Shown here: positions 1 through 64,000 of the stretch, in pieces
Position numbering within the stretch: position 1 is the stretch's first letter
How the letters are laid out: each line of letters starts with the position of its first letter
From: Entrophospora sp. SA101
Taxonomy: Eukaryota > Glomeromycota > Glomeromycetes > Entrophosporales > Entrophosporaceae
DNA: 64,000 nt
Direction of reading: 5' to 3'
Assembly: GCA_958430865.1 (NCBI GenBank)
Contig: CAUDNR010002557.1
Span: 126,557-190,556 of the forward strand
The notes under the pieces: generated by a model
Database searches by the model: none
Told to the model about the DNA's origin: nothing
What the model saw: the letters and a program-made list of their open reading frames with translations, nothing else
Translations under genes and position numbers: made by a program

Positions 1-1275
1 GAACATTCATAATACAAAGTCAATGCGCTTGCTATTGTGCAAGTTAAAGCTTTTAACCTCTTGTTACTATTATATTCATGAACAAATGAAAGAAAATGAC
101 AACACTACTTGTAAGAAAATTATGCATTATATCACAATATGGCCTATTCGAGAAAAGAAATTTTGTGGTTCAAGTTAAGCTTCAGAACTTCCAACTCTCG
201 CTCATTAAACGGATTGATATGAAGATTGAAATTTTTAGTTTCTAATTATTGATTCATATCTATATTTAGTGGCATCACGGCAAAGGATTTATTTATGCTA
301 ATAGTGCGATTTTTTCCAATGGAATATTTAATATTTGTAAACAATTTAATTAAAACACAAACAAACATTGCATCAATTTTTTGACTATTTCAGGCCATTC
401 AATCGACGCGCTAACCAAATCCGAAAAATCTATATACTGCAAAATAATTTCTAAAATTAGACTTGTATAATGTTAAGGCGCAGTCGAATTTTCAGACTAG
501 GTATATAATAGAGGAAATGTTCATTTTGTTACATCACAATAAAATTTTAGCCATGATCATCTTAAATATTAATTTTCACGTGACTTACTAACAATGTACT
601 TGTTAAAGAACAAGAAAAAACGAGGATATTAAATAACATTGACAACTTAAGCAACTCCATAAACACAAATTATTGAATTGACTATTTTTGAATTGACTAT
701 TGAATTTGATAACTGAACCAGCTATTGAGTTGACTAATGAATAAGCCCTAAACCGACTGGAATTTCATAACTAATTAATTATTAATTAATCAAAATATTT
801 TTACCAATTAAATGTGATTAATGTGTTAGACAACTGATAAATCAATTTGATTTTATAAAATAAACAAACAAATGAATTAATTGGATGAAAACAAATAAAT
901 ATAATTTTTTTTTTTAGAAAAGTGCTGGATACGTTTATTTAAACATTAATTAGCGCACTAGTAAACAAATAAATCCTTTGTGAGAGTTTCTGGTGATTGA
1001 AAGAAGTTACACGCGTTCAAAATATACAACAAATATAAACTAAACCTTCAAAATATGCATCATTATATATTTATATAAAAAGAAATGTACCATGTATATT
1101 ATGATATGTTTATAATATTGGTTAGATTTGTTATTTGTTGGAAAAAAATATAAATTGAAAACATTTCCATTTTTTTCATTCTCAAAAACTTTTTTTTTCT
1201 TTTTATAAAAAATTTTTTTTTTATAGAATAAAAAATACTCTTTAACCTTCATTTTTATCAAAAAAACTAATTAAT
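1..1275. other. Intergenic upstream of RA-PH gene
   Basis: AT-rich DNA with no supported gene. It holds the upstream region of the RA-PH gene, including long A/T runs at about 905-915 and 1185-1225. No promoter element can be named with confidence. Confidence 0.5.
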
Positions 1276-2214
1276 ATGAATAGACAATTCAATAAAATTT
1301 TTGGTAAATCATCAAATAATAACAATAGCAATAGCAATAATAATAATAATAGTAGTAGTGGTGGTAATAATAACAATGAAGATTCATCGTCTTCTATAAT
1401 GGTAAGTCATATTAAATCCTTCTTTCCTTTATATCACCTAAAACCATTTAATTAACATACATACATACATACATATATGTATATATAAAAGGATCATCAA
1501 AATATGCAATCTAATTCGCATCATCGTCAACAGCTAAAAAATAAACAACCTCACATTTCAAAACAACCTCATCACCATCAACAACCAACACCTCTCATTC
1601 CTGACTTCGTATCTCAAGACGGTAGCAACGACAACAATAATGATAGAAATCCAAATTTATTATTGAGAAAAAGTAAATCAATAAAAGTAAATAGGGATAA
1701 TCGTGGCGGAAATAGATCAAGGACAAATAATCTTATTAATAATTCTCATCATCGTAAATCAAAATCTTTAACCGGCCTACTTGAATCATTAAATGATTAT
1801 AATACCAAGGATAATAATCGTAATAACAATTACAATAGCAAATTGTCATCTTCACCGCCTTCCAAAAATCCGGAGGCTCTTTTCATACGTGGTTTAGCTC
1901 TAGAAGCTGCTATGAATAATGCAAATAATAATAATTCTCGTCTAAAAAATCCTAATAAATTATCTATAAATAATAATAATAATTCAGATGTGTTGTCATT
2001 TGCAACTGCGTCAAATCTTTTGTTATCAAATTCCAACGACAATAACAATTTTGGTAATAAAAAAAATTTGAAATTCAATAATAAGTCACGATCCTCTCCT
2101 CCTCATTCTGCCTTATCATCATCACCAACTTCTCCAACATTTAAACCAGCTTCAAGATTATTATCAAGATCTGTCATAAAACCAATAAATAGAAATAGCG
2201 ATAGCGATAGCGAT

Positions 2215-2245
<31 letters not shown>

Positions 2246-5200
2246 ATAACGACGATAACGACGATGACGACGACGACGACGATGATGAAATAACTGATTC
2301 AAGTGATGAAGATAATATGAATAAAAATAACCAATTAAATAATAATAATAATAATGTTAAAAATATTAATACTAAAACTATTAAATATGACGAAGCTTCT
2401 TCTTCAGATGGTGATTCGAGCCCATTAGCCACAATAAAATCTAATTTATTGAGTAATCAAAATTCATCAAACGATTCCTCTGATTCATCATCTACTGACA
2501 ATTATGATTCTTCAGATGAAGAACAAAAACATGATAATCTCCTTAATAATAATAATAGCAATAACGAAGTAGAAGAAGAAGATGATGATAGCGATATAGA
2601 AAGTCCGTTTGTGGCTACAAGAACTTTAATGAGAAATCCCAAATCTCCAACTGTAAAAATTCAAAATGATTATTTGTCACGTGAAAATAGAAATGGTTAC
2701 GATAAAGTAGTACCAACTAATACTACCAGAGATTTTAAAAAAATAAATAATAATAATAATAAAAGTAAAAATAATAATAATAATAAAAACAACATTAATA
2801 GAGACTATAGAAATAATAATAGTAATAGTAAACGCAATGACCAACAAATAGATAGTGCATTTAATGAAAGAAGAAGAAGAAGAAGAAGCAATGACGAGAA
2901 AGAGTTGACTAAAAAAACCGGTGGAAATAGAGATAATGGTGGCCGAGATTGTTTCTCCGATGATAATAACAATGGAAGGTTATACCCTGATCTTAATATT
3001 GATTCGATTAGAAGAAGAAAAAAAAGAGGAGAAGATCGTATGCTTAGTAATAATAGTAGTAATAGTAACAGTACTAATGAAGATTTAAGGTTACGAGAAT
3101 GTTTTTCAGATGATAATGGGAGAACTTCATCTAGATATAGAGATAATCGTTTAAAGTTGAATAAATTAAGCCATTTGGAAGGTGATAATCGGAGAATTAA
3201 AGAAAAAAACATTGAACAACAACAACATGACAACCATCGAAGAAAGCCAATCAAGTCTCGTAGCAATGAAAAGGATCAAGGACATGATAAAATTACCTTA
3301 ACGAAAGATAAAGAACATCATCAATCACAAAGACCGCAAACTACAAAAATTCGTGACAAACCTAACGAAGAAGCATCAAGCATCATCGTCAATAATAATA
3401 ATAGTAATAATAATGTTGATAATGAAGAACGCGGGCGTAAGTTATTAACAAATAAAGAGAATGAAGAAAAAAGTCATGATAAATCAAAAATTGGAGATGA
3501 ACATACAAGAAAAAAATCTAAAGAACGATCTAAATCTAGAAATAGAGAGAAAAAATCTCTTATTGATAATATATTTACGCGTCGCGAAAAGGTAAGGACA
3601 TAATAATAATCAACATTATAATAATAATTTGTTTTTTCGACAAAATCTCTTTAATTAATCAATTAAAAATTATTATTCAGACAAAACTTATTGAATCATC
3701 ATCTACTGTAAAAGAATCTTCAAAAACTGGTGATATTAAGGTTCGTATTTATTTTATCAAAAATTATTTATATATATATTTATATTTATGTGTTTTTATG
3801 TTTGTACGTATATAGTATACTGTTCAGATATATGTTGAAGAAGTGAGCCAATTCAAGGATATGCAGTTAACAAATGAGACTACTGCATTGGGCGTTCTTA
3901 CTAAATTTCGAAGTGAAAATACAATCACAAACGCAGATGCATGGACATTATTTGAAATCAATAACGAATATGGACTAGGTGAGAAACAATTATTATTACG
4001 TCAGAAAGAGATATTAATAGTGTAAGAGAAATTTTCTAATGACAATGATGACAACTTTTTTTATTTTTAGAACGTCCATTCAGAGATTGGGAATGTGTTG
4101 CAAGAGTAATCCAGTATTGGGAAGTCGAGAAATCCAATGCATTAGTTATAAAGAAATATGCCCATAGAAATACATTGTCATTAAAGGTTGGTTGGTTTTG
4201 TTAATGATGATTTTTTAATATTTTTTAATTCTAATATTTATTTATGATATATGTGTTATTTATCATTATGCTATGAATTATACAGGGATTTACTGAATCA
4301 AGCTCTCCAACGAAACAGGGTTGGTTAAATTTAGAAGGTAAAAAAGGTAAATGGCAAAAAAGGTATTTCAATATTAGAGATGGTTCTATATATCACAGTA
4401 AAGATTTAAAGGTATTTATTGGATTCATTGATTTACTGATCGATTAATATCTGTTTTAAAATTATTTAATCTAATATTTATATGTTGTCGTTTAGGGAAC
4501 AAATGAAACATTCCTTTGTGCATTGACAAGTTTTGATGTGTACACAACATTACCAAAGTTTAATACAAAAGCTCCTACAAAATTCATATTTGTCATAAAG
4601 TCTCAGGATAAAATTACAATGTTTGAAAACCCTGAAGATGATTATATGCATGTATTATGTGCAAATAATTTGGAAGAAATGCAAGAATGGATTTTACGTA
4701 TAAGAACTTCAAGGGTAAATATAAATTTATGAATGCGTGATTGTGTAATATACTATATACATTGTCGTATATTTATTTACGTTATTTTTTTAGAATTATC
4801 TTATGCGTGAAGAAAGTCCTGCAACGTTTTCTGGAATAAATGAAAAAAAGATTAAACCAACGATTAATCTTGGTTTGCCTATAAGCAAGGCATTACCAGA
4901 TACTATTTCCGAGGTTATTATTTTGTATTCATTTATTTATTTAATGATTTTTTTTATTAGTGTACTAATGATCAATGGATTAATTAACAGACTACATCAT
5001 TATTGAGTGAAATAACATTTGAACTGGCTTCTTTTTCTCTTGACACTGCCAACACTTCACAAATACCACCATTGACTTCACCACAAGACACGAATTTATC
5101 TTTTAGTTCAATTTCAAATTCTATCAACGCTAATAATAATAACAACAATAATAATTTGGGTAAGTTCAGTTCGGAAAATCATTTTACAACTTCTCCAGTT

Positions 5201-5803
5201 GAAGACTACAACAAAATATTGTCACCATTATCTCCATCATTATTATCATTATCATCTCCATCTGGCATAGGAGCGAATGATGGAATTAAGAAAAAAAAGT
5301 CATTTACTATATTAAAAAGTCTAACGTCGTCGGCAACAACAACAACATCACCATCGACTACCGCCTCCACAACAACTGCTGCTACTGCATCAGCGGTAAC
5401 AGATGATATGTCAAGACCATTTGCTAGTGGATCATTGTTAGATTATAACGAAAAAAACCCACCATTGAAACAAACAGAACCTGAAAATAAGTCGTTCTTC
5501 AAAGGATCTTTATTGGCCACAAGTGATTCATTGTTTGAACAGGCCAAAGAAAGAGAAAAGGTCCGGCGTGTAGTCGGAGGAAGTGGTTATGTAAAAGATG
5601 CAATTTCTGGTACCACTTTGGTTAATATTGGTGATTCTTTACATTTCCAAAAAGGCTCTTTATTGAGTGGTAGAAAACATGATAATCCTGAGAATACTGT
5701 CTCATCACCATCAACAACAAATTTACAAGGAGGGCACCATTATATTCAACTTGAAGAAAATGTACGATTCAACAAAGGTTCTTTACTTGCAAAAGGAAAA
5801 TAA
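1276..5803 (+). CDS. RA-PH domain protein, Asn/Asp-rich, left copy
   Basis: A nine-exon gene: 1276-1401, 1492-3591, 3681-3740, 3816-3978, 4071-4186, 4286-4411, 4496-4714, 4794-4913 and 4991-5803. All junctions are GT..AG and the frame stays open for 1280 residues. The start at 1276 (MNRQFNKIFGKSS) is the first ATG in frame with the long exon. Residues 1-762 are disordered and rich in Asn, Ser and Asp, with a near-continuous Asp run encoded by GAC/GAT repeats at about 2210-2290. Residues 763-855 look like a Ras-associating domain (YTVQIYVEE...). Residues 866-970 are a PH domain (QGWLNLEGKKGKWQKRYF through EEMQEWILRIR). The RA-then-PH order is that of the Grb7/MRL (Mig10, RIAM, lamellipodin) families, which link small GTPases to membrane and actin. 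The C-terminus repeats an F-x-K-G-S-L-L motif. A Ras/polarity role is inferred. Confidence 0.85.
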
Positions 5804-6500
5804 TTAATGTTTGAATCTATTATTTATTTATTCATTTTTAATATTCCTGGTGAATATTCATATCCATATTCATATTCATATTCATATCATATGAATGTAT
5901 GTAAAATATAATATCTGTGTGTGTGGTTTACATCTATATATATATTAATGTATAGTATTTTATATAAATAAAATTATTAGAATTTTAGAATTTTAATTTG
6001 TGCCAGAATTGGTATAAAAAATTCCCAACTTGTGTAAGTGATCGAACTCGAACTCCATTATTAAAGTAAATGAAATTGCTCCACTAGTGAATACCTTTTC
6101 ATATCGAAAATTCTTCTCTGCATAAATCCATGGCTATTCAAAAAATGGGATTACTTTTTCGCTTAAATATCGCTTCAAAAGACTTGATAATGAGAATATG
6201 TAAAATACTCTAAATTTTCATACAGTCGCGGGTATTGGTTAATAAGTTTTAGTGTAACTCTTCCGCGAATATCCTTGGTGCAAGATTATCAGCACTGAGG
6301 AATACACTAGTAAGACGCGTGGATGTTGTGAACACATCAAAACAAATTCTTAGTTTCCCAAAGACTTTTTTAGATGTGCATTTTGAAAGTCGACCGTTAA
6401 TAGAAAGCCCATACTTAGTTCGGTAATACGCAAAGGTAGAATAATATAAGGAAGAGTTAAGATAAATTTTTGCTTTTACGTATTACCAAGTGGGAGTACT
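5804..6500. other. 3' flank and intergenic DNA of the arm
   Basis: Non-coding. It contains a short run of TTCATA/TCCATA repeats at about 5850-5895 and an alternating TA stretch. AATAAA-like signals near 5966 could end the RA-PH transcript. No gene is seen. Confidence 0.5.
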
Positions 6501-7170
6501 ATTTCGGCACTACGTGCCTCAAATCTAGGTTATCGAATGCAACGCACAAAGCAAAAGACGAATCACCATTTCGGTACTACGTACCTCAACCCAGGCATTC
6601 GAATGCAACATTACAAAGCAAAAGACGGATTACCATTTTAGCACTACGTTCTCCAAACCTCGAATTCGAATAAATCGTGAAAAGCGATTTTAGTTTACAG
6701 ATGGGGGAGCATATCTATTTATACCTTTTTTGTTGTGATTTATTAGACTACTCGATCAATGCATCGTTTGACCACGAAATAGTCTATTTTATGAAACATT
6801 ACACATTGCACATTAGCAAGCTAAGATGTTTTGCATCCGGTCCGGGTATAGTCCTCACAATCGGCACATTGTACCTCAGCTGTCCTCGAGTGACGACGTA
6901 AACATGAAACAATCGTCATTGGATGCCCAAACGATACGTCATGCTTCAGCCTGGCCCTCAAGTGACGAGACAAACGCAAACCGCACGTCACGCTATATTG
7001 CATTCTCAAAAGACGACGTAAACACAAATCAGTTGTCATTCGCCACCCAACGACACGTTGTGCCTCAACCTAGTTCTAAAGTGACAAGGAAAACGCATTT
7101 CGATCATTCTAGATGAATAATAGGTTATAGTGTCCCATTTCTGACGACGCAAGCATAAAATTGTCGTCAC
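6501..7170. repeat. CpG-rich tandem arrays
   Basis: Two degenerate arrays stand out from the AT-rich surroundings by their ACG/CGT content. Array one has three units of 66-67 bp starting at 6501, 6568 and 6634. Each begins ATTT-GCACTACGT-like and continues through CTCAA and GAATGCAACA to AAAGCAAAAGACG. Array two, from about 6870, repeats a unit built on GTGACGACGTAAACA, TCGTCATT, ACGATACGTCATG and CCTCAACC-like blocks at uneven spacing of about 50-73 bp. Open frames of 67-96 codons cross them on both strands, which is expected of low-stop repeats and is not evidence of a gene. Confidence 0.7.
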
Positions 7171-7513
7171 TTTAATGATGACACAGACATATTCCCGTTG
7201 TACTTGCCTAGTCTAGTTAAGTAGTTACATAATCTAATAGATTAATGTAACAATCATTAATAGAGTCAATTAATTTAGTGTTAGGGTCAATCTGTGAGTC
7301 AAATTATTATATACATCAAAAAAGTTGGTCAGACTTAATAGGGTCAAATCTATTAGTAGTCAACGGTTCATGATTAAGGAATGGCCACAAAAATTGTGTA
7401 AAATAAAAATGTTGTTAATGATTTTAGATGTGTGATTATTTCTAAACAGGTTTATTTATTTATATTATTTGATTTATGGATGGTTGTGGATGAAATTTTT
7501 ATTAATTTGCAAT

Positions 7514-7708
7514 TACAGTCTACTCTCTCTATAACGACCACTAAGTAAAATTTCTCTATAACTAACTTTCCTCTTGTCCCCGTTTCAATTTTTTATAATT
7601 AATTTCTCTCTCTATAACGACCATCTTAACAAACTCTCTCTATAACGACCAAAAGCAGAGAAATTACATATAGGGACAGAGGGTTCGTTATAGAGAGAGT
7701 GAACTGTA
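7514..7708. mobile_element. 191-bp MITE (copy A), TA target duplication
   Basis: The element is 7516-7706, running from CAGTCTACTCTCTCTATAACGA to the complementary TCGTTATAGAGAGAGTGAACTG, with TA on both sides. Internal sub-repeats of CTCTCTCTATAACGACC occur. CAGT..ACTG ends with TA duplication fit a non-autonomous Tc1/mariner-pogo type element. Its inner TA is exactly where the large inverted repeat stops. Confidence 0.85.
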
Positions 7709-9314
7709 CCTTTTGGTTTTTTAAGGAAATTAATATCAACAATTATGTATAAATAACGAATTATTGGAGAAACTGCAACAAAAAGCTAATATTTTTGTTG
7801 AATCTTTCCTTGTGATTAATTAAGTCAAATCCCATGAAATATTTTTTAATATATTCGTGTTATTAAAATCATTTTACCTAATTAACTTCCTGCAAAATAA
7901 TGTTCATCTTGATGAACATTATTATCACCATATTATTAACAGTTGCTGTATTTATTCCTCATCACAGTATATATATAAAAAAACAATTAAAAATTTATAG
8001 ATTCTAGATTGAACCATTTTTTATATTCATTTTTCCTTCTATCTTTGCAACTTCTGAGCTATGGAAGATTTTCTTTTTATCTCAGCAATTAATTTGAACA
8101 TTTTGTCAGGGTAAATTTACCTAGAGACATATCTAGTGTCAATAATATCATTGTAAAAATTAAACCATTTACAGTGCCTTCACATCCTACTATTCCTATT
8201 CTTTTTGATGCCTTTCTACCAGTTTTCCTTTATTACATTATATCTTTCCTAATTGAATGTTATATTTTTTGTAAATCAATTCTAAGTCAACTTTTAAATT
8301 AGGATAATATTTTTGATATCAGTCAATCACTGATCTTTGAAGTCTGTTGTTCTGGTTGTATTACATTTGATAAGTCTGCATATGCTAATTAATTTTCTTG
8401 TAATGATTATAAAAATATGGTGAATCTATCTATTGCCATACCCCACCATGTTTTTAGATATATACAGTCATCCATTTATTGATTTATTTCATTATAATTA
8501 CTTGATTTTCCACTTTAGACAATCTGTTCATGAATCAGAGAAATGTCAATCAATATAAAAATGTGGGGGGATTTCATATTAATTGCTAGCACTAGCTCAA
8601 TGTAAATTATTTTTCTTAATGAATACAATAGTACTCGCCTCCAAGAGTTAAGCCTTTTATTTATCAATACAAGTAGTATTTCCATTCATTAATCCCCCAT
8701 TTTGAATAATCAAATATCCAAAAAGAATATTAATATTCAAAATACATCAGATGACTTTTGGTATTGCAAGATCACAATCCAGGTTTAAGGTTATTAATCC
8801 TTTTTGATACGTTTTTTCATGTATAGATTCCTCAATCACTAGCTTTCTTATAGTGTAATCTAAAATTTATATAATCTACATCAATTGCAAGGATATCTCC
8901 AAGCCAATTGAGAGTTTATTTAATTAAATGAAATAGAGAGATATTCTTAGGGTAACCTGTAACTAATACTGTCAGAGGTTTGGAATAGTATCTTGGGAAG
9001 GGAATTGATCAATTGTTTTTAGTATAATTATTGGACATGTGTAAGGCACAACATTGCAGCATTATTTCAAATATTATTTGGATTGCAAGGGTTTAACCAA
9101 TTAATAAAATAATTAAATTAAAACACTATTTATGTAATATTTTATAAAAATTTGTATTGTCATTTATAAAACCTTAGTTGCTAATTTTTGAATGTGGTAG
9201 TGTTAAGTGTAACGAATACCTATTTATTTGATGGTGGTGATGGTAAATCTGTGGTGAGTGATATATTCTGTGTTTTTATTAACAAAATCATTCGTTATCA
9301 CATACAGTGCAGTG

Positions 9315-9527
9315 TAGTGTTGTGCCATTTATGCTTCCAATAAAATTTCATTGGAGCATTCTAATAAATTCCAATTGGAATTGGAACATTCCAAAAGTGG
9401 TTCCAATGAAGTTAACCAATGAAATTTCAATTACAGTGACACACAAGAATTTTATTGGTCAATATCAATTGTAGATCTGCATTGGAACATTCCAATAGCG
9501 TTACAATTTTCCAATTGCACAACACTG
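9315..9527. mobile_element. hAT-like MITE with 8-bp target duplication
   Basis: Terminal inverted repeats AGTGTTGTGC (9316-9325) and GCACAACACT (9517-9526) bound a 213-bp unit. The interior is full of TTCCAATTGGAA-type palindromes. The direct 8-bp GTGCAGTG lies at both 9307-9314 and 9528-9535, the duplication length typical of hAT elements. The interior has no coding capacity, so the element is non-autonomous. Confidence 0.8.
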
Positions 9528-10184
9528 GTGCAGTGTGTCACAAAAAAATGGCAAGGTAAAAATCAACAAATACATATTTTCTAGAACTTTATCAATTAAA
9601 AATAAAAAAAATTTGATTATTTTTGAAAAAAATTTTTAATGTGATCATTGCTCTAAAGCTATAAAATAATATGCTTCAAAATTTTACACATAATGATCCA
9701 AGATCTTTTAATTCTCTGGCATAATTTTTATGAGATGATTTTGGATACTTTTTATTAAAAGCAATATTGCCATTTTTTTTGTGACACTGTATTATTGTTT
9801 GATAATTTTTTTTATAAATATAATGATTCTATAAAATTTGTCAAGTTTTTTGTTGAAGAAGCTTCTGTTTTGCCTAGTTCATTAAACTCATACAAAGGAA
9901 TATCAACCTTTAAACATTTCTTATAGTTAAGAAGTGTTTGTTTTGATGATCCAATATTTGTATCTCTGTTATAGTAGATCATTTAATATGTGTAAGTTAT
10001 AATAATTCCTTTTTTTAAAAAAAAAAATATGCTTATATGCATCTTTCAAAACCTAGCTAGTCTTACCATGCTCAACATGTTTTTGGTGTTCAGATCTAGT
10101 TTTCCAAGGCCCATAGCTTATCTCAAAAAAAAAATTCATAATGAAATTAGCTTCTAGAATTTTCTTCAGGTTGACTGCCATCCT

Positions 10185-10337
10185 TCAGGGTTGGCCATGA
10201 TACTGGTCCATTAATGGTCCATTAGATCCATTAATGTAACCTTTTAACTATATTTAGTATTTCATTAATGGCAATGGACCAGACCAAAACTTGTTGGTTT
10301 CAATGGACCCAGTCTATTTCCAACCTTGCCATCCCTA
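10185..10337. mobile_element. Imperfect palindromic MITE-like element
   Basis: The ends CAGGGTTGGC.. and ..GCCATCCCTA are imperfect inverted repeats (about AGGGwTGGC). The body contains inverted GGTCCATTAATGG / CCATTAATGGAC-type tracts. I could not find a clean target duplication, so the class, perhaps hAT, is uncertain. Confidence 0.4.
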
Positions 10338-11789
10338 AATGAAGGAAAAAATACATCATTAATATCATAAAAAATAAATTTCATAATTTGTACTATAACT
10401 TGATGAGACAAACTTTTTTCATTGATTGATTTCTCACATCTTATATATGATTTTTTTGACCATCATTTTTGAAGGTTTCCACCAGAAGGTACTAAATCAG
10501 CATAAACAAGTTAGCATTAAATGTTGAGAAATTATAATTGTTTATTGTAAATTACCTTTAAATATTTTATCATGAAAATTACTTGTTGTCAAAATCTCTA
10601 TTATCAATACAATCAACAACAACACCATCATAAATGATAAATGTTTGATTATCTTCTATTTTTGTAATCATTGTATTAAAAGAAATTTTTATGCTTCAGT
10701 TGCTACAAGAACTTTATATGGTCTATTTATTTATTTATTTTTTTAAAATATATTATTAATAAAATTTTTTTTTATTTGATAATGTACTTGCTTACTCATA
10801 TTTATTTAATAAATCACCAAATAATAAGTGATTATCATGATCAAAGAGGATGAATCTTAGGTCACACATAATCTCAAATAACGTGATCATTATAGCTTCA
10901 GTGAAAGATCTGCATTTTATAATTTTGAATGCAAGTGTTTTAATTTGAGAATAATATACATGTAAGCCAATTGTCATTTACACAAAAAGTTGTATTACAA
11001 TTTTTATGTTACAGAATGATGTGGCAATTTATATTTATAAAATCCTCACATTCTCATATGCATAAATGCTATAATTGATCATTCTTTGTCTGATATACAT
11101 TCCTTAAATATTTTTGTCGAGGAGAGGTCACTTTGGTTGTGATTGAGAAAAGAGAAATCATCAAAATACTCAAGTTTTGTTTTTTAGATTTTCCTTTAGT
11201 GGGATGCATTGTTTTGTAATTTTCAAACAAGTAAAAGTTATTACACTCAGAACCAAATAGGTCAATGCAAATCATACCCAGGAATTTCAAGAGATCATAA
11301 TATATTATAAAGGAAATTTTTTTACTCCAATGTTGCTTTTAAAATGTTTGATTTATTAATAAAATTAATTCTTTTTTTTCGCTTGTGTTTTGTTGATACC
11401 TAAAAGGCAAATTATTGTCGTACACGTGATCAAAATGGGGTGGGGTAAGTGCTTCTATTAAACAATATTAGCTAATATATGTCAGCGCCCTTATCATTGT
11501 TTGAAAGTTTGTAAAAAGAGTGTAATTCTGTTAATGATAATTTGTTACTTTTTGAAGAAAATGAAGTGACAATAATGACGAAGATGAAATAACAAAACAT
11601 GAAAAAATATCTTTGGATTTTAGAAATTCTTTAGTTATTGATAAATTTTAAATAAAACCATTTTCAATTGAAATCACGTGTTTTACATGTTTCACAAGTT
11701 TCACGATTAAAGTGGTTTTTAGATCTACAAATTTAATTTAATTAAAAATATTCCCAAGTTTTATTAAAACTCAAAAAAAAAAAAGTAAA

Positions 11790-13625
11790 ATGGTGGCATT
11801 ACACAATAATAACAATAACAGTAATAAGAATAATCATAATAATCATAATAATAGTACTAATAGTAATAGCAATAAGAGTGATAATAATAATAGCAATAAT
11901 TTTTCTAAAAATTCTTATTCAACATCATCAAGCAATCATAAAAATCACCCATTAGATTTATTATATTTTGATAGTAGCATTGGTAATTCAACATCAACGT
12001 CAACGTCAACGTCAACGTCAACAACATCACCCAATTTTATAACAAAACTTTTACACATTCCAAGAAGACTAGTTCATTTAACATTTATACGTAATCTAAA
12101 GAAATTCAAAAAATCACAATTATTTCTTGTATTGTTTATATCATTAGTTGTCTGTTCGATATTTTATTTTTTTATTCTGCCATTTATTAGTTTATACTCT
12201 TTAATATTAAAGTATAAATTGAAAAATTATTTATACAACAATGAATTACTACCTTGTTCACTACGCAAGGATCCAATCCTATATATTGTCAACTCAGAAA
12301 ATATCCTAGTGATTTGGGAGACAAATTGTCCATTCTGTAATTCACAAGTCAAATGGTATCAAGTAATCAATAACAATAGTGACACTAGTAATGAAGTTAG
12401 TAATAGGATTTATAATGATGATGATGATAACAATAATAATATTGATGGTAATAACAATGATAATATTAATGATGAAATTAAAGGTAATATTAATAATAAT
12501 GATATAAATGGTATTAATGATATTGATACTAATTATAAAAATGATAATGATAGTGATGAAATTAATAACGATGGTAGAATTTTTTTAAATATGTCTAGTA
12601 TTTTAACACATTTAGAAATAGATGGTTCACATTATTTATATAAGTCATTAATTGGACCATTTAAGAACATTGGTAAATATGAATACGAAATAATTTATCA
12701 ATCAAATGGAAATTGCACAAACAATACCAATTATGAACCAATTGTTATTGCATCAAACACATTTACTATATTTCCTAATTTATCACCACCATCTTCGTCA
12801 CTTTTCAACACATCATCATCTTCATTGTCATCAATATATCCTATAAGAATATTGGGATTTGCTGATAATCAATTTAATTTAAAAACATTTAATCAAATTG
12901 TTAAATCAGCATCAATACTGCACAATCAGCCCAATTTTATATTACATGTTGGTGATTCTGTACAAAATTTTGATAGTTTACAGCAATGGCAAACTGATTT
13001 TTTTGATCCATTGATCAATTATAAATTAATCCAAAAATCACCAATGATTTTTGCTCATGGTAATCATGACTTTAATCCATTGTTAGATTACTATTACACA
13101 ACAAATAAATTATGGTATTCATTCACTATAGCAAATACACGCTGGATAGTATTGGATAGTAATATCGATGAAGAGTCACAAGATAAATGGTTGATAAAAG
13201 AGTTATCATCAATTGAATCAAAATTGGCCAAGTTTCGTGTTGTGGTGGTACACATACCACCCTTTGTTGAATTTTGGGATCCAAAATCCTGGAATGAGAA
13301 ATCAGAAAAATATTGGGGCGATTTTGTTAGGAAGAGGTATGTGCCTCTATTTCAAAAATATGATGTTGATTTGGTGATAAGTGGACATCAGCATAATTAT
13401 CAACGTGGTCAATTTGATGGTACTGTTTACACCATAATTGGTGGTGCAGGTGGTAAACTGGATTTTGAGAGAGTTGAAGATTGGAAAATTTATTCAATTG
13501 TTAGAAAAATTTACCATTATGTGTTGATTGAAATTTGGTCTGATAAATTGATTTGGGTAGTTTATGATATTAATAATAAAATTATAGATAAATTTGAATT
13601 AGGAAAAAGAACAATTTTCACTTAG
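11790..13625 (+). CDS. Membrane-anchored purple acid phosphatase-like metallophosphatase
   Basis: A single-exon 611-aa protein. Residues 1-105 are an Asn/Ser-rich tail and about 109-131 form one hydrophobic transmembrane segment. An Fn3-like N-terminal region of the PAP type follows (NILVIWETN), interrupted by an Asn/Asp-rich insert at about 195-262. The calcineurin-like metallophosphatase core has the metal-binding signatures in order: D in GFADNQ (~357), HVGDSVQN (~385), GNHD (~423), VVVHIPP (~486) and GHQHNYQRG (~531). PAPs hydrolyse phosphate monoesters. The N-terminal anchor suggests a type II protein with its catalytic domain in the secretory lumen or outside the cell, fitting organic-phosphate scavenging. 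GD-x-x-Y, usual in PAPs, reads GDSVQ here, so the metal-ligand Tyr is absent and a non-PAP metallophosphatase is possible. Confidence 0.85.
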   Translation: MVALHNNNNNSNKNNHNNHNNSTNSNSNKSDNNNSNNFSKNSYSTSSSNHKNHPLDLLYFDSSIGNSTSTSTSTSTSTTSPNFITKLLHIPRRLVHLTFIRNLKKFKKSQLFLVLFISLVVCSIFYFFILPFISLYSLILKYKLKNYLYNNELLPCSLRKDPILYIVNSENILVIWETNCPFCNSQVKWYQVINNNSDTSNEVSNRIYNDDDDNNNNIDGNNNDNINDEIKGNINNNDINGINDIDTNYKNDNDSDEINNDGRIFLNMSSILTHLEIDGSHYLYKSLIGPFKNIGKYEYEIIYQSNGNCTNNTNYEPIVIASNTFTIFPNLSPPSSSLFNTSSSSLSSIYPIRILGFADNQFNLKTFNQIVKSASILHNQPNFILHVGDSVQNFDSLQQWQTDFFDPLINYKLIQKSPMIFAHGNHDFNPLLDYYYTTNKLWYSFTIANTRWIVLDSNIDEESQDKWLIKELSSIESKLAKFRVVVVHIPPFVEFWDPKSWNEKSEKYWGDFVRKRYVPLFQKYDVDLVISGHQHNYQRGQFDGTVYTIIGGAGGKLDFERVEDWKIYSIVRKIYHYVLIEIWSDKLIWVVYDINNKIIDKFELGKRTIFT

Positions 13626-16600
13626 TATTAATTTTAATTTTTCTTCTGTTAATTATACTTTGTAAATACATATGATTTTTTTATTTAACAATTAGTTCAT
13701 TATAATTTTAATATTTTATGGATAACATTAATTTATTATTTTTCAAGCATACCGTTTTCTATATGATTTTGCAATGCAATTTATTTTCTTTTTTTATTAG
13801 GGTATTATGAATAAGATATAAAAGGCAAAAAAAAGTTAGAAATTATTAAGCTTCTTGCGAACTGACTTACATGGAGCTTTTTAAAATAATAAAACCAAAT
13901 TTTAATGTAAAGAATTTACCTTTAAAATTAATTTCCAGTTGTAGTAATTCCTATATCACATAGCCACCTTTAATATTTAAATATACAATATAATAAAAAT
14001 AAGGCAATGTTTAGGGAATCAAAAAGAGTTAGGGTCACAACATTGGTGTTTCCTAAGATGTTAAAGAACGAGGAACATGCCAATCTTCACCTTAGTCAAA
14101 GAAGAAGAAACTATCGGAGAGTCAAGGTCATTACGTGGATGACCAACATTATTTTACCAGTTGATTTATGTCCAATGCTTATGGACCCAAGGCTCCAACC
14201 ACTTTCTTACAGTCGCCAATGTGGCTACTCGAAAAATTGGATACGGAACTTATTAAATTTAAAAAGAGCTAGAGATATTCTAAAGTCTTCAAGAGAATTT
14301 TCAACATAGTAGAATACAAACTTCTACTGCCAGATTAGAAGTTGATGGTGCAAAGAATTCGACAATTCTCTAGTGCGAGGCTTTTTCCGTAATGATATAG
14401 GCGCACTAGTAGGATTTGGCAAATCTGGAAAACATCGACAGGAATGCTGAAAGAGCAATAAATCACTGAAAAAACTTCTCCTTAAATAGACGAACGCATA
14501 AGAAATGAAAACCGGGCCATTTTATATTTCGTCAAACACTTTAGAAGTTTTTCCCTTCAAACATTACCTTGCACATTTCGTTATTGCAATATTAATAGAG
14601 ACCCAATCATTAGATAATTTGTATTTGATAATTATTAGTCTCTTCCTCTATGATTTCCCTCTTTTTTCAAAAAAAAAATCGCAGACATAGTTAATTAGTA
14701 TATTATTATATGCCATATCGATGGCCCGATTGTTCAGCGTGGCCCTTCTACTTTGCCCTATAAAAATAATAATAATCTGTTGATTGAAATTTACACAAAT
14801 TTGTAACAGTGTCAAAGTCCATCTTTTCTGGAGAAAACATGTAATTTTAAATCACGAATCGAGGTTTTTTACAAAGGTTGATGATGGATGGCAGATCAAA
14901 CACCGGGAAACTAATATACTCTTAAACTTTTTCTTGGAGATAAGTACTATGACATGAAAATGCGAAAAAAGAAAATCGGTAAACGCCATACACGTTGCGA
15001 TGATATAGTCCTTGTTAACCATTACCTAAATGGAAGGGAGAGTTTATAAAAAAATAGCAGATCGTTTAAACCGTATTACGAATTAGTTTAGCGTTAGATT
15101 AAATACTAATTATCAAGTTCGAGATAGCATTCATTTTCCAATTTATGAGTGAGTCCTCCTGAGGTTTCGAGCGAAAAATGCTTATCCAAGACCAGATATT
15201 AAAGGGCCATTAGCAAAAAGGATGAAATTTCAGCAAAATGTAAATATCGTGTTAGATACGATTCCAAATATGACAGTATATGATGAATGTTAGGTGAAAT
15301 CAAAACACTTCGCATGAATGAGAAACTTCTTATACAACAGTATATATTAATATCGGCATTTGGTAAACCCTGGTCACTCTAGATTAGAATTCTAGATAAC
15401 TTTTATTTGAAAAAAGAATTTCATTTTTAAAACATTGAATTATCTTATATTCACAAAGTATGCCTTCTTTTTGCCAACACATTCATCAAAAAAAAAAAGC
15501 AAGCAAATAAAAATTTTTAATGTGCCTGCCTATTGTTACAAAACCTACAAATTGAATAAAAATGGGATATACAATAAATATGATGAAAAGGCAATTGAAG
15601 CAGGTTGTGATTGCTCAGAAATGATTCCAAAGAATTAATTTGCAGAATTTGCAGAGCTTTTCAAGCTCTTACTAAATCAGAACAAGATATCTTCTTAATG
15701 GTTCAGCTAACAGCAATGGATGGTGGAAAAATAAGTGCTAGCGAACGCCTTAAAAAGAAAGCTCGTGTCAATAAAAAGACTTTTTATCGCTGAAATCATA
15801 ACACAATCCTTTGTCAAAAAGCATATCTCAATATACTAGGAGTTGGTAGAACTTACTTTGGAAATATCAGAAGTCATTTAGTAAACAATGGCCTCACATA
15901 AGAGCTCATTTCAATGCAAAAAAAATGCCCCGATGAAAAACCAAAATGGTAATCGATAAAAAATGTTGCCAAGATTGTAAAGAATTTTCTTTTAAATCAT
16001 ATAGAAGTACATGGGTTGGTTTACCAAGTCCAAAAAGAATTGTCAATAGAATAACCCAGTCGGTTATATATACTTACCAGCAGAAATATTCATAGAAACT
16101 TTCTTGCTGGTCTAGAAGAAGACAGCAATTTGAAGTCATGATGCATTTCGTAAATTATAACATCAATTAACTCCTCAAATTCAAATTATGAGTTCAAGAA
16201 ACAGACTTGTGTGATAGCTGTCACAATAAAAGGAGACTAAAAACTTGCTAAGAAGATACAAAAAGCATCTGTCAAAAGCAAAATTAGAAAGAAATTATTA
16301 TAACAAGAATACAAAATTAGAAGAAATCAGAATTATTTGAATGACAAGACATAGTATGAAGAAAGACCGTGAGATAAAAGTCATTGGAATGATTGTCTAT
16401 AACCTTTTTACTTTGCGCTCTTTCCACAAAGGATTTTGGAGAAAAGGGAAAGTTTTCCTTTATAAATGTGATATTATTAACGAAATGCTAAATAAAAGTT
16501 GAAATAACAGCAGACGTTAATAATTTACTTATGAAATTCGCATGATCCAAAAAAGCAGTGAAAAATTGCTTTTTTAAAAAAGAATTTTTCGGCAAAGTTC

Positions 16601-17373
16601 ACTTTCCTCCAATAAATTAAGTGTAATGATATTTTCATAATAAAATAAATGATGAAATAAAAATAATGCAATTTAAAGTTTATTTCCCCTCCCCCAAAAA
16701 AAGAAAAATTAAAATTAATAAAATGGCACTAAATTTTCATTACAATTAAATAATAATCTATACATATTATAATATGTGTATGTAAATCTATATTAAAAAT
16801 TTTTTCCTTGAGATCATTAATCAATTCATTGATTAATTCTACTAAATCCTCAATAATTTGTTAAAAGTTTTAGAGATATAAAAGATTTGTGTCAATTTAT
16901 TAAATTTTCAAAAAATTTTTTTTCTTCTCAAAAATCACACATACCTCTAAATCTTTTTAATATCAGCTAGCTATCAAGTAGAAGACGATTATTACTCTTG
17001 AAAAAATTATCGAATAGGACTTTTTGATTTGCTAAATTGTTTGATTTGTTTTTGTTTACTTAAACAAAATCTAAGATTCTTTTTATTCATCAATGCACAC
17101 ACATATATATATATATATATAATATCACATTACTGTATATTCTCACCTTTTTTTGGGTGGGGTTTTTTTGTATTCTTTTATTTCCATATATGTCCAAAAG
17201 CCCACATAATACACATCTATTCTTCAAGAATTTTGTTTTTTAAAAAAATTTTTTTTTTCTAAAATATCACTGACAATAATGAAGTAAATATTTATATATA
17301 TAAAAAATTGATGTTTGACTAATTTTTTTTATTTTATAGATTTATTTTTTTAATAAAATTTTTTTTGACATAT
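13626..17373. other. Gene-poor region with decayed mobile DNA
   Basis: After the phosphatase stop there is no intact recognisable gene until PRP40. A 100-codon frame at 14007-14309 has more balanced codon use than its surroundings but matches no family I know and has no visible partner exon. A transposon-like relic lies at about 15500-16300. Stretches at 16600-17340 are simple AT-rich DNA, with a (TA)n tract near 17103. Confidence 0.5.
15510..15910 (+). pseudogene. Decayed transposon-type ORF
   Basis: Read with frameshifts and stops, the plus strand gives CRICRAFQALTKSEQDIF, an AARVNKKTFYR-like basic tract, and after a stop an ILCQKAYLNILGVGRT segment. This order resembles the N-terminal part of multi-copy eukaryotic transposon proteins with a C-rich start and an 'ICxxAYLxIxGIG' helix-turn-helix-like region. 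There are at least two internal stops and a frame change near 15620, so it cannot be functional. The family assignment is tentative. Confidence 0.35.
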
Positions 17374-20300
17374 TTACTCCACATACTCGCCTTCTTCAGC
17401 ACTTGAATCCCCATGATGATGTTTTTGACGAAATTCAGGTTTGGAAGATATTGCTTTACCAACTACTTCTAATTTAGGCGACGAATTTTTATCAACAGCT
17501 TCTATTTTTGGTGATTGACTTTTTGATTTATATGTAGCAACAGTAACAGTAGCAGTAGTAGTTGAAATAGAAGATAATAATGACGTTATTAAATTGCTTG
17601 AAGAATCAGTACTACCAACATCAGCATCAGCGATACTAAAAGTATTATTAGCAGATGTAACGATGTTAGAAGTAGAAGTGGTAGACGTTGGTTTATGATG
17701 ATCGTGATGAAGTCTTGGTGATTTTGATGAGTGTGTTATGTGTTCACCATGTTTTAATTCAGAATGTCTACTACCACTATTATTGCTGCTACTATTATGA
17801 TCTTGATATCTTGATTCTGAATGTCGTGATTCGTATTTGGGTTTTTGCTAAAATAAAATTTTTTTATAACAAATTATAATAAACAAGAAGATCGAAAACA
17901 TATACTTTTAAAAATAAAATAAAATATATTATATACTTTTCGTCTTTTTCTTCTATCACCATCTCTTTCTCTGTCAGAATAATCACCAGCACTTTCTGCA
18001 GAATTATCAGAATTGTGATGACGTCGATGATGATATGATGATCTATGGGTTTTATGTTTTCTTTTTTTATCTGACGATGTATGTTTATCATCTTCATAAT
18101 CATCATCCTTAAGTGTACCCTCTTCCTCCTCACTGTCATCATCTTTTTTATGAAATTTTTCCTGCGGAAAAAAAAATTTAAAAATAAATAAATGATAATG
18201 TCATTTGTAGTTATATATGTGTATATATATATGCATGTATTAATATTACCCTAATACGGTCCATAAACTTGTTAAAAATTTCAATGCGTTGTTCTTCTGT
18301 ATCGATTGCTTTAAATTCGTCAGTTTTTTCAATGTGTGGTCTTGCCTAAATAATACCAACAAAATAAATTATTACATAAATATAAAGTTTAATGATTTAA
18401 TTTTTTAAAAAAAAAGGAGATAAAAGATAAACCTGATCATATGTTATTTCTGGCGTCAGGGATATATCCAAATTCTTGTTTAATATTGATTTAAATGCAT
18501 CTATCTTTCGACGTTGTCTTCTTTCAGATTTTCTTTGTAGCTATTGGAAGGAATAAAAATAAATTAGCACATTTTACTAAATCTCGAGTCATTATCATTA
18601 TCATTTATAATTGCGACAAATACTTGTTCAAATATGCTTTTCTGATTTATTTCAGAAATTAAAGATGCTCGTTCATCAGAATTAAGAGTTTCTTTGAATT
18701 GTTCAAAAGTCATTCCTGAATTAACTGAAATATCCTTTGACTAAATTAATTAAATTCAAATATTATTGTTACTTATGTTACTAAAAATTAAATGTAACCA
18801 AATAAAAAAAAAATAGATAATGCTATATTTATATCCTTTGAAATAGATATGTATGTACCTTTAGAACCTCCGTTACAACTTTACGTTGTTGGTACAAAAT
18901 CTTGTCAAGTTCTTCAACAACATCCCAAAATAACTCTAGAGGATTTGATCCGGGTTGGCCAAGCATATTTTGATAACGCTCGTCATTAGTAATTAATGGA
19001 AATATTTCCTTCCACTTAGAGTTTGCATTAATTACACTCTTCTTGCGTAATTCGTCCATCAAAGCACGGTATGCGTCTCTGTTTTTACGTTGTTGTCGAT
19101 TTTGATTTTCAAGTTCACGTTTTTTCTTTTCTGCTGATTCACGTTCCAATGATCTAATATGTTCCTCATAGACAGCCAAAAAATCCAACATATCCATATC
19201 TTGTAACTTTTTATCTCGTTGATATTCAGGCGTGCTTGTGTATATAGTTTGAGCCTCAAGCCATCTTGTAGCCTCTGTTATATTTGGAAGTGATTTTAAA
19301 AGATTACTAAACTTTTCCATATTTTCCTTACGAATTGCACGTTGAATTTCCTAATTATTATTTATTTAATTATCATTAATTCATTAATTAATTAATTATT
19401 GATTTACTATTTCAATAATCGTTAAATATATATGTATAAAATAATTACCTTCTCTTGTTTACGAAGATCGTAGATATATTCACCAAATATTTCTTCTCGT
19501 TGTCTATCATCTTCAATTGCTAAAAATGCATGTTCTTTTCCAAACAATTCATTAATTTTTCTAAAGTCAAAGAATTAAATAAATGAAATGAGTTTTTTTT
19601 TTAAAAAGATAAACAATCATTATATCTAAATATCTAAACATACCTATAACGTGTAGATGAATTTACTTCAGGATGAGATTCAAGTAACGATATAAAATCT
19701 TGACGTATTTTAATAGCTTTTGCTCTTTTTTCATCCTAAAGATAATAATAGTAACAATAGTAATAATTGTTATTATTTAATCCATTAAATAAAAAAGATT
19801 ATGTATATTTGCAAGTCGTGCCTATCTATTTGCATAAAGATAACTCAGCCCCATATATTGGGGCTTATAATCTATTAGATAACCTCTAAATGCGTATATG
19901 TATCATGATCTTAAAAGGTCCTGCAAATGCATATTTACATATGCGCAGAAATATGCAAATAAATAGATGCGACTGCATAAGAAAATAAATTATAATTACT
20001 TCTTCCTTCTTTCTTAGTCCATCAATATAATCATGAAATGCTTGTTTACGCTCGGCTAATGTTTTAAGAGCACGATACATTGGTTTACCAATAATAGCTC
20101 TCATAGTTTGTTCCCATGTCCAATCAGGTTTGACACCCTGTATAAAAAACATCAAAGAAATAAAAATTGTAAGAGAAGAAATAAATGTCATCTCTACAAT
20201 TGGTGCGTGCGCCATGCACACACATATTAAAAAAAACCACATACAGATTCTTTAAGTAATTCATGAAAAGCCTTTTCAGCTTCTTCCTTTGTTTCAAATT

Positions 20301-21283
20301 CGATCTTTTGTGTTTCTTGTTGTTGAATAGGTATGACGGATACATTTGGACCAATAGGAGCAGCGAGACCACCAGATCTTATAGAAATATTACCGGGCGA
20401 TACATTTACAGGACTAACAATCGGTACACTCAATTGTCTTGCTCTCTCAAAATCTTGTTGACTAGGTGACAACAAAGCATTACCATTTGCTTGTGATGGT
20501 GATTCAGAAAATCTATTGGTGAATAAATGTTTAGTATTACATATAAATTAATTTATTTATTTATTAGTTGGTTCATTAACGGTCATATGCATCAAATAAT
20601 AATAATAATAATAATAAGTTTACGTACGATAATTTTTTTTTGTCTTTTTCAAGTTTATCAAGAAATTCTATAAAAATCAAAATAATAAATGTATTAAAAT
20701 CAAAATATAAAATCAATTCTAAAAAAAGAAAGAAAAGAAGATTACCTTTGTATTCAGCTGGAATTTCCCATTTAGATTCTTTTGTGTTGGAATTATAATA
20801 ATATTTACTGCCATTATCCGCTGTAAATTCTTTCCAAGCACAAGAACCTATTGATCGCTAATATACATTATTGTCATCATCATCATCATCATCATCATCA
20901 TAATTATTATCAATTGAAATAACTATTAATAATTTTTTTAAAAAAATCTAGACAATTGATAAGTTAACTAACCTCTTCAGGAGTTTTTAATTCGTCGGGT
21001 TTATCCCAACTACTCTGTTTTGTGATAGAATTAAAATAATATTTTCTACCATCAGGGGAGGAATGTTCAGTCCAAACTGTAGAAGTCTTTAGATATCGTA
21101 CAATATATATGCAATATAAATAAATCACGATTAATAAACCGATCACTAACAAGAGAGAACTCGGGAAGAGAAAAAAAAAATACAAACTGGTGGTGGCGGC
21201 GGCGGCGGTACATATGGTGGAGCTTGTGAAAAAGGTTGCCCAGGGGCAGGTCTAGTTGGGTATGATTGAAAGCCTGCTGGTCT
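17374..21283 (-). CDS. PRP40: PRP40 pre-mRNA splicing factor, exons 2-15
   Basis: A U1 snRNP-associated WW-FF protein bridging 5' splice site and branch-point factors. Exons, 5' to 3': 21188-21283, 20973-21086, 20746-20857, 20628-20667, 20245-20512, 20000-20137, 19644-19735, 19449-19560, 18859-19350, 18624-18740, 18433-18540, 18250-18345, 17937-18161 and 17374-17847. All phases agree. With the displaced first exon (27377-27433, plus strand) the protein is 846 aa. Domains are a Pro-rich start (YVPPPPPP), WW1 ([22 protein letters not shown]), WW2 ([22 protein letters not shown]) and a series of FF domains from [24 protein letters not shown] onward. The C-terminus is Lys/Arg/Ser/Asp-rich. Its own ATG exon is missing from the expected place just beyond 21304, see the inverted repeat there. 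Confidence 0.93.
19806..19980. mobile_element. Small palindromic element inside a PRP40 intron
   Basis: The intron between exons ending at 20000 and starting at 19735 is about 264 nt, clearly longer than most others in the gene. It contains imperfect inverted ends, TTTGCAAGTCGTGCCTATCTATTTGCAT near 19809 against the complement of ATGCAAATAAATAGATGCGACTGCAT near 19951. Splice sites are intact, so it is a tolerated intronic insertion. Confidence 0.45.
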
Positions 21284-21303
21284 CTGTTGTAAATCAAAGA
21301 ATC

Positions 21304-21380
21304 AAGTAAATTTGAAAAATTAGAATGATCTAAATTTATTAAAAGAAGACGTTTATTTATTTACCCCATACATAGGCCTT
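21304..21380 (+). repeat. 77-bp inverted repeat, left copy (breakpoint)
   Basis: This 77-bp tract is the exact reverse complement of 27418-27494. It contains the end of PRP40 exon 1 (CCTATGTATGGG) and the start of intron 1. Right of 21380 the sequence switches abruptly into the unrelated UQCC2-like coding exon. It therefore marks a breakpoint at 21380/21381. Confidence 0.95.
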
Positions 21381-21799
21381 CAACTATTTTTGCTTTGGCT
21401 GCTTTATCAATTTCTGCAATTAATCTAGTATAATATTTTGGATTTGATGCTGGTGTATGCATTTTATCTGAAAGTGGATACTATTATTGTTTTATGAAAA
21501 TTAATATATAATATTGATATATACTAATTATTTATTAAACGAACGCTGACCTTTTCCTTGAACTCGTTATTCGCTAAACGTTTTAATGCATCTAGTTCAA
21601 TTTCTGCCTCAGTAATCAATTTATTGTGAACTTCTGGATCATTAATAATCATATTTTTCTGAAAACCTTCTGTTACCCGTAAATGTAAAACTTGTTTTAA
21701 ATTACGATTTGGTCTTAAATGGTCAGCAGGCCAATTTTCTATTACATGTAAAAAAGAACGATAAAGTTGTAGAATTTCTGCACGTGTTGAATTTATCAT
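21381..21799 (-). CDS. UQCC2/Cbp6-like complex III assembly factor, 3'-truncated
   Basis: Two exons are visible: 21551-21799 (83 codons) and 21381-21480, joined by a GT..AG intron to read EFKEK|YPLSDKMH. The sequence ILQLYRSFLHVIENWPADHLRPNRNLKQVL aligns by eye with vertebrate UQCC2 (LYR-like start, WP.D, R.L..L..RV...F). That mitochondrial matrix protein is needed for cytochrome b synthesis and bc1 complex assembly. The coding sequence runs into the 77-bp repeat at 21380 and would end artificially after a few codons (GLCMG, stop). Its true C-terminus is therefore not in place. Confidence 0.75.
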
Positions 21800-24646
21800 T
21801 CTTTCTTAAAGTAAGTGGTTGAAATTTGTTTTTAAAAAATTTATTTTTTTGTGCACATCTTAAAATTTTTTATGATTTTGAGAAAAATGGAAAAGATTTA
21901 CATTCAAAGAGTTTACTATATTAATATTAATATTAATATTGTTTTTTGAAGCTAACTCAAAATATAATATAATAGTGGGTATCTAAGCCAAAAAGGATTC
22001 TATCTAAAGAAGATAAGACACATACATTTTCATTCACTCAAACATATACGAAACAGCAATTAACTATTTTAATATTAAGTTCAGGGTAAAAAAAAGAGTG
22101 TTCAATTTTTCCGGGACTGGGAAAATTATACTAATACTAATACTGTATTAGTATTAAATACTATACTAATACAGTATGTTGATCCCGGGACCGGGAAAAC
22201 TATATCATATTAATGCGAATCTTAGTTTTTCATAATTATACGAATCGATTTTCCCGAACACATTTAAAATCAAAATAGCCGAGGACATGTGAAATTTATC
22301 TTTATTAATTAACAAGGAAGTTTTTATATCTTAAAATGAGCATAAATTAAAAATGTTTCATCGTCTGTTTGCCAAGGATTAATATCAGAGTAAAAGCGTA
22401 ATCCCAAAAAATAAACTTCTTGTGGTGTAATATGAATTGCAATGTCTCCTCCTGCCAAATTTGCACATGAAAAAACACTGTTATAATACTGGATAATAGA
22501 AATATATGATAAATGATCTCAAAATCCTATTATTACTCTTTCTTAGAATGTCTTTTAAAGTTTGCAACTTGATAATTGACTCCAAATGAAATAATTTGAC
22601 CATATTTGCAAATAACTTTTTAGCATTGACAAATTAGGGTATGTAATAAAATATTTTACTATTTTTACACTTTTTTTTTTTTGGTATAAACAATGTTTTC
22701 ATTACTATTACCAATATATTATGTTTGCGAATCGGTGTAACCGAGGACATTTTTTCCCCAGTCATTTTATCCCTGATTAAGTTGCAATTAGGGTTTGTTC
22801 ACAAACCCTAGTTGCAATATTAATATTTATTTATTTGTCGCACAACCCTTAATTCTAAATTACGTGCTGCGCCGCTTACCGAATTTTTTTTAAAAAAAGA
22901 TCTACGGTATATCAGTAAATCGTCTCCCATCCTGTTGCTTGGTGGTCTCTTGAAGTTCTTATAGTTTATCGAAAAGAGCTCTATAATTTGTAGTAGACGA
23001 TTTGGCAAATTTCTATGATATTTTCAAAATTCTAAGAACATTGCCTGATTTTTTCAGTTACCGAAATCCATTTAGAAGAATTAAATCAGCAGAATTATAA
23101 AATGCTATTATAGCAACTTGCCCATGATTATAAAGATCCAATGAATAATCGTAATAATTATAGATTTAAGACATCACCTCCGAAATACAACAAGGGCCTT
23201 TCATAGACTCAAAAAACCTACTATATATTCTGTCTGATTTTCTGCTTACGAGATTGGATAATAACAATCATGTAGGAAAAGCACATTGCAAAGTTAATAT
23301 GGTCTCAACATGAAAAGTTCCTTATGAAGGATGTTCAGAGAGAACTCATATTTCATTTGTTGAAGTTTCTGGTATTGCAGACTTCAATGAATACAACAAT
23401 CGGGAAGCACAAGTAGTATATTTCTTGGCAAGGTGAAATGCGTGATGGATACAAATCAAGTCTTCCCAAAAATAACAAAGTTTTAAAGCCTTTGTTAAAA
23501 AAATAAACAAATTTTTTTGCCGTCCACCTAAATAAACTTATTCGCCTAGCACCAAAATTTTTGTTTTGATAGTTTTAATTATTTATTCGTCAAGTCTAAA
23601 AATTTTTATGCATCGTTTATTATTGTTATTTATCAAATGTAACAACAAACAATCTCGATAAACTCTAGGATTGTGTTTATATACTTTATTTTTATTTTCA
23701 TCAATCAGTTTAATTAATTGGTTGTTGTGATTGACGATTTTGAATTCATTCTTGCAATTTCTTTGTTTCTTCATCTATTTTTTATTATTATTATTATTAT
23801 TATTTTAAGGTCTTTCGAGATTTTCAATGTAACATCCAGATTCCAATGAAATCATCGATCCATTATAATTAATAATGTACATGTGTGAGTGTGTATGTAT
23901 GCAAAGGGTAAATAAATTAATATATGTATGTATACAAATGATCGTCACCCAATAAATAATCCCCCCTAAGAACATTATTGTTATTTAATAAAAAAAAATA
24001 TTTATTCTGTTTAACAGTTAAGGTAAGTTGTTTTCTAAAATAACAAATATGATAAAGATTTTCCAATAAAATCATGTACGATCTTTCATTTTCATTTAGT
24101 TCGAAATTTGAAAATCAACATTAGTGCACTCTTTGTTTTCCAAATCAGTAAAACAGCAAGTATAAAGATTTACTAATAAAGTCTTTGATAATGGAATAAT
24201 GGTCTGGCTGGAGATGGGGTAACACTGCAATTAGAAATAAATAATTGGTTATTCATATGATCACATATTTACTTTAAAACAATAATTCTAATTCTAAGCG
24301 AGATAAATAAACAAATATGTTCATTGTTAATGAGTTATTCAAAGATGTAATATTATAATTCGACTCTAAATAGTTTTTCCTTCCTTGTCATGATTTTAAA
24401 TTTTAAATTTTAAAAATATTATAAATATCTGCTAAAAGTATTTCCTTCAAAAAAATTTATTATTCTCAAACTGCATATAAATAATAATTAACAACGTTCA
24501 TTCATCAATCGTTCATATTTATTCATTCATTTTTTTTTTAAAAAAACAATCTCTTCTTCTTCTTCTAACCTTTTTCGAGTCATTAGTTACTTATTTATAA
24601 TCCTAATCCGAATTTCAAACCCAAACCTAATCATAATCATAAAAAA
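21800..24646. other. Intergenic region with decayed repeats
   Basis: No intact gene. Around 22105-22260 there are palindromic tracts (ATACTAATACAGTAT and CCGGGACCGGGAAAA-like boxes) suggesting a MITE. From about 23040 to 23520 a stretch of less biased composition gives broken frames on the plus strand, for example FVEVSGIADFNEYNN, with many stops; this is probably an old pseudogene I do not recognise. The CT-rich tract before 24647 is the likely 5' region of the 7TM gene. Confidence 0.45.
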
Positions 24647-25951
24647 ATGAGCGTCAACGAAACATTGAGGTTTTGTGATTGGCGCATAGAAATCTATAAT
24701 TGCGTTATGAGTGATATGTTTAGAATGGAAGCGATGACTTCATTGATAACTTATGGAATATTAGCAATTACTGGATCATTTATATTTGGTTACCGTTATA
24801 AACATATGTGGAAAGGTTTATTTATCAACCATTGCGGCGGGATAAGACCCCTTCCAGTTGACAGTTTATTGTTTTTTTGGACAATTGCCTGCTATCTTCG
24901 TGCATTACACTCGTTGCTTATGATATTGGATGTTTACACAACTTATTTACAAAAAGAAACTGTTCAAGAAATCGGCTGGACTGTGTTATGTTATGGTGCT
25001 GTAACTTATATCATAGGAATAATTTACACGATTCCAGCTAATTATTCTCGCGGACTAACTTCATCAAAGAGTAGAAAATCTAGAACCAATAATAGTAATG
25101 ACGATGGTTACAAAATACGTACTATTTATATTCCATCACCAACCGTCTTAAATATTGTATTGCTTTGCTGGTGTCTATATCCTACTTTAACATGCTTTCC
25201 ATTTGCCATATTATCGGGAATTGCCAGAGACAATGGAGATGAAAAATTAGCTAATAATTGGACAATGGCTCAGTATATAGCTTATTCAATTCATGATTTG
25301 GTATTATCGGCTGTTGGAATTTATTATGGAATTAATTTCATGTTAATATTAAGACAATCAGTTAATCAATTCAAGTCATCAACTGCTGCATCATCATCTG
25401 CAACTTCGGCTACTAATACTAACGCCGTTAAATCTTCAGCGAATTATTATCAATCAAATGGTAATGTTACGCGCGAAGCATTAGATAGGCTCAAATATAC
25501 AATGACTTACATTGCTATATTACCTTTGGTTGCTGCGCCATGGTGGTTTACTTTTGGTGTTTATCGTCAAAAATTTATCACTGTTGCAAGTTTCTCTAAT
25601 TTATTTTTATCTTCCATGTGGCATGTAACTGGTGTGCAGCCATTGGTCGCTGTGTGCCAATATGTGTTAGTAAAAAGAGTTTATCAACATTATAAAAGTA
25701 ATAAAATCGATAATGGTGGTGATATTAATACTGCAACTATCAAAACCACCACCACCACTACAATAACAACCACCTTATCTCCACCTTCGCCTCCTGGTTC
25801 ATCAACTACATTAGGAAATTTATCTAATGATGATGATAATAAGGGAAGACGTATGAGCGACGACGCTTCCCAATTCTCAGTGGATCTTGATTTTCACGAA
25901 AAAGTTGAAGACGATGATTTTAATCAAGGGTCTAAGATGTTCAACGTTTAA
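24647..25951 (+). CDS. Seven-transmembrane receptor-like protein
   Basis: A single-exon 434-aa protein with seven hydrophobic segments at about 29-50, 73-95, 107-130, 163-190, 205-232, 280-304 and 311-335. A Ser/Thr/Asn-rich loop separates TM5 and TM6. The Thr/Asp-rich cytoplasmic-type tail includes a nine-residue acidic run and ends GSKMFNV. TM6 contains LPLVAAPWWFTFG. The topology suits a fungal GPCR-like protein, but I do not recognise a named family (not obviously Ste2/Ste3, Pth11 with CFEM, or microbial opsin, since no Schiff-base Lys is evident in TM7). Ligand and function are unknown. It lies inside the segment suspected to be inverted. Confidence 0.8.
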   Translation: MSVNETLRFCDWRIEIYNCVMSDMFRMEAMTSLITYGILAITGSFIFGYRYKHMWKGLFINHCGGIRPLPVDSLLFFWTIACYLRALHSLLMILDVYTTYLQKETVQEIGWTVLCYGAVTYIIGIIYTIPANYSRGLTSSKSRKSRTNNSNDDGYKIRTIYIPSPTVLNIVLLCWCLYPTLTCFPFAILSGIARDNGDEKLANNWTMAQYIAYSIHDLVLSAVGIYYGINFMLILRQSVNQFKSSTAASSSATSATNTNAVKSSANYYQSNGNVTREALDRLKYTMTYIAILPLVAAPWWFTFGVYRQKFITVASFSNLFLSSMWHVTGVQPLVAVCQYVLVKRVYQHYKSNKIDNGGDINTATIKTTTTTTITTTLSPPSPPGSSTTLGNLSNDDDNKGRRMSDDASQFSVDLDFHEKVEDDDFNQGSKMFNV

Positions 25952-26473
25952 TAATAATAAACCTTTTTCGAGATAGAAAAAAATCTAGATAGAAACTTTA
26001 AAAAAAAAAAATAGAAACTTTTGAGAAAAAATAGAAAAATATATAAAAATAACATATACATTTATTATATTATTTAATTATCATTCATTATTTATATATT
26101 ATCACATAGCAATTATCATTATTTTATTATTACATTGCAATTGAGATGTGGACAACCAAATTAGATTTTGGTCAAGCTGGAAATTTCACGCCCCAATTGT
26201 CATTTTGGAATGGAGATTATTGATTTTATATTTTCATTTTTATAAATACACGCATGCATATACATCACACACATATATATATATATATATTATACACACT
26301 TTTCATTTTTTTTTTTTTGTTTGTAAATTTACATAAATTACATTTGTATAAATAAATAAACTTTTTTTTCAAATTGGTAATGTTCTAGATTTTTAACGTT
26401 CGTGTGACATGACCTTGTTTTTTTCCATAAAATATTTTTTTTGTATATTTGATTAGAAAATTTTTAATTAAAC

Positions 26474-27155
26474 ATGACATATATCACAGACTGGAATGAA
26501 TTTCAAACTGGTGTTGAGGAACTTTATTTGAATTCTCCAAAAGAGGTATTAAACAAATAATATGGCAATATGATGATGCGATAATATGATAATTGTTTGT
26601 TTGTAATTATTTTTTAAAAATATAGACAAGATATTTAGTTTCTTGGAAACATTCCCAGGCTTCACTTGTTTTAAAAGTGACTGATAATTTTAGAGTGTTG
26701 AAGTATAAAACAGATCAGGCTGTTGATCTAAAGAAATTTGAAAAATTAAACAAATCTTTAATGTGTAAAATGCAAAATCGTAAAATTCCAGACGATCAAG
26801 GTATTATTTTAAAAGTTATCAAGAAAAACAATTAGAATATAATGTTTATTTGATATTTGTATTCGTTGTCAAGAATCTGGATTTAATAATTAATTAATTA
26901 ATTTTGGGGATATATTTTTTTTCTTGATTGAATTTTTCTTTTTTTCTTTCAGTTGTTGAACCAACGGCATCAACTACACCTTCCGTCACCAACACTGCTG
27001 CTTCTACCACTTCTACCAATGTGGCCACTATAAAATCAGAGTCATCACAAGTTGTTGCATCAGAAGTGACTTCCACAAACATATCGTCATCATCATCATC
27101 ATCAAATGTTCAAACTTCTTCAAAGAAGAAAAAGAAAAAAAAAGGTGGTCGCTAG
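26474..27155 (+). CDS. SRP9: Signal recognition particle 9 kDa subunit
   Basis: Three exons, 26474-26545, 26626-26800 and 26953-27155, give 149 aa. Residues 1-82 match SRP9 closely by eye: MTYITDWNEFQTGVEELYL, then SWKHSQASLVLKVTDNFRVLKYKTDQAVDLKKFEKLN. SRP9 binds the Alu domain of SRP RNA with SRP14 and mediates elongation arrest. The C-terminal third is a Ser/Thr-rich extension ending in a Lys run (SSKKKKKKKGGR), longer than in animals; it may aid RNA binding. PRP40 exon 1 follows 222 bp downstream on the same strand. Confidence 0.92.
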
Positions 27156-27376
27156 TATTATTTCTATTAAATTTCTTTTATTTATTTAATGATACCTTTT
27201 CTTTTATTATGATTTATATTCATACTACTCATAATAAAATACATTATATTAGAAAATGATTTATTCTTAATAAATACGTATTTTTTAATTTATCTAAAAA
27301 TTGTTGTGTGATCATTTCCTAGTATATATATTTATGCTTAAAAAATTTTTTTTAAAAAAAAAAGTTGAAATAAAAA

Positions 27377-27433
27377 ATGTCTTGGAATCCACCAGGTGTT
27401 CCACAATATAGTCAACCAAGGCCTATGTATGGG
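27377..27433 (+). CDS. PRP40: Displaced first exon of PRP40
   Basis: The ATG opens 19 codons (MSWNPPGVPQYSQPRPMYG), followed by a GTAAAT donor at 27434 and 61 nt of intron before the gap. The intron is the exact complement of intron sequence at 21304-21364, directly upstream of PRP40 exon 2. Joining gives [13 protein letters not shown] in frame, the expected Pro-rich start of PRP40. The exon is on the opposite strand from the rest of the gene, so the gene is split as assembled. Confidence 0.92.
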
Positions 27434-27494
27434 GTAAATAAATAAACGTCTTCTTTTAATAAATTTAGATCATTCTAATTTTTCAAATTTACTT
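27418..27494 (-). repeat. 77-bp inverted repeat, right copy, abutting gap
   Basis: Reverse complement of 21304-21380, ending at the last base before the run of N. Left of 27418 the genuine PRP40 start exon continues. Confidence 0.95.
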
Positions 27495-27504
27495 NNNNNN
27501 NNNN
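27495..27504. other. Assembly gap (10 N)
   Basis: Ten N bases. The left side is PRP40 intron 1. The right side is repetitive intergenic DNA with a GTTAATAAGTGGTTATTAAC palindrome. The gap marks a scaffolding join, not measured sequence. Confidence 1.
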
Positions 27505-28102
27505 ATTAATAACTCTCACTCAGAGTGCAATAGTTAATAAGTGGTTATTAACTATTAATAACTTGGAGTTATTAAGTGTAGGGTTAAAAATTCCCATCAC
27601 TATGTATAATAACAGGAGAGACTATCCTATATAAGAAATGGATTTTCACAATTGATTTCAATTTTTTTTCAGTTTAAAATACTTTTACAAGGGTATTATG
27701 TAGCCCATTCTTGCAATAAATCATGTGTAAATAATTACACAAATTTGAAGTTTTACATTTTGTTGTTATCATATCTTTTGAATCCCTTTGAATCCCACAA
27801 CTTTCATAATATGATTTACTTGAAAAAATGTCTGAAATTAAACATTGCACAGAATGTAAAACCATTAAATCGGCTAAATTTGGTCAACTGAAAGGCAATA
27901 AATGGAAAGAAGCTGAGAACAAAAACTTAGTGAAAGGAACGTGTTGTTTTATGTAACATTTGTTATATGAAAATCTTTTAAAAAGAGAACATAGGAGAGT
28001 AAAAACCACAGATGCAGGAGGGGAAGAGGGAGAGGTAGGTGAAAAGATTGATTTCACTAGAGCCATCAAGGTCCTATATACAATTTTGATGAAATATGAA
28101 GA

Positions 28103-28426
28103 TTGCTCCAAGAAATAGAACCAAGCTTGAAGGGGTTTTTTGACCAACTCTATTTAGCAGCTCGGCCATTTGAATGTAATGAACAAATAATGGACCATAT
28201 GAAGAGATTAATGGTGGTGTTCATGTGTTATCTTCTTGCTTTATTAAATAATACAAAAATTAACTCTTTTAAGTTTGACCTTGCATTCTATTTAGACTTG
28301 GTAGATACAAGACTTGGAGCAACTACAACATCAAGAGCAGTAGATCATAAAAAGAAGCAAGTTGCAGATGAACATGAGAAATATGTAGAGAATATATTCA
28401 AAAAATACATTCTTGTTGAATGTTAA
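28103..28426 (+). pseudogene. Fragment of glomeromycotan multi-copy family protein
   Basis: A 107-codon frame, MLQEIEPSLKGFFDQLYLAA.. through YLLALLNNTKINSFKFDLAFYLD and SRAVDHKKKQVADEHEKYVENIFKKYILVEC. From memory this pattern recurs in many copies in Rhizophagus genomes and is probably carried by transposons; no function is known. Here it lacks both ends and lies within the TIR-bounded element, so it is a captured or decayed piece. Confidence 0.5.
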
Positions 28427-28561
28427 AAATTATCATGGATTCACATCCAGAGACAATATGATACTACCAGTATATCAAGCACAAAATCAGTATCCTTTAA
28501 TTACTAAAACTTTGTTACTTCTAAGAAAACATTTTTTGCAATTATGTATATTGTGATTACA

Positions 28562-29226
28562 CCAACTATACTAATTTGAATAATTGTAGTGTACTCATGT
28601 TATCACAATTATTGTCTACAAAGGTGTCAATCTAAAAGTTTGATATCTTCAAGTTGAAATCAAAAAAAAAATGTCAACACACTAAAAGAAAGTATGATGA
28701 AAAATATTAAATGAAAATGAATTTATCAAAAATAATGAAAATACAGTTGGTGACGATCCAGGTAATGTTGGATCAGCAACAGATGACAGCAACAATGGAA
28801 ATTTTATTAGAACATGCAAAAAATTTTTTTGGGTTGTAAATTTTGTTTTTATTAAATAAATTTGTTTGATTTTTCATACTAATACATTGTTCATTACACT
28901 AATTATACTAATTTAATTGTAGTTATCACAATCATTGTCTACAAATGTGTCAATCTAAATGTTTGATATCATGGACTATCTTCAAGTCAAAATAAAAAAA
29001 AAATGTCAACACACTAAAAGAAAGTATGATGAAAAATATTAAATGAAAATGAATTTATCAAAAATAATGAAAATACAGTTGGTGACGATCCAGGTAATGT
29101 TGGATCAGCAACAGATGACAGCAACAATGGAAATTTTATTAGAACATGCAAAAAATTTTTTTGGGTTGTAAATTTTGTTTTTATTAAATAAATTTGTTTG
29201 ATTTTTCATACTAATACATTGTTCAT
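28562..29226. repeat. Tandem duplication, two ~332-bp units
   Basis: Bases 28671-28894 repeat at 29003-29226 with a constant offset of 332 and no difference seen, starting ATGTCAACACACTAAAAGAA. The preceding part of each unit (about 28562-28670 and 28900-29002) is similar but has diverged by indels and substitutions. Confidence 0.85.
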
Positions 29227-29901
29227 GTTTTGTCTCAATCATGTATCTTAAATTTGTTATGTTTACAATCACTTTGTCAACATTCGTTATTTTGATTATA
29301 TTGAGAGATATGGCCAAAAGAAAAGTTAGGAAGAGGGTTATTCTTTGACCAAGTCAAAAACCAACCCTTTAGATACATTTTCGAGTAGTACAATTTAATT
29401 TATTAGACTATTTCAATGGTTTGTCACATGGTTGCTTCCAACTTCTTAAATTCATTAATGAAACAATTGTTGGTGGAGTGATTGTTGACAAATGAATCAA
29501 ACCCATATTTATTTCTACGTTATCAAATTCACGGTTTTAATTGGTCAATCAACAAATTGCATGGGTTAAATTTTGTGTTCCCAGAACGGTCTCTCCTGTT
29601 ATTTTAAACTGTATAAAAAAAATTGAAATCAATTGTGAAAATCCATTCCTTATATAGGACGGTCTCTCCTGTTATTCGAACGATGTTGATTCAAATCAAA
29701 TGAATGATTCAGAGTATTTGAATTACATCAACATCTATATTACAAGATAACTTGGTGACATTTAATTCTAGAGCTAATTAATTTTTCATTAATGGTTGCA
29801 AAAACAATTTTATTATTTTAAAAAATATTTCATAAACAAAATGAGAAGATTATAAAAAGATAAATGAATATATAATGAATAACTTTATAGCAGAGATTAG
29901 A

Positions 29902-32393
29902 TTAATCATCTATTGATAATTCACCAATTTCATCAACCTCATTAATCCTTCCAACATTTTTTTCTTTACAATTATTATTAGAATCTAATGCTTGTTAATT
30001 AAATAAAAATCTTGTTAGCAATAATTAATGGATAGTAAATCTTAATTAATTAATAATTTAATTAATTTATTTACTTTTGTTAAAATCGACACTTGAGAGA
30101 AAAGAGCTGATATCAAGATTATTTAATGAACTATTGTTACTTGTATAATCTTTTAAGCTTTTTGATTTAGTAATTTCATCTTCTAATATTCTACTTGTGT
30201 GATATGTATCTGGGTGTGGTTTGTGTACTTGCTGTGAATTGTTATTACTAACACCACCACTGCTGCTACCATTATTAAAATCAATTTCATGGTTTTTAGT
30301 TTTAGAAAATTTGAATAATCTTTTTATTAAGCTATTGTTGTTATTATTTTTCAAACTTTCATTTTTAAAAATTTCTTCTAGTTTATTTTTAGCAAAGTCA
30401 AAAAGCTCTACAATATCTGGCCTTTTAGATGGATCCACATCCCAACATCTTTGCATCATGTGTGGATAATCAACAGGCATTCCAGGTAACATTGGTGGTC
30501 ATAAACCTTCACATATGTCAAATATTAAATGGTAATTATGACTTCTATCATCAAATGGTGGATAGCCTGCAAATATTTCCCACATAAGCATCCCAACACT
30601 ATAAATGTCTGTTTCTTTGCATTAATTTTGCCTCTAAGCAGTTCAGGTGCAACATATGATATAATTCCATATATTTTATTTGGTGATTTTTCATCAACTG
30701 GCCCACATAATCCTAAATCTGTAATATAACAATTACCACCTTGTAATAATATATTACCACTATGTAAATCACAATGGATTAAATCTTTTCCATGTATACG
30801 ATATAATGCCTCACATAAATATCTATATATTGTAATTCTATCTTTTAATGTTAAATTTGAATGATTTTGTTGTAAATAATCCCTTAAATTTCCATCTTCA
30901 TGGTAATTAAGAACCATCATATAGTTTCCATTGTCTGGGAATTTAGTTATACCAAAACATGAAACAATCAGTGGTGATTTAATTTTACAATAATTCATTG
31001 CCTGTAATTAAATATATAATAACCAGTTAATATTATATTGTGAGATAGTAAATCTTGGACCTATCAATTACCCGGCTAATATTGACCAATTAGAACGAAC
31101 TTACTACGGAAGTCATGTGATGCGCTAAATATATTATTGTAACGGCTACGCCGCAGATTGCGCAGTGTCATATGAAAGACTATTCCTATTCATATTTCTA
31201 TATTAATATTTATTAACCTTCTCATCTGATGTAAATATTTATTTAGAATTAATAATTAGTTGATAAGCATATTATTGGAGAGTAGAGTAGCACATATCAC
31301 ATTATTTGTACTGCCCCAAGAGGTATAAATACACTTGGCTTTAGACCAAGTTAAAAGGACAATAAAAATAAATCAATTGTTAGTATTGTTAATAACAACC
31401 TTGATAACATTAACATAATAATAACTCTTAATAAATATATAACCTTACATAACATAGTCTTTGACTGTAAGTAACTAATAAACCCAGTGTGGTTGACCCC
31501 CCAGCCCTTCTAATGGTTAATGGTCTGGCCAACCTTTAATTATTAGTTGGGAACCCTTTTAATTATTCAGATACATCTCAAGGGGACGCCTTTGGGATAT
31601 AATCATTTACATAGAACCTAGGGACCCTTTTATCCAGGAAGATAAAGTTATTTTTATTATTAATCTTTGACCGTAAGTCAGCGAGTAGGCTGTGTGTTGA
31701 GCTATAAATAACCTATTAATTGGGAAACTCAGGTTGCACACTCGCAATATAATATTATTATTTATTTTGGTATTAAAAAAAATGAGTTACCTCATTAAAA
31801 AATGCTTTTCCTGGATTACTTGAATTGTTTAAACATTTTAATGCTACACCAACAGTTCCACCATAAATAAATTCCTTTTTATTTTCATCATAATCAAATA
31901 TTTCTCTCCTTGTCCATGTGGCAGCATAAATTGAACTAAATCCACCTTCAGTTAATTTTTTAACATTTGTGGATTGATCAAAAGGTATCCATTCTAAAAT
32001 ATAATTTGGCAAAGATGATTTCATTTGACATTGTTGAATAAAATCATCAATTATGTCATTTTCAGATGTCCAAGTGCTAAAAAGACTCTGTAATTGTAAA
32101 CTAATGCAACTTTCACAGAATCTATCAGAGTATTTTGTTGATTTACACTTGTTACATTCTTTTGGTTTGCCTTTTTTATTTCTTGCATTTCTTAATTCAA
32201 AATCATAAATAAAACTTTCTCTACAAAATTGTTTTTCATTTTCAGAAAGCTCCTTATTTTTTTTGACTAATGAAAAAAAATAATCTTTTCTACTTTCTTT
32301 ATCAGAATTAGCCAGAGTATTATTATAAATTTCATTGTTAATTTAATATACAAAGCTCTTTCGTTCTGTTGATAACAATTTATGAAATGACAT
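29902..32393 (-). pseudogene. Protein kinase pseudogene (glomeromycotan TKL-like)
   Basis: Exons 31791-32393, 30075-31001 and 29902-29984 reconstruct a kinase. It has an N-terminal C-x2-C..C-x2-C region (ECNKCKS..FCESC), then WTSENDIIDDFIQQCQ, a nucleotide loop (LTEGGFSSIYAATW), VALK lysine, HCDLHSGN, a DLG motif in place of DFG, and APELLRGK. Three lesions occur. An in-frame TAA lies at 32343-32345 (codon 17). A one-base frameshift near 30615 falls just after APELLRGKINAK. A TGA lies at 30499-30501 where the family has Arg in G-L-R-P-P. The intron between the first two exons is about 790 nt and contains an insertion. Such kinases exist in hundreds of copies in AM fungi. Confidence 0.85.
31030..31780. 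mobile_element. Insertion within kinase intron, possibly LTR-derived
   Basis: About 750 bp of sequence enlarges this intron far beyond its neighbours. It contains a TATAAATA box near 31325, an AATAAAAATAAA signal near 31362, and a repeated TCTTTGACTGTAAGT / TCTTTGACCGTAAGT motif at about 31458 and 31664. These suggest a solo LTR or similar, but I could not fix the ends or a target duplication. Confidence 0.3.
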
Positions 32394-34873
32394 TTTAACT
32401 TTATTTATAAAAAAAAATTGTATTTTGAAATAAAATTTAAATTTTGAATGAGTGTAACAAATAATAATATAAACAATAAACGTGATAAAAATCGATTTTT
32501 CTTTATTATTATTATTATTATAAGTAAATGAAAAGTTTAATTCACCTTTATTAAAATTAATTCATTTAATGATGTACGAAGAAATTTCTGACATGACTAA
32601 AGTATTGGCTAAAGACAGTTTCTCGCCAATGGTCATTTTAAAAACATTCGGCGAAAGTATTAAAAACAATGGCAATAAAAAATATAAGGAGTTTTTTCTG
32701 TTTCTAATAATATTTCAATATCTGTTTCATCACTTGCCACCTCCTCTTACTCATCATTAATTATTGAAATCCTGATCAATATTTTTTTATATTTTATTTG
32801 ATACTTGAAAAAATCCATATTATAACGCCAAATTCGTCGTAATTCATTAATTTCGATAGTATACTTTATTATAAATTATTATCGCATCATTTAATAAGCA
32901 CATCGAGTATTTGGATGGTGCCTCTGCGATTACTTTTCAAGGACAAAAAGACCTGACATGGGAGAGACTTTATAAGTTCTTTGATTAATCCCTTCCATTA
33001 CGTCATATCTTGGACAATATTTGAACCCAGGAACAAATTTTAATTTCTGAGATTCAAACATTAAATGTTAAATATAAATTGAATTTCATCAGTAGAGTGT
33101 TTGCATTTTAAAGGTCATAACCGTTTAATAAGGATTGTGAGTGTGTATATCTCAAAGAAACAATAGAATTTGATCTTTTTAAGTTTTTACCTGTGAGGTA
33201 GATGAGTTCAATATTAAACAGTGATGTTTCAATAGAAGCTTCTATAAGAAGGAGGAATGTTTGATCATTAAATTATGATGCGAGTGTTAAATGTGCAAAT
33301 AGTAGAAACCAGTGTTTTATTATGTTCAGGTTTCTTGACAAATAGTAGTGCTTAATTGTAGACAGTAACAATAATTCCTGGATTAACAACTAAATTATTT
33401 TTTCCGTTTCATCATAAACCCTTTCCTTTGTTCACGTAGTAGTATAAACTACTTTGTTGATTTTGTTAATTTTGTTGTATGGTTTGGAACATATAATAAA
33501 AAGATTTTGTAGATGCAGGATAAGAGCAATATCTATCTGATCATACTGTTGGATTACAATTATTACATTCTCATTTATGATTAATTGAAAATCATAAATC
33601 AATCTTTCTCTACAATATTTTTTTTTTCAGAAAGTGATTTATTTCTATCAGGCGTATTTATTTAAGTGAATATTTCATTATGAATTTTATGTCTCTTCTA
33701 AAATCTTTACAAATAAATTTTATTTCAAAAATGTTGGTCGACAAGTTTATGGTTTATGACTCTAGCTTTGAATTTTTTTTAGAGACAACAAAAAATTTTA
33801 ATATAAACATGCTTCTTTATCCATTTAATTCAGAGCCAAATGGTCGGTCGTATTTAGATATTTCAATGTATGTCAGAAATCAGGCTTTGAATTCTAGATA
33901 GTATACAGTGATAACACTTGCTCAAGTCCTTCGCTTCTATCTTTTTCTTGGATTCTTTTGTATTCTTGGTATTGACTCATATTTAAAAAAAAATTTGATT
34001 GATAATTGACAAAGAGTCTAAGACGAGGGAACCAGGCATTCGTTGACAAACATACTAGAAATCTTGTTATTTGGAGTCAAGCATAATTTGAGAATTTTTT
34101 TATTATTACACTAGTCATAATTAACTTCAATAAATCATATGAATAATCAACTTAATACTAATTTATTCTTTGCTAGTTCCTTTAGTAAGGAAATCTGCGT
34201 TTATTTCTTGGGTAAATAAATTTAAAAATTTTTATTTTAAAGAAAAAAAATTTTTTTTGATAATCAAAATTACCCGTGCCATCATGCAAAAATTTATCAA
34301 CTCAAATACCAACTACTTCTCTTTTTCTTGTAATTCATTGCACACTCATAAATCTCACTTGTAATCCCAACCTCTCCTCATTTTTCAACTATTTCATTCG
34401 TACATTCACGAAATCTTTCTTGAACTTCTCAAATTGCTCTTTTAATAAGAGCCACATTTATTTCCCTAAAAGTTCTTTTGGTTTATTTTTTTATTCAATT
34501 AATTGTTTGAAATAAAAAAAATCACACGAGAATTAGTCACATATTAATGAAAAATCTTAAAGGCATAATTCTAATGTGCGGTAGTTAAGTAATATTAATA
34601 TTAACATTAGCAAGTATTCTTTGTTTAGAACAACAATACTAATAATAATAATTATTAATAACAACAATAATTAATTATTATTATTTCTATAAACAATTGG
34701 TTTTCTATGGTATGTTTAATAGAAGAAAAAACTAAGATGATAAATTTTTTTTATCAAACTTGATGATGATGCTTTCCCACAACAGATGCACGGGACACAT
34801 AATGCCAAAATTATTATACAAAAAAATTGATTTATTTAACAAAAAAAAGTAACAAATAATTTAAATCATCCTA
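32394..34873. other. Intergenic region of tandem unit 1 with kinase debris
   Basis: No intact gene. A short frame at 32569-32760 (MMYEEISDMTKVLAKDSF) has no recognisable relatives. From about 33000 to 34870 the DNA is a diverged counterpart of 40020-42440 in unit 2. It includes kinase N-terminus remnants at 33370-33640 and the CAACTCAAATACCAACT..TCTTTTTCTTGTAATTCATT block near 34300. Confidence 0.5.
33370..33640 (-). pseudogene. Kinase N-terminus relic, unit 1
   Basis: By eye the strand complementary to 33370-33640 matches the first exon of the kinase pseudogene at 31860-32260. Shared tracts include ACATTCTCATTTATGATTAA..GAAAATCATAAATCAATCTT and CTCTACAATATTTTTTTTTTCAGAAAG (the CRESFIYDFE region). 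Deletions and stops destroy the frame. The equivalent lies at 40280-40600 in unit 2. Confidence 0.5.
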
Positions 34874-36613
34874 TTAAGGAAAAGCGCACATCTTCTTAAA
34901 ATCGCACCCAATATGATCACTAAAAAGTTCTTTAAACCTGTTCCAGTCACAATACTCACTTCCACAACCCGGAATCACAAGTGGTTTAAAGTTAAATACC
35001 GCTCTTATCTTTACATTATCCTTGTGATCACCTGAACAAGAATATACTTCCCAATAAAGTGTAGAAGACCAGGGCATACTTGCATATCCTGTAAACTTGA
35101 CTTTTTTAATTTGTTCAAAGGTTAAATCTGCCGTGAGTGGATGTTTTTCTTTAAATAATCCCTGTGATCAAAAGGCAATATAGATGTTATCATCAAAGAA
35201 CAGAAGATGAAATAAAAATGAAATTTTTCATATACCAGTAAAGTAAATGTTAAAAGTAAAGTAACTCCATGAGTATTCTTCAAATCAGCTATCATAAAAG
35301 ACTTCCCACTTAAATAATCATCAACTCCATTTACAAGTTGAGTAATATAGCGACAAGCTATTCGCTTATTAAAAGGATGTCCATATTGTAATGTATGATA
35401 TTCGTAAATATCCCAATAATATCGTAATAATAGAAGTTCTTTACGGCTTAGTAATGAACACCATGTGTCAGCTCGATTAAAATGAACGACCCAAAACTGG
35501 CAATTAGTAAACATATATGGTAATAAATGTGGATCAAGAGGCGGACTAAGACCATGTTCATCAGAAAGACGTTTTGCAATTTGTGCTAGAGTCTTGTTGC
35601 CATAGGAATAAAGTTGTTCATCTCGTAATGGATTGTTTTTAAAAACGGTCTCATTCCATCGTGAGCAGGTATCAAAGAATGGTGTCAAAATCTCATCTTG
35701 CTCCTATACAATATAATATTAATATATTAATATGTGTGTTAACAGATTTGAACAAAAATGGATTATAAATGGCATAGTAAAATTTTTATACCACTGGTAC
35801 AGACGAAATGTATACAGGTTGACTTTTACAAGTGTCTAAAGAGCCTTTGCCATTAAATAATCCTTCGGAAAAGGCCATTGCCGATGCACCAGCTCTTTAA
35901 ACAATATTGTATATTATATATGTGTGTGTTAATTAAAATAAAAAAAAAAGTAGAATTCCAAACATGAAATTGTACCTTGAAGTACCGGCACTTTGAAATT
36001 TTACAACTTCGGGATCGTATTTGACTCTCCAAAATTCTGGGTATCTTTGACGAGACTGCTTACCATCAAAAAACGATTCGATTTCTCCTCGTTTGATCAA
36101 TTGAAAATTTTTCCTCATCGGGAAAACATTTTTATACTATATATAAAAAGAAAGATGTTTTTTCAGTTATGATAAATTTTAATGAATATGACAAATAATG
36201 TTTATTACCCATTCTTTTGCAATAGGAACATTAGCAAATGCTTTTTCCAATTTTTCATAGGCATTAATATCATTTGGGGCTGGATATCTCGCTCCTAATA
36301 ATTGTTTTAAAAGGATTATTTAATGCGGTCAAATTTGTACATGTTTGTATACGAAATAATATTTACCATGTCTCATGTTCAAATGTAACTGTACTAATTT
36401 ACATTTCTCAGGATATTTCACGGGTTTAACATCAAGAGAAAAGGCAGTCCGTTCTGGTTCAAGGTAAAATAAGTTGCCGTTTATAAGTTGTTCTAGAGAA
36501 TGTTTGTATACATGGCATTGTGTCGGATTATAGGAAACAAATAAAGCAAAGATAAAAATTGAATATATAATGTGGTGTGAAAACTGCATCTTCTTTAGAA
36601 TTGCAAGTTGCAT
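34874..36613 (-). CDS. Secreted MINPP1-like histidine phosphatase, paralog A
   Basis: Six exons: 36367-36613, 36209-36294, 35976-36136, 35792-35894, 35236-35703 and 34874-35161, giving 450 aa (442 if the second Met starts). A hydrophobic signal peptide follows Met9 (HHIIYSIFIFALFVSY). RHGARYP spans exons 1-2 (about 81-87) and SAGTSR lies near 160, as in multiple inositol polyphosphate phosphatases, which dephosphorylate phytate and higher inositol phosphates. Conserved features include DTCSRWNETV and a Cys-rich C-terminus (PGCGSEYC, CDFKKMC). The proton-donor motif, H-A-E in MINPP1 or H-D in other acid phosphatases, reads THGVT near 344, so catalysis may be altered. Secretion would fit phosphate acquisition or symbiotic signalling; that is inference. 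Confidence 0.85.
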
Positions 36614-39386
36614 TTGTTCAAGAAAAGAGAATCCATTTCTTTATATATTACGTTAGGTCGATTATATAATAATAATTTAAATTGTTTAAGGAACGAAATT
36701 TCTATTTGGAATTTTCTCAAATAACATTTAATGGTAATCTTTTAGATAATGTTGAGATGAATTTCACGATCGCCCAATAATAATAATGTGAAATTTTGCT
36801 TTGTGGAAACCCTTAAAAATTTTTAAAATAATTATTTTTCAAGAATAGTTAGCAACCAAGTATGATCTATTAAAAGAACAATTTCTAAAGTTTTTAAAAC
36901 AAGGGATAATTGCTTTAGATCCGAAACAACAGACTTAATAAACAAGAAGTCATCAAGCTTCATTTCTTGAAATTGCTTCGAATTGAACAATTGAGTAATT
37001 TGAATAAACGAACAAAACGAGTAATATAAGGATTGAGTTGTATTACGAACGTGAATTTCTATTATGTGGATAAGGATTTTTTAATTCTCCACAAAATATC
37101 TGAGCAAATTTTATACAGTCAAACAAACTCGTTCCAACGAATTCATAATCAACGAAATTTAACAACATATTAATTAGTAATTTTGGTACAATGAATCTTA
37201 AATGGGTCTGTACTAGGAAAATCGAGCTTCCAGCTATTTTTTTTTTTTTTGTCTTTTTACTCAACAATAATCTCTAATAAAGGATTTACAGTTGGTGAAA
37301 AAATTGGACCCTGATTGCATAGTAGAAAAATGAGATACAAGGCTTGGAATATTTTCTTTATATATTAAAAACATGTAACCAAATTTATAAGGGTTGTTAC
37401 TAAAAATAGATTTTTTGTCTGGGAAGGTTGATTTTCCTATATAGTACAAACCCCAAATGCTAAATTAGCTTGATCACAAATATTGGAATCTTAATTGTTC
37501 TCATTTGAAATTTTCTAGTCTGCCATAAAATTATTGATGATGATTTAAATGTTCTAATTCAATTACGCGTAATAATACAATTTATTATATTTATTGTTGT
37601 TTTACCTTTATAATTATTCTATTATTTTCAGTGGTCTGCAAAATCATGATTTTATAAAAAAAAATAATACTAAATTTCAAGTTGGCTCGAATTAAGTATA
37701 AACTCGGCTTGTTCAGAGCTTTGTTCACAGCAACATGTTTAACAAAAGACATGATAAGGTCCAAAAATTTTCCTCGCTCAGCTTTAGTTAATTCAGAATT
37801 TTTTTGATCTATAATCAATTTTATTAACAAATTTTTACCATGACAAAAGCATAAAATTTTGCTCAATTTTATCTCTGAATTGAAATCTATAAAATGATAT
37901 TTATTTGAAAAAAAAATTATAAATTAAGTTAAACTTTATCGAAGGACAGCAGCTGTGTTGAATCATGTTTCAGTACTGCTGGTCGTATTGAATAAAACTA
38001 TTATAAGATGGATTTTGTTAATTTGCTATTGAATCCATCTTAGAAATATACTTTAAGAAGTTAGATGGTACTAAAAAATTTTGACATTTTGAACCTTCTG
38101 AACCTGATGTTGTAAAAGCCCAGACGGCCCTTTCATGAATTAAAGCTAAGAGAACAAAATTTTCAATATCATAAAAGATATTATAACCTTAACATTTCCC
38201 ATATTATCCTATGGAGCCTAAGCATCATCATTACCGAAATTCAAAACCTAAATCGAAAGTCAAACTATGGATACATTTCACTAAAAATCGCTAATTCTTT
38301 TGTCAATTAACTATAAAAAATATTATCAAAAAATCATTATCAAATTTTATAATTAATCCTAGTTAATCCAAACCTTTTTTTAGCCTATTTCCTCAGTACG
38401 GTTTCGGTTTAGGTTTCGGTATCTTGACATAGTTTCGGTGGACACCGTAGTCAAGCGCTGAAACAACTTTCGCAAAATCCACTTAGTGCCTTGTTTTTGG
38501 AATTTTCTTTATTTCGTTCAAATGATTGTAAAAAAACAACCTTTTCTATTTTCTCTATCGTACATAGAAATCTTCGGTGAAATATAAATACACTTAATGG
38601 TACCGAATAATTGCAAATAAATAAAATGTCACTCTTACAAAGCTCAACGGCTTCTGTAAAGTTCCTTTTATTTCAGTTGTTTTTTTATCTGGCCAATTTT
38701 AGTTTATTTACAAAACAATTTAAGCAGCTTGTTTGACGGTCTTACGTTGCAATTACAATAGCACCGCTAGTATTTCCAATAACCTTTGGGTAATACTTTA
38801 ATAACCATTGCTAATACCCATAAGTTAACCAACCTTTGTACTAAATGCTTGCTCACTCACTAAATTATATTATTAATAGTTACTAACACACATTAGTTAG
38901 TTCAATAACTTAATGCAGTTTTTTACAAATGTTCCACAATTGTTGCCTTCTTACCAAGGCACTCCATTTGTTACTTTTACCAAAACGCTTTAAACGAAAA
39001 ATAAAGCAACGGTATTTTTATTTTAAAAGTTTATTAAAGACGTTAAAAATTAATTTTATTTACTAAAAATAATCATTTGCTACAAGGTTTTATGTTAATG
39101 CTTTTTCAAGCAAGGCCTGTGAAAAATGAAGGTTTAATAAATAATCATCAGTGTAGTTGTCATAATAATATATAATTATAATTAATAGTTGCCAAAATTA
39201 TCTCGTAATTATTTAAACTCCTCATTAAATTGGAGAATATTGAGTATTGACATGATATTTTTTTATCCCATACATAACATCACGCAAAGATAATAATAAT
39301 AATGCGAATACAGTTCACTCTCTCTATAACGAACCCTCTGTCCCTATATGTAATTTCTCTGCTTTTGGTCGTTATAGAGAGAGTTT
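35522..39386. repeat. 3.87-kb direct repeat, copy 1
   Basis: Identical, as far as I could compare, to 43101-46965 at a constant offset of 7579. It starts inside exon 5 of the MINPP-like gene (first mismatch at 35521/43100) and ends inside the MITE (first mismatch at 39387/46966). It therefore covers the 5' half of the gene, its upstream region and 78 bp of MITE. Confidence 0.92.
36614..39308. other. Upstream/intergenic region of MINPP paralog A
   Basis: No supported gene. Minus-strand frames at 37043-37267, 37261-37449 and 37591-37866 look like pieces of one decayed coding sequence (for example LTKAERGKFLDLIMSFVKHV), but I recognise no family and stops intervene. Near 38397-38425 is a GGTTTCGGTTTAGGTTTCGGT tract typical of some transposon ends. 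The whole region is duplicated at 44193-46887. Confidence 0.45.
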
Positions 39387-39502
39387 ATTAAGATGGTCGT
39401 TATAGAGAGAGAAATTAATTATAAAAAATTGAAACGGGACAAAAGGGAAGTTCGTTATAGAGAAATTTTACTTAGTGGTCGTTATAGAGAGAGTAGACTG
39501 TA
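39309..39502. mobile_element. MITE copy B, diverged
   Basis: Same TA-CAGT..ACTG-TA element as at 7514-7708, 190 bp between the TAs. The first 78 bp (39309-39386) equal the other two copies. After that come substitutions and a one-base deletion (TTATTA for TTGTTA, CGGGAC for CGGGGAC, TTCGTT for TTAGTT). The flank beyond 39502 is unique, so the direct repeat ends inside this element. Confidence 0.85.
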
Positions 39503-42450
39503 CTACTATAAACACTCAAATTTTACTCATTGGTCAATTTAATATTTAAAGGAAATGATATTTGTTCTTTTGCATTAATTGTGAAAATCATTCATGTCTT
39601 TTGCATCTATTCATGAAGCATCTAGTTAGCTGTTTAATTGCAAAGTTACTTTTATAAATAAAGTCTTTCTATGTCTTGAAAAAATTCGATAGCATCAACT
39701 TAATATTAACATTGACATTAAAATTAAAAATAATATTAATCAAGTTGATTAAGCTAATAACTCTATACACACAATGCAAAAAAAAAATACCTCCCGCATC
39801 TAAATAATTAATTACCTCCCGCATCTAATAAATTAGATCGTTTGAACCGATACATCACCACCTTTTCTTTTCGTATGGCTAAGAAACAACACTTGATAGT
39901 AATAACCTAATCAATTTTATTGAGATTAGTTTGTTTCTAACGACGAAATTCCCACAAGTGATAAACATGAAAAAATATACAATTTATTCAAACTACGTGT
40001 ATAAGTCTGAGAAAATACAAAATCACTAAAAATAATAGCTCAATATTTGAACCCAGAAATAATTTTAATTTCTGAGAGTCAAGCATTAAATGTTAAATAA
40101 TAAAGCCATCTTCAAAGAAGTAATAGAAATCAGGTCTTTTATCTGTGAGGTAGATAAGTTTAATATTAAATGATGATGTTTCAATAGAAATTTCTATAAG
40201 AAGGCGAAATATTAGATTTAAAATACGAATATTTTATCATTAAATTATGATGCGAGTGTTAAATGTGTAAATAGTAGAAATCAGTATGTTTTATATTCAG
40301 TTTCAAATATTTGTGCTTAATTGTAGAGTAGTAACAATAATTTCTGGATTAACAACTAAATTATTTTTTTCGTTTCATCATAAACCCATTTGTTCACATA
40401 GCAGTATAAACTACTTTTGTTGATTTTATTAATTTTGTTATATGATTTGAAACATCCAATAAAAAGATTTGTAGATGCAGGCTAAAGGCAATATCTATCT
40501 GAGCATATTGCTGGCTTACACTTGTTACATTCTCATTTATGATAAATTCAAAATCATAAATCAATCATTCTCTACAATATTTTTTTTTTCAGAAAGTCCT
40601 TATTCTATCGGGTATATTTATTTAAGTGAATATTTCATTATGAATTTTATATCTCTCTGGAACAAAACCAGACAAATAGCAGTCGCCTCTAAAATCTTTA
40701 AAATACTAAAACAAATAAATTCAAAAATATTGGTCGATAAGTTTTATGGCTTATGACTCTAGCTTTAAAACTTATCGTTTAAATTTTTCTTAGAGACAAC
40801 AAAAAATTTTAATATAAAAATGTTTCTTTATCCGCTTAATTCAGAGCCAAATGGTAGTTTTTAGATGTGAGGATCGCATGATATTTCAAGTTGTTATATA
40901 TCTCAGAAATCAGGCTTGCAGCTTACTTTTGAAACCTATATAGCATACAATATATTAAGTTGAGTATTTGCAGACTTGTCTTATAAGCATTTTTCTGCAA
41001 GCGAAAATGTTAATGTTACAAATAATTATTAAATAAGAATCATTTGGGGAATGAATAATTCATGGATCAAGTGAAGTTTACAGCGAAAATTACAATTGTT
41101 ATTTATATGTTATTGAATTCTAGGCGATTTATTTACTTAAAAGTGATTTCTTGCAAATAAAAACATCTATATATTGACGAAGCAAATATGTTGGCGACGA
41201 TTACCTTTTCCATTTATAATTGTTAGACATTTTTACATTGTTAGCTTTTATCTTAGTGTGGCTTTTTAGATGACTCAACTTTATCAAGGATTGGACGACT
41301 TGTCATAGAAGAGCTTTCTTTCGACTTATAGGTTAGCCGAGTGAAGCAAGTATTTGACAAAGCTTAAATGTTTATATTGTTGTTGATATTTTACTCTAGA
41401 TTAGTAGCCAACCAGTTAGCTATCTTGATATTTTCGTTGGCTTGATTTGATCAAAAGTTAACCAACTTCTCATAGAAGCAAAAAAAAACTTTGAATATCA
41501 ATATGGAATAATTTATTTTAATTAATTAGAATAGCTCTCAAAGCAATTATGCTCTGATAACACTTGCTCAAGTGCTTCGCTTCTATCTTTTTCTTGGGTT
41601 CTTTTGTATTCTTGGCATTGGCTAATCTTTTAAAAAAAAAATTTATACGCATAGTGTTGACAATAAATCATATGGATAATCAACTTAATAATTTATTCTT
41701 TAAAGCAAAGTCAATAGGAAGTCTGGTTTGTTTCTTTGGTAAGTAAATAAACCTAAAAAAATTTATTTTAAAGAAAAAAAAAATTTTTTTTGATAATCTA
41801 AACTACTACCCTTGTTCTCATAATAACAATAATTCCTTTCATCAAAAGTAATTCAATTGTGTGCTATTACGCAAAATTTATCAACTCAAATACCAACTTC
41901 TCTTTTCTTTCTTGTAATTCATTAGCACGCTCACAAAATTCCTCTTATAATCCTCGTACATTCACGAAATCTTTCTTGAACTTTAAAAACTTCTCAAATA
42001 GCTGTTTTACTAGGAATCACGTTTATTTCTCTGAAGTTCTTTTTGGCAGACTTTATTTATTTTTTGTTCAATTAATTGTTTGAAATAAAAAAAACCACAA
42101 GAGAATTAGTCACATATTAAAGAAAATATGTATTAATCTTGAAGACATAATTCTAATGTGCAGCAGTTGAGTAATATTAATAGGTATAATTTAATATTAA
42201 TATTGGCAAGTATCCATTGAACAATACTAATAATAATATCAACAACAACAATAATTAATTATTTATGGTACGTTTAAAGGAAGAAAAATCAAGATGATAA
42301 ATTTTTTTTTATCAAACTTGATGATACCTTCTCACAACGGATGCACGGGGACACATAAGAGAATTTTATGCCACTACACACAAATTGATCATTGTTTATT
42401 TTAAAATTATTTAACAAAAAAAAAAGTGACAAAGAATTTAAATCATCCTA
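39503..42450. other. Intergenic region of tandem unit 2
   Basis: No intact gene. From about 40020 it parallels 33000-34870 with frequent indels. It has an extra stretch of several hundred bases (about 40870-41530), interpreted as an insertion in this unit or a deletion in the other. It contains the kinase relic at 40280-40600 and simple AT-rich DNA. Confidence 0.5.
40280..40600 (-). pseudogene. Kinase N-terminus relic, unit 2
   Basis: Counterpart of the relic at 33370-33640, sharing AACAACTAAATTATTTTTTT, GTTACATTCTCATTTATGAT and TCTACAATATTTTTTTTTTC tracts with it, and through it the first exon of the kinase pseudogene at 31791-32393. The frame is broken. Its presence in both units shows that the kinase fragment predates the tandem duplication. 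Confidence 0.5.
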
Positions 42451-44192
42451 TTAAGGATAAGTGCACATCTTCTTAAAATCGCACCCAATCTGATCACTAA
42501 AAAGTTCTTTAAATTTGTTCCAGTCACAATACTCACTTCCACAACCTGGAATCACAAGTGGTTTAAAGTTCAATACTGCTCGTATCTTTACATTATCCTT
42601 GTGATCACCTGAACAAGAATATACTTCCCAATAAAGTGTAGAAGTCCAGTGTAAAGTTGCATATTCTGTATACCTGACTTTTTTAATTTGTTCAAAGGTT
42701 AAATCTGCTGTGAGTGGGTGATTTTCTTTAAATACTCCCTGTGATCAAAAGACAAATATAGATGTAATTGTAAAAGAATGGAAGATGAAAATAAAAATGA
42801 AAATTTTCATATACCAGTAAAGTAAATGTTGTAAGTAAAATATATCCATGAGCAAACTTCAAATCAGCTATCATAAGAGACTTCCCACTTATATAATCAT
42901 CAACTCCATTTACAAGTTGAGTAATATAGCGACAGGCTATTCGCTTATTAAGAGGATGTCCATATTGTACTGTATAATATCCCCAAATATCCCAATAATA
43001 TCGTAATAATAGAAGTTCTTTACGGCTTAGTAATGAACACCATGTGTCAGTTCGATTAAAATGAACAACCCAATACTGGCAATTAGTAAACATATATGGC
43101 AATAAATGTGGATCAAGAGGCGGACTAAGACCATGTTCATCAGAAAGACGTTTTGCAATTTGTGCTAGAGTCTTGTTGCCATAGGAATAAAGTTGTTCAT
43201 CTCGTAATGGATTGTTTTTAAAAACGGTCTCATTCCATCGTGAGCAGGTATCAAAGAATGGTGTCAAAATCTCATCTTGCTCCTATACAATATAATATTA
43301 ATATATTAATATGTGTGTTAACAGATTTGAACAAAAATGGATTATAAATGGCATAGTAAAATTTTTATACCACTGGTACAGACGAAATGTATACAGGTTG
43401 ACTTTTACAAGTGTCTAAAGAGCCTTTGCCATTAAATAATCCTTCGGAAAAGGCCATTGCCGATGCACCAGCTCTTTAAACAATATTGTATATTATATAT
43501 GTGTGTGTTAATTAAAATAAAAAAAAAAGTAGAATTCCAAACATGAAATTGTACCTTGAAGTACCGGCACTTTGAAATTTTACAACTTCGGGATCGTATT
43601 TGACTCTCCAAAATTCTGGGTATCTTTGACGAGACTGCTTACCATCAAAAAACGATTCGATTTCTCCTCGTTTGATCAATTGAAAATTTTTCCTCATCGG
43701 GAAAACATTTTTATACTATATATAAAAAGAAAGATGTTTTTTCAGTTATGATAAATTTTAATGAATATGACAAATAATGTTTATTACCCATTCTTTTGCA
43801 ATAGGAACATTAGCAAATGCTTTTTCCAATTTTTCATAGGCATTAATATCATTTGGGGCTGGATATCTCGCTCCTAATAATTGTTTTAAAAGGATTATTT
43901 AATGCGGTCAAATTTGTACATGTTTGTATACGAAATAATATTTACCATGTCTCATGTTCAAATGTAACTGTACTAATTTACATTTCTCAGGATATTTCAC
44001 GGGTTTAACATCAAGAGAAAAGGCAGTCCGTTCTGGTTCAAGGTAAAATAAGTTGCCGTTTATAAGTTGTTCTAGAGAATGTTTGTATACATGGCATTGT
44101 GTCGGATTATAGGAAACAAATAAAGCAAAGATAAAAATTGAATATATAATGTGGTGTGAAAACTGCATCTTCTTTAGAATTGCAAGTTGCAT
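42451..44192 (-). CDS. Secreted MINPP1-like histidine phosphatase, paralog B
   Basis: Exons 43946-44192, 43788-43873, 43555-43715, 43371-43473, 42815-43282 and 42451-42738 keep the intron phases and the 450-aa length of paralog A. Exons 1-4 and the start of exon 5 are identical to A. From 43100 downward the sequence diverges, with 14 of the last 95 residues different by my count (for example W-T-S for W-S-S, CTYP for CAFP at the end). RHGARYP and SAGTSR are retained. The catalytic-acid motif here is AHGYI instead of THGVT; both lack the expected A-E or D after the His. All splice sites are intact and the differences leave the frame open, so this copy looks maintained. Confidence 0.85.
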
Positions 44193-46965
44193 TTGTTCAA
44201 GAAAAGAGAATCCATTTCTTTATATATTACGTTAGGTCGATTATATAATAATAATTTAAATTGTTTAAGGAACGAAATTTCTATTTGGAATTTTCTCAAA
44301 TAACATTTAATGGTAATCTTTTAGATAATGTTGAGATGAATTTCACGATCGCCCAATAATAATAATGTGAAATTTTGCTTTGTGGAAACCCTTAAAAATT
44401 TTTAAAATAATTATTTTTCAAGAATAGTTAGCAACCAAGTATGATCTATTAAAAGAACAATTTCTAAAGTTTTTAAAACAAGGGATAATTGCTTTAGATC
44501 CGAAACAACAGACTTAATAAACAAGAAGTCATCAAGCTTCATTTCTTGAAATTGCTTCGAATTGAACAATTGAGTAATTTGAATAAACGAACAAAACGAG
44601 TAATATAAGGATTGAGTTGTATTACGAACGTGAATTTCTATTATGTGGATAAGGATTTTTTAATTCTCCACAAAATATCTGAGCAAATTTTATACAGTCA
44701 AACAAACTCGTTCCAACGAATTCATAATCAACGAAATTTAACAACATATTAATTAGTAATTTTGGTACAATGAATCTTAAATGGGTCTGTACTAGGAAAA
44801 TCGAGCTTCCAGCTATTTTTTTTTTTTTTGTCTTTTTACTCAACAATAATCTCTAATAAAGGATTTACAGTTGGTGAAAAAATTGGACCCTGATTGCATA
44901 GTAGAAAAATGAGATACAAGGCTTGGAATATTTTCTTTATATATTAAAAACATGTAACCAAATTTATAAGGGTTGTTACTAAAAATAGATTTTTTGTCTG
45001 GGAAGGTTGATTTTCCTATATAGTACAAACCCCAAATGCTAAATTAGCTTGATCACAAATATTGGAATCTTAATTGTTCTCATTTGAAATTTTCTAGTCT
45101 GCCATAAAATTATTGATGATGATTTAAATGTTCTAATTCAATTACGCGTAATAATACAATTTATTATATTTATTGTTGTTTTACCTTTATAATTATTCTA
45201 TTATTTTCAGTGGTCTGCAAAATCATGATTTTATAAAAAAAAATAATACTAAATTTCAAGTTGGCTCGAATTAAGTATAAACTCGGCTTGTTCAGAGCTT
45301 TGTTCACAGCAACATGTTTAACAAAAGACATGATAAGGTCCAAAAATTTTCCTCGCTCAGCTTTAGTTAATTCAGAATTTTTTTGATCTATAATCAATTT
45401 TATTAACAAATTTTTACCATGACAAAAGCATAAAATTTTGCTCAATTTTATCTCTGAATTGAAATCTATAAAATGATATTTATTTGAAAAAAAAATTATA
45501 AATTAAGTTAAACTTTATCGAAGGACAGCAGCTGTGTTGAATCATGTTTCAGTACTGCTGGTCGTATTGAATAAAACTATTATAAGATGGATTTTGTTAA
45601 TTTGCTATTGAATCCATCTTAGAAATATACTTTAAGAAGTTAGATGGTACTAAAAAATTTTGACATTTTGAACCTTCTGAACCTGATGTTGTAAAAGCCC
45701 AGACGGCCCTTTCATGAATTAAAGCTAAGAGAACAAAATTTTCAATATCATAAAAGATATTATAACCTTAACATTTCCCATATTATCCTATGGAGCCTAA
45801 GCATCATCATTACCGAAATTCAAAACCTAAATCGAAAGTCAAACTATGGATACATTTCACTAAAAATCGCTAATTCTTTTGTCAATTAACTATAAAAAAT
45901 ATTATCAAAAAATCATTATCAAATTTTATAATTAATCCTAGTTAATCCAAACCTTTTTTTAGCCTATTTCCTCAGTACGGTTTCGGTTTAGGTTTCGGTA
46001 TCTTGACATAGTTTCGGTGGACACCGTAGTCAAGCGCTGAAACAACTTTCGCAAAATCCACTTAGTGCCTTGTTTTTGGAATTTTCTTTATTTCGTTCAA
46101 ATGATTGTAAAAAAACAACCTTTTCTATTTTCTCTATCGTACATAGAAATCTTCGGTGAAATATAAATACACTTAATGGTACCGAATAATTGCAAATAAA
46201 TAAAATGTCACTCTTACAAAGCTCAACGGCTTCTGTAAAGTTCCTTTTATTTCAGTTGTTTTTTTATCTGGCCAATTTTAGTTTATTTACAAAACAATTT
46301 AAGCAGCTTGTTTGACGGTCTTACGTTGCAATTACAATAGCACCGCTAGTATTTCCAATAACCTTTGGGTAATACTTTAATAACCATTGCTAATACCCAT
46401 AAGTTAACCAACCTTTGTACTAAATGCTTGCTCACTCACTAAATTATATTATTAATAGTTACTAACACACATTAGTTAGTTCAATAACTTAATGCAGTTT
46501 TTTACAAATGTTCCACAATTGTTGCCTTCTTACCAAGGCACTCCATTTGTTACTTTTACCAAAACGCTTTAAACGAAAAATAAAGCAACGGTATTTTTAT
46601 TTTAAAAGTTTATTAAAGACGTTAAAAATTAATTTTATTTACTAAAAATAATCATTTGCTACAAGGTTTTATGTTAATGCTTTTTCAAGCAAGGCCTGTG
46701 AAAAATGAAGGTTTAATAAATAATCATCAGTGTAGTTGTCATAATAATATATAATTATAATTAATAGTTGCCAAAATTATCTCGTAATTATTTAAACTCC
46801 TCATTAAATTGGAGAATATTGAGTATTGACATGATATTTTTTTATCCCATACATAACATCACGCAAAGATAATAATAATAATGCGAATACAGTTCACTCT
46901 CTCTATAACGAACCCTCTGTCCCTATATGTAATTTCTCTGCTTTTGGTCGTTATAGAGAGAGTTT
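43101..46965. repeat. 3.87-kb direct repeat, copy 2
   Basis: Second copy of 35522-39386 (offset +7579). At its right end it runs within the MITE straight into the right inverted-repeat arm rather than into the unique DNA that follows copy 1. Confidence 0.92.
44193..46887. other. Upstream/intergenic region of MINPP paralog B
   Basis: Identical copy of 36614-39308, with the same decayed minus-strand frames at 44622-45445. No supported gene. Confidence 0.45.
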
Positions 46966-47082
46966 GTTAAGATGGTCGTTATAGAGAGAGAAATTAATTA
47001 TAAAAAATTGAAACGGGGACAAGAGGAAAGTTAGTTATAGAGAAATTTTACTTAGTGGTCGTTATAGAGAGAGTAGACTGTA
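46888..47082. mobile_element. MITE copy C at junction of two large repeats
   Basis: Identical to copy A in reverse orientation. Its first 78 bp (46888-46965) also belong to the direct repeat and equal copy B. The 3.87-kb direct repeat and the 7.7-kb inverted repeat therefore overlap by exactly this 78-bp stretch, which makes it the junction. Confidence 0.9.
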
Positions 47083-47425
47083 ATTGCAAATTAATAAAAA
47101 TTTCATCCACAACCATCCATAAATCAAATAATATAAATAAATAAACCTGTTTAGAAATAATCACACATCTAAAATCATTAACAACATTTTTATTTTACAC
47201 AATTTTTGTGGCCATTCCTTAATCATGAACCGTTGACTACTAATAGATTTGACCCTATTAAGTCTGACCAACTTTTTTGATGTATATAATAATTTGACTC
47301 ACAGATTGACCCTAACACTAAATTAATTGACTCTATTAATGATTGTTACATTAATCTATTAGATTATGTAACTACTTAACTAGACTAGGCAAGTACAACG
47401 GGAATATGTCTGTGTCATCATTAAA

Positions 47426-48095
47426 GTGACGACAATTTTATGCTTGCGTCGTCAGAAATGGGACACTATAACCTATTATTCATCTAGAATGATCGAAATG
47501 CGTTTTCCTTGTCACTTTAGAACTAGGTTGAGGCACAACGTGTCGTTGGGTGGCGAATGACAACTGATTTGTGTTTACGTCGTCTTTTGAGAATGCAATA
47601 TAGCGTGACGTGCGGTTTGCGTTTGTCTCGTCACTTGAGGGCCAGGCTGAAGCATGACGTATCGTTTGGGCATCCAATGACGATTGTTTCATGTTTACGT
47701 CGTCACTCGAGGACAGCTGAGGTACAATGTGCCGATTGTGAGGACTATACCCGGACCGGATGCAAAACATCTTAGCTTGCTAATGTGCAATGTGTAATGT
47801 TTCATAAAATAGACTATTTCGTGGTCAAACGATGCATTGATCGAGTAGTCTAATAAATCACAACAAAAAAGGTATAAATAGATATGCTCCCCCATCTGTA
47901 AACTAAAATCGCTTTTCACGATTTATTCGAATTCGAGGTTTGGAGAACGTAGTGCTAAAATGGTAATCCGTCTTTTGCTTTGTAATGTTGCATTCGAATG
48001 CCTGGGTTGAGGTACGTAGTACCGAAATGGTGATTCGTCTTTTGCTTTGTGCGTTGCATTCGATAACCTAGATTTGAGGCACGTAGTGCCGAAAT
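47426..48095. repeat. CpG-rich tandem arrays, right copy
   Basis: Mirror of the arrays at 6501-7170, with the same 66-67-bp units and CGTCA/ACGTC-rich blocks in reverse orientation. Frames of 66-96 codons crossing it are repeat-born. Confidence 0.7.
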
Positions 48096-48792
48096 AGTAC
48101 TCCCACTTGGTAATACGTAAAAGCAAAAATTTATCTTAACTCTTCCTTATATTATTCTACCTTTGCGTATTACCGAACTAAGTATGGGCTTTCTATTAAC
48201 GGTCGACTTTCAAAATGCACATCTAAAAAAGTCTTTGGGAAACTAAGAATTTGTTTTGATGTGTTCACAACATCCACGCGTCTTACTAGTGTATTCCTCA
48301 GTGCTGATAATCTTGCACCAAGGATATTCGCGGAAGAGTTACACTAAAACTTATTAACCAATACCCGCGACTGTATGAAAATTTAGAGTATTTTACATAT
48401 TCTCATTATCAAGTCTTTTGAAGCGATATTTAAGCGAAAAAGTAATCCCATTTTTTGAATAGCCATGGATTTATGCAGAGAAGAATTTTCGATATGAAAA
48501 GGTATTCACTAGTGGAGCAATTTCATTTACTTTAATAATGGAGTTCGAGTTCGATCACTTACACAAGTTGGGAATTTTTTATACCAATTCTGGCACAAAT
48601 TAAAATTCTAAAATTCTAATAATTTTATTTATATAAAATACTATACATTAATATATATATAGATGTAAACCACACACACAGATATTATATTTTACATACA
48701 TTCATATGATATGAATATGAATATGAATATGGATATGAATATTCACCAGGAATATTAAAAATGAATAAATAAATAATAGATTCAAACATTAA

Positions 48793-51700
48793 TTATTTTC
48801 CTTTTGCAAGTAAAGAACCTTTGTTGAATCGTACATTTTCTTCAAGTTGAATATAATGGTGCCCTCCTTGTAAATTTGTTGTTGATGGTGATGAGACAGT
48901 ATTCTCAGGATTATCATGTTTTCTACCACTCAATAAAGAGCCTTTTTGGAAATGTAAAGAATCACCAATATTAACCAAAGTGGTACCAGAAATTGCATCT
49001 TTTACATAACCACTTCCTCCGACTACACGCCGGACCTTTTCTCTTTCTTTGGCCTGTTCAAACAATGAATCACTTGTGGCCAATAAAGATCCTTTGAAGA
49101 ACGACTTATTTTCAGGTTCTGTTTGTTTCAATGGTGGGTTTTTTTCGTTATAATCTAACAATGATCCACTAGCAAATGGTCTTGACATATCATCTGTTAC
49201 CGCTGATGCAGTAGCAGCAGTTGTTGTGGAGGCGGTAGTCGATGGTGATGTTGTTGTTGTTGCCGACGACGTTAGACTTTTTAATATAGTAAATGACTTT
49301 TTTTTCTTAATTCCATCATTCGCTCCTATGCCAGATGGAGATGATAATGATAATAATGATGGAGATAATGGTGACAATATTTTGTTGTAGTCTTCAACTG
49401 GAGAAGTTGTAAAATGATTTTCCGAACTGAACTTACCCAAATTATTATTGTTGTTATTATTATTAGCGTTGATAGAATTTGAAATTGAACTAAAAGATAA
49501 ATTCGTGTCTTGTGGTGAAGTCAATGGTGGTATTTGTGAAGTGTTGGCAGTGTCAAGAGAAAAAGAAGCCAGTTCAAATGTTATTTCACTCAATAATGAT
49601 GTAGTCTGTTAATTAATCCATTGATCATTAGTACACTAATAAAAAAAATCATTAAATAAATAAATGAATACAAAATAATAACCTCGGAAATAGTATCTGG
49701 TAATGCCTTGCTTATAGGCAAACCAAGATTAATCGTTGGTTTAATCTTTTTTTCATTTATTCCAGAAAACGTTGCAGGACTTTCTTCACGCATAAGATAA
49801 TTCTAAAAAAATAACGTAAATAAATATACGACAATGTATATAGTATATTACACAATCACGCATTCATAAATTTATATTTACCCTTGAAGTTCTTATACGT
49901 AAAATCCATTCTTGCATTTCTTCCAAATTATTTGCACATAATACATGCATATAATCATCTTCAGGGTTTTCAAACATTGTAATTTTATCCTGAGACTTTA
50001 TGACAAATATGAATTTTGTAGGAGCTTTTGTATTAAACTTTGGTAATGTTGTGTACACATCAAAACTTGTCAATGCACAAAGGAATGTTTCATTTGTTCC
50101 CTAAACGACAACATATAAATATTAGATTAAATAATTTTAAAACAGATATTAATCGATCAGTAAATCAATGAATCCAATAAATACCTTTAAATCTTTACTG
50201 TGATATATAGAACCATCTCTAATATTGAAATACCTTTTTTGCCATTTACCTTTTTTACCTTCTAAATTTAACCAACCCTGTTTCGTTGGAGAGCTTGATT
50301 CAGTAAATCCCTGTATAATTCATAGCATAATGATAAATAACACATATATCATAAATAAATATTAGAATTAAAAAATATTAAAAAATCATCATTAACAAAA
50401 CCAACCAACCTTTAATGACAATGTATTTCTATGGGCATATTTCTTTATAACTAATGCATTGGATTTCTCGACTTCCCAATACTGGATTACTCTTGCAACA
50501 CATTCCCAATCTCTGAATGGACGTTCTAAAAATAAAAAAAGTTGTCATCATTGTCATTAGAAAATTTCTCTTACACTATTAATATCTCTTTCTGACGTAA
50601 TAATAATTGTTTCTCACCTAGTCCATATTCGTTATTGATTTCAAATAATGTCCATGCATCTGCGTTTGTGATTGTATTTTCACTTCGAAATTTAGTAAGA
50701 ACGCCCAATGCAGTAGTCTCATTTGTTAACTGCATATCCTTGAATTGGCTCACTTCTTCAACATATATCTGAACAGTATACTATATACGTACAAACATAA
50801 AAACACATAAATATAAATATATATATAAATAATTTTTGATAAAATAAATACGAACCTTAATATCACCAGTTTTTGAAGATTCTTTTACAGTAGATGATGA
50901 TTCAATAAGTTTTGTCTGAATAATAATTTTTAATTGATTAATTAAAGAGATTTTGTCGAAAAAACAAATTATTATTATAATGTTGATTATTATTATGTCC
51001 TTACCTTTTCGCGACGCGTAAATATATTATCAATAAGAGATTTTTTCTCTCTATTTCTAGATTTAGATCGTTCTTTAGATTTTTTTCTTGTATGTTCATC
51101 TCCAATTTTTGATTTATCATGACTTTTTTCTTCATTCTCTTTATTTGTTAATAACTTACGCCCGCGTTCTTCATTATCAACATTATTATTACTATTATTA
51201 TTATTGACGATGATGCTTGATGCTTCTTCGTTAGGTTTGTCACGAATTTTTGTAGTTTGCGGTCTTTGTGATTGATGATGTTCTTTATCTTTCGTTAAGG
51301 TAATTTTATCATGTCCTTGATCCTTTTCATTGCTACGAGACTTGATTGGCTTTCTTCGATGGTTGTCATGTTGTTGTTGTTCAATGTTTTTTTCTTTAAT
51401 TCTCCGATTATCACCTTCCAAATGGCTTAATTTATTCAACTTTAAACGATTATCTCTATATCTAGATGAAGTTCTCCCATTATCATCTGAAAAACATTCT
51501 CGTAACCTTAAATCTTCATTAGTACTGTTACTATTACTACTATTATTACTAAGCATACGATCTTCTCCTCTTTTTTTTCTTCTTCTAATCGAATCAATAT
51601 TAAGATCAGGGTATAACCTTCCATTGTTATTATCATCGGAGAAACAATCTCGGCCACCATTATCTCTATTTCCACCGGTTTTTTTAGTCAACTCTTTCTC

Positions 51701-52350
51701 GTCATTGCTTCTTCTTCTTCTTCTTCTTTCATTAAATGCACTATCTATTTGTTGGTCATTGCGTTTACTATTACTATTATTATTTCTATAGTCTCTATTA
51801 ATGTTGTTTTTATTATTATTATTATTTTTACTTTTATTATTATTATTATTTATTTTTTTAAAATCTCTGGTAGTATTAGTTGGTACTACTTTATCGTAAC
51901 CATTTCTATTTTCACGTGACAAATAATCATTTTGAATTTTTACAGTTGGAGATTTGGGATTTCTCATTAAAGTTCTTGTAGCCACAAACGGACTTTCTAT
52001 ATCGCTATCATCATCTTCTTCTTCTACTTCGTTATTGCTATTATTATTATTAAGGAGATTATCATGTTTTTGTTCTTCATCTGAAGAATCATAATTGTCA
52101 GTAGATGATGAATCAGAGGAATCGTTTGATGAATTTTGATTACTCAATAAATTAGATTTTATTGTGGCTAATGGGCTCGAATCACCATCTGAAGAAGAAG
52201 CTTCGTCATATTTAATAGTTTTAGTATTAATATTTTTAACATTATTATTATTATTATTTAATTGGTTATTTTTATTCATATTATCTTCATCACTTGAATC
52301 AGTTATTTCATCATCGTCGTCGTCGTCGTCATCGTCGTTATCGTCGTTAT

Positions 52351-52381
<31 letters not shown>

Positions 52382-53320
52382 ATCGCTATCGCTATCGCTA
52401 TTTCTATTTATTGGTTTTATGACAGATCTTGATAATAATCTTGAAGCTGGTTTAAATGTTGGAGAAGTTGGTGATGATGATAAGGCAGAATGAGGAGGAG
52501 AGGATCGTGACTTATTATTGAATTTCAAATTTTTTTTATTACCAAAATTGTTATTGTCGTTGGAATTTGATAACAAAAGATTTGACGCAGTTGCAAATGA
52601 CAACACATCTGAATTATTATTATTATTTATAGATAATTTATTAGGATTTTTTAGACGAGAATTATTATTATTTGCATTATTCATAGCAGCTTCTAGAGCT
52701 AAACCACGTATGAAAAGAGCCTCCGGATTTTTGGAAGGCGGTGAAGATGACAATTTGCTATTGTAATTGTTATTACGATTATTATCCTTGGTATTATAAT
52801 CATTTAATGATTCAAGTAGGCCGGTTAAAGATTTTGATTTACGATGATGAGAATTATTAATAAGATTATTTGTCCTTGATCTATTTCCGCCACGATTATC
52901 CCTATTTACTTTTATTGATTTACTTTTTCTCAATAATAAATTTGGATTTCTATCATTATTGTTGTCGTTGCTACCGTCTTGAGATACGAAGTCAGGAATG
53001 AGAGGTGTTGGTTGTTGATGGTGATGAGGTTGTTTTGAAATGTGAGGTTGTTTATTTTTTAGCTGTTGACGATGATGCGAATTAGATTGCATATTTTGAT
53101 GATCCTTTTATATATACATATATGTATGTATGTATGTATGTTAATTAAATGGTTTTAGGTGATATAAAGGAAAGAAGGATTTAATATGACTTACCATTAT
53201 AGAAGACGATGAATCTTCATTGTTATTATTACCACCACTACTACTATTATTATTATTATTGCTATTGCTATTGTTATTATTTGATGATTTACCAAAAATT
53301 TTATTGAATTGTCTATTCAT
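48793..53320 (-). CDS. RA-PH domain protein, Asn/Asp-rich, right copy
   Basis: Identical second copy of the gene at 1276-5803. Exons, 5' to 3': 53195-53320, 51005-53104, 50856-50915, 50618-50780, 50410-50525, 50185-50310, 49882-50100, 49683-49802 and 48793-49605. It predicts the same 1280-aa protein with a disordered Asp/Asn N-terminus, RA domain, PH domain and four C-terminal GSLL motifs. I saw no amino-acid difference between the copies in any long frame. Identical simple-sequence tracts, including the GAC/GAT run, argue against an old duplication because such tracts change quickly. Confidence 0.85.
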
Positions 53321-56300
53321 ATTAATTAGTTTTTTTGATAAAAATGAAGGTTAAAGAGTATTTTTTATTCTATAAAAAAAAAATTTTTTATAAAAAGAAA
53401 AAAAAAGTTTTTGAGAATGAAAAAAATGGAAATGTTTTCAATTTATATTTTTTTCCAACAAATAACAAATCTAACCAATATTATAAACATATCATAATAT
53501 ACATGGTACATTTCTTTTTATATAAATATATAATGATGCATATTTTGAAGGTTTAGTTTATATTTGTTGTATATTTTGAACGCGTGTAACTTCTTTCAAT
53601 CACCAGAAACTCTCACAAAGGATTTATTTGTTTACTAGTGCGCTAATTAATGTTTAAATAAACGTATCCAGCACTTTTCTAAAAAAAAAAATTATATTTA
53701 TTTGTTTTCATCCAATTAATTCATTTGTTTGTTTATTTTATAAAATCAAATTGATTTATCAGTTGTCTAACACATTAATCACATTTAATTGGTAAAAATA
53801 TTTTGATTAATTAATAATTAATTAGTTATGAAATTCCAGTCGGTTTAGGGCTTATTCATTAGTCAACTCAATAGCTGGTTCAGTTATCAAATTCAATAGT
53901 CAATTCAAAAATAGTCAATTCAATAATTTGTGTTTATGGAGTTGCTTAAGTTGTCAATGTTATTTAATATCCTCGTTTTTTCTTGTTCTTTAACAAGTAC
54001 ATTGTTAGTAAGTCACGTGAAAATTAATATTTAAGATGATCATGGCTAAAATTTTATTGTGATGTAACAAAATGAACATTTCCTCTATTATATACCTAGT
54101 CTGAAAATTCGACTGCGCCTTAACATTATACAAGTCTAATTTTAGAAATTATTTTGCAGTATATAGATTTTTCGGATTTGGTTAGCGCGTCGATTGAATG
54201 GCCTGAAATAGTCAAAAAATTGATGCAATGTTTGTTTGTGTTTTAATTAAATTGTTTACAAATATTAAATATTCCATTGGAAAAAATCGCACTATTAGCA
54301 TAAATAAATCCTTTGCCGTGATGCCACTAAATATAGATATGAATCAATAATTAGAAACTAAAAATTTCAATCTTCATATCAATCCGTTTAATGAGCGAGA
54401 GTTGGAAGTTCTGAAGCTTAACTTGAACCACAAAATTTCTTTTCTCGAATAGGCCATATTGTGATATAATGCATAATTTTCTTACAAGTAGTGTTGTCAT
54501 TTTCTTTCATTTGTTCATGAATATAATAGTAACAAGAGGTTAAAAGCTTTAACTTGCACAATAGCAAGCGCATTGACTTTGTATTATGAATGTTCTTGGA
54601 CTATAGAACCGAAATATTTAACAAATAGCAATGTAATTTAGCTTGAACATGAGATCACTATTTTCTTGACAAGTATATGGGACCTCATCTGAGAAAATCA
54701 GTCAAAAAATTTTTTTTGACATTTTGAGAAAAAGGGGGTTTCAAACCTTTTTATTAGTAATTTCGATATTTGTAATTTTTTAAAAATCGATGATATTTCA
54801 AAAATTTATCAAGTAAATACGGCTATATTTCTAAGCTGAAAAGATTCCTTGCCTCAAATTACATATAACCGCATCATTGTATCAAAAATACAAAAAAAAA
54901 TTTTTGACAGATTTTCTCAGATGACGTCCCATATAATCTTTGAACACCAAGCACTTTGGGTCTTTAGAATTCGCTTGTGAACTCAGCATCACGGGAACAA
55001 CTCTCTTTCTAAAGCTGATATCCAGCGTTAAATACCGATTTGATCATATTTTATACTATAAAGTTATGCAATCTTCAATTTTTATATATGAATAATCTTT
55101 TTGTCATGAATGAAGCGACTTGGATGGAATATACACATAATAGAGAAGTACCATGTTACTAAATTGTGGTCGTGCGCTTACTAATATTAATAAAATGTTG
55201 TGTCACATTTCGATTTTTTATGAGAATTCTTTTTAAGATTCCAATCTTCTTAACCGTGCGTGATATATACGTAAAATAACTGCCGATTAATTGTAACGCA
55301 ATAATTCAATAAAATTATGGTGTTGTACGAAATTCGATGATCATTTGTCACATGATTATTAATACGACCAATCAACGAATAAACAAATGTTAAAATTTGG
55401 CTCAGCAGATTTAACAATGCCACTTTTATACTTGGTATATGGGTACTCCTTATATGAATGAGTTAATATAAATTATATTAAGTAGATGTCGATCATTTAT
55501 ATGAATCCTCACTATTCTAGTGAGAACCAAGTAAATTCTTTGGAAATGCACCCACACAGGTCATTAATTAACATTCACCAATTAAAATTTATATAGTGAT
55601 TTTTAGGAATCCAGGCAAGGCTCAAAATCTATTAATTAACACGTGTACAATCTTGACCAATAAAATTAAGAAAATCATTGTGATACAAGCAGATCAAATG
55701 TTTTGGCCAATAAAATTTAGGGAAAATATCACGCGAAAGTATTTTTAAGAAATTTATTTACAATATATTATATAACAGACGGCAAATTTTGAAAATAATA
55801 AAACCTTTGATATAAAGTTTAAATAAAAATCTGGATGCGATGAATTGTTTCTTGGCTTGTTTGTTGCCCCTGAAGGGCAGATACCATTTTGGTAAGCCAA
55901 TAATAGTTAATGATCACTCACTATATAAAAGTAAAATGCATTATAAGAAAGCCTCTTTGAAAATTGGTATATTGATACATTGAGATTCATGTCATGTATT
56001 ACAAGTACAATTGCAATTTTTAAAAGGTAGTGAGTTGCTTTACAGTTAGTATTTGCGCCAATTCTAAAATTGAAGTATCACGAATTAATATTAATTTTAC
56101 AAGGAATTTTTTTATTTGCAACAAGTGTCACGAATTAATATTAATATTAATATATATACAGGAATTTTTTTTCGAAGATTTACTAAAATTATGCTAATTT
56201 TGGTAATAATTTAAATTTAATGTTATTCTAAAATGGTATAGTTCATATTAAAGATTCAATTTTTCATTGATATAAAATGCTAGGCAGGGGAACCTTTTAA

Positions 56301-56902
56301 GTTTGATATGCATGTATGTACATTTTTAATTTATTGTTAAATTAATATATTTTTCGTTTTGATAAAGGTTTTGCCGAGAGCTAAAAAAAACTACAGTGAT
56401 GTAGTAATAAAATAGAAAGAACTGTTTTTTATATAGCTTAGGTTTATTTTTTTGTTTTTCGTTTCAAAACCTAAAACTCGGAAAAAGATTTAAGACATCA
56501 TATTGATGTTAATAATACTCGTACATTGTATGTATTTCTAGATGCACATAATAGTTATTATTGTTCTTTGTTCTCAATTTCTCGTTTTTTTTCAACTTTC
56601 TTGTTTTTCAACCATAAAAAAATTTATATAAATAGTTTGTTCCACCTTCAAAAATTAAAATCCCAAAAAAAAAACAATTTTCCCCTTTCCTCTCGACAAC
56701 CTTTATAAAACAAATATATTGAAAAATATATTTTACACAATTTTTTTCTGTTTTCTTTAAAAAAAATTTACATAGAGTTCCTCTGGTCAGGAATATAATA
56801 ATAAACAATAATAAATTATAAAAAAATTTGTAAAATATATTTTTTCAATCCTATCCTTCAAACTTTATATACACTCTTGATATACAACACAAACATATAA
56901 AA
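53321..56902. other. Intergenic, arm end plus unique DNA
   Basis: 53321-54595 mirrors 1-1275. Beyond 54595 the DNA is unique and AT-rich. It holds a TIR-bounded MITE at 54674-54935 and repeated ACGAATTAATATTAAT tracts at about 56080 and 56130. I see no gene. Small frames at 56526-56808 lie in T-rich leader-like DNA upstream of the next gene. Confidence 0.5.
54674..54935. mobile_element. 262-bp MITE with ~36-bp inverted ends
   Basis: The left end is TATATGGGACCTCATCTGAGAAAATC.. and the right end is the complement of ..GATTTTCTCAGATGACGTCCCATATA, one or two mismatches apart, followed inward by matching TCAAAAAATTTTTTTT tracts. There is no coding content. It lies 80 bp outside the inverted-repeat arm. 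Confidence 0.75.
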
Positions 56903-57506
56903 ATGGACTTCTATATTGACGATAATAGCGAGGCTGATTATTACAATAATAATATTAATAGTTTAATAATCCCTTTAAGCATTAATAACAAGTAAGCCTA
57001 TACTATACTTGTTTTTGTATTTGCGTAATAAGATATATCAATAGCATTGATTCAAATTATTTTGTTTTTGGATTTTCATTATTTATAGTAGCATTCGATC
57101 AGCATCAACATCAACATCTTCGTCATTATCTCATAGTTCATCATTTTCATCATTATTTCGGGCGAATGAATTCATGAATGAATTTGACAATGAAGATGAT
57201 AATGAAAATGAAAATTTCAAGGGATCTTTAATGAAATATGACGATGATTATAACAATGTTGATAATGAAAATTTAACTTTTAGAGAAGAAGATCTTTGTG
57301 AGATTGATAATGAAAATTTTAAAAAATCTAAAAAGAAATACTTTTTAAAAATTACAATTAATAATAGTAGTGGTAATAATAGTGGTCGTATTAATGGTCG
57401 TATCAGTAGCAGTAGCAATAATAATAGTAGTGGTCGTATTAGTAGTCGTATTAGTAGTGTTAATAATAACAATAGGAATATTATTCAAAAATTACAAAAA
57501 TTATAG
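56903..57506 (+). CDS. Small acidic/Ser-Asn-rich protein with FKGSL motif
   Basis: Two exons, 56903-56991 and 57089-57506, join in phase (AA|T AGC) to give 168 aa. It begins MDFYIDDNSEADYYNN, continues through a Ser-rich segment and an Asp/Glu/Asn-rich centre, and ends in GR-I-S-S repeats. No known domain is present. The centre contains NENFKGSLMKYDDD, which matches the F-x-K-G-S-L-L motif repeated in the RA-PH protein of this window. Function is unknown; a short-linear-motif adaptor is one possibility. Gene reality rests on the clean splice junction and the long open frame, which low complexity weakens. Confidence 0.55.
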
Positions 57507-60500
57507 TAATTTTTTCATTGAACATTTTATATATAAATAACTGCAGCAAATATAAATATATAAATATAAATATAAACAAATTTTAGATAAATGTGATATT
57601 GTTATGTATAAATTACTTTTAACACAAATGAAAATTCTAATTCATATTTATTTGGCTACATTTCCAATAAACCCCCATACGGCCTATTTTTTGCTCAAAT
57701 TAAAACAAAGTTACTGTTACCTTTTATTTCGTCAATTGAACCAATAAAGTCAGGAATATAACGCCACAAAGTAATTTTGGTGATGATCCTCTTGATTGAT
57801 TATTTATTTCTAGATGTTTGTAATATCTTTGAACCTTATTGTACGTGAAAATAAATGAAAAAATCAAATGAAACTTCGTATCCAAACACTCCTCCATATT
57901 TAGTTGTAATTTGTTATCTTAGATTTCAATTCGATTTCACATATTAATTAATTTATTAATCGTTATATATATAATATAAATTAAAATTGTTTTAGTATAA
58001 TAAACTTTTGTCCAGCATCTCAGAGAAGATGTATTTCAAGGAATTGGTTATTGTTTTAGGAAAAAATCTCAATATTATTTCTAAGCCGAAAATTATCTAC
58101 ATGAAAAGTTACACGTAGAACTGGTATTAACTCAAATTGCTTTTATAGTTTCCTATGTTTTCTCAAATGGCCGAATACCATTATACAGATATTCTTATGC
58201 GTGTGTGTCAATACTGGAGAAGAAGTAGCAGAGATATCGGATTTACCGTCTTTAATAATACCTTCATCTATGTAACAACAATTCTGGTCGAACCACAAAC
58301 AGTAAAATTTATGCTCTTTGGTTGCTGCCATCAACAAATAGATTCACAACTTTTCTTAAACTGCCACGACTTTAAATGACCTAATTACAAACAAGCTAAA
58401 CTATTTTTGCGCAAGTCTTAATGGCCGATCCGTCTATGAATTGGAGCTAAATAAATTTTGGGCGATCATAAAAAAACCTATTTTGAAAGCCTAAAATTCC
58501 GTAATCGAATAAGATTTCAGAAGGCTTTATTATAGAGGAAAGCGAGATTTGATAGGCTAACATAATAAATTCCAAAAAGTTTCAAATTCATTACTAGTCT
58601 AGTATCATTATTTCATTAACAGCACGAACAATAAATTTTGTCTCATAGAGCTCCAATTGAAATCTCATATTTAAACGTACAGTATATGAATATATGCTTG
58701 TTTTTCACCTTTGGATGTTTTTCAATTATCAAAAATCCACCAGTTTACAGTAAATGAACCATAGTAAAGTGTTGGAACGAATTTACCAGCAGCAATAAGT
58801 TGAATTTTATGATTCCGTGAAGATATTATAGTTTAATTAGTAAGGAAATTGAGATTTATGGAAATATTTAATTTCATATGTTTTATTAACGATTTGATAG
58901 ACGAATTAGCGAATTGCTTGTTGAAGATCTAATTTTTCTTTGTAAAAATATCAACATGAATAAATTCTAACTTTATTTGTGAGCGAGGAAATAATTTAGA
59001 AGAAAATTTTGATCGCTTTATGATCGAGTAGGGGAGGTGAAGCAGGATTGGTTATTATAAATAAAAGATTAATCTCTTTAAAACTCTGTTTTTTATTAAA
59101 TGTAACTCGAGTCGTTTTAGATCATAAATTTTATAGTTATTGATTCTTGCTTAAAGGGATTGAAGCAACTTTAAGTAAATAAACAGATAATTAGATCATA
59201 TTAAAGATGTATGTAAGTGTTCAAGTTACAATCACTATTTATTATTAGTGGATAATCAAGTCAATCTCCATCATTTTAAATGTCTGTGATTTTATTTTTT
59301 TGATTAATGAAGTCTAGGTTGTTAATGTTGCAATATTTGATTATCAAAAATATAACAAATGTAATGGAAAAAAGATGAGCATGTCCTCACATGAATATAT
59401 CGTGTAATTACAAAATGTATAAAATCCTTAATACTTGTAAAACTTCGGCTGTGTTATTCCAGGTGAATTATTTTTTAAACCATTTGTTTAGTTGGAAAAA
59501 ATGAGAGTAAACATAAATATATAACAAATTTTCAAAATTTCAATTTAATGCAAACTTTATCTTCAAAGAGTAAAATCAAATGTTAAGATTTAATCTTGCT
59601 CTTGATTTCCAATAGAATCAGTAGCCGTGTGCTTATGAATTTAATTTTCTGTTTGTTATTTACAGTGTGTAAAAATTTTTGGAATTTTTTATTTATTCAT
59701 TATTCAAAAACCATTGCATAAAAAACATATCAAAATAAAGATTAAAATCTATAAAATCTAAAGTTTTAATTGATTAAAAATTAATAATTTACTCTTTCGC
59801 CATTAATTTCGCACATCCTCTTCTCGTCGAACTAATAAAGTTAATTATAGTGTTATTTGGAATTCTATCCTATCACTCCATAATATACCGCTTTAGGCGT
59901 ATGCATTTCTACATTTCTTTAACAATTACCCAACAGTTTTCAATTGGATTTAAGTCTGGACTATTGAAGGTCAGTCCATAACGTCAGGAAAATTTTCACT
60001 CAGAAATGTTTGACAAATCCTGCTTGCATGTTCCGGTTCTGGTTCTGAATGAAGACGCCAATTGTTTCCGAGCACTCTATTGATCTCTTAATTGTGACTT
60101 TGTGATATATCAGCATAAAAATTTGCATTCATGATTCCTCTAAAGCAAAAAAGATAAGTTTTTCCTTGTGTACAAAATCATCCATACAAAAATTTTAGTT
60201 CGATATCCTTCGTACTGGTCCTTTACCTTTGTACCATTGTGTTATAGTATTGCTGAATAGCTGAAAGGAAGCCATCAGAAAATAGAGTCTCCCAGTTGTC
60301 TTTGAGGTATCTAGTCGCTCAACTAAACATGAGCTTCTTTGTGATCAACATTGAGCATAAGCATCTTTAAAGGCAAACTATTTTTGTAACTGAGCTTTCC
60401 GAATGTCTTGAATTCGTCATACGGGTCACTTTAGCGACATTATTTGATAAATTTCTTGTGGTCACTGCGCAAATATTGTCCGATTGCTTTTGATTCATGC

Positions 60501-61175
60501 GCGATAATTTTTTTGGAAAGACTGTTTTCAATTTTTCTTGAATCATCGCCTTTTTCTTTTAATTTCTTAAGACTGTATGTGGTATATGGTTGAAGTTATG
60601 ATGCCAGTTCTATAATGTATTTATCTTGCTGAAGTGGTTTCCATTATTCCAAAATTGCAATATCGCTTTTCTTTGGGTATCTTTATTGGAAGATGACATT
60701 ATGACAATGATTCCAAAACAAAACAAATCGATTTAAATATATCCTAATATATTATAGGGTAATATTGTCAAAACATGACGCGAACCACTTAATTTTTGTC
60801 ACACATTGTATTAGTTATTCAATTCGTTTATGGTCACGTGAGTAAATATACTGTTCTAGTTTGAATGCTTCGTAAAGTTAATGTAATGTAGCATCACGAA
60901 ATAAACTCATTGAATGTAAAAATGCATTTGGTTTTGTAGAAAAATCTTGAGCGAATCTAGATTTGGTTTAACAACTGCTTCTTTATAAGCTGTTTATCAA
61001 ATCTACATCATCACCACTACCTGAATCATCTCAATAATTTTCTTCTTATTTGTTTTCATCAACGTTTACAGAACAACAGCGATTAATAGATATTTATGCT
61101 GATATGATCATGTGATATTACTAAAATAAATTTCGGCGCACTAAAAATGTTGATCTGGAAATATTATTATTAATT
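57507..61175. other. Gene-poor region with a dead transposon
   Basis: 3.7 kb without an intact gene. The recognisable content is the Tc1/mariner relic at 59661-60810. Overlapping frames on both strands at 58143-58379 are chance. The bases just before 61176 are the upstream region of the FHA gene. Confidence 0.55.
59661..60810 (-). mobile_element. Inactive Tc1/mariner element
   Basis: The TA-flanked inverted ends are TACAGTGTGTAAAAATTTTT at 59661-59680 and AATTTTTGTCACACATTGTA at 60791-60810, about 1.15 kb apart, the normal length of this superfamily. The minus strand encodes transposase remnants: NNWRLHSEPEPEHASR (the QQDNDPKHTS region), LSENFPDVMD, then SPDLNPIENCW near 59930-59960, the signature around the last catalytic Asp/Glu. 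Several stops and frameshifts separate these pieces, so it is dead. Confidence 0.85.
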
Positions 61176-61927
61176 ATGGACTCTACCTCTAAAAATAAAA
61201 AACGAAAAGAAGAAGATACAGCATCAACAGCGTCAACAGTAGTAGCAAAACCTAATTTTGAATTATCAGGAAAACTTGCAGCGGAAACAAATTCATTTAA
61301 TGGTGTTGTTTTAAAATATTATGAACCACCAGAAGCAAAATTGCCAACAAAAAAATGGAGGCTTTATGTTTTCAAAGGAGATCAACAAATAGGTATTTCA
61401 AATAAATATATGTGTATATATATATATATATATATGCATAATATGATTCATCCAAAATATATTTAATAGACGTTCTTCATATCCATCGACAAAGTGCATA
61501 TTTATTAGGTCGTGAAAGAAAGGTAGGTACTATTGGCATTATTTTCAATGGTTTTTTTTTATATAGCGTTGACTTTCTCTCATTCAGTTTAATTGTTTGT
61601 TATAAAAACCAACAAATAATAAAAAAAATGTGTTAGGTTGCTGACATTCCAATTGATCACCCTTCATGTTCTAGTCAACATGCAGCATTACAATTCCGTG
61701 AAGTAGCAATAAAAGATAAAGCAACAGGAGAATCCAAATATGAAATAAAACCTTATATAATTGATCTTGATTCAACAAATTCAACTTTTGTTAATAAAAA
61801 ACCTATTCCGCCTTCAAGATATGTTGAATTATTTCCTTCTGATGTATTGAAGTTTGGTTTTAGTAGTAGAGATTATGTTTTGATTCATGATGAATATGAT
61901 GATAACACTAATTTAGATAAAGATTAA
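61176..61927 (+). CDS. FHA-domain SNIP1/Pml1-like splicing protein
   Basis: Exons 61176-61392, 61470-61522 and 61637-61927 give 186 aa. The N-terminus is basic (NKKRKEED). FELSGKLAAETN..GVVLKYYEPPEA..KWRLYVFKG then leads into an FHA domain: LHIHRQSAYLLGRERKVADIPIDHPSCSSQHAALQFR through DLDSTNSTFVNKKPIPPSRYVEL and LKFGFSSRDYVLI. This arrangement is that of human SNIP1 and yeast Pml1, a subunit of the RES complex that helps retain and splice pre-mRNA; FHA residues GR, S-x-QH and N-S-T are all present. It is convergent with the next gene, with 158 bp between the stop codons. The short N-terminus is typical of fungal forms. Confidence 0.88.
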
Positions 61928-62085
61928 TTGTGTATTTAAAGATTTTGAGGTAAGAGAAGAAAGAAAAAACACATAATATATATTTTATTAATAGAATTTT
62001 ATTAATTTTTATTATTTACTGTATAAGAAAGTATTTATTTTTTTCCAAAAAAAAAAATATATATATACACATATATACATTTATA

Positions 62086-63830
62086 TTAAATTGCTTGCAT
62101 GTTACTCAAAGTTTCAGCCAAGTTCTTTGATAACGCAACACAACTTGTAAGCATTTCTGCTAATTCTTTTTCATACGCAACAAAATGTTGAAGATTTGCT
62201 GATGATAAAGATAAATTCCTTAAAACTAACGAAGTTAATAATGGAATTCCGATAGCATCTCCAATATTGTCCGATTTAATATAAGTTTTATAAGTGTAAA
62301 TTCCATTATTTCTACCATATTTATTTACAATCTCCGGGCTTCTCTTGCGCTTTTTGCTATTTTCAGTTTCTGGTTGAGGAAAATGAGTTTTCAAGTGAGC
62401 TATGACAGTTGTGATATTTTCTGCACCAGATGGAAATCTATTACAACTCAACCAATTACATGAATACTGTTTCTTTTCTGATAAATGTTCTTTAACTAAG
62501 TGTTCCATGACTATATGTTCCATCAATTTACTTTCATTTTCAAAAGATGATGCTTCTTTACAATCAACCCATTTACAATCGTACAACAGATCGTTTTGTT
62601 GATTTTCATCTTTTGGTGGTATTGGCCTAATACCTTGAATCATATATTTGTATGATCCATCTGATGCTGTAACCATAATTGCAGAAGAATCCGGAAATGC
62701 ACGATTAACAAGTTTAATAACTTCTGCTGCTGGCATCATAGGACATTGAGAATTTTGGAATTGATCACGATAAGCAAACCATATATCTGTTTGTAAAACT
62801 CCATCAAATGGCGATTCTTCATATGCAGCCATAATCCTATCATTATTATTATTATGGATATTAAAGAATCATTAATTGTATATTAAAAATACCAAATTGA
62901 CAATCATATAAATTCAATTATATATATACCATTCTAAAGATCTATATGGTTCCATAAATCTTTCAAAATCACCATGTAATTGGGGTGGTCTCTTTTCAAT
63001 TGGGGGTATTCTTTCATGAATTTGAGATTCCACACTTGAACCATGTCTTAAATAACTAATTAAAAGACGTACAAGATTTCCTGGGGCATATTCTACCATG
63101 CGAGATGCTGTTTCTTCAGAAGTAGAAAAATAATACAACAATTCTAAAATGGCCTTGCTCAACTCTTCATCATCGTCTATCAAAAGCAGATTTACTAAAC
63201 GTTTTACAACGCAAGAATCAACATTTTTAATAAATTCTGAATTTTGTTCATTTCCAGCTAGACGTGACATTGTTGTGATACTGTGTATAACCAATGCAAT
63301 ATCATCTGAAAAAATAAGTCTTCGTAAAACCACCAAAATTTCATCTTCACTGCTATTTAATTTAATAATATGACTCATGCTTTTAATAATCTCTATACAG
63401 TAAATTCTAATTTGTGGAAATTTTAAAAATGCTGGTAGTGTGAGTGCTTCCATCACAAAATTTTGTATCATTTTGTTGGAAGACATTAATTCAGCATTAT
63501 AATTATAAGAAGAGAAATTTCTTAAAATTAAAAATATTTGGGATGCTTTTTGTAAGTGCAAGTAATTATTTAAGTCGTTAAAATAGTCATTAACTGTTGA
63601 TTCTGTTGAATATTGATTCACCTCATATAAACTTGTTACTTGCACGTAAAAATTGTTTAAATGAATAACAAATATATCTAAAAGTTCTGGGATTCTGTCT
63701 AATCTGAAGTTGATCATTTGATCCATGGATATTTTTAGTAAAGTATCTAATGCCCAATCTATCTCATTAGCTAATTGTGATTTCAAAGCAAGAAGTATTC
63801 TATTTAAATGACCTCCGCTCAAAATGGAAT
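62086..63830 (-). CDS. ARID2/Rsc9-like chromatin remodelling subunit, 5' incomplete
   Basis: Two exons, 62930-63830 and 62086-62836, join in phase (SLEW|IMAAYEES). The visible 550 or so residues contain a helical armadillo-like region (about the first 290 aa). It is followed by an RFX-type DNA-binding-like domain (DIWFAYRDQF..MPAAEVIKLVNRAFPDS..YKYMIQGIRP). Two C2H2-like fingers come next (YDCKWVDCKE..LMEHIVMEHL and YSCNWLSCNRF..VIAHLKTHF) and a basic KKRKRSPE signal. This is the order seen in ARID2 and Rsc9, subunits of PBAF/RSC SWI/SNF-type remodelers. The first visible exon begins with an AG acceptor (ATTATAG) and phase 2, so earlier exons, including any ARID domain, lie beyond 63830 and probably outside the window. 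An in-frame ATG at 63864 is within intron and is not taken as the start. Confidence 0.8.
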
Positions 63831-64000
63831 CTATAATTTTATAAATAATTAAATAATTAATCATTAGATTGAAAAATAATAAAGATATTTATAGAAAAAA
63901 AAAGGGAATTGCTATTTCTCACTGGTGGTGATTGTCACCACCTAAGGAATTATACAATTTATGATTAACCCCAACCCTAACTCCGCCCCACGCAAATTTA
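63831..64000. other. Intron/upstream end of window with small hairpin
   Basis: Probably intron of the ARID2-like gene. It contains a perfect 8-bp stem with a 3-nt loop, GGTGGTGA-TTG-TCACCACC at 63924-63942. No coding exon is visible before the window ends. Confidence 0.5.

Follow-up and report, generated by a model that had tools for sequence, protein, structure and literature searches.

Assemblies built on de Bruijn graphs, of the SPAdes type, leave repeats of length k at the nodes where paths fork, and SPAdes commonly finishes at k=77 and inserts short runs of N. Natural inversions that arise from staggered breaks leave short inverted duplications at both of their ends. Inverted joins are also a product of multiple displacement amplification (MDA), for which the part of the report by Lasken and Stockwell (2007, PMC1855051) drawn upon here gives more than 85% of 475 chimeras as inverted sequences with intervening deletions, and more than 70% of the chimera junctions as lying at matches of 2-21 nt. 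According to the parts of PMC6987183 and PMC10512289 drawn upon, genomes of arbuscular mycorrhizal (AM) fungi, one Claroideoglomus included, have been assembled with SPAdes from MDA-amplified nuclei, and one MDA/SPAdes workflow for these fungi yielded duplicated genes.

The window, by which is meant the whole stretch of 64 kb that was analysed, forms the final 64 kb of scaffold C1385, which has 190,556 bp and belongs to an assembly of 101.3 Mb in 2,123 contigs. The proteins nearest to those of the window genes are from Entrophospora candida, an AM fungus formerly named Claroideoglomus, and the DNA would be that of E. candida itself or of a relative almost identical to it. The features on which the argument turns are the following:

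17374 to 21283, minus strand: PRP40 exons 2-15, with WW and FF domains (exon model, Pfam and alignment to the E. candida protein record P0012)
21304 to 21380, minus strand: left copy of the 77-bp inverted repeat, genuine PRP40 sequence, of which 16 nt (21365-21380) belong to exon 1 and 61 nt to intron 1
21361 to 21799, minus strand: Cbp6/UQCC2 gene, with exons 21799-21551 and 21480-21361 (PF20180, UQCC2_CBP6, 88.7 bits; alignment; gene model)
21377 to 21381, minus strand: the junction 21380/21381, held to be a false adjacency, where AAGG suits PRP40 exon 1 as well as the Cbp6 protein of E. candida
24647 to 25951, plus strand: single-exon, intronless open reading frame of 434 aa, a seven-helix (7TM) protein according to the initial annotation
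26474 to 27155, plus strand: SRP9 gene of three exons (PF05486, 43.3 bits; 119 of 120 residues identical to residues 1-120 of P0012)
27377 to 27433, plus strand: PRP40 exon 1 (MSWNPPGVPQYSQPRPMYG), 57 nt including the ATG, followed by 61 nt of intron
27418 to 27494, plus strand: right copy of the 77-bp inverted repeat, genuine PRP40 exon 1/intron 1 sequence that ends at the gap
27495 to 27504: scaffold gap of 10 N; a dispersed repeat starts about 106 bases past it

With the k-length repeats of de Bruijn forks, the locus shares an exact repeat of 77 bp that has one copy at a 10-N gap, and it differs from them in that the repeat is a single one and that the assembler and its k are presumed. With natural staggered inversions it shares a short inverted duplication at both ends, but the second breakpoint product, which would carry the rest of Cbp6, was not found in the searches of genome, scaffold and window described below. 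As in the MDA chimeras, in so far as the part of PMC1855051 drawn upon portrays them, the join is inverted, the joined segments lie less than 10 kb apart (about 6 kb here) and the part between them is skipped; a short match at the junction may be a further likeness, putatively AAGG here, with ATTAAC and TCTTCA seen at two other joins in the assembly. The difference from these chimeras is that the join is seen in a finished assembly and not in reads, and that amplification of this DNA is itself presumed.

The initial annotation had described the two 77-bp stretches as exact complements, with the right one touching a gap of 10 N, and direct comparison confirmed both points. The copies are exact reverse complements over the 77 bp, the right one abuts the gap, and the bases immediately inward of the two copies are unlike each other. 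From the base composition, approximately 10^-31 such pairs would be expected by chance in 64 kb. Searches of the assembly with the 77 bp matched the two copies only, and a second copy with the correct order was absent from the assembly. Together with 21284-21303, the left copy supplies the whole 81-nt intron 1 of PRP40, unbroken into exon 2. The segment between the copies measures 6,037 bp, and across it the end of Cbp6 is joined to PRP40 exon 1 in the opposite orientation.

It had been proposed that PRP40 is split across the two strands and comes back into frame once the segment is re-inverted, and this is indeed what was found. All 13 introns of exons 2-15 are GT-AG, and the joining of exon 1 to these exons gives a PRP40 of 846 aa with zero internal stops and GT-AG introns. 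A Pfam scan of residues 1-689 of this protein detected PF00397, PF01846 and PF25432 (WW, FF and PRPF40A-type FF domains, respectively), and the MSWN start that exon 1 encodes here is present in five of the six glomeromycete PRP40 records compared. When compared with P0012, 734 of the 738 aligned residues are identical, outside 90 gap positions, most of which are stretches omitted by the gene model of P0012.

The junction also breaks a second gene. The UQCC2-like gene of the initial annotation does belong to this family, as PF20180 indicates, and is itself truncated at the same junction as PRP40. Its product is 98% identical to the E. candida protein, and its frame crosses the junction after residue 116 and from 21380 runs on the letters of PRP40. 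The aligned C-terminus is ...AKIVEG-LCMG-stop in the window versus ...AKIVEGAKKPSFWKRIFG in E. candida, where the tail reads ...AKAKIVEGAKKPSFWKRIFG. For this alignment nine of the 11 matched relatives were used, the short records P0004 and P0010 being left out, and a PS-x-W tail is found in eight of these nine, E. candida included, P0011 being the one without it. Querying the entire assembly with the protein of E. candida brought up the window gene, split in two, and one weak match (E 4.2), but not the tail. Given that a tail of 12 residues could escape a protein search, a degenerate DNA pattern for KKPSFWKR was also tried, and it gave zero matches genome-wide in the assembly outside its N stretches and zero matches in the window at up to three mismatches; a scan for the motif in all six frames of the scaffold likewise showed no such tail.

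The description of the locus as an inverted 6-kb segment holds in so far as flipping the segment repairs PRP40, but Cbp6 then still lacks its C-terminus and carries 77 bp of foreign sequence as its tail. Given that PRP40 and Cbp6 are cut at one point and that the flip mends only PRP40, the fault is better described as a single false adjacency at 21380/21381 together with a broken end at the gap. The AAGG at this adjacency is probably a microhomology, with the nucleotides on the Cbp6 side being deduced from the protein of the relative.

Gene order in related genomes had been named as a check, and the E. candida record P0012 (9315_t:CDS:10) places SRP9 and PRP40 on one strand. This record carries SRP9 in residues 1-120 and then passes directly to RPAGFQ of PRP40 exon 2, with PRP40 exon 1 missing. 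In the order drawn in the window, SRP9 and PRP40 exons 2-15 lie on opposite strands, and in the re-inverted order the fusion of SRP9 to PRP40 exon 2 needs a mis-called intron of 449 nt. Given that such a fusion is possible only with both genes on one strand, in E. candida SRP9 would lie on that strand upstream of PRP40, an order deduced from the protein record and not from the DNA of this fungus. The record favours the re-inverted order, and is silent on the position of UQCC2/Cbp6. The fusion itself is likely an error of gene prediction that carries the SRP9 domain label. In Diversispora epigaea the locus names are Glove_326 for PRP40, Glove_122 for Cbp6 and Glove_74 for SRP9, numbers that we take to be those of scaffolds; if so, the three genes are unlinked in that draft, which makes it uninformative on their order. 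The third protein-coding sequence between the 77-bp copies, the open reading frame of 434 aa, gave no Pfam match at E 0.01, nor a convincing relative in the PDB.

Fold-back joins and duplicated pieces recur in the assembly, as seen in one whole scaffold (C1385) and in 38 kb of a second (C1525), the latter having been picked for its visible inverted pair and not at random. C1385 is a mosaic, in which one segment of 17-23 kb occurs four times, its copies being 99.6-100% identical:

C1385 26341 to 47832: copy of the repeated segment
C1385 87006 to 110159: copy of the repeated segment
C1385 117091 to 140270: copy of the repeated segment
C1385 173444 to 190556: inverted copy of the repeated segment
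Window 1 to 13714 and 46888 to 64000: the repeated segment in window coordinates

Positions 1-7708 of the window are found inverted at 46888-54595, with the match extending beyond the left edge of the window and, at the other side, as far as the contig end; C1385 also carries an inverted stretch of 18.9 kb at 99.94% identity. For the four-copy segment, redundant assembly of one locus is likelier than a real duplication. At the far end of the 18.9-kb stretch, at C1385:75479-75484, the inverted copy turns to the forward strand through the 6-bp word ATTAAC, and a fold-back join of the same layout at C1525:21253-21258 has the 6-bp shared word TCTTCA; the turns of these two joins are 1.3 and 1.9 kb away. 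C1525 also carries an exact head-to-tail duplication of 517 bp (41205-41721 and 41722-42238), which is possibly another assembly artefact. Window positions 34128-39502 and 41661-47082 are tandem copies, 93.8% alike at a spacing of about 7.5 kb, and the ends of these copies (CGTTATAGAGAGAG...) are also found at 7514-7708.

The initial annotation had further ascribed the repeat to a graph error with a k-mer of 77. This is plausible given the 77 bp at a 10-N gap, and a repeat of this length with one copy ending at N10 fits a fork artefact if k is 77; the presumed value is read from one repeat. The path into the inverted block has exactly 78 bp in common with the tandem repeat of 34128-39502 and 41661-47082, and path switches of C1385, which share 78 and 125 bp, are compatible with k=77 and not diagnostic of it. 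At the fold-back joins the shared word, of 6 bp, does not have the length of k. At window positions 63903-64000 the contig breaks off on the axis of a palindromic element, about 145 bp long, which is dispersed in many copies in the genome and has a MITE-like shape. A second exact repeat of 77 bp, between scaffold positions 56655-56731 and the contig end at 190480-190556, was considered as a mark of k and rejected, given that it lies in this dispersed palindromic element, where the match is 98% over 98 bp and is cut at the axis. For contig starts, 20 were taken, of which the nine reading N were dropped and the remaining 11 searched as one joined query; in the best 40 of 1410 candidates, the 29 listed matches elsewhere were all longer than 130 bp and in dispersed or duplicated sequence. 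At the two remaining 10-N gaps, a single joined query took in three of the four flanks, the fourth being the end of the repeated segment, and no exact sharing of 77 bp was seen at these three flanks in the best 40 of 305 candidates. Two of them recur exactly over 250-254 bp, one at C755 and twice on C394, the other at C1794, C1506 and C1157, and the third has matches of 81-94% to numerous copies of a dispersed repeat.

Taken as a whole, the layout of the locus is very probably not biological, and would have come about through the entry of an inverted MDA-type chimera into an assembly graph at k=77. Confidence is high that the split is an artefact, and fair that an inverted chimera of the amplification type was carried into it by a k-mer graph. 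In the true order, SRP9, PRP40 exon 1, intron 1 and exons 2-15 would follow each other on one strand, with Cbp6 presumably on the other strand, at a distance of about 6 kb. The nuclei are presumed to have undergone multiple displacement amplification by phi29. In its course a 3' end lying in the last codons of Cbp6 (...GAAGG) would have been displaced and would have primed anew on the opposite strand, where PRP40 exon 1 offers the matching AAGG, and the product would be an inverted chimera in which Cbp6 runs straight into PRP40 exon 1 and intron 1. The assembler, presumably working on a de Bruijn graph with k=77, would have met a fork and taken the chimeric branch from PRP40 to Cbp6, traversing the 6-kb segment backwards and leaving it at the true PRP40 exon 1. 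There the path would have halted exactly one 77-base node further on, and the scaffolder would have written 10 N. A fork at a chimeric junction would leave exactly one k-mer behind on the branch not taken, and the right 77-bp copy looks like such a remnant.

The verdict of an artefact had already been reached in the initial annotation, and it is borne out by the order implied for E. candida, by the second broken gene and by the repeated pieces and fold-backs of the scaffold. For the inverted orientation, graph error alone, the cause then put forward, is a poorer explanation than an amplification chimera. A pure error of the assembler or scaffolder, in which both branches of a k=77 fork would be genuine reads from separate places and the path would be misresolved with no amplification chimera involved, is improbable: it is in keeping with the exact 77 bp adjoining the 10-N gap and with the poor path resolution visible in the duplicated and inverted blocks of the scaffold, but the graph needs a read that links Cbp6 to the 77-mer, searches of the assembly showed no other source for this join, and Cbp6 of E. 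candida continues differently.

Biological origins are less probable still. A real inversion by staggered breaks, perhaps in a minority of the nuclei of a coenocytic fungus and complemented by intact nuclei, would leave inverted duplications at both ends, as are found here, and with many nuclei in one cytoplasm a broken copy could be tolerated. However, such an inversion predicts the tail of Cbp6 right after the right copy, and this tail was not found in the genome, the scaffold or the window outside N; a dispersed repeat starts about 106 bases past the gap, which speaks against it as well, although neither point is conclusive given that the true gap length may differ from 10 N. It would, moreover, break two conserved genes, and is very unlikely. 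A balanced nuclear polymorphism in essential genes, by which a real 6-kb inversion in some nuclei would break PRP40 and Cbp6 and the intact nuclei would supply the proteins, is equally unlikely. The chance that the segment is a programmed one, inverted by a recombinase as a switch that controls PRP40, is close to nil. A gene-bearing segment flanked by an inverted repeat has the outline of such a switch, but the repeat is ordinary PRP40 exon and intron sequence found at this locus only, the orientation drawn breaks two genes, and no recombinase family was detected among the four proteins scanned (the three in the segment and PRP40).

It can thus be said with high confidence that the split of PRP40 is not a real biological feature. 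The amplification chimera preferred here is a warning for draft genomes, given that a single false join breaks two conserved genes. Harm of another kind is seen in the fusion of SRP9 to PRP40 in the E. candida protein record, which probably comes from gene prediction. Work on synteny, gene loss and nuclear diversity that relies on such drafts should first screen them for fold-back joins and for inverted repeats of length k.
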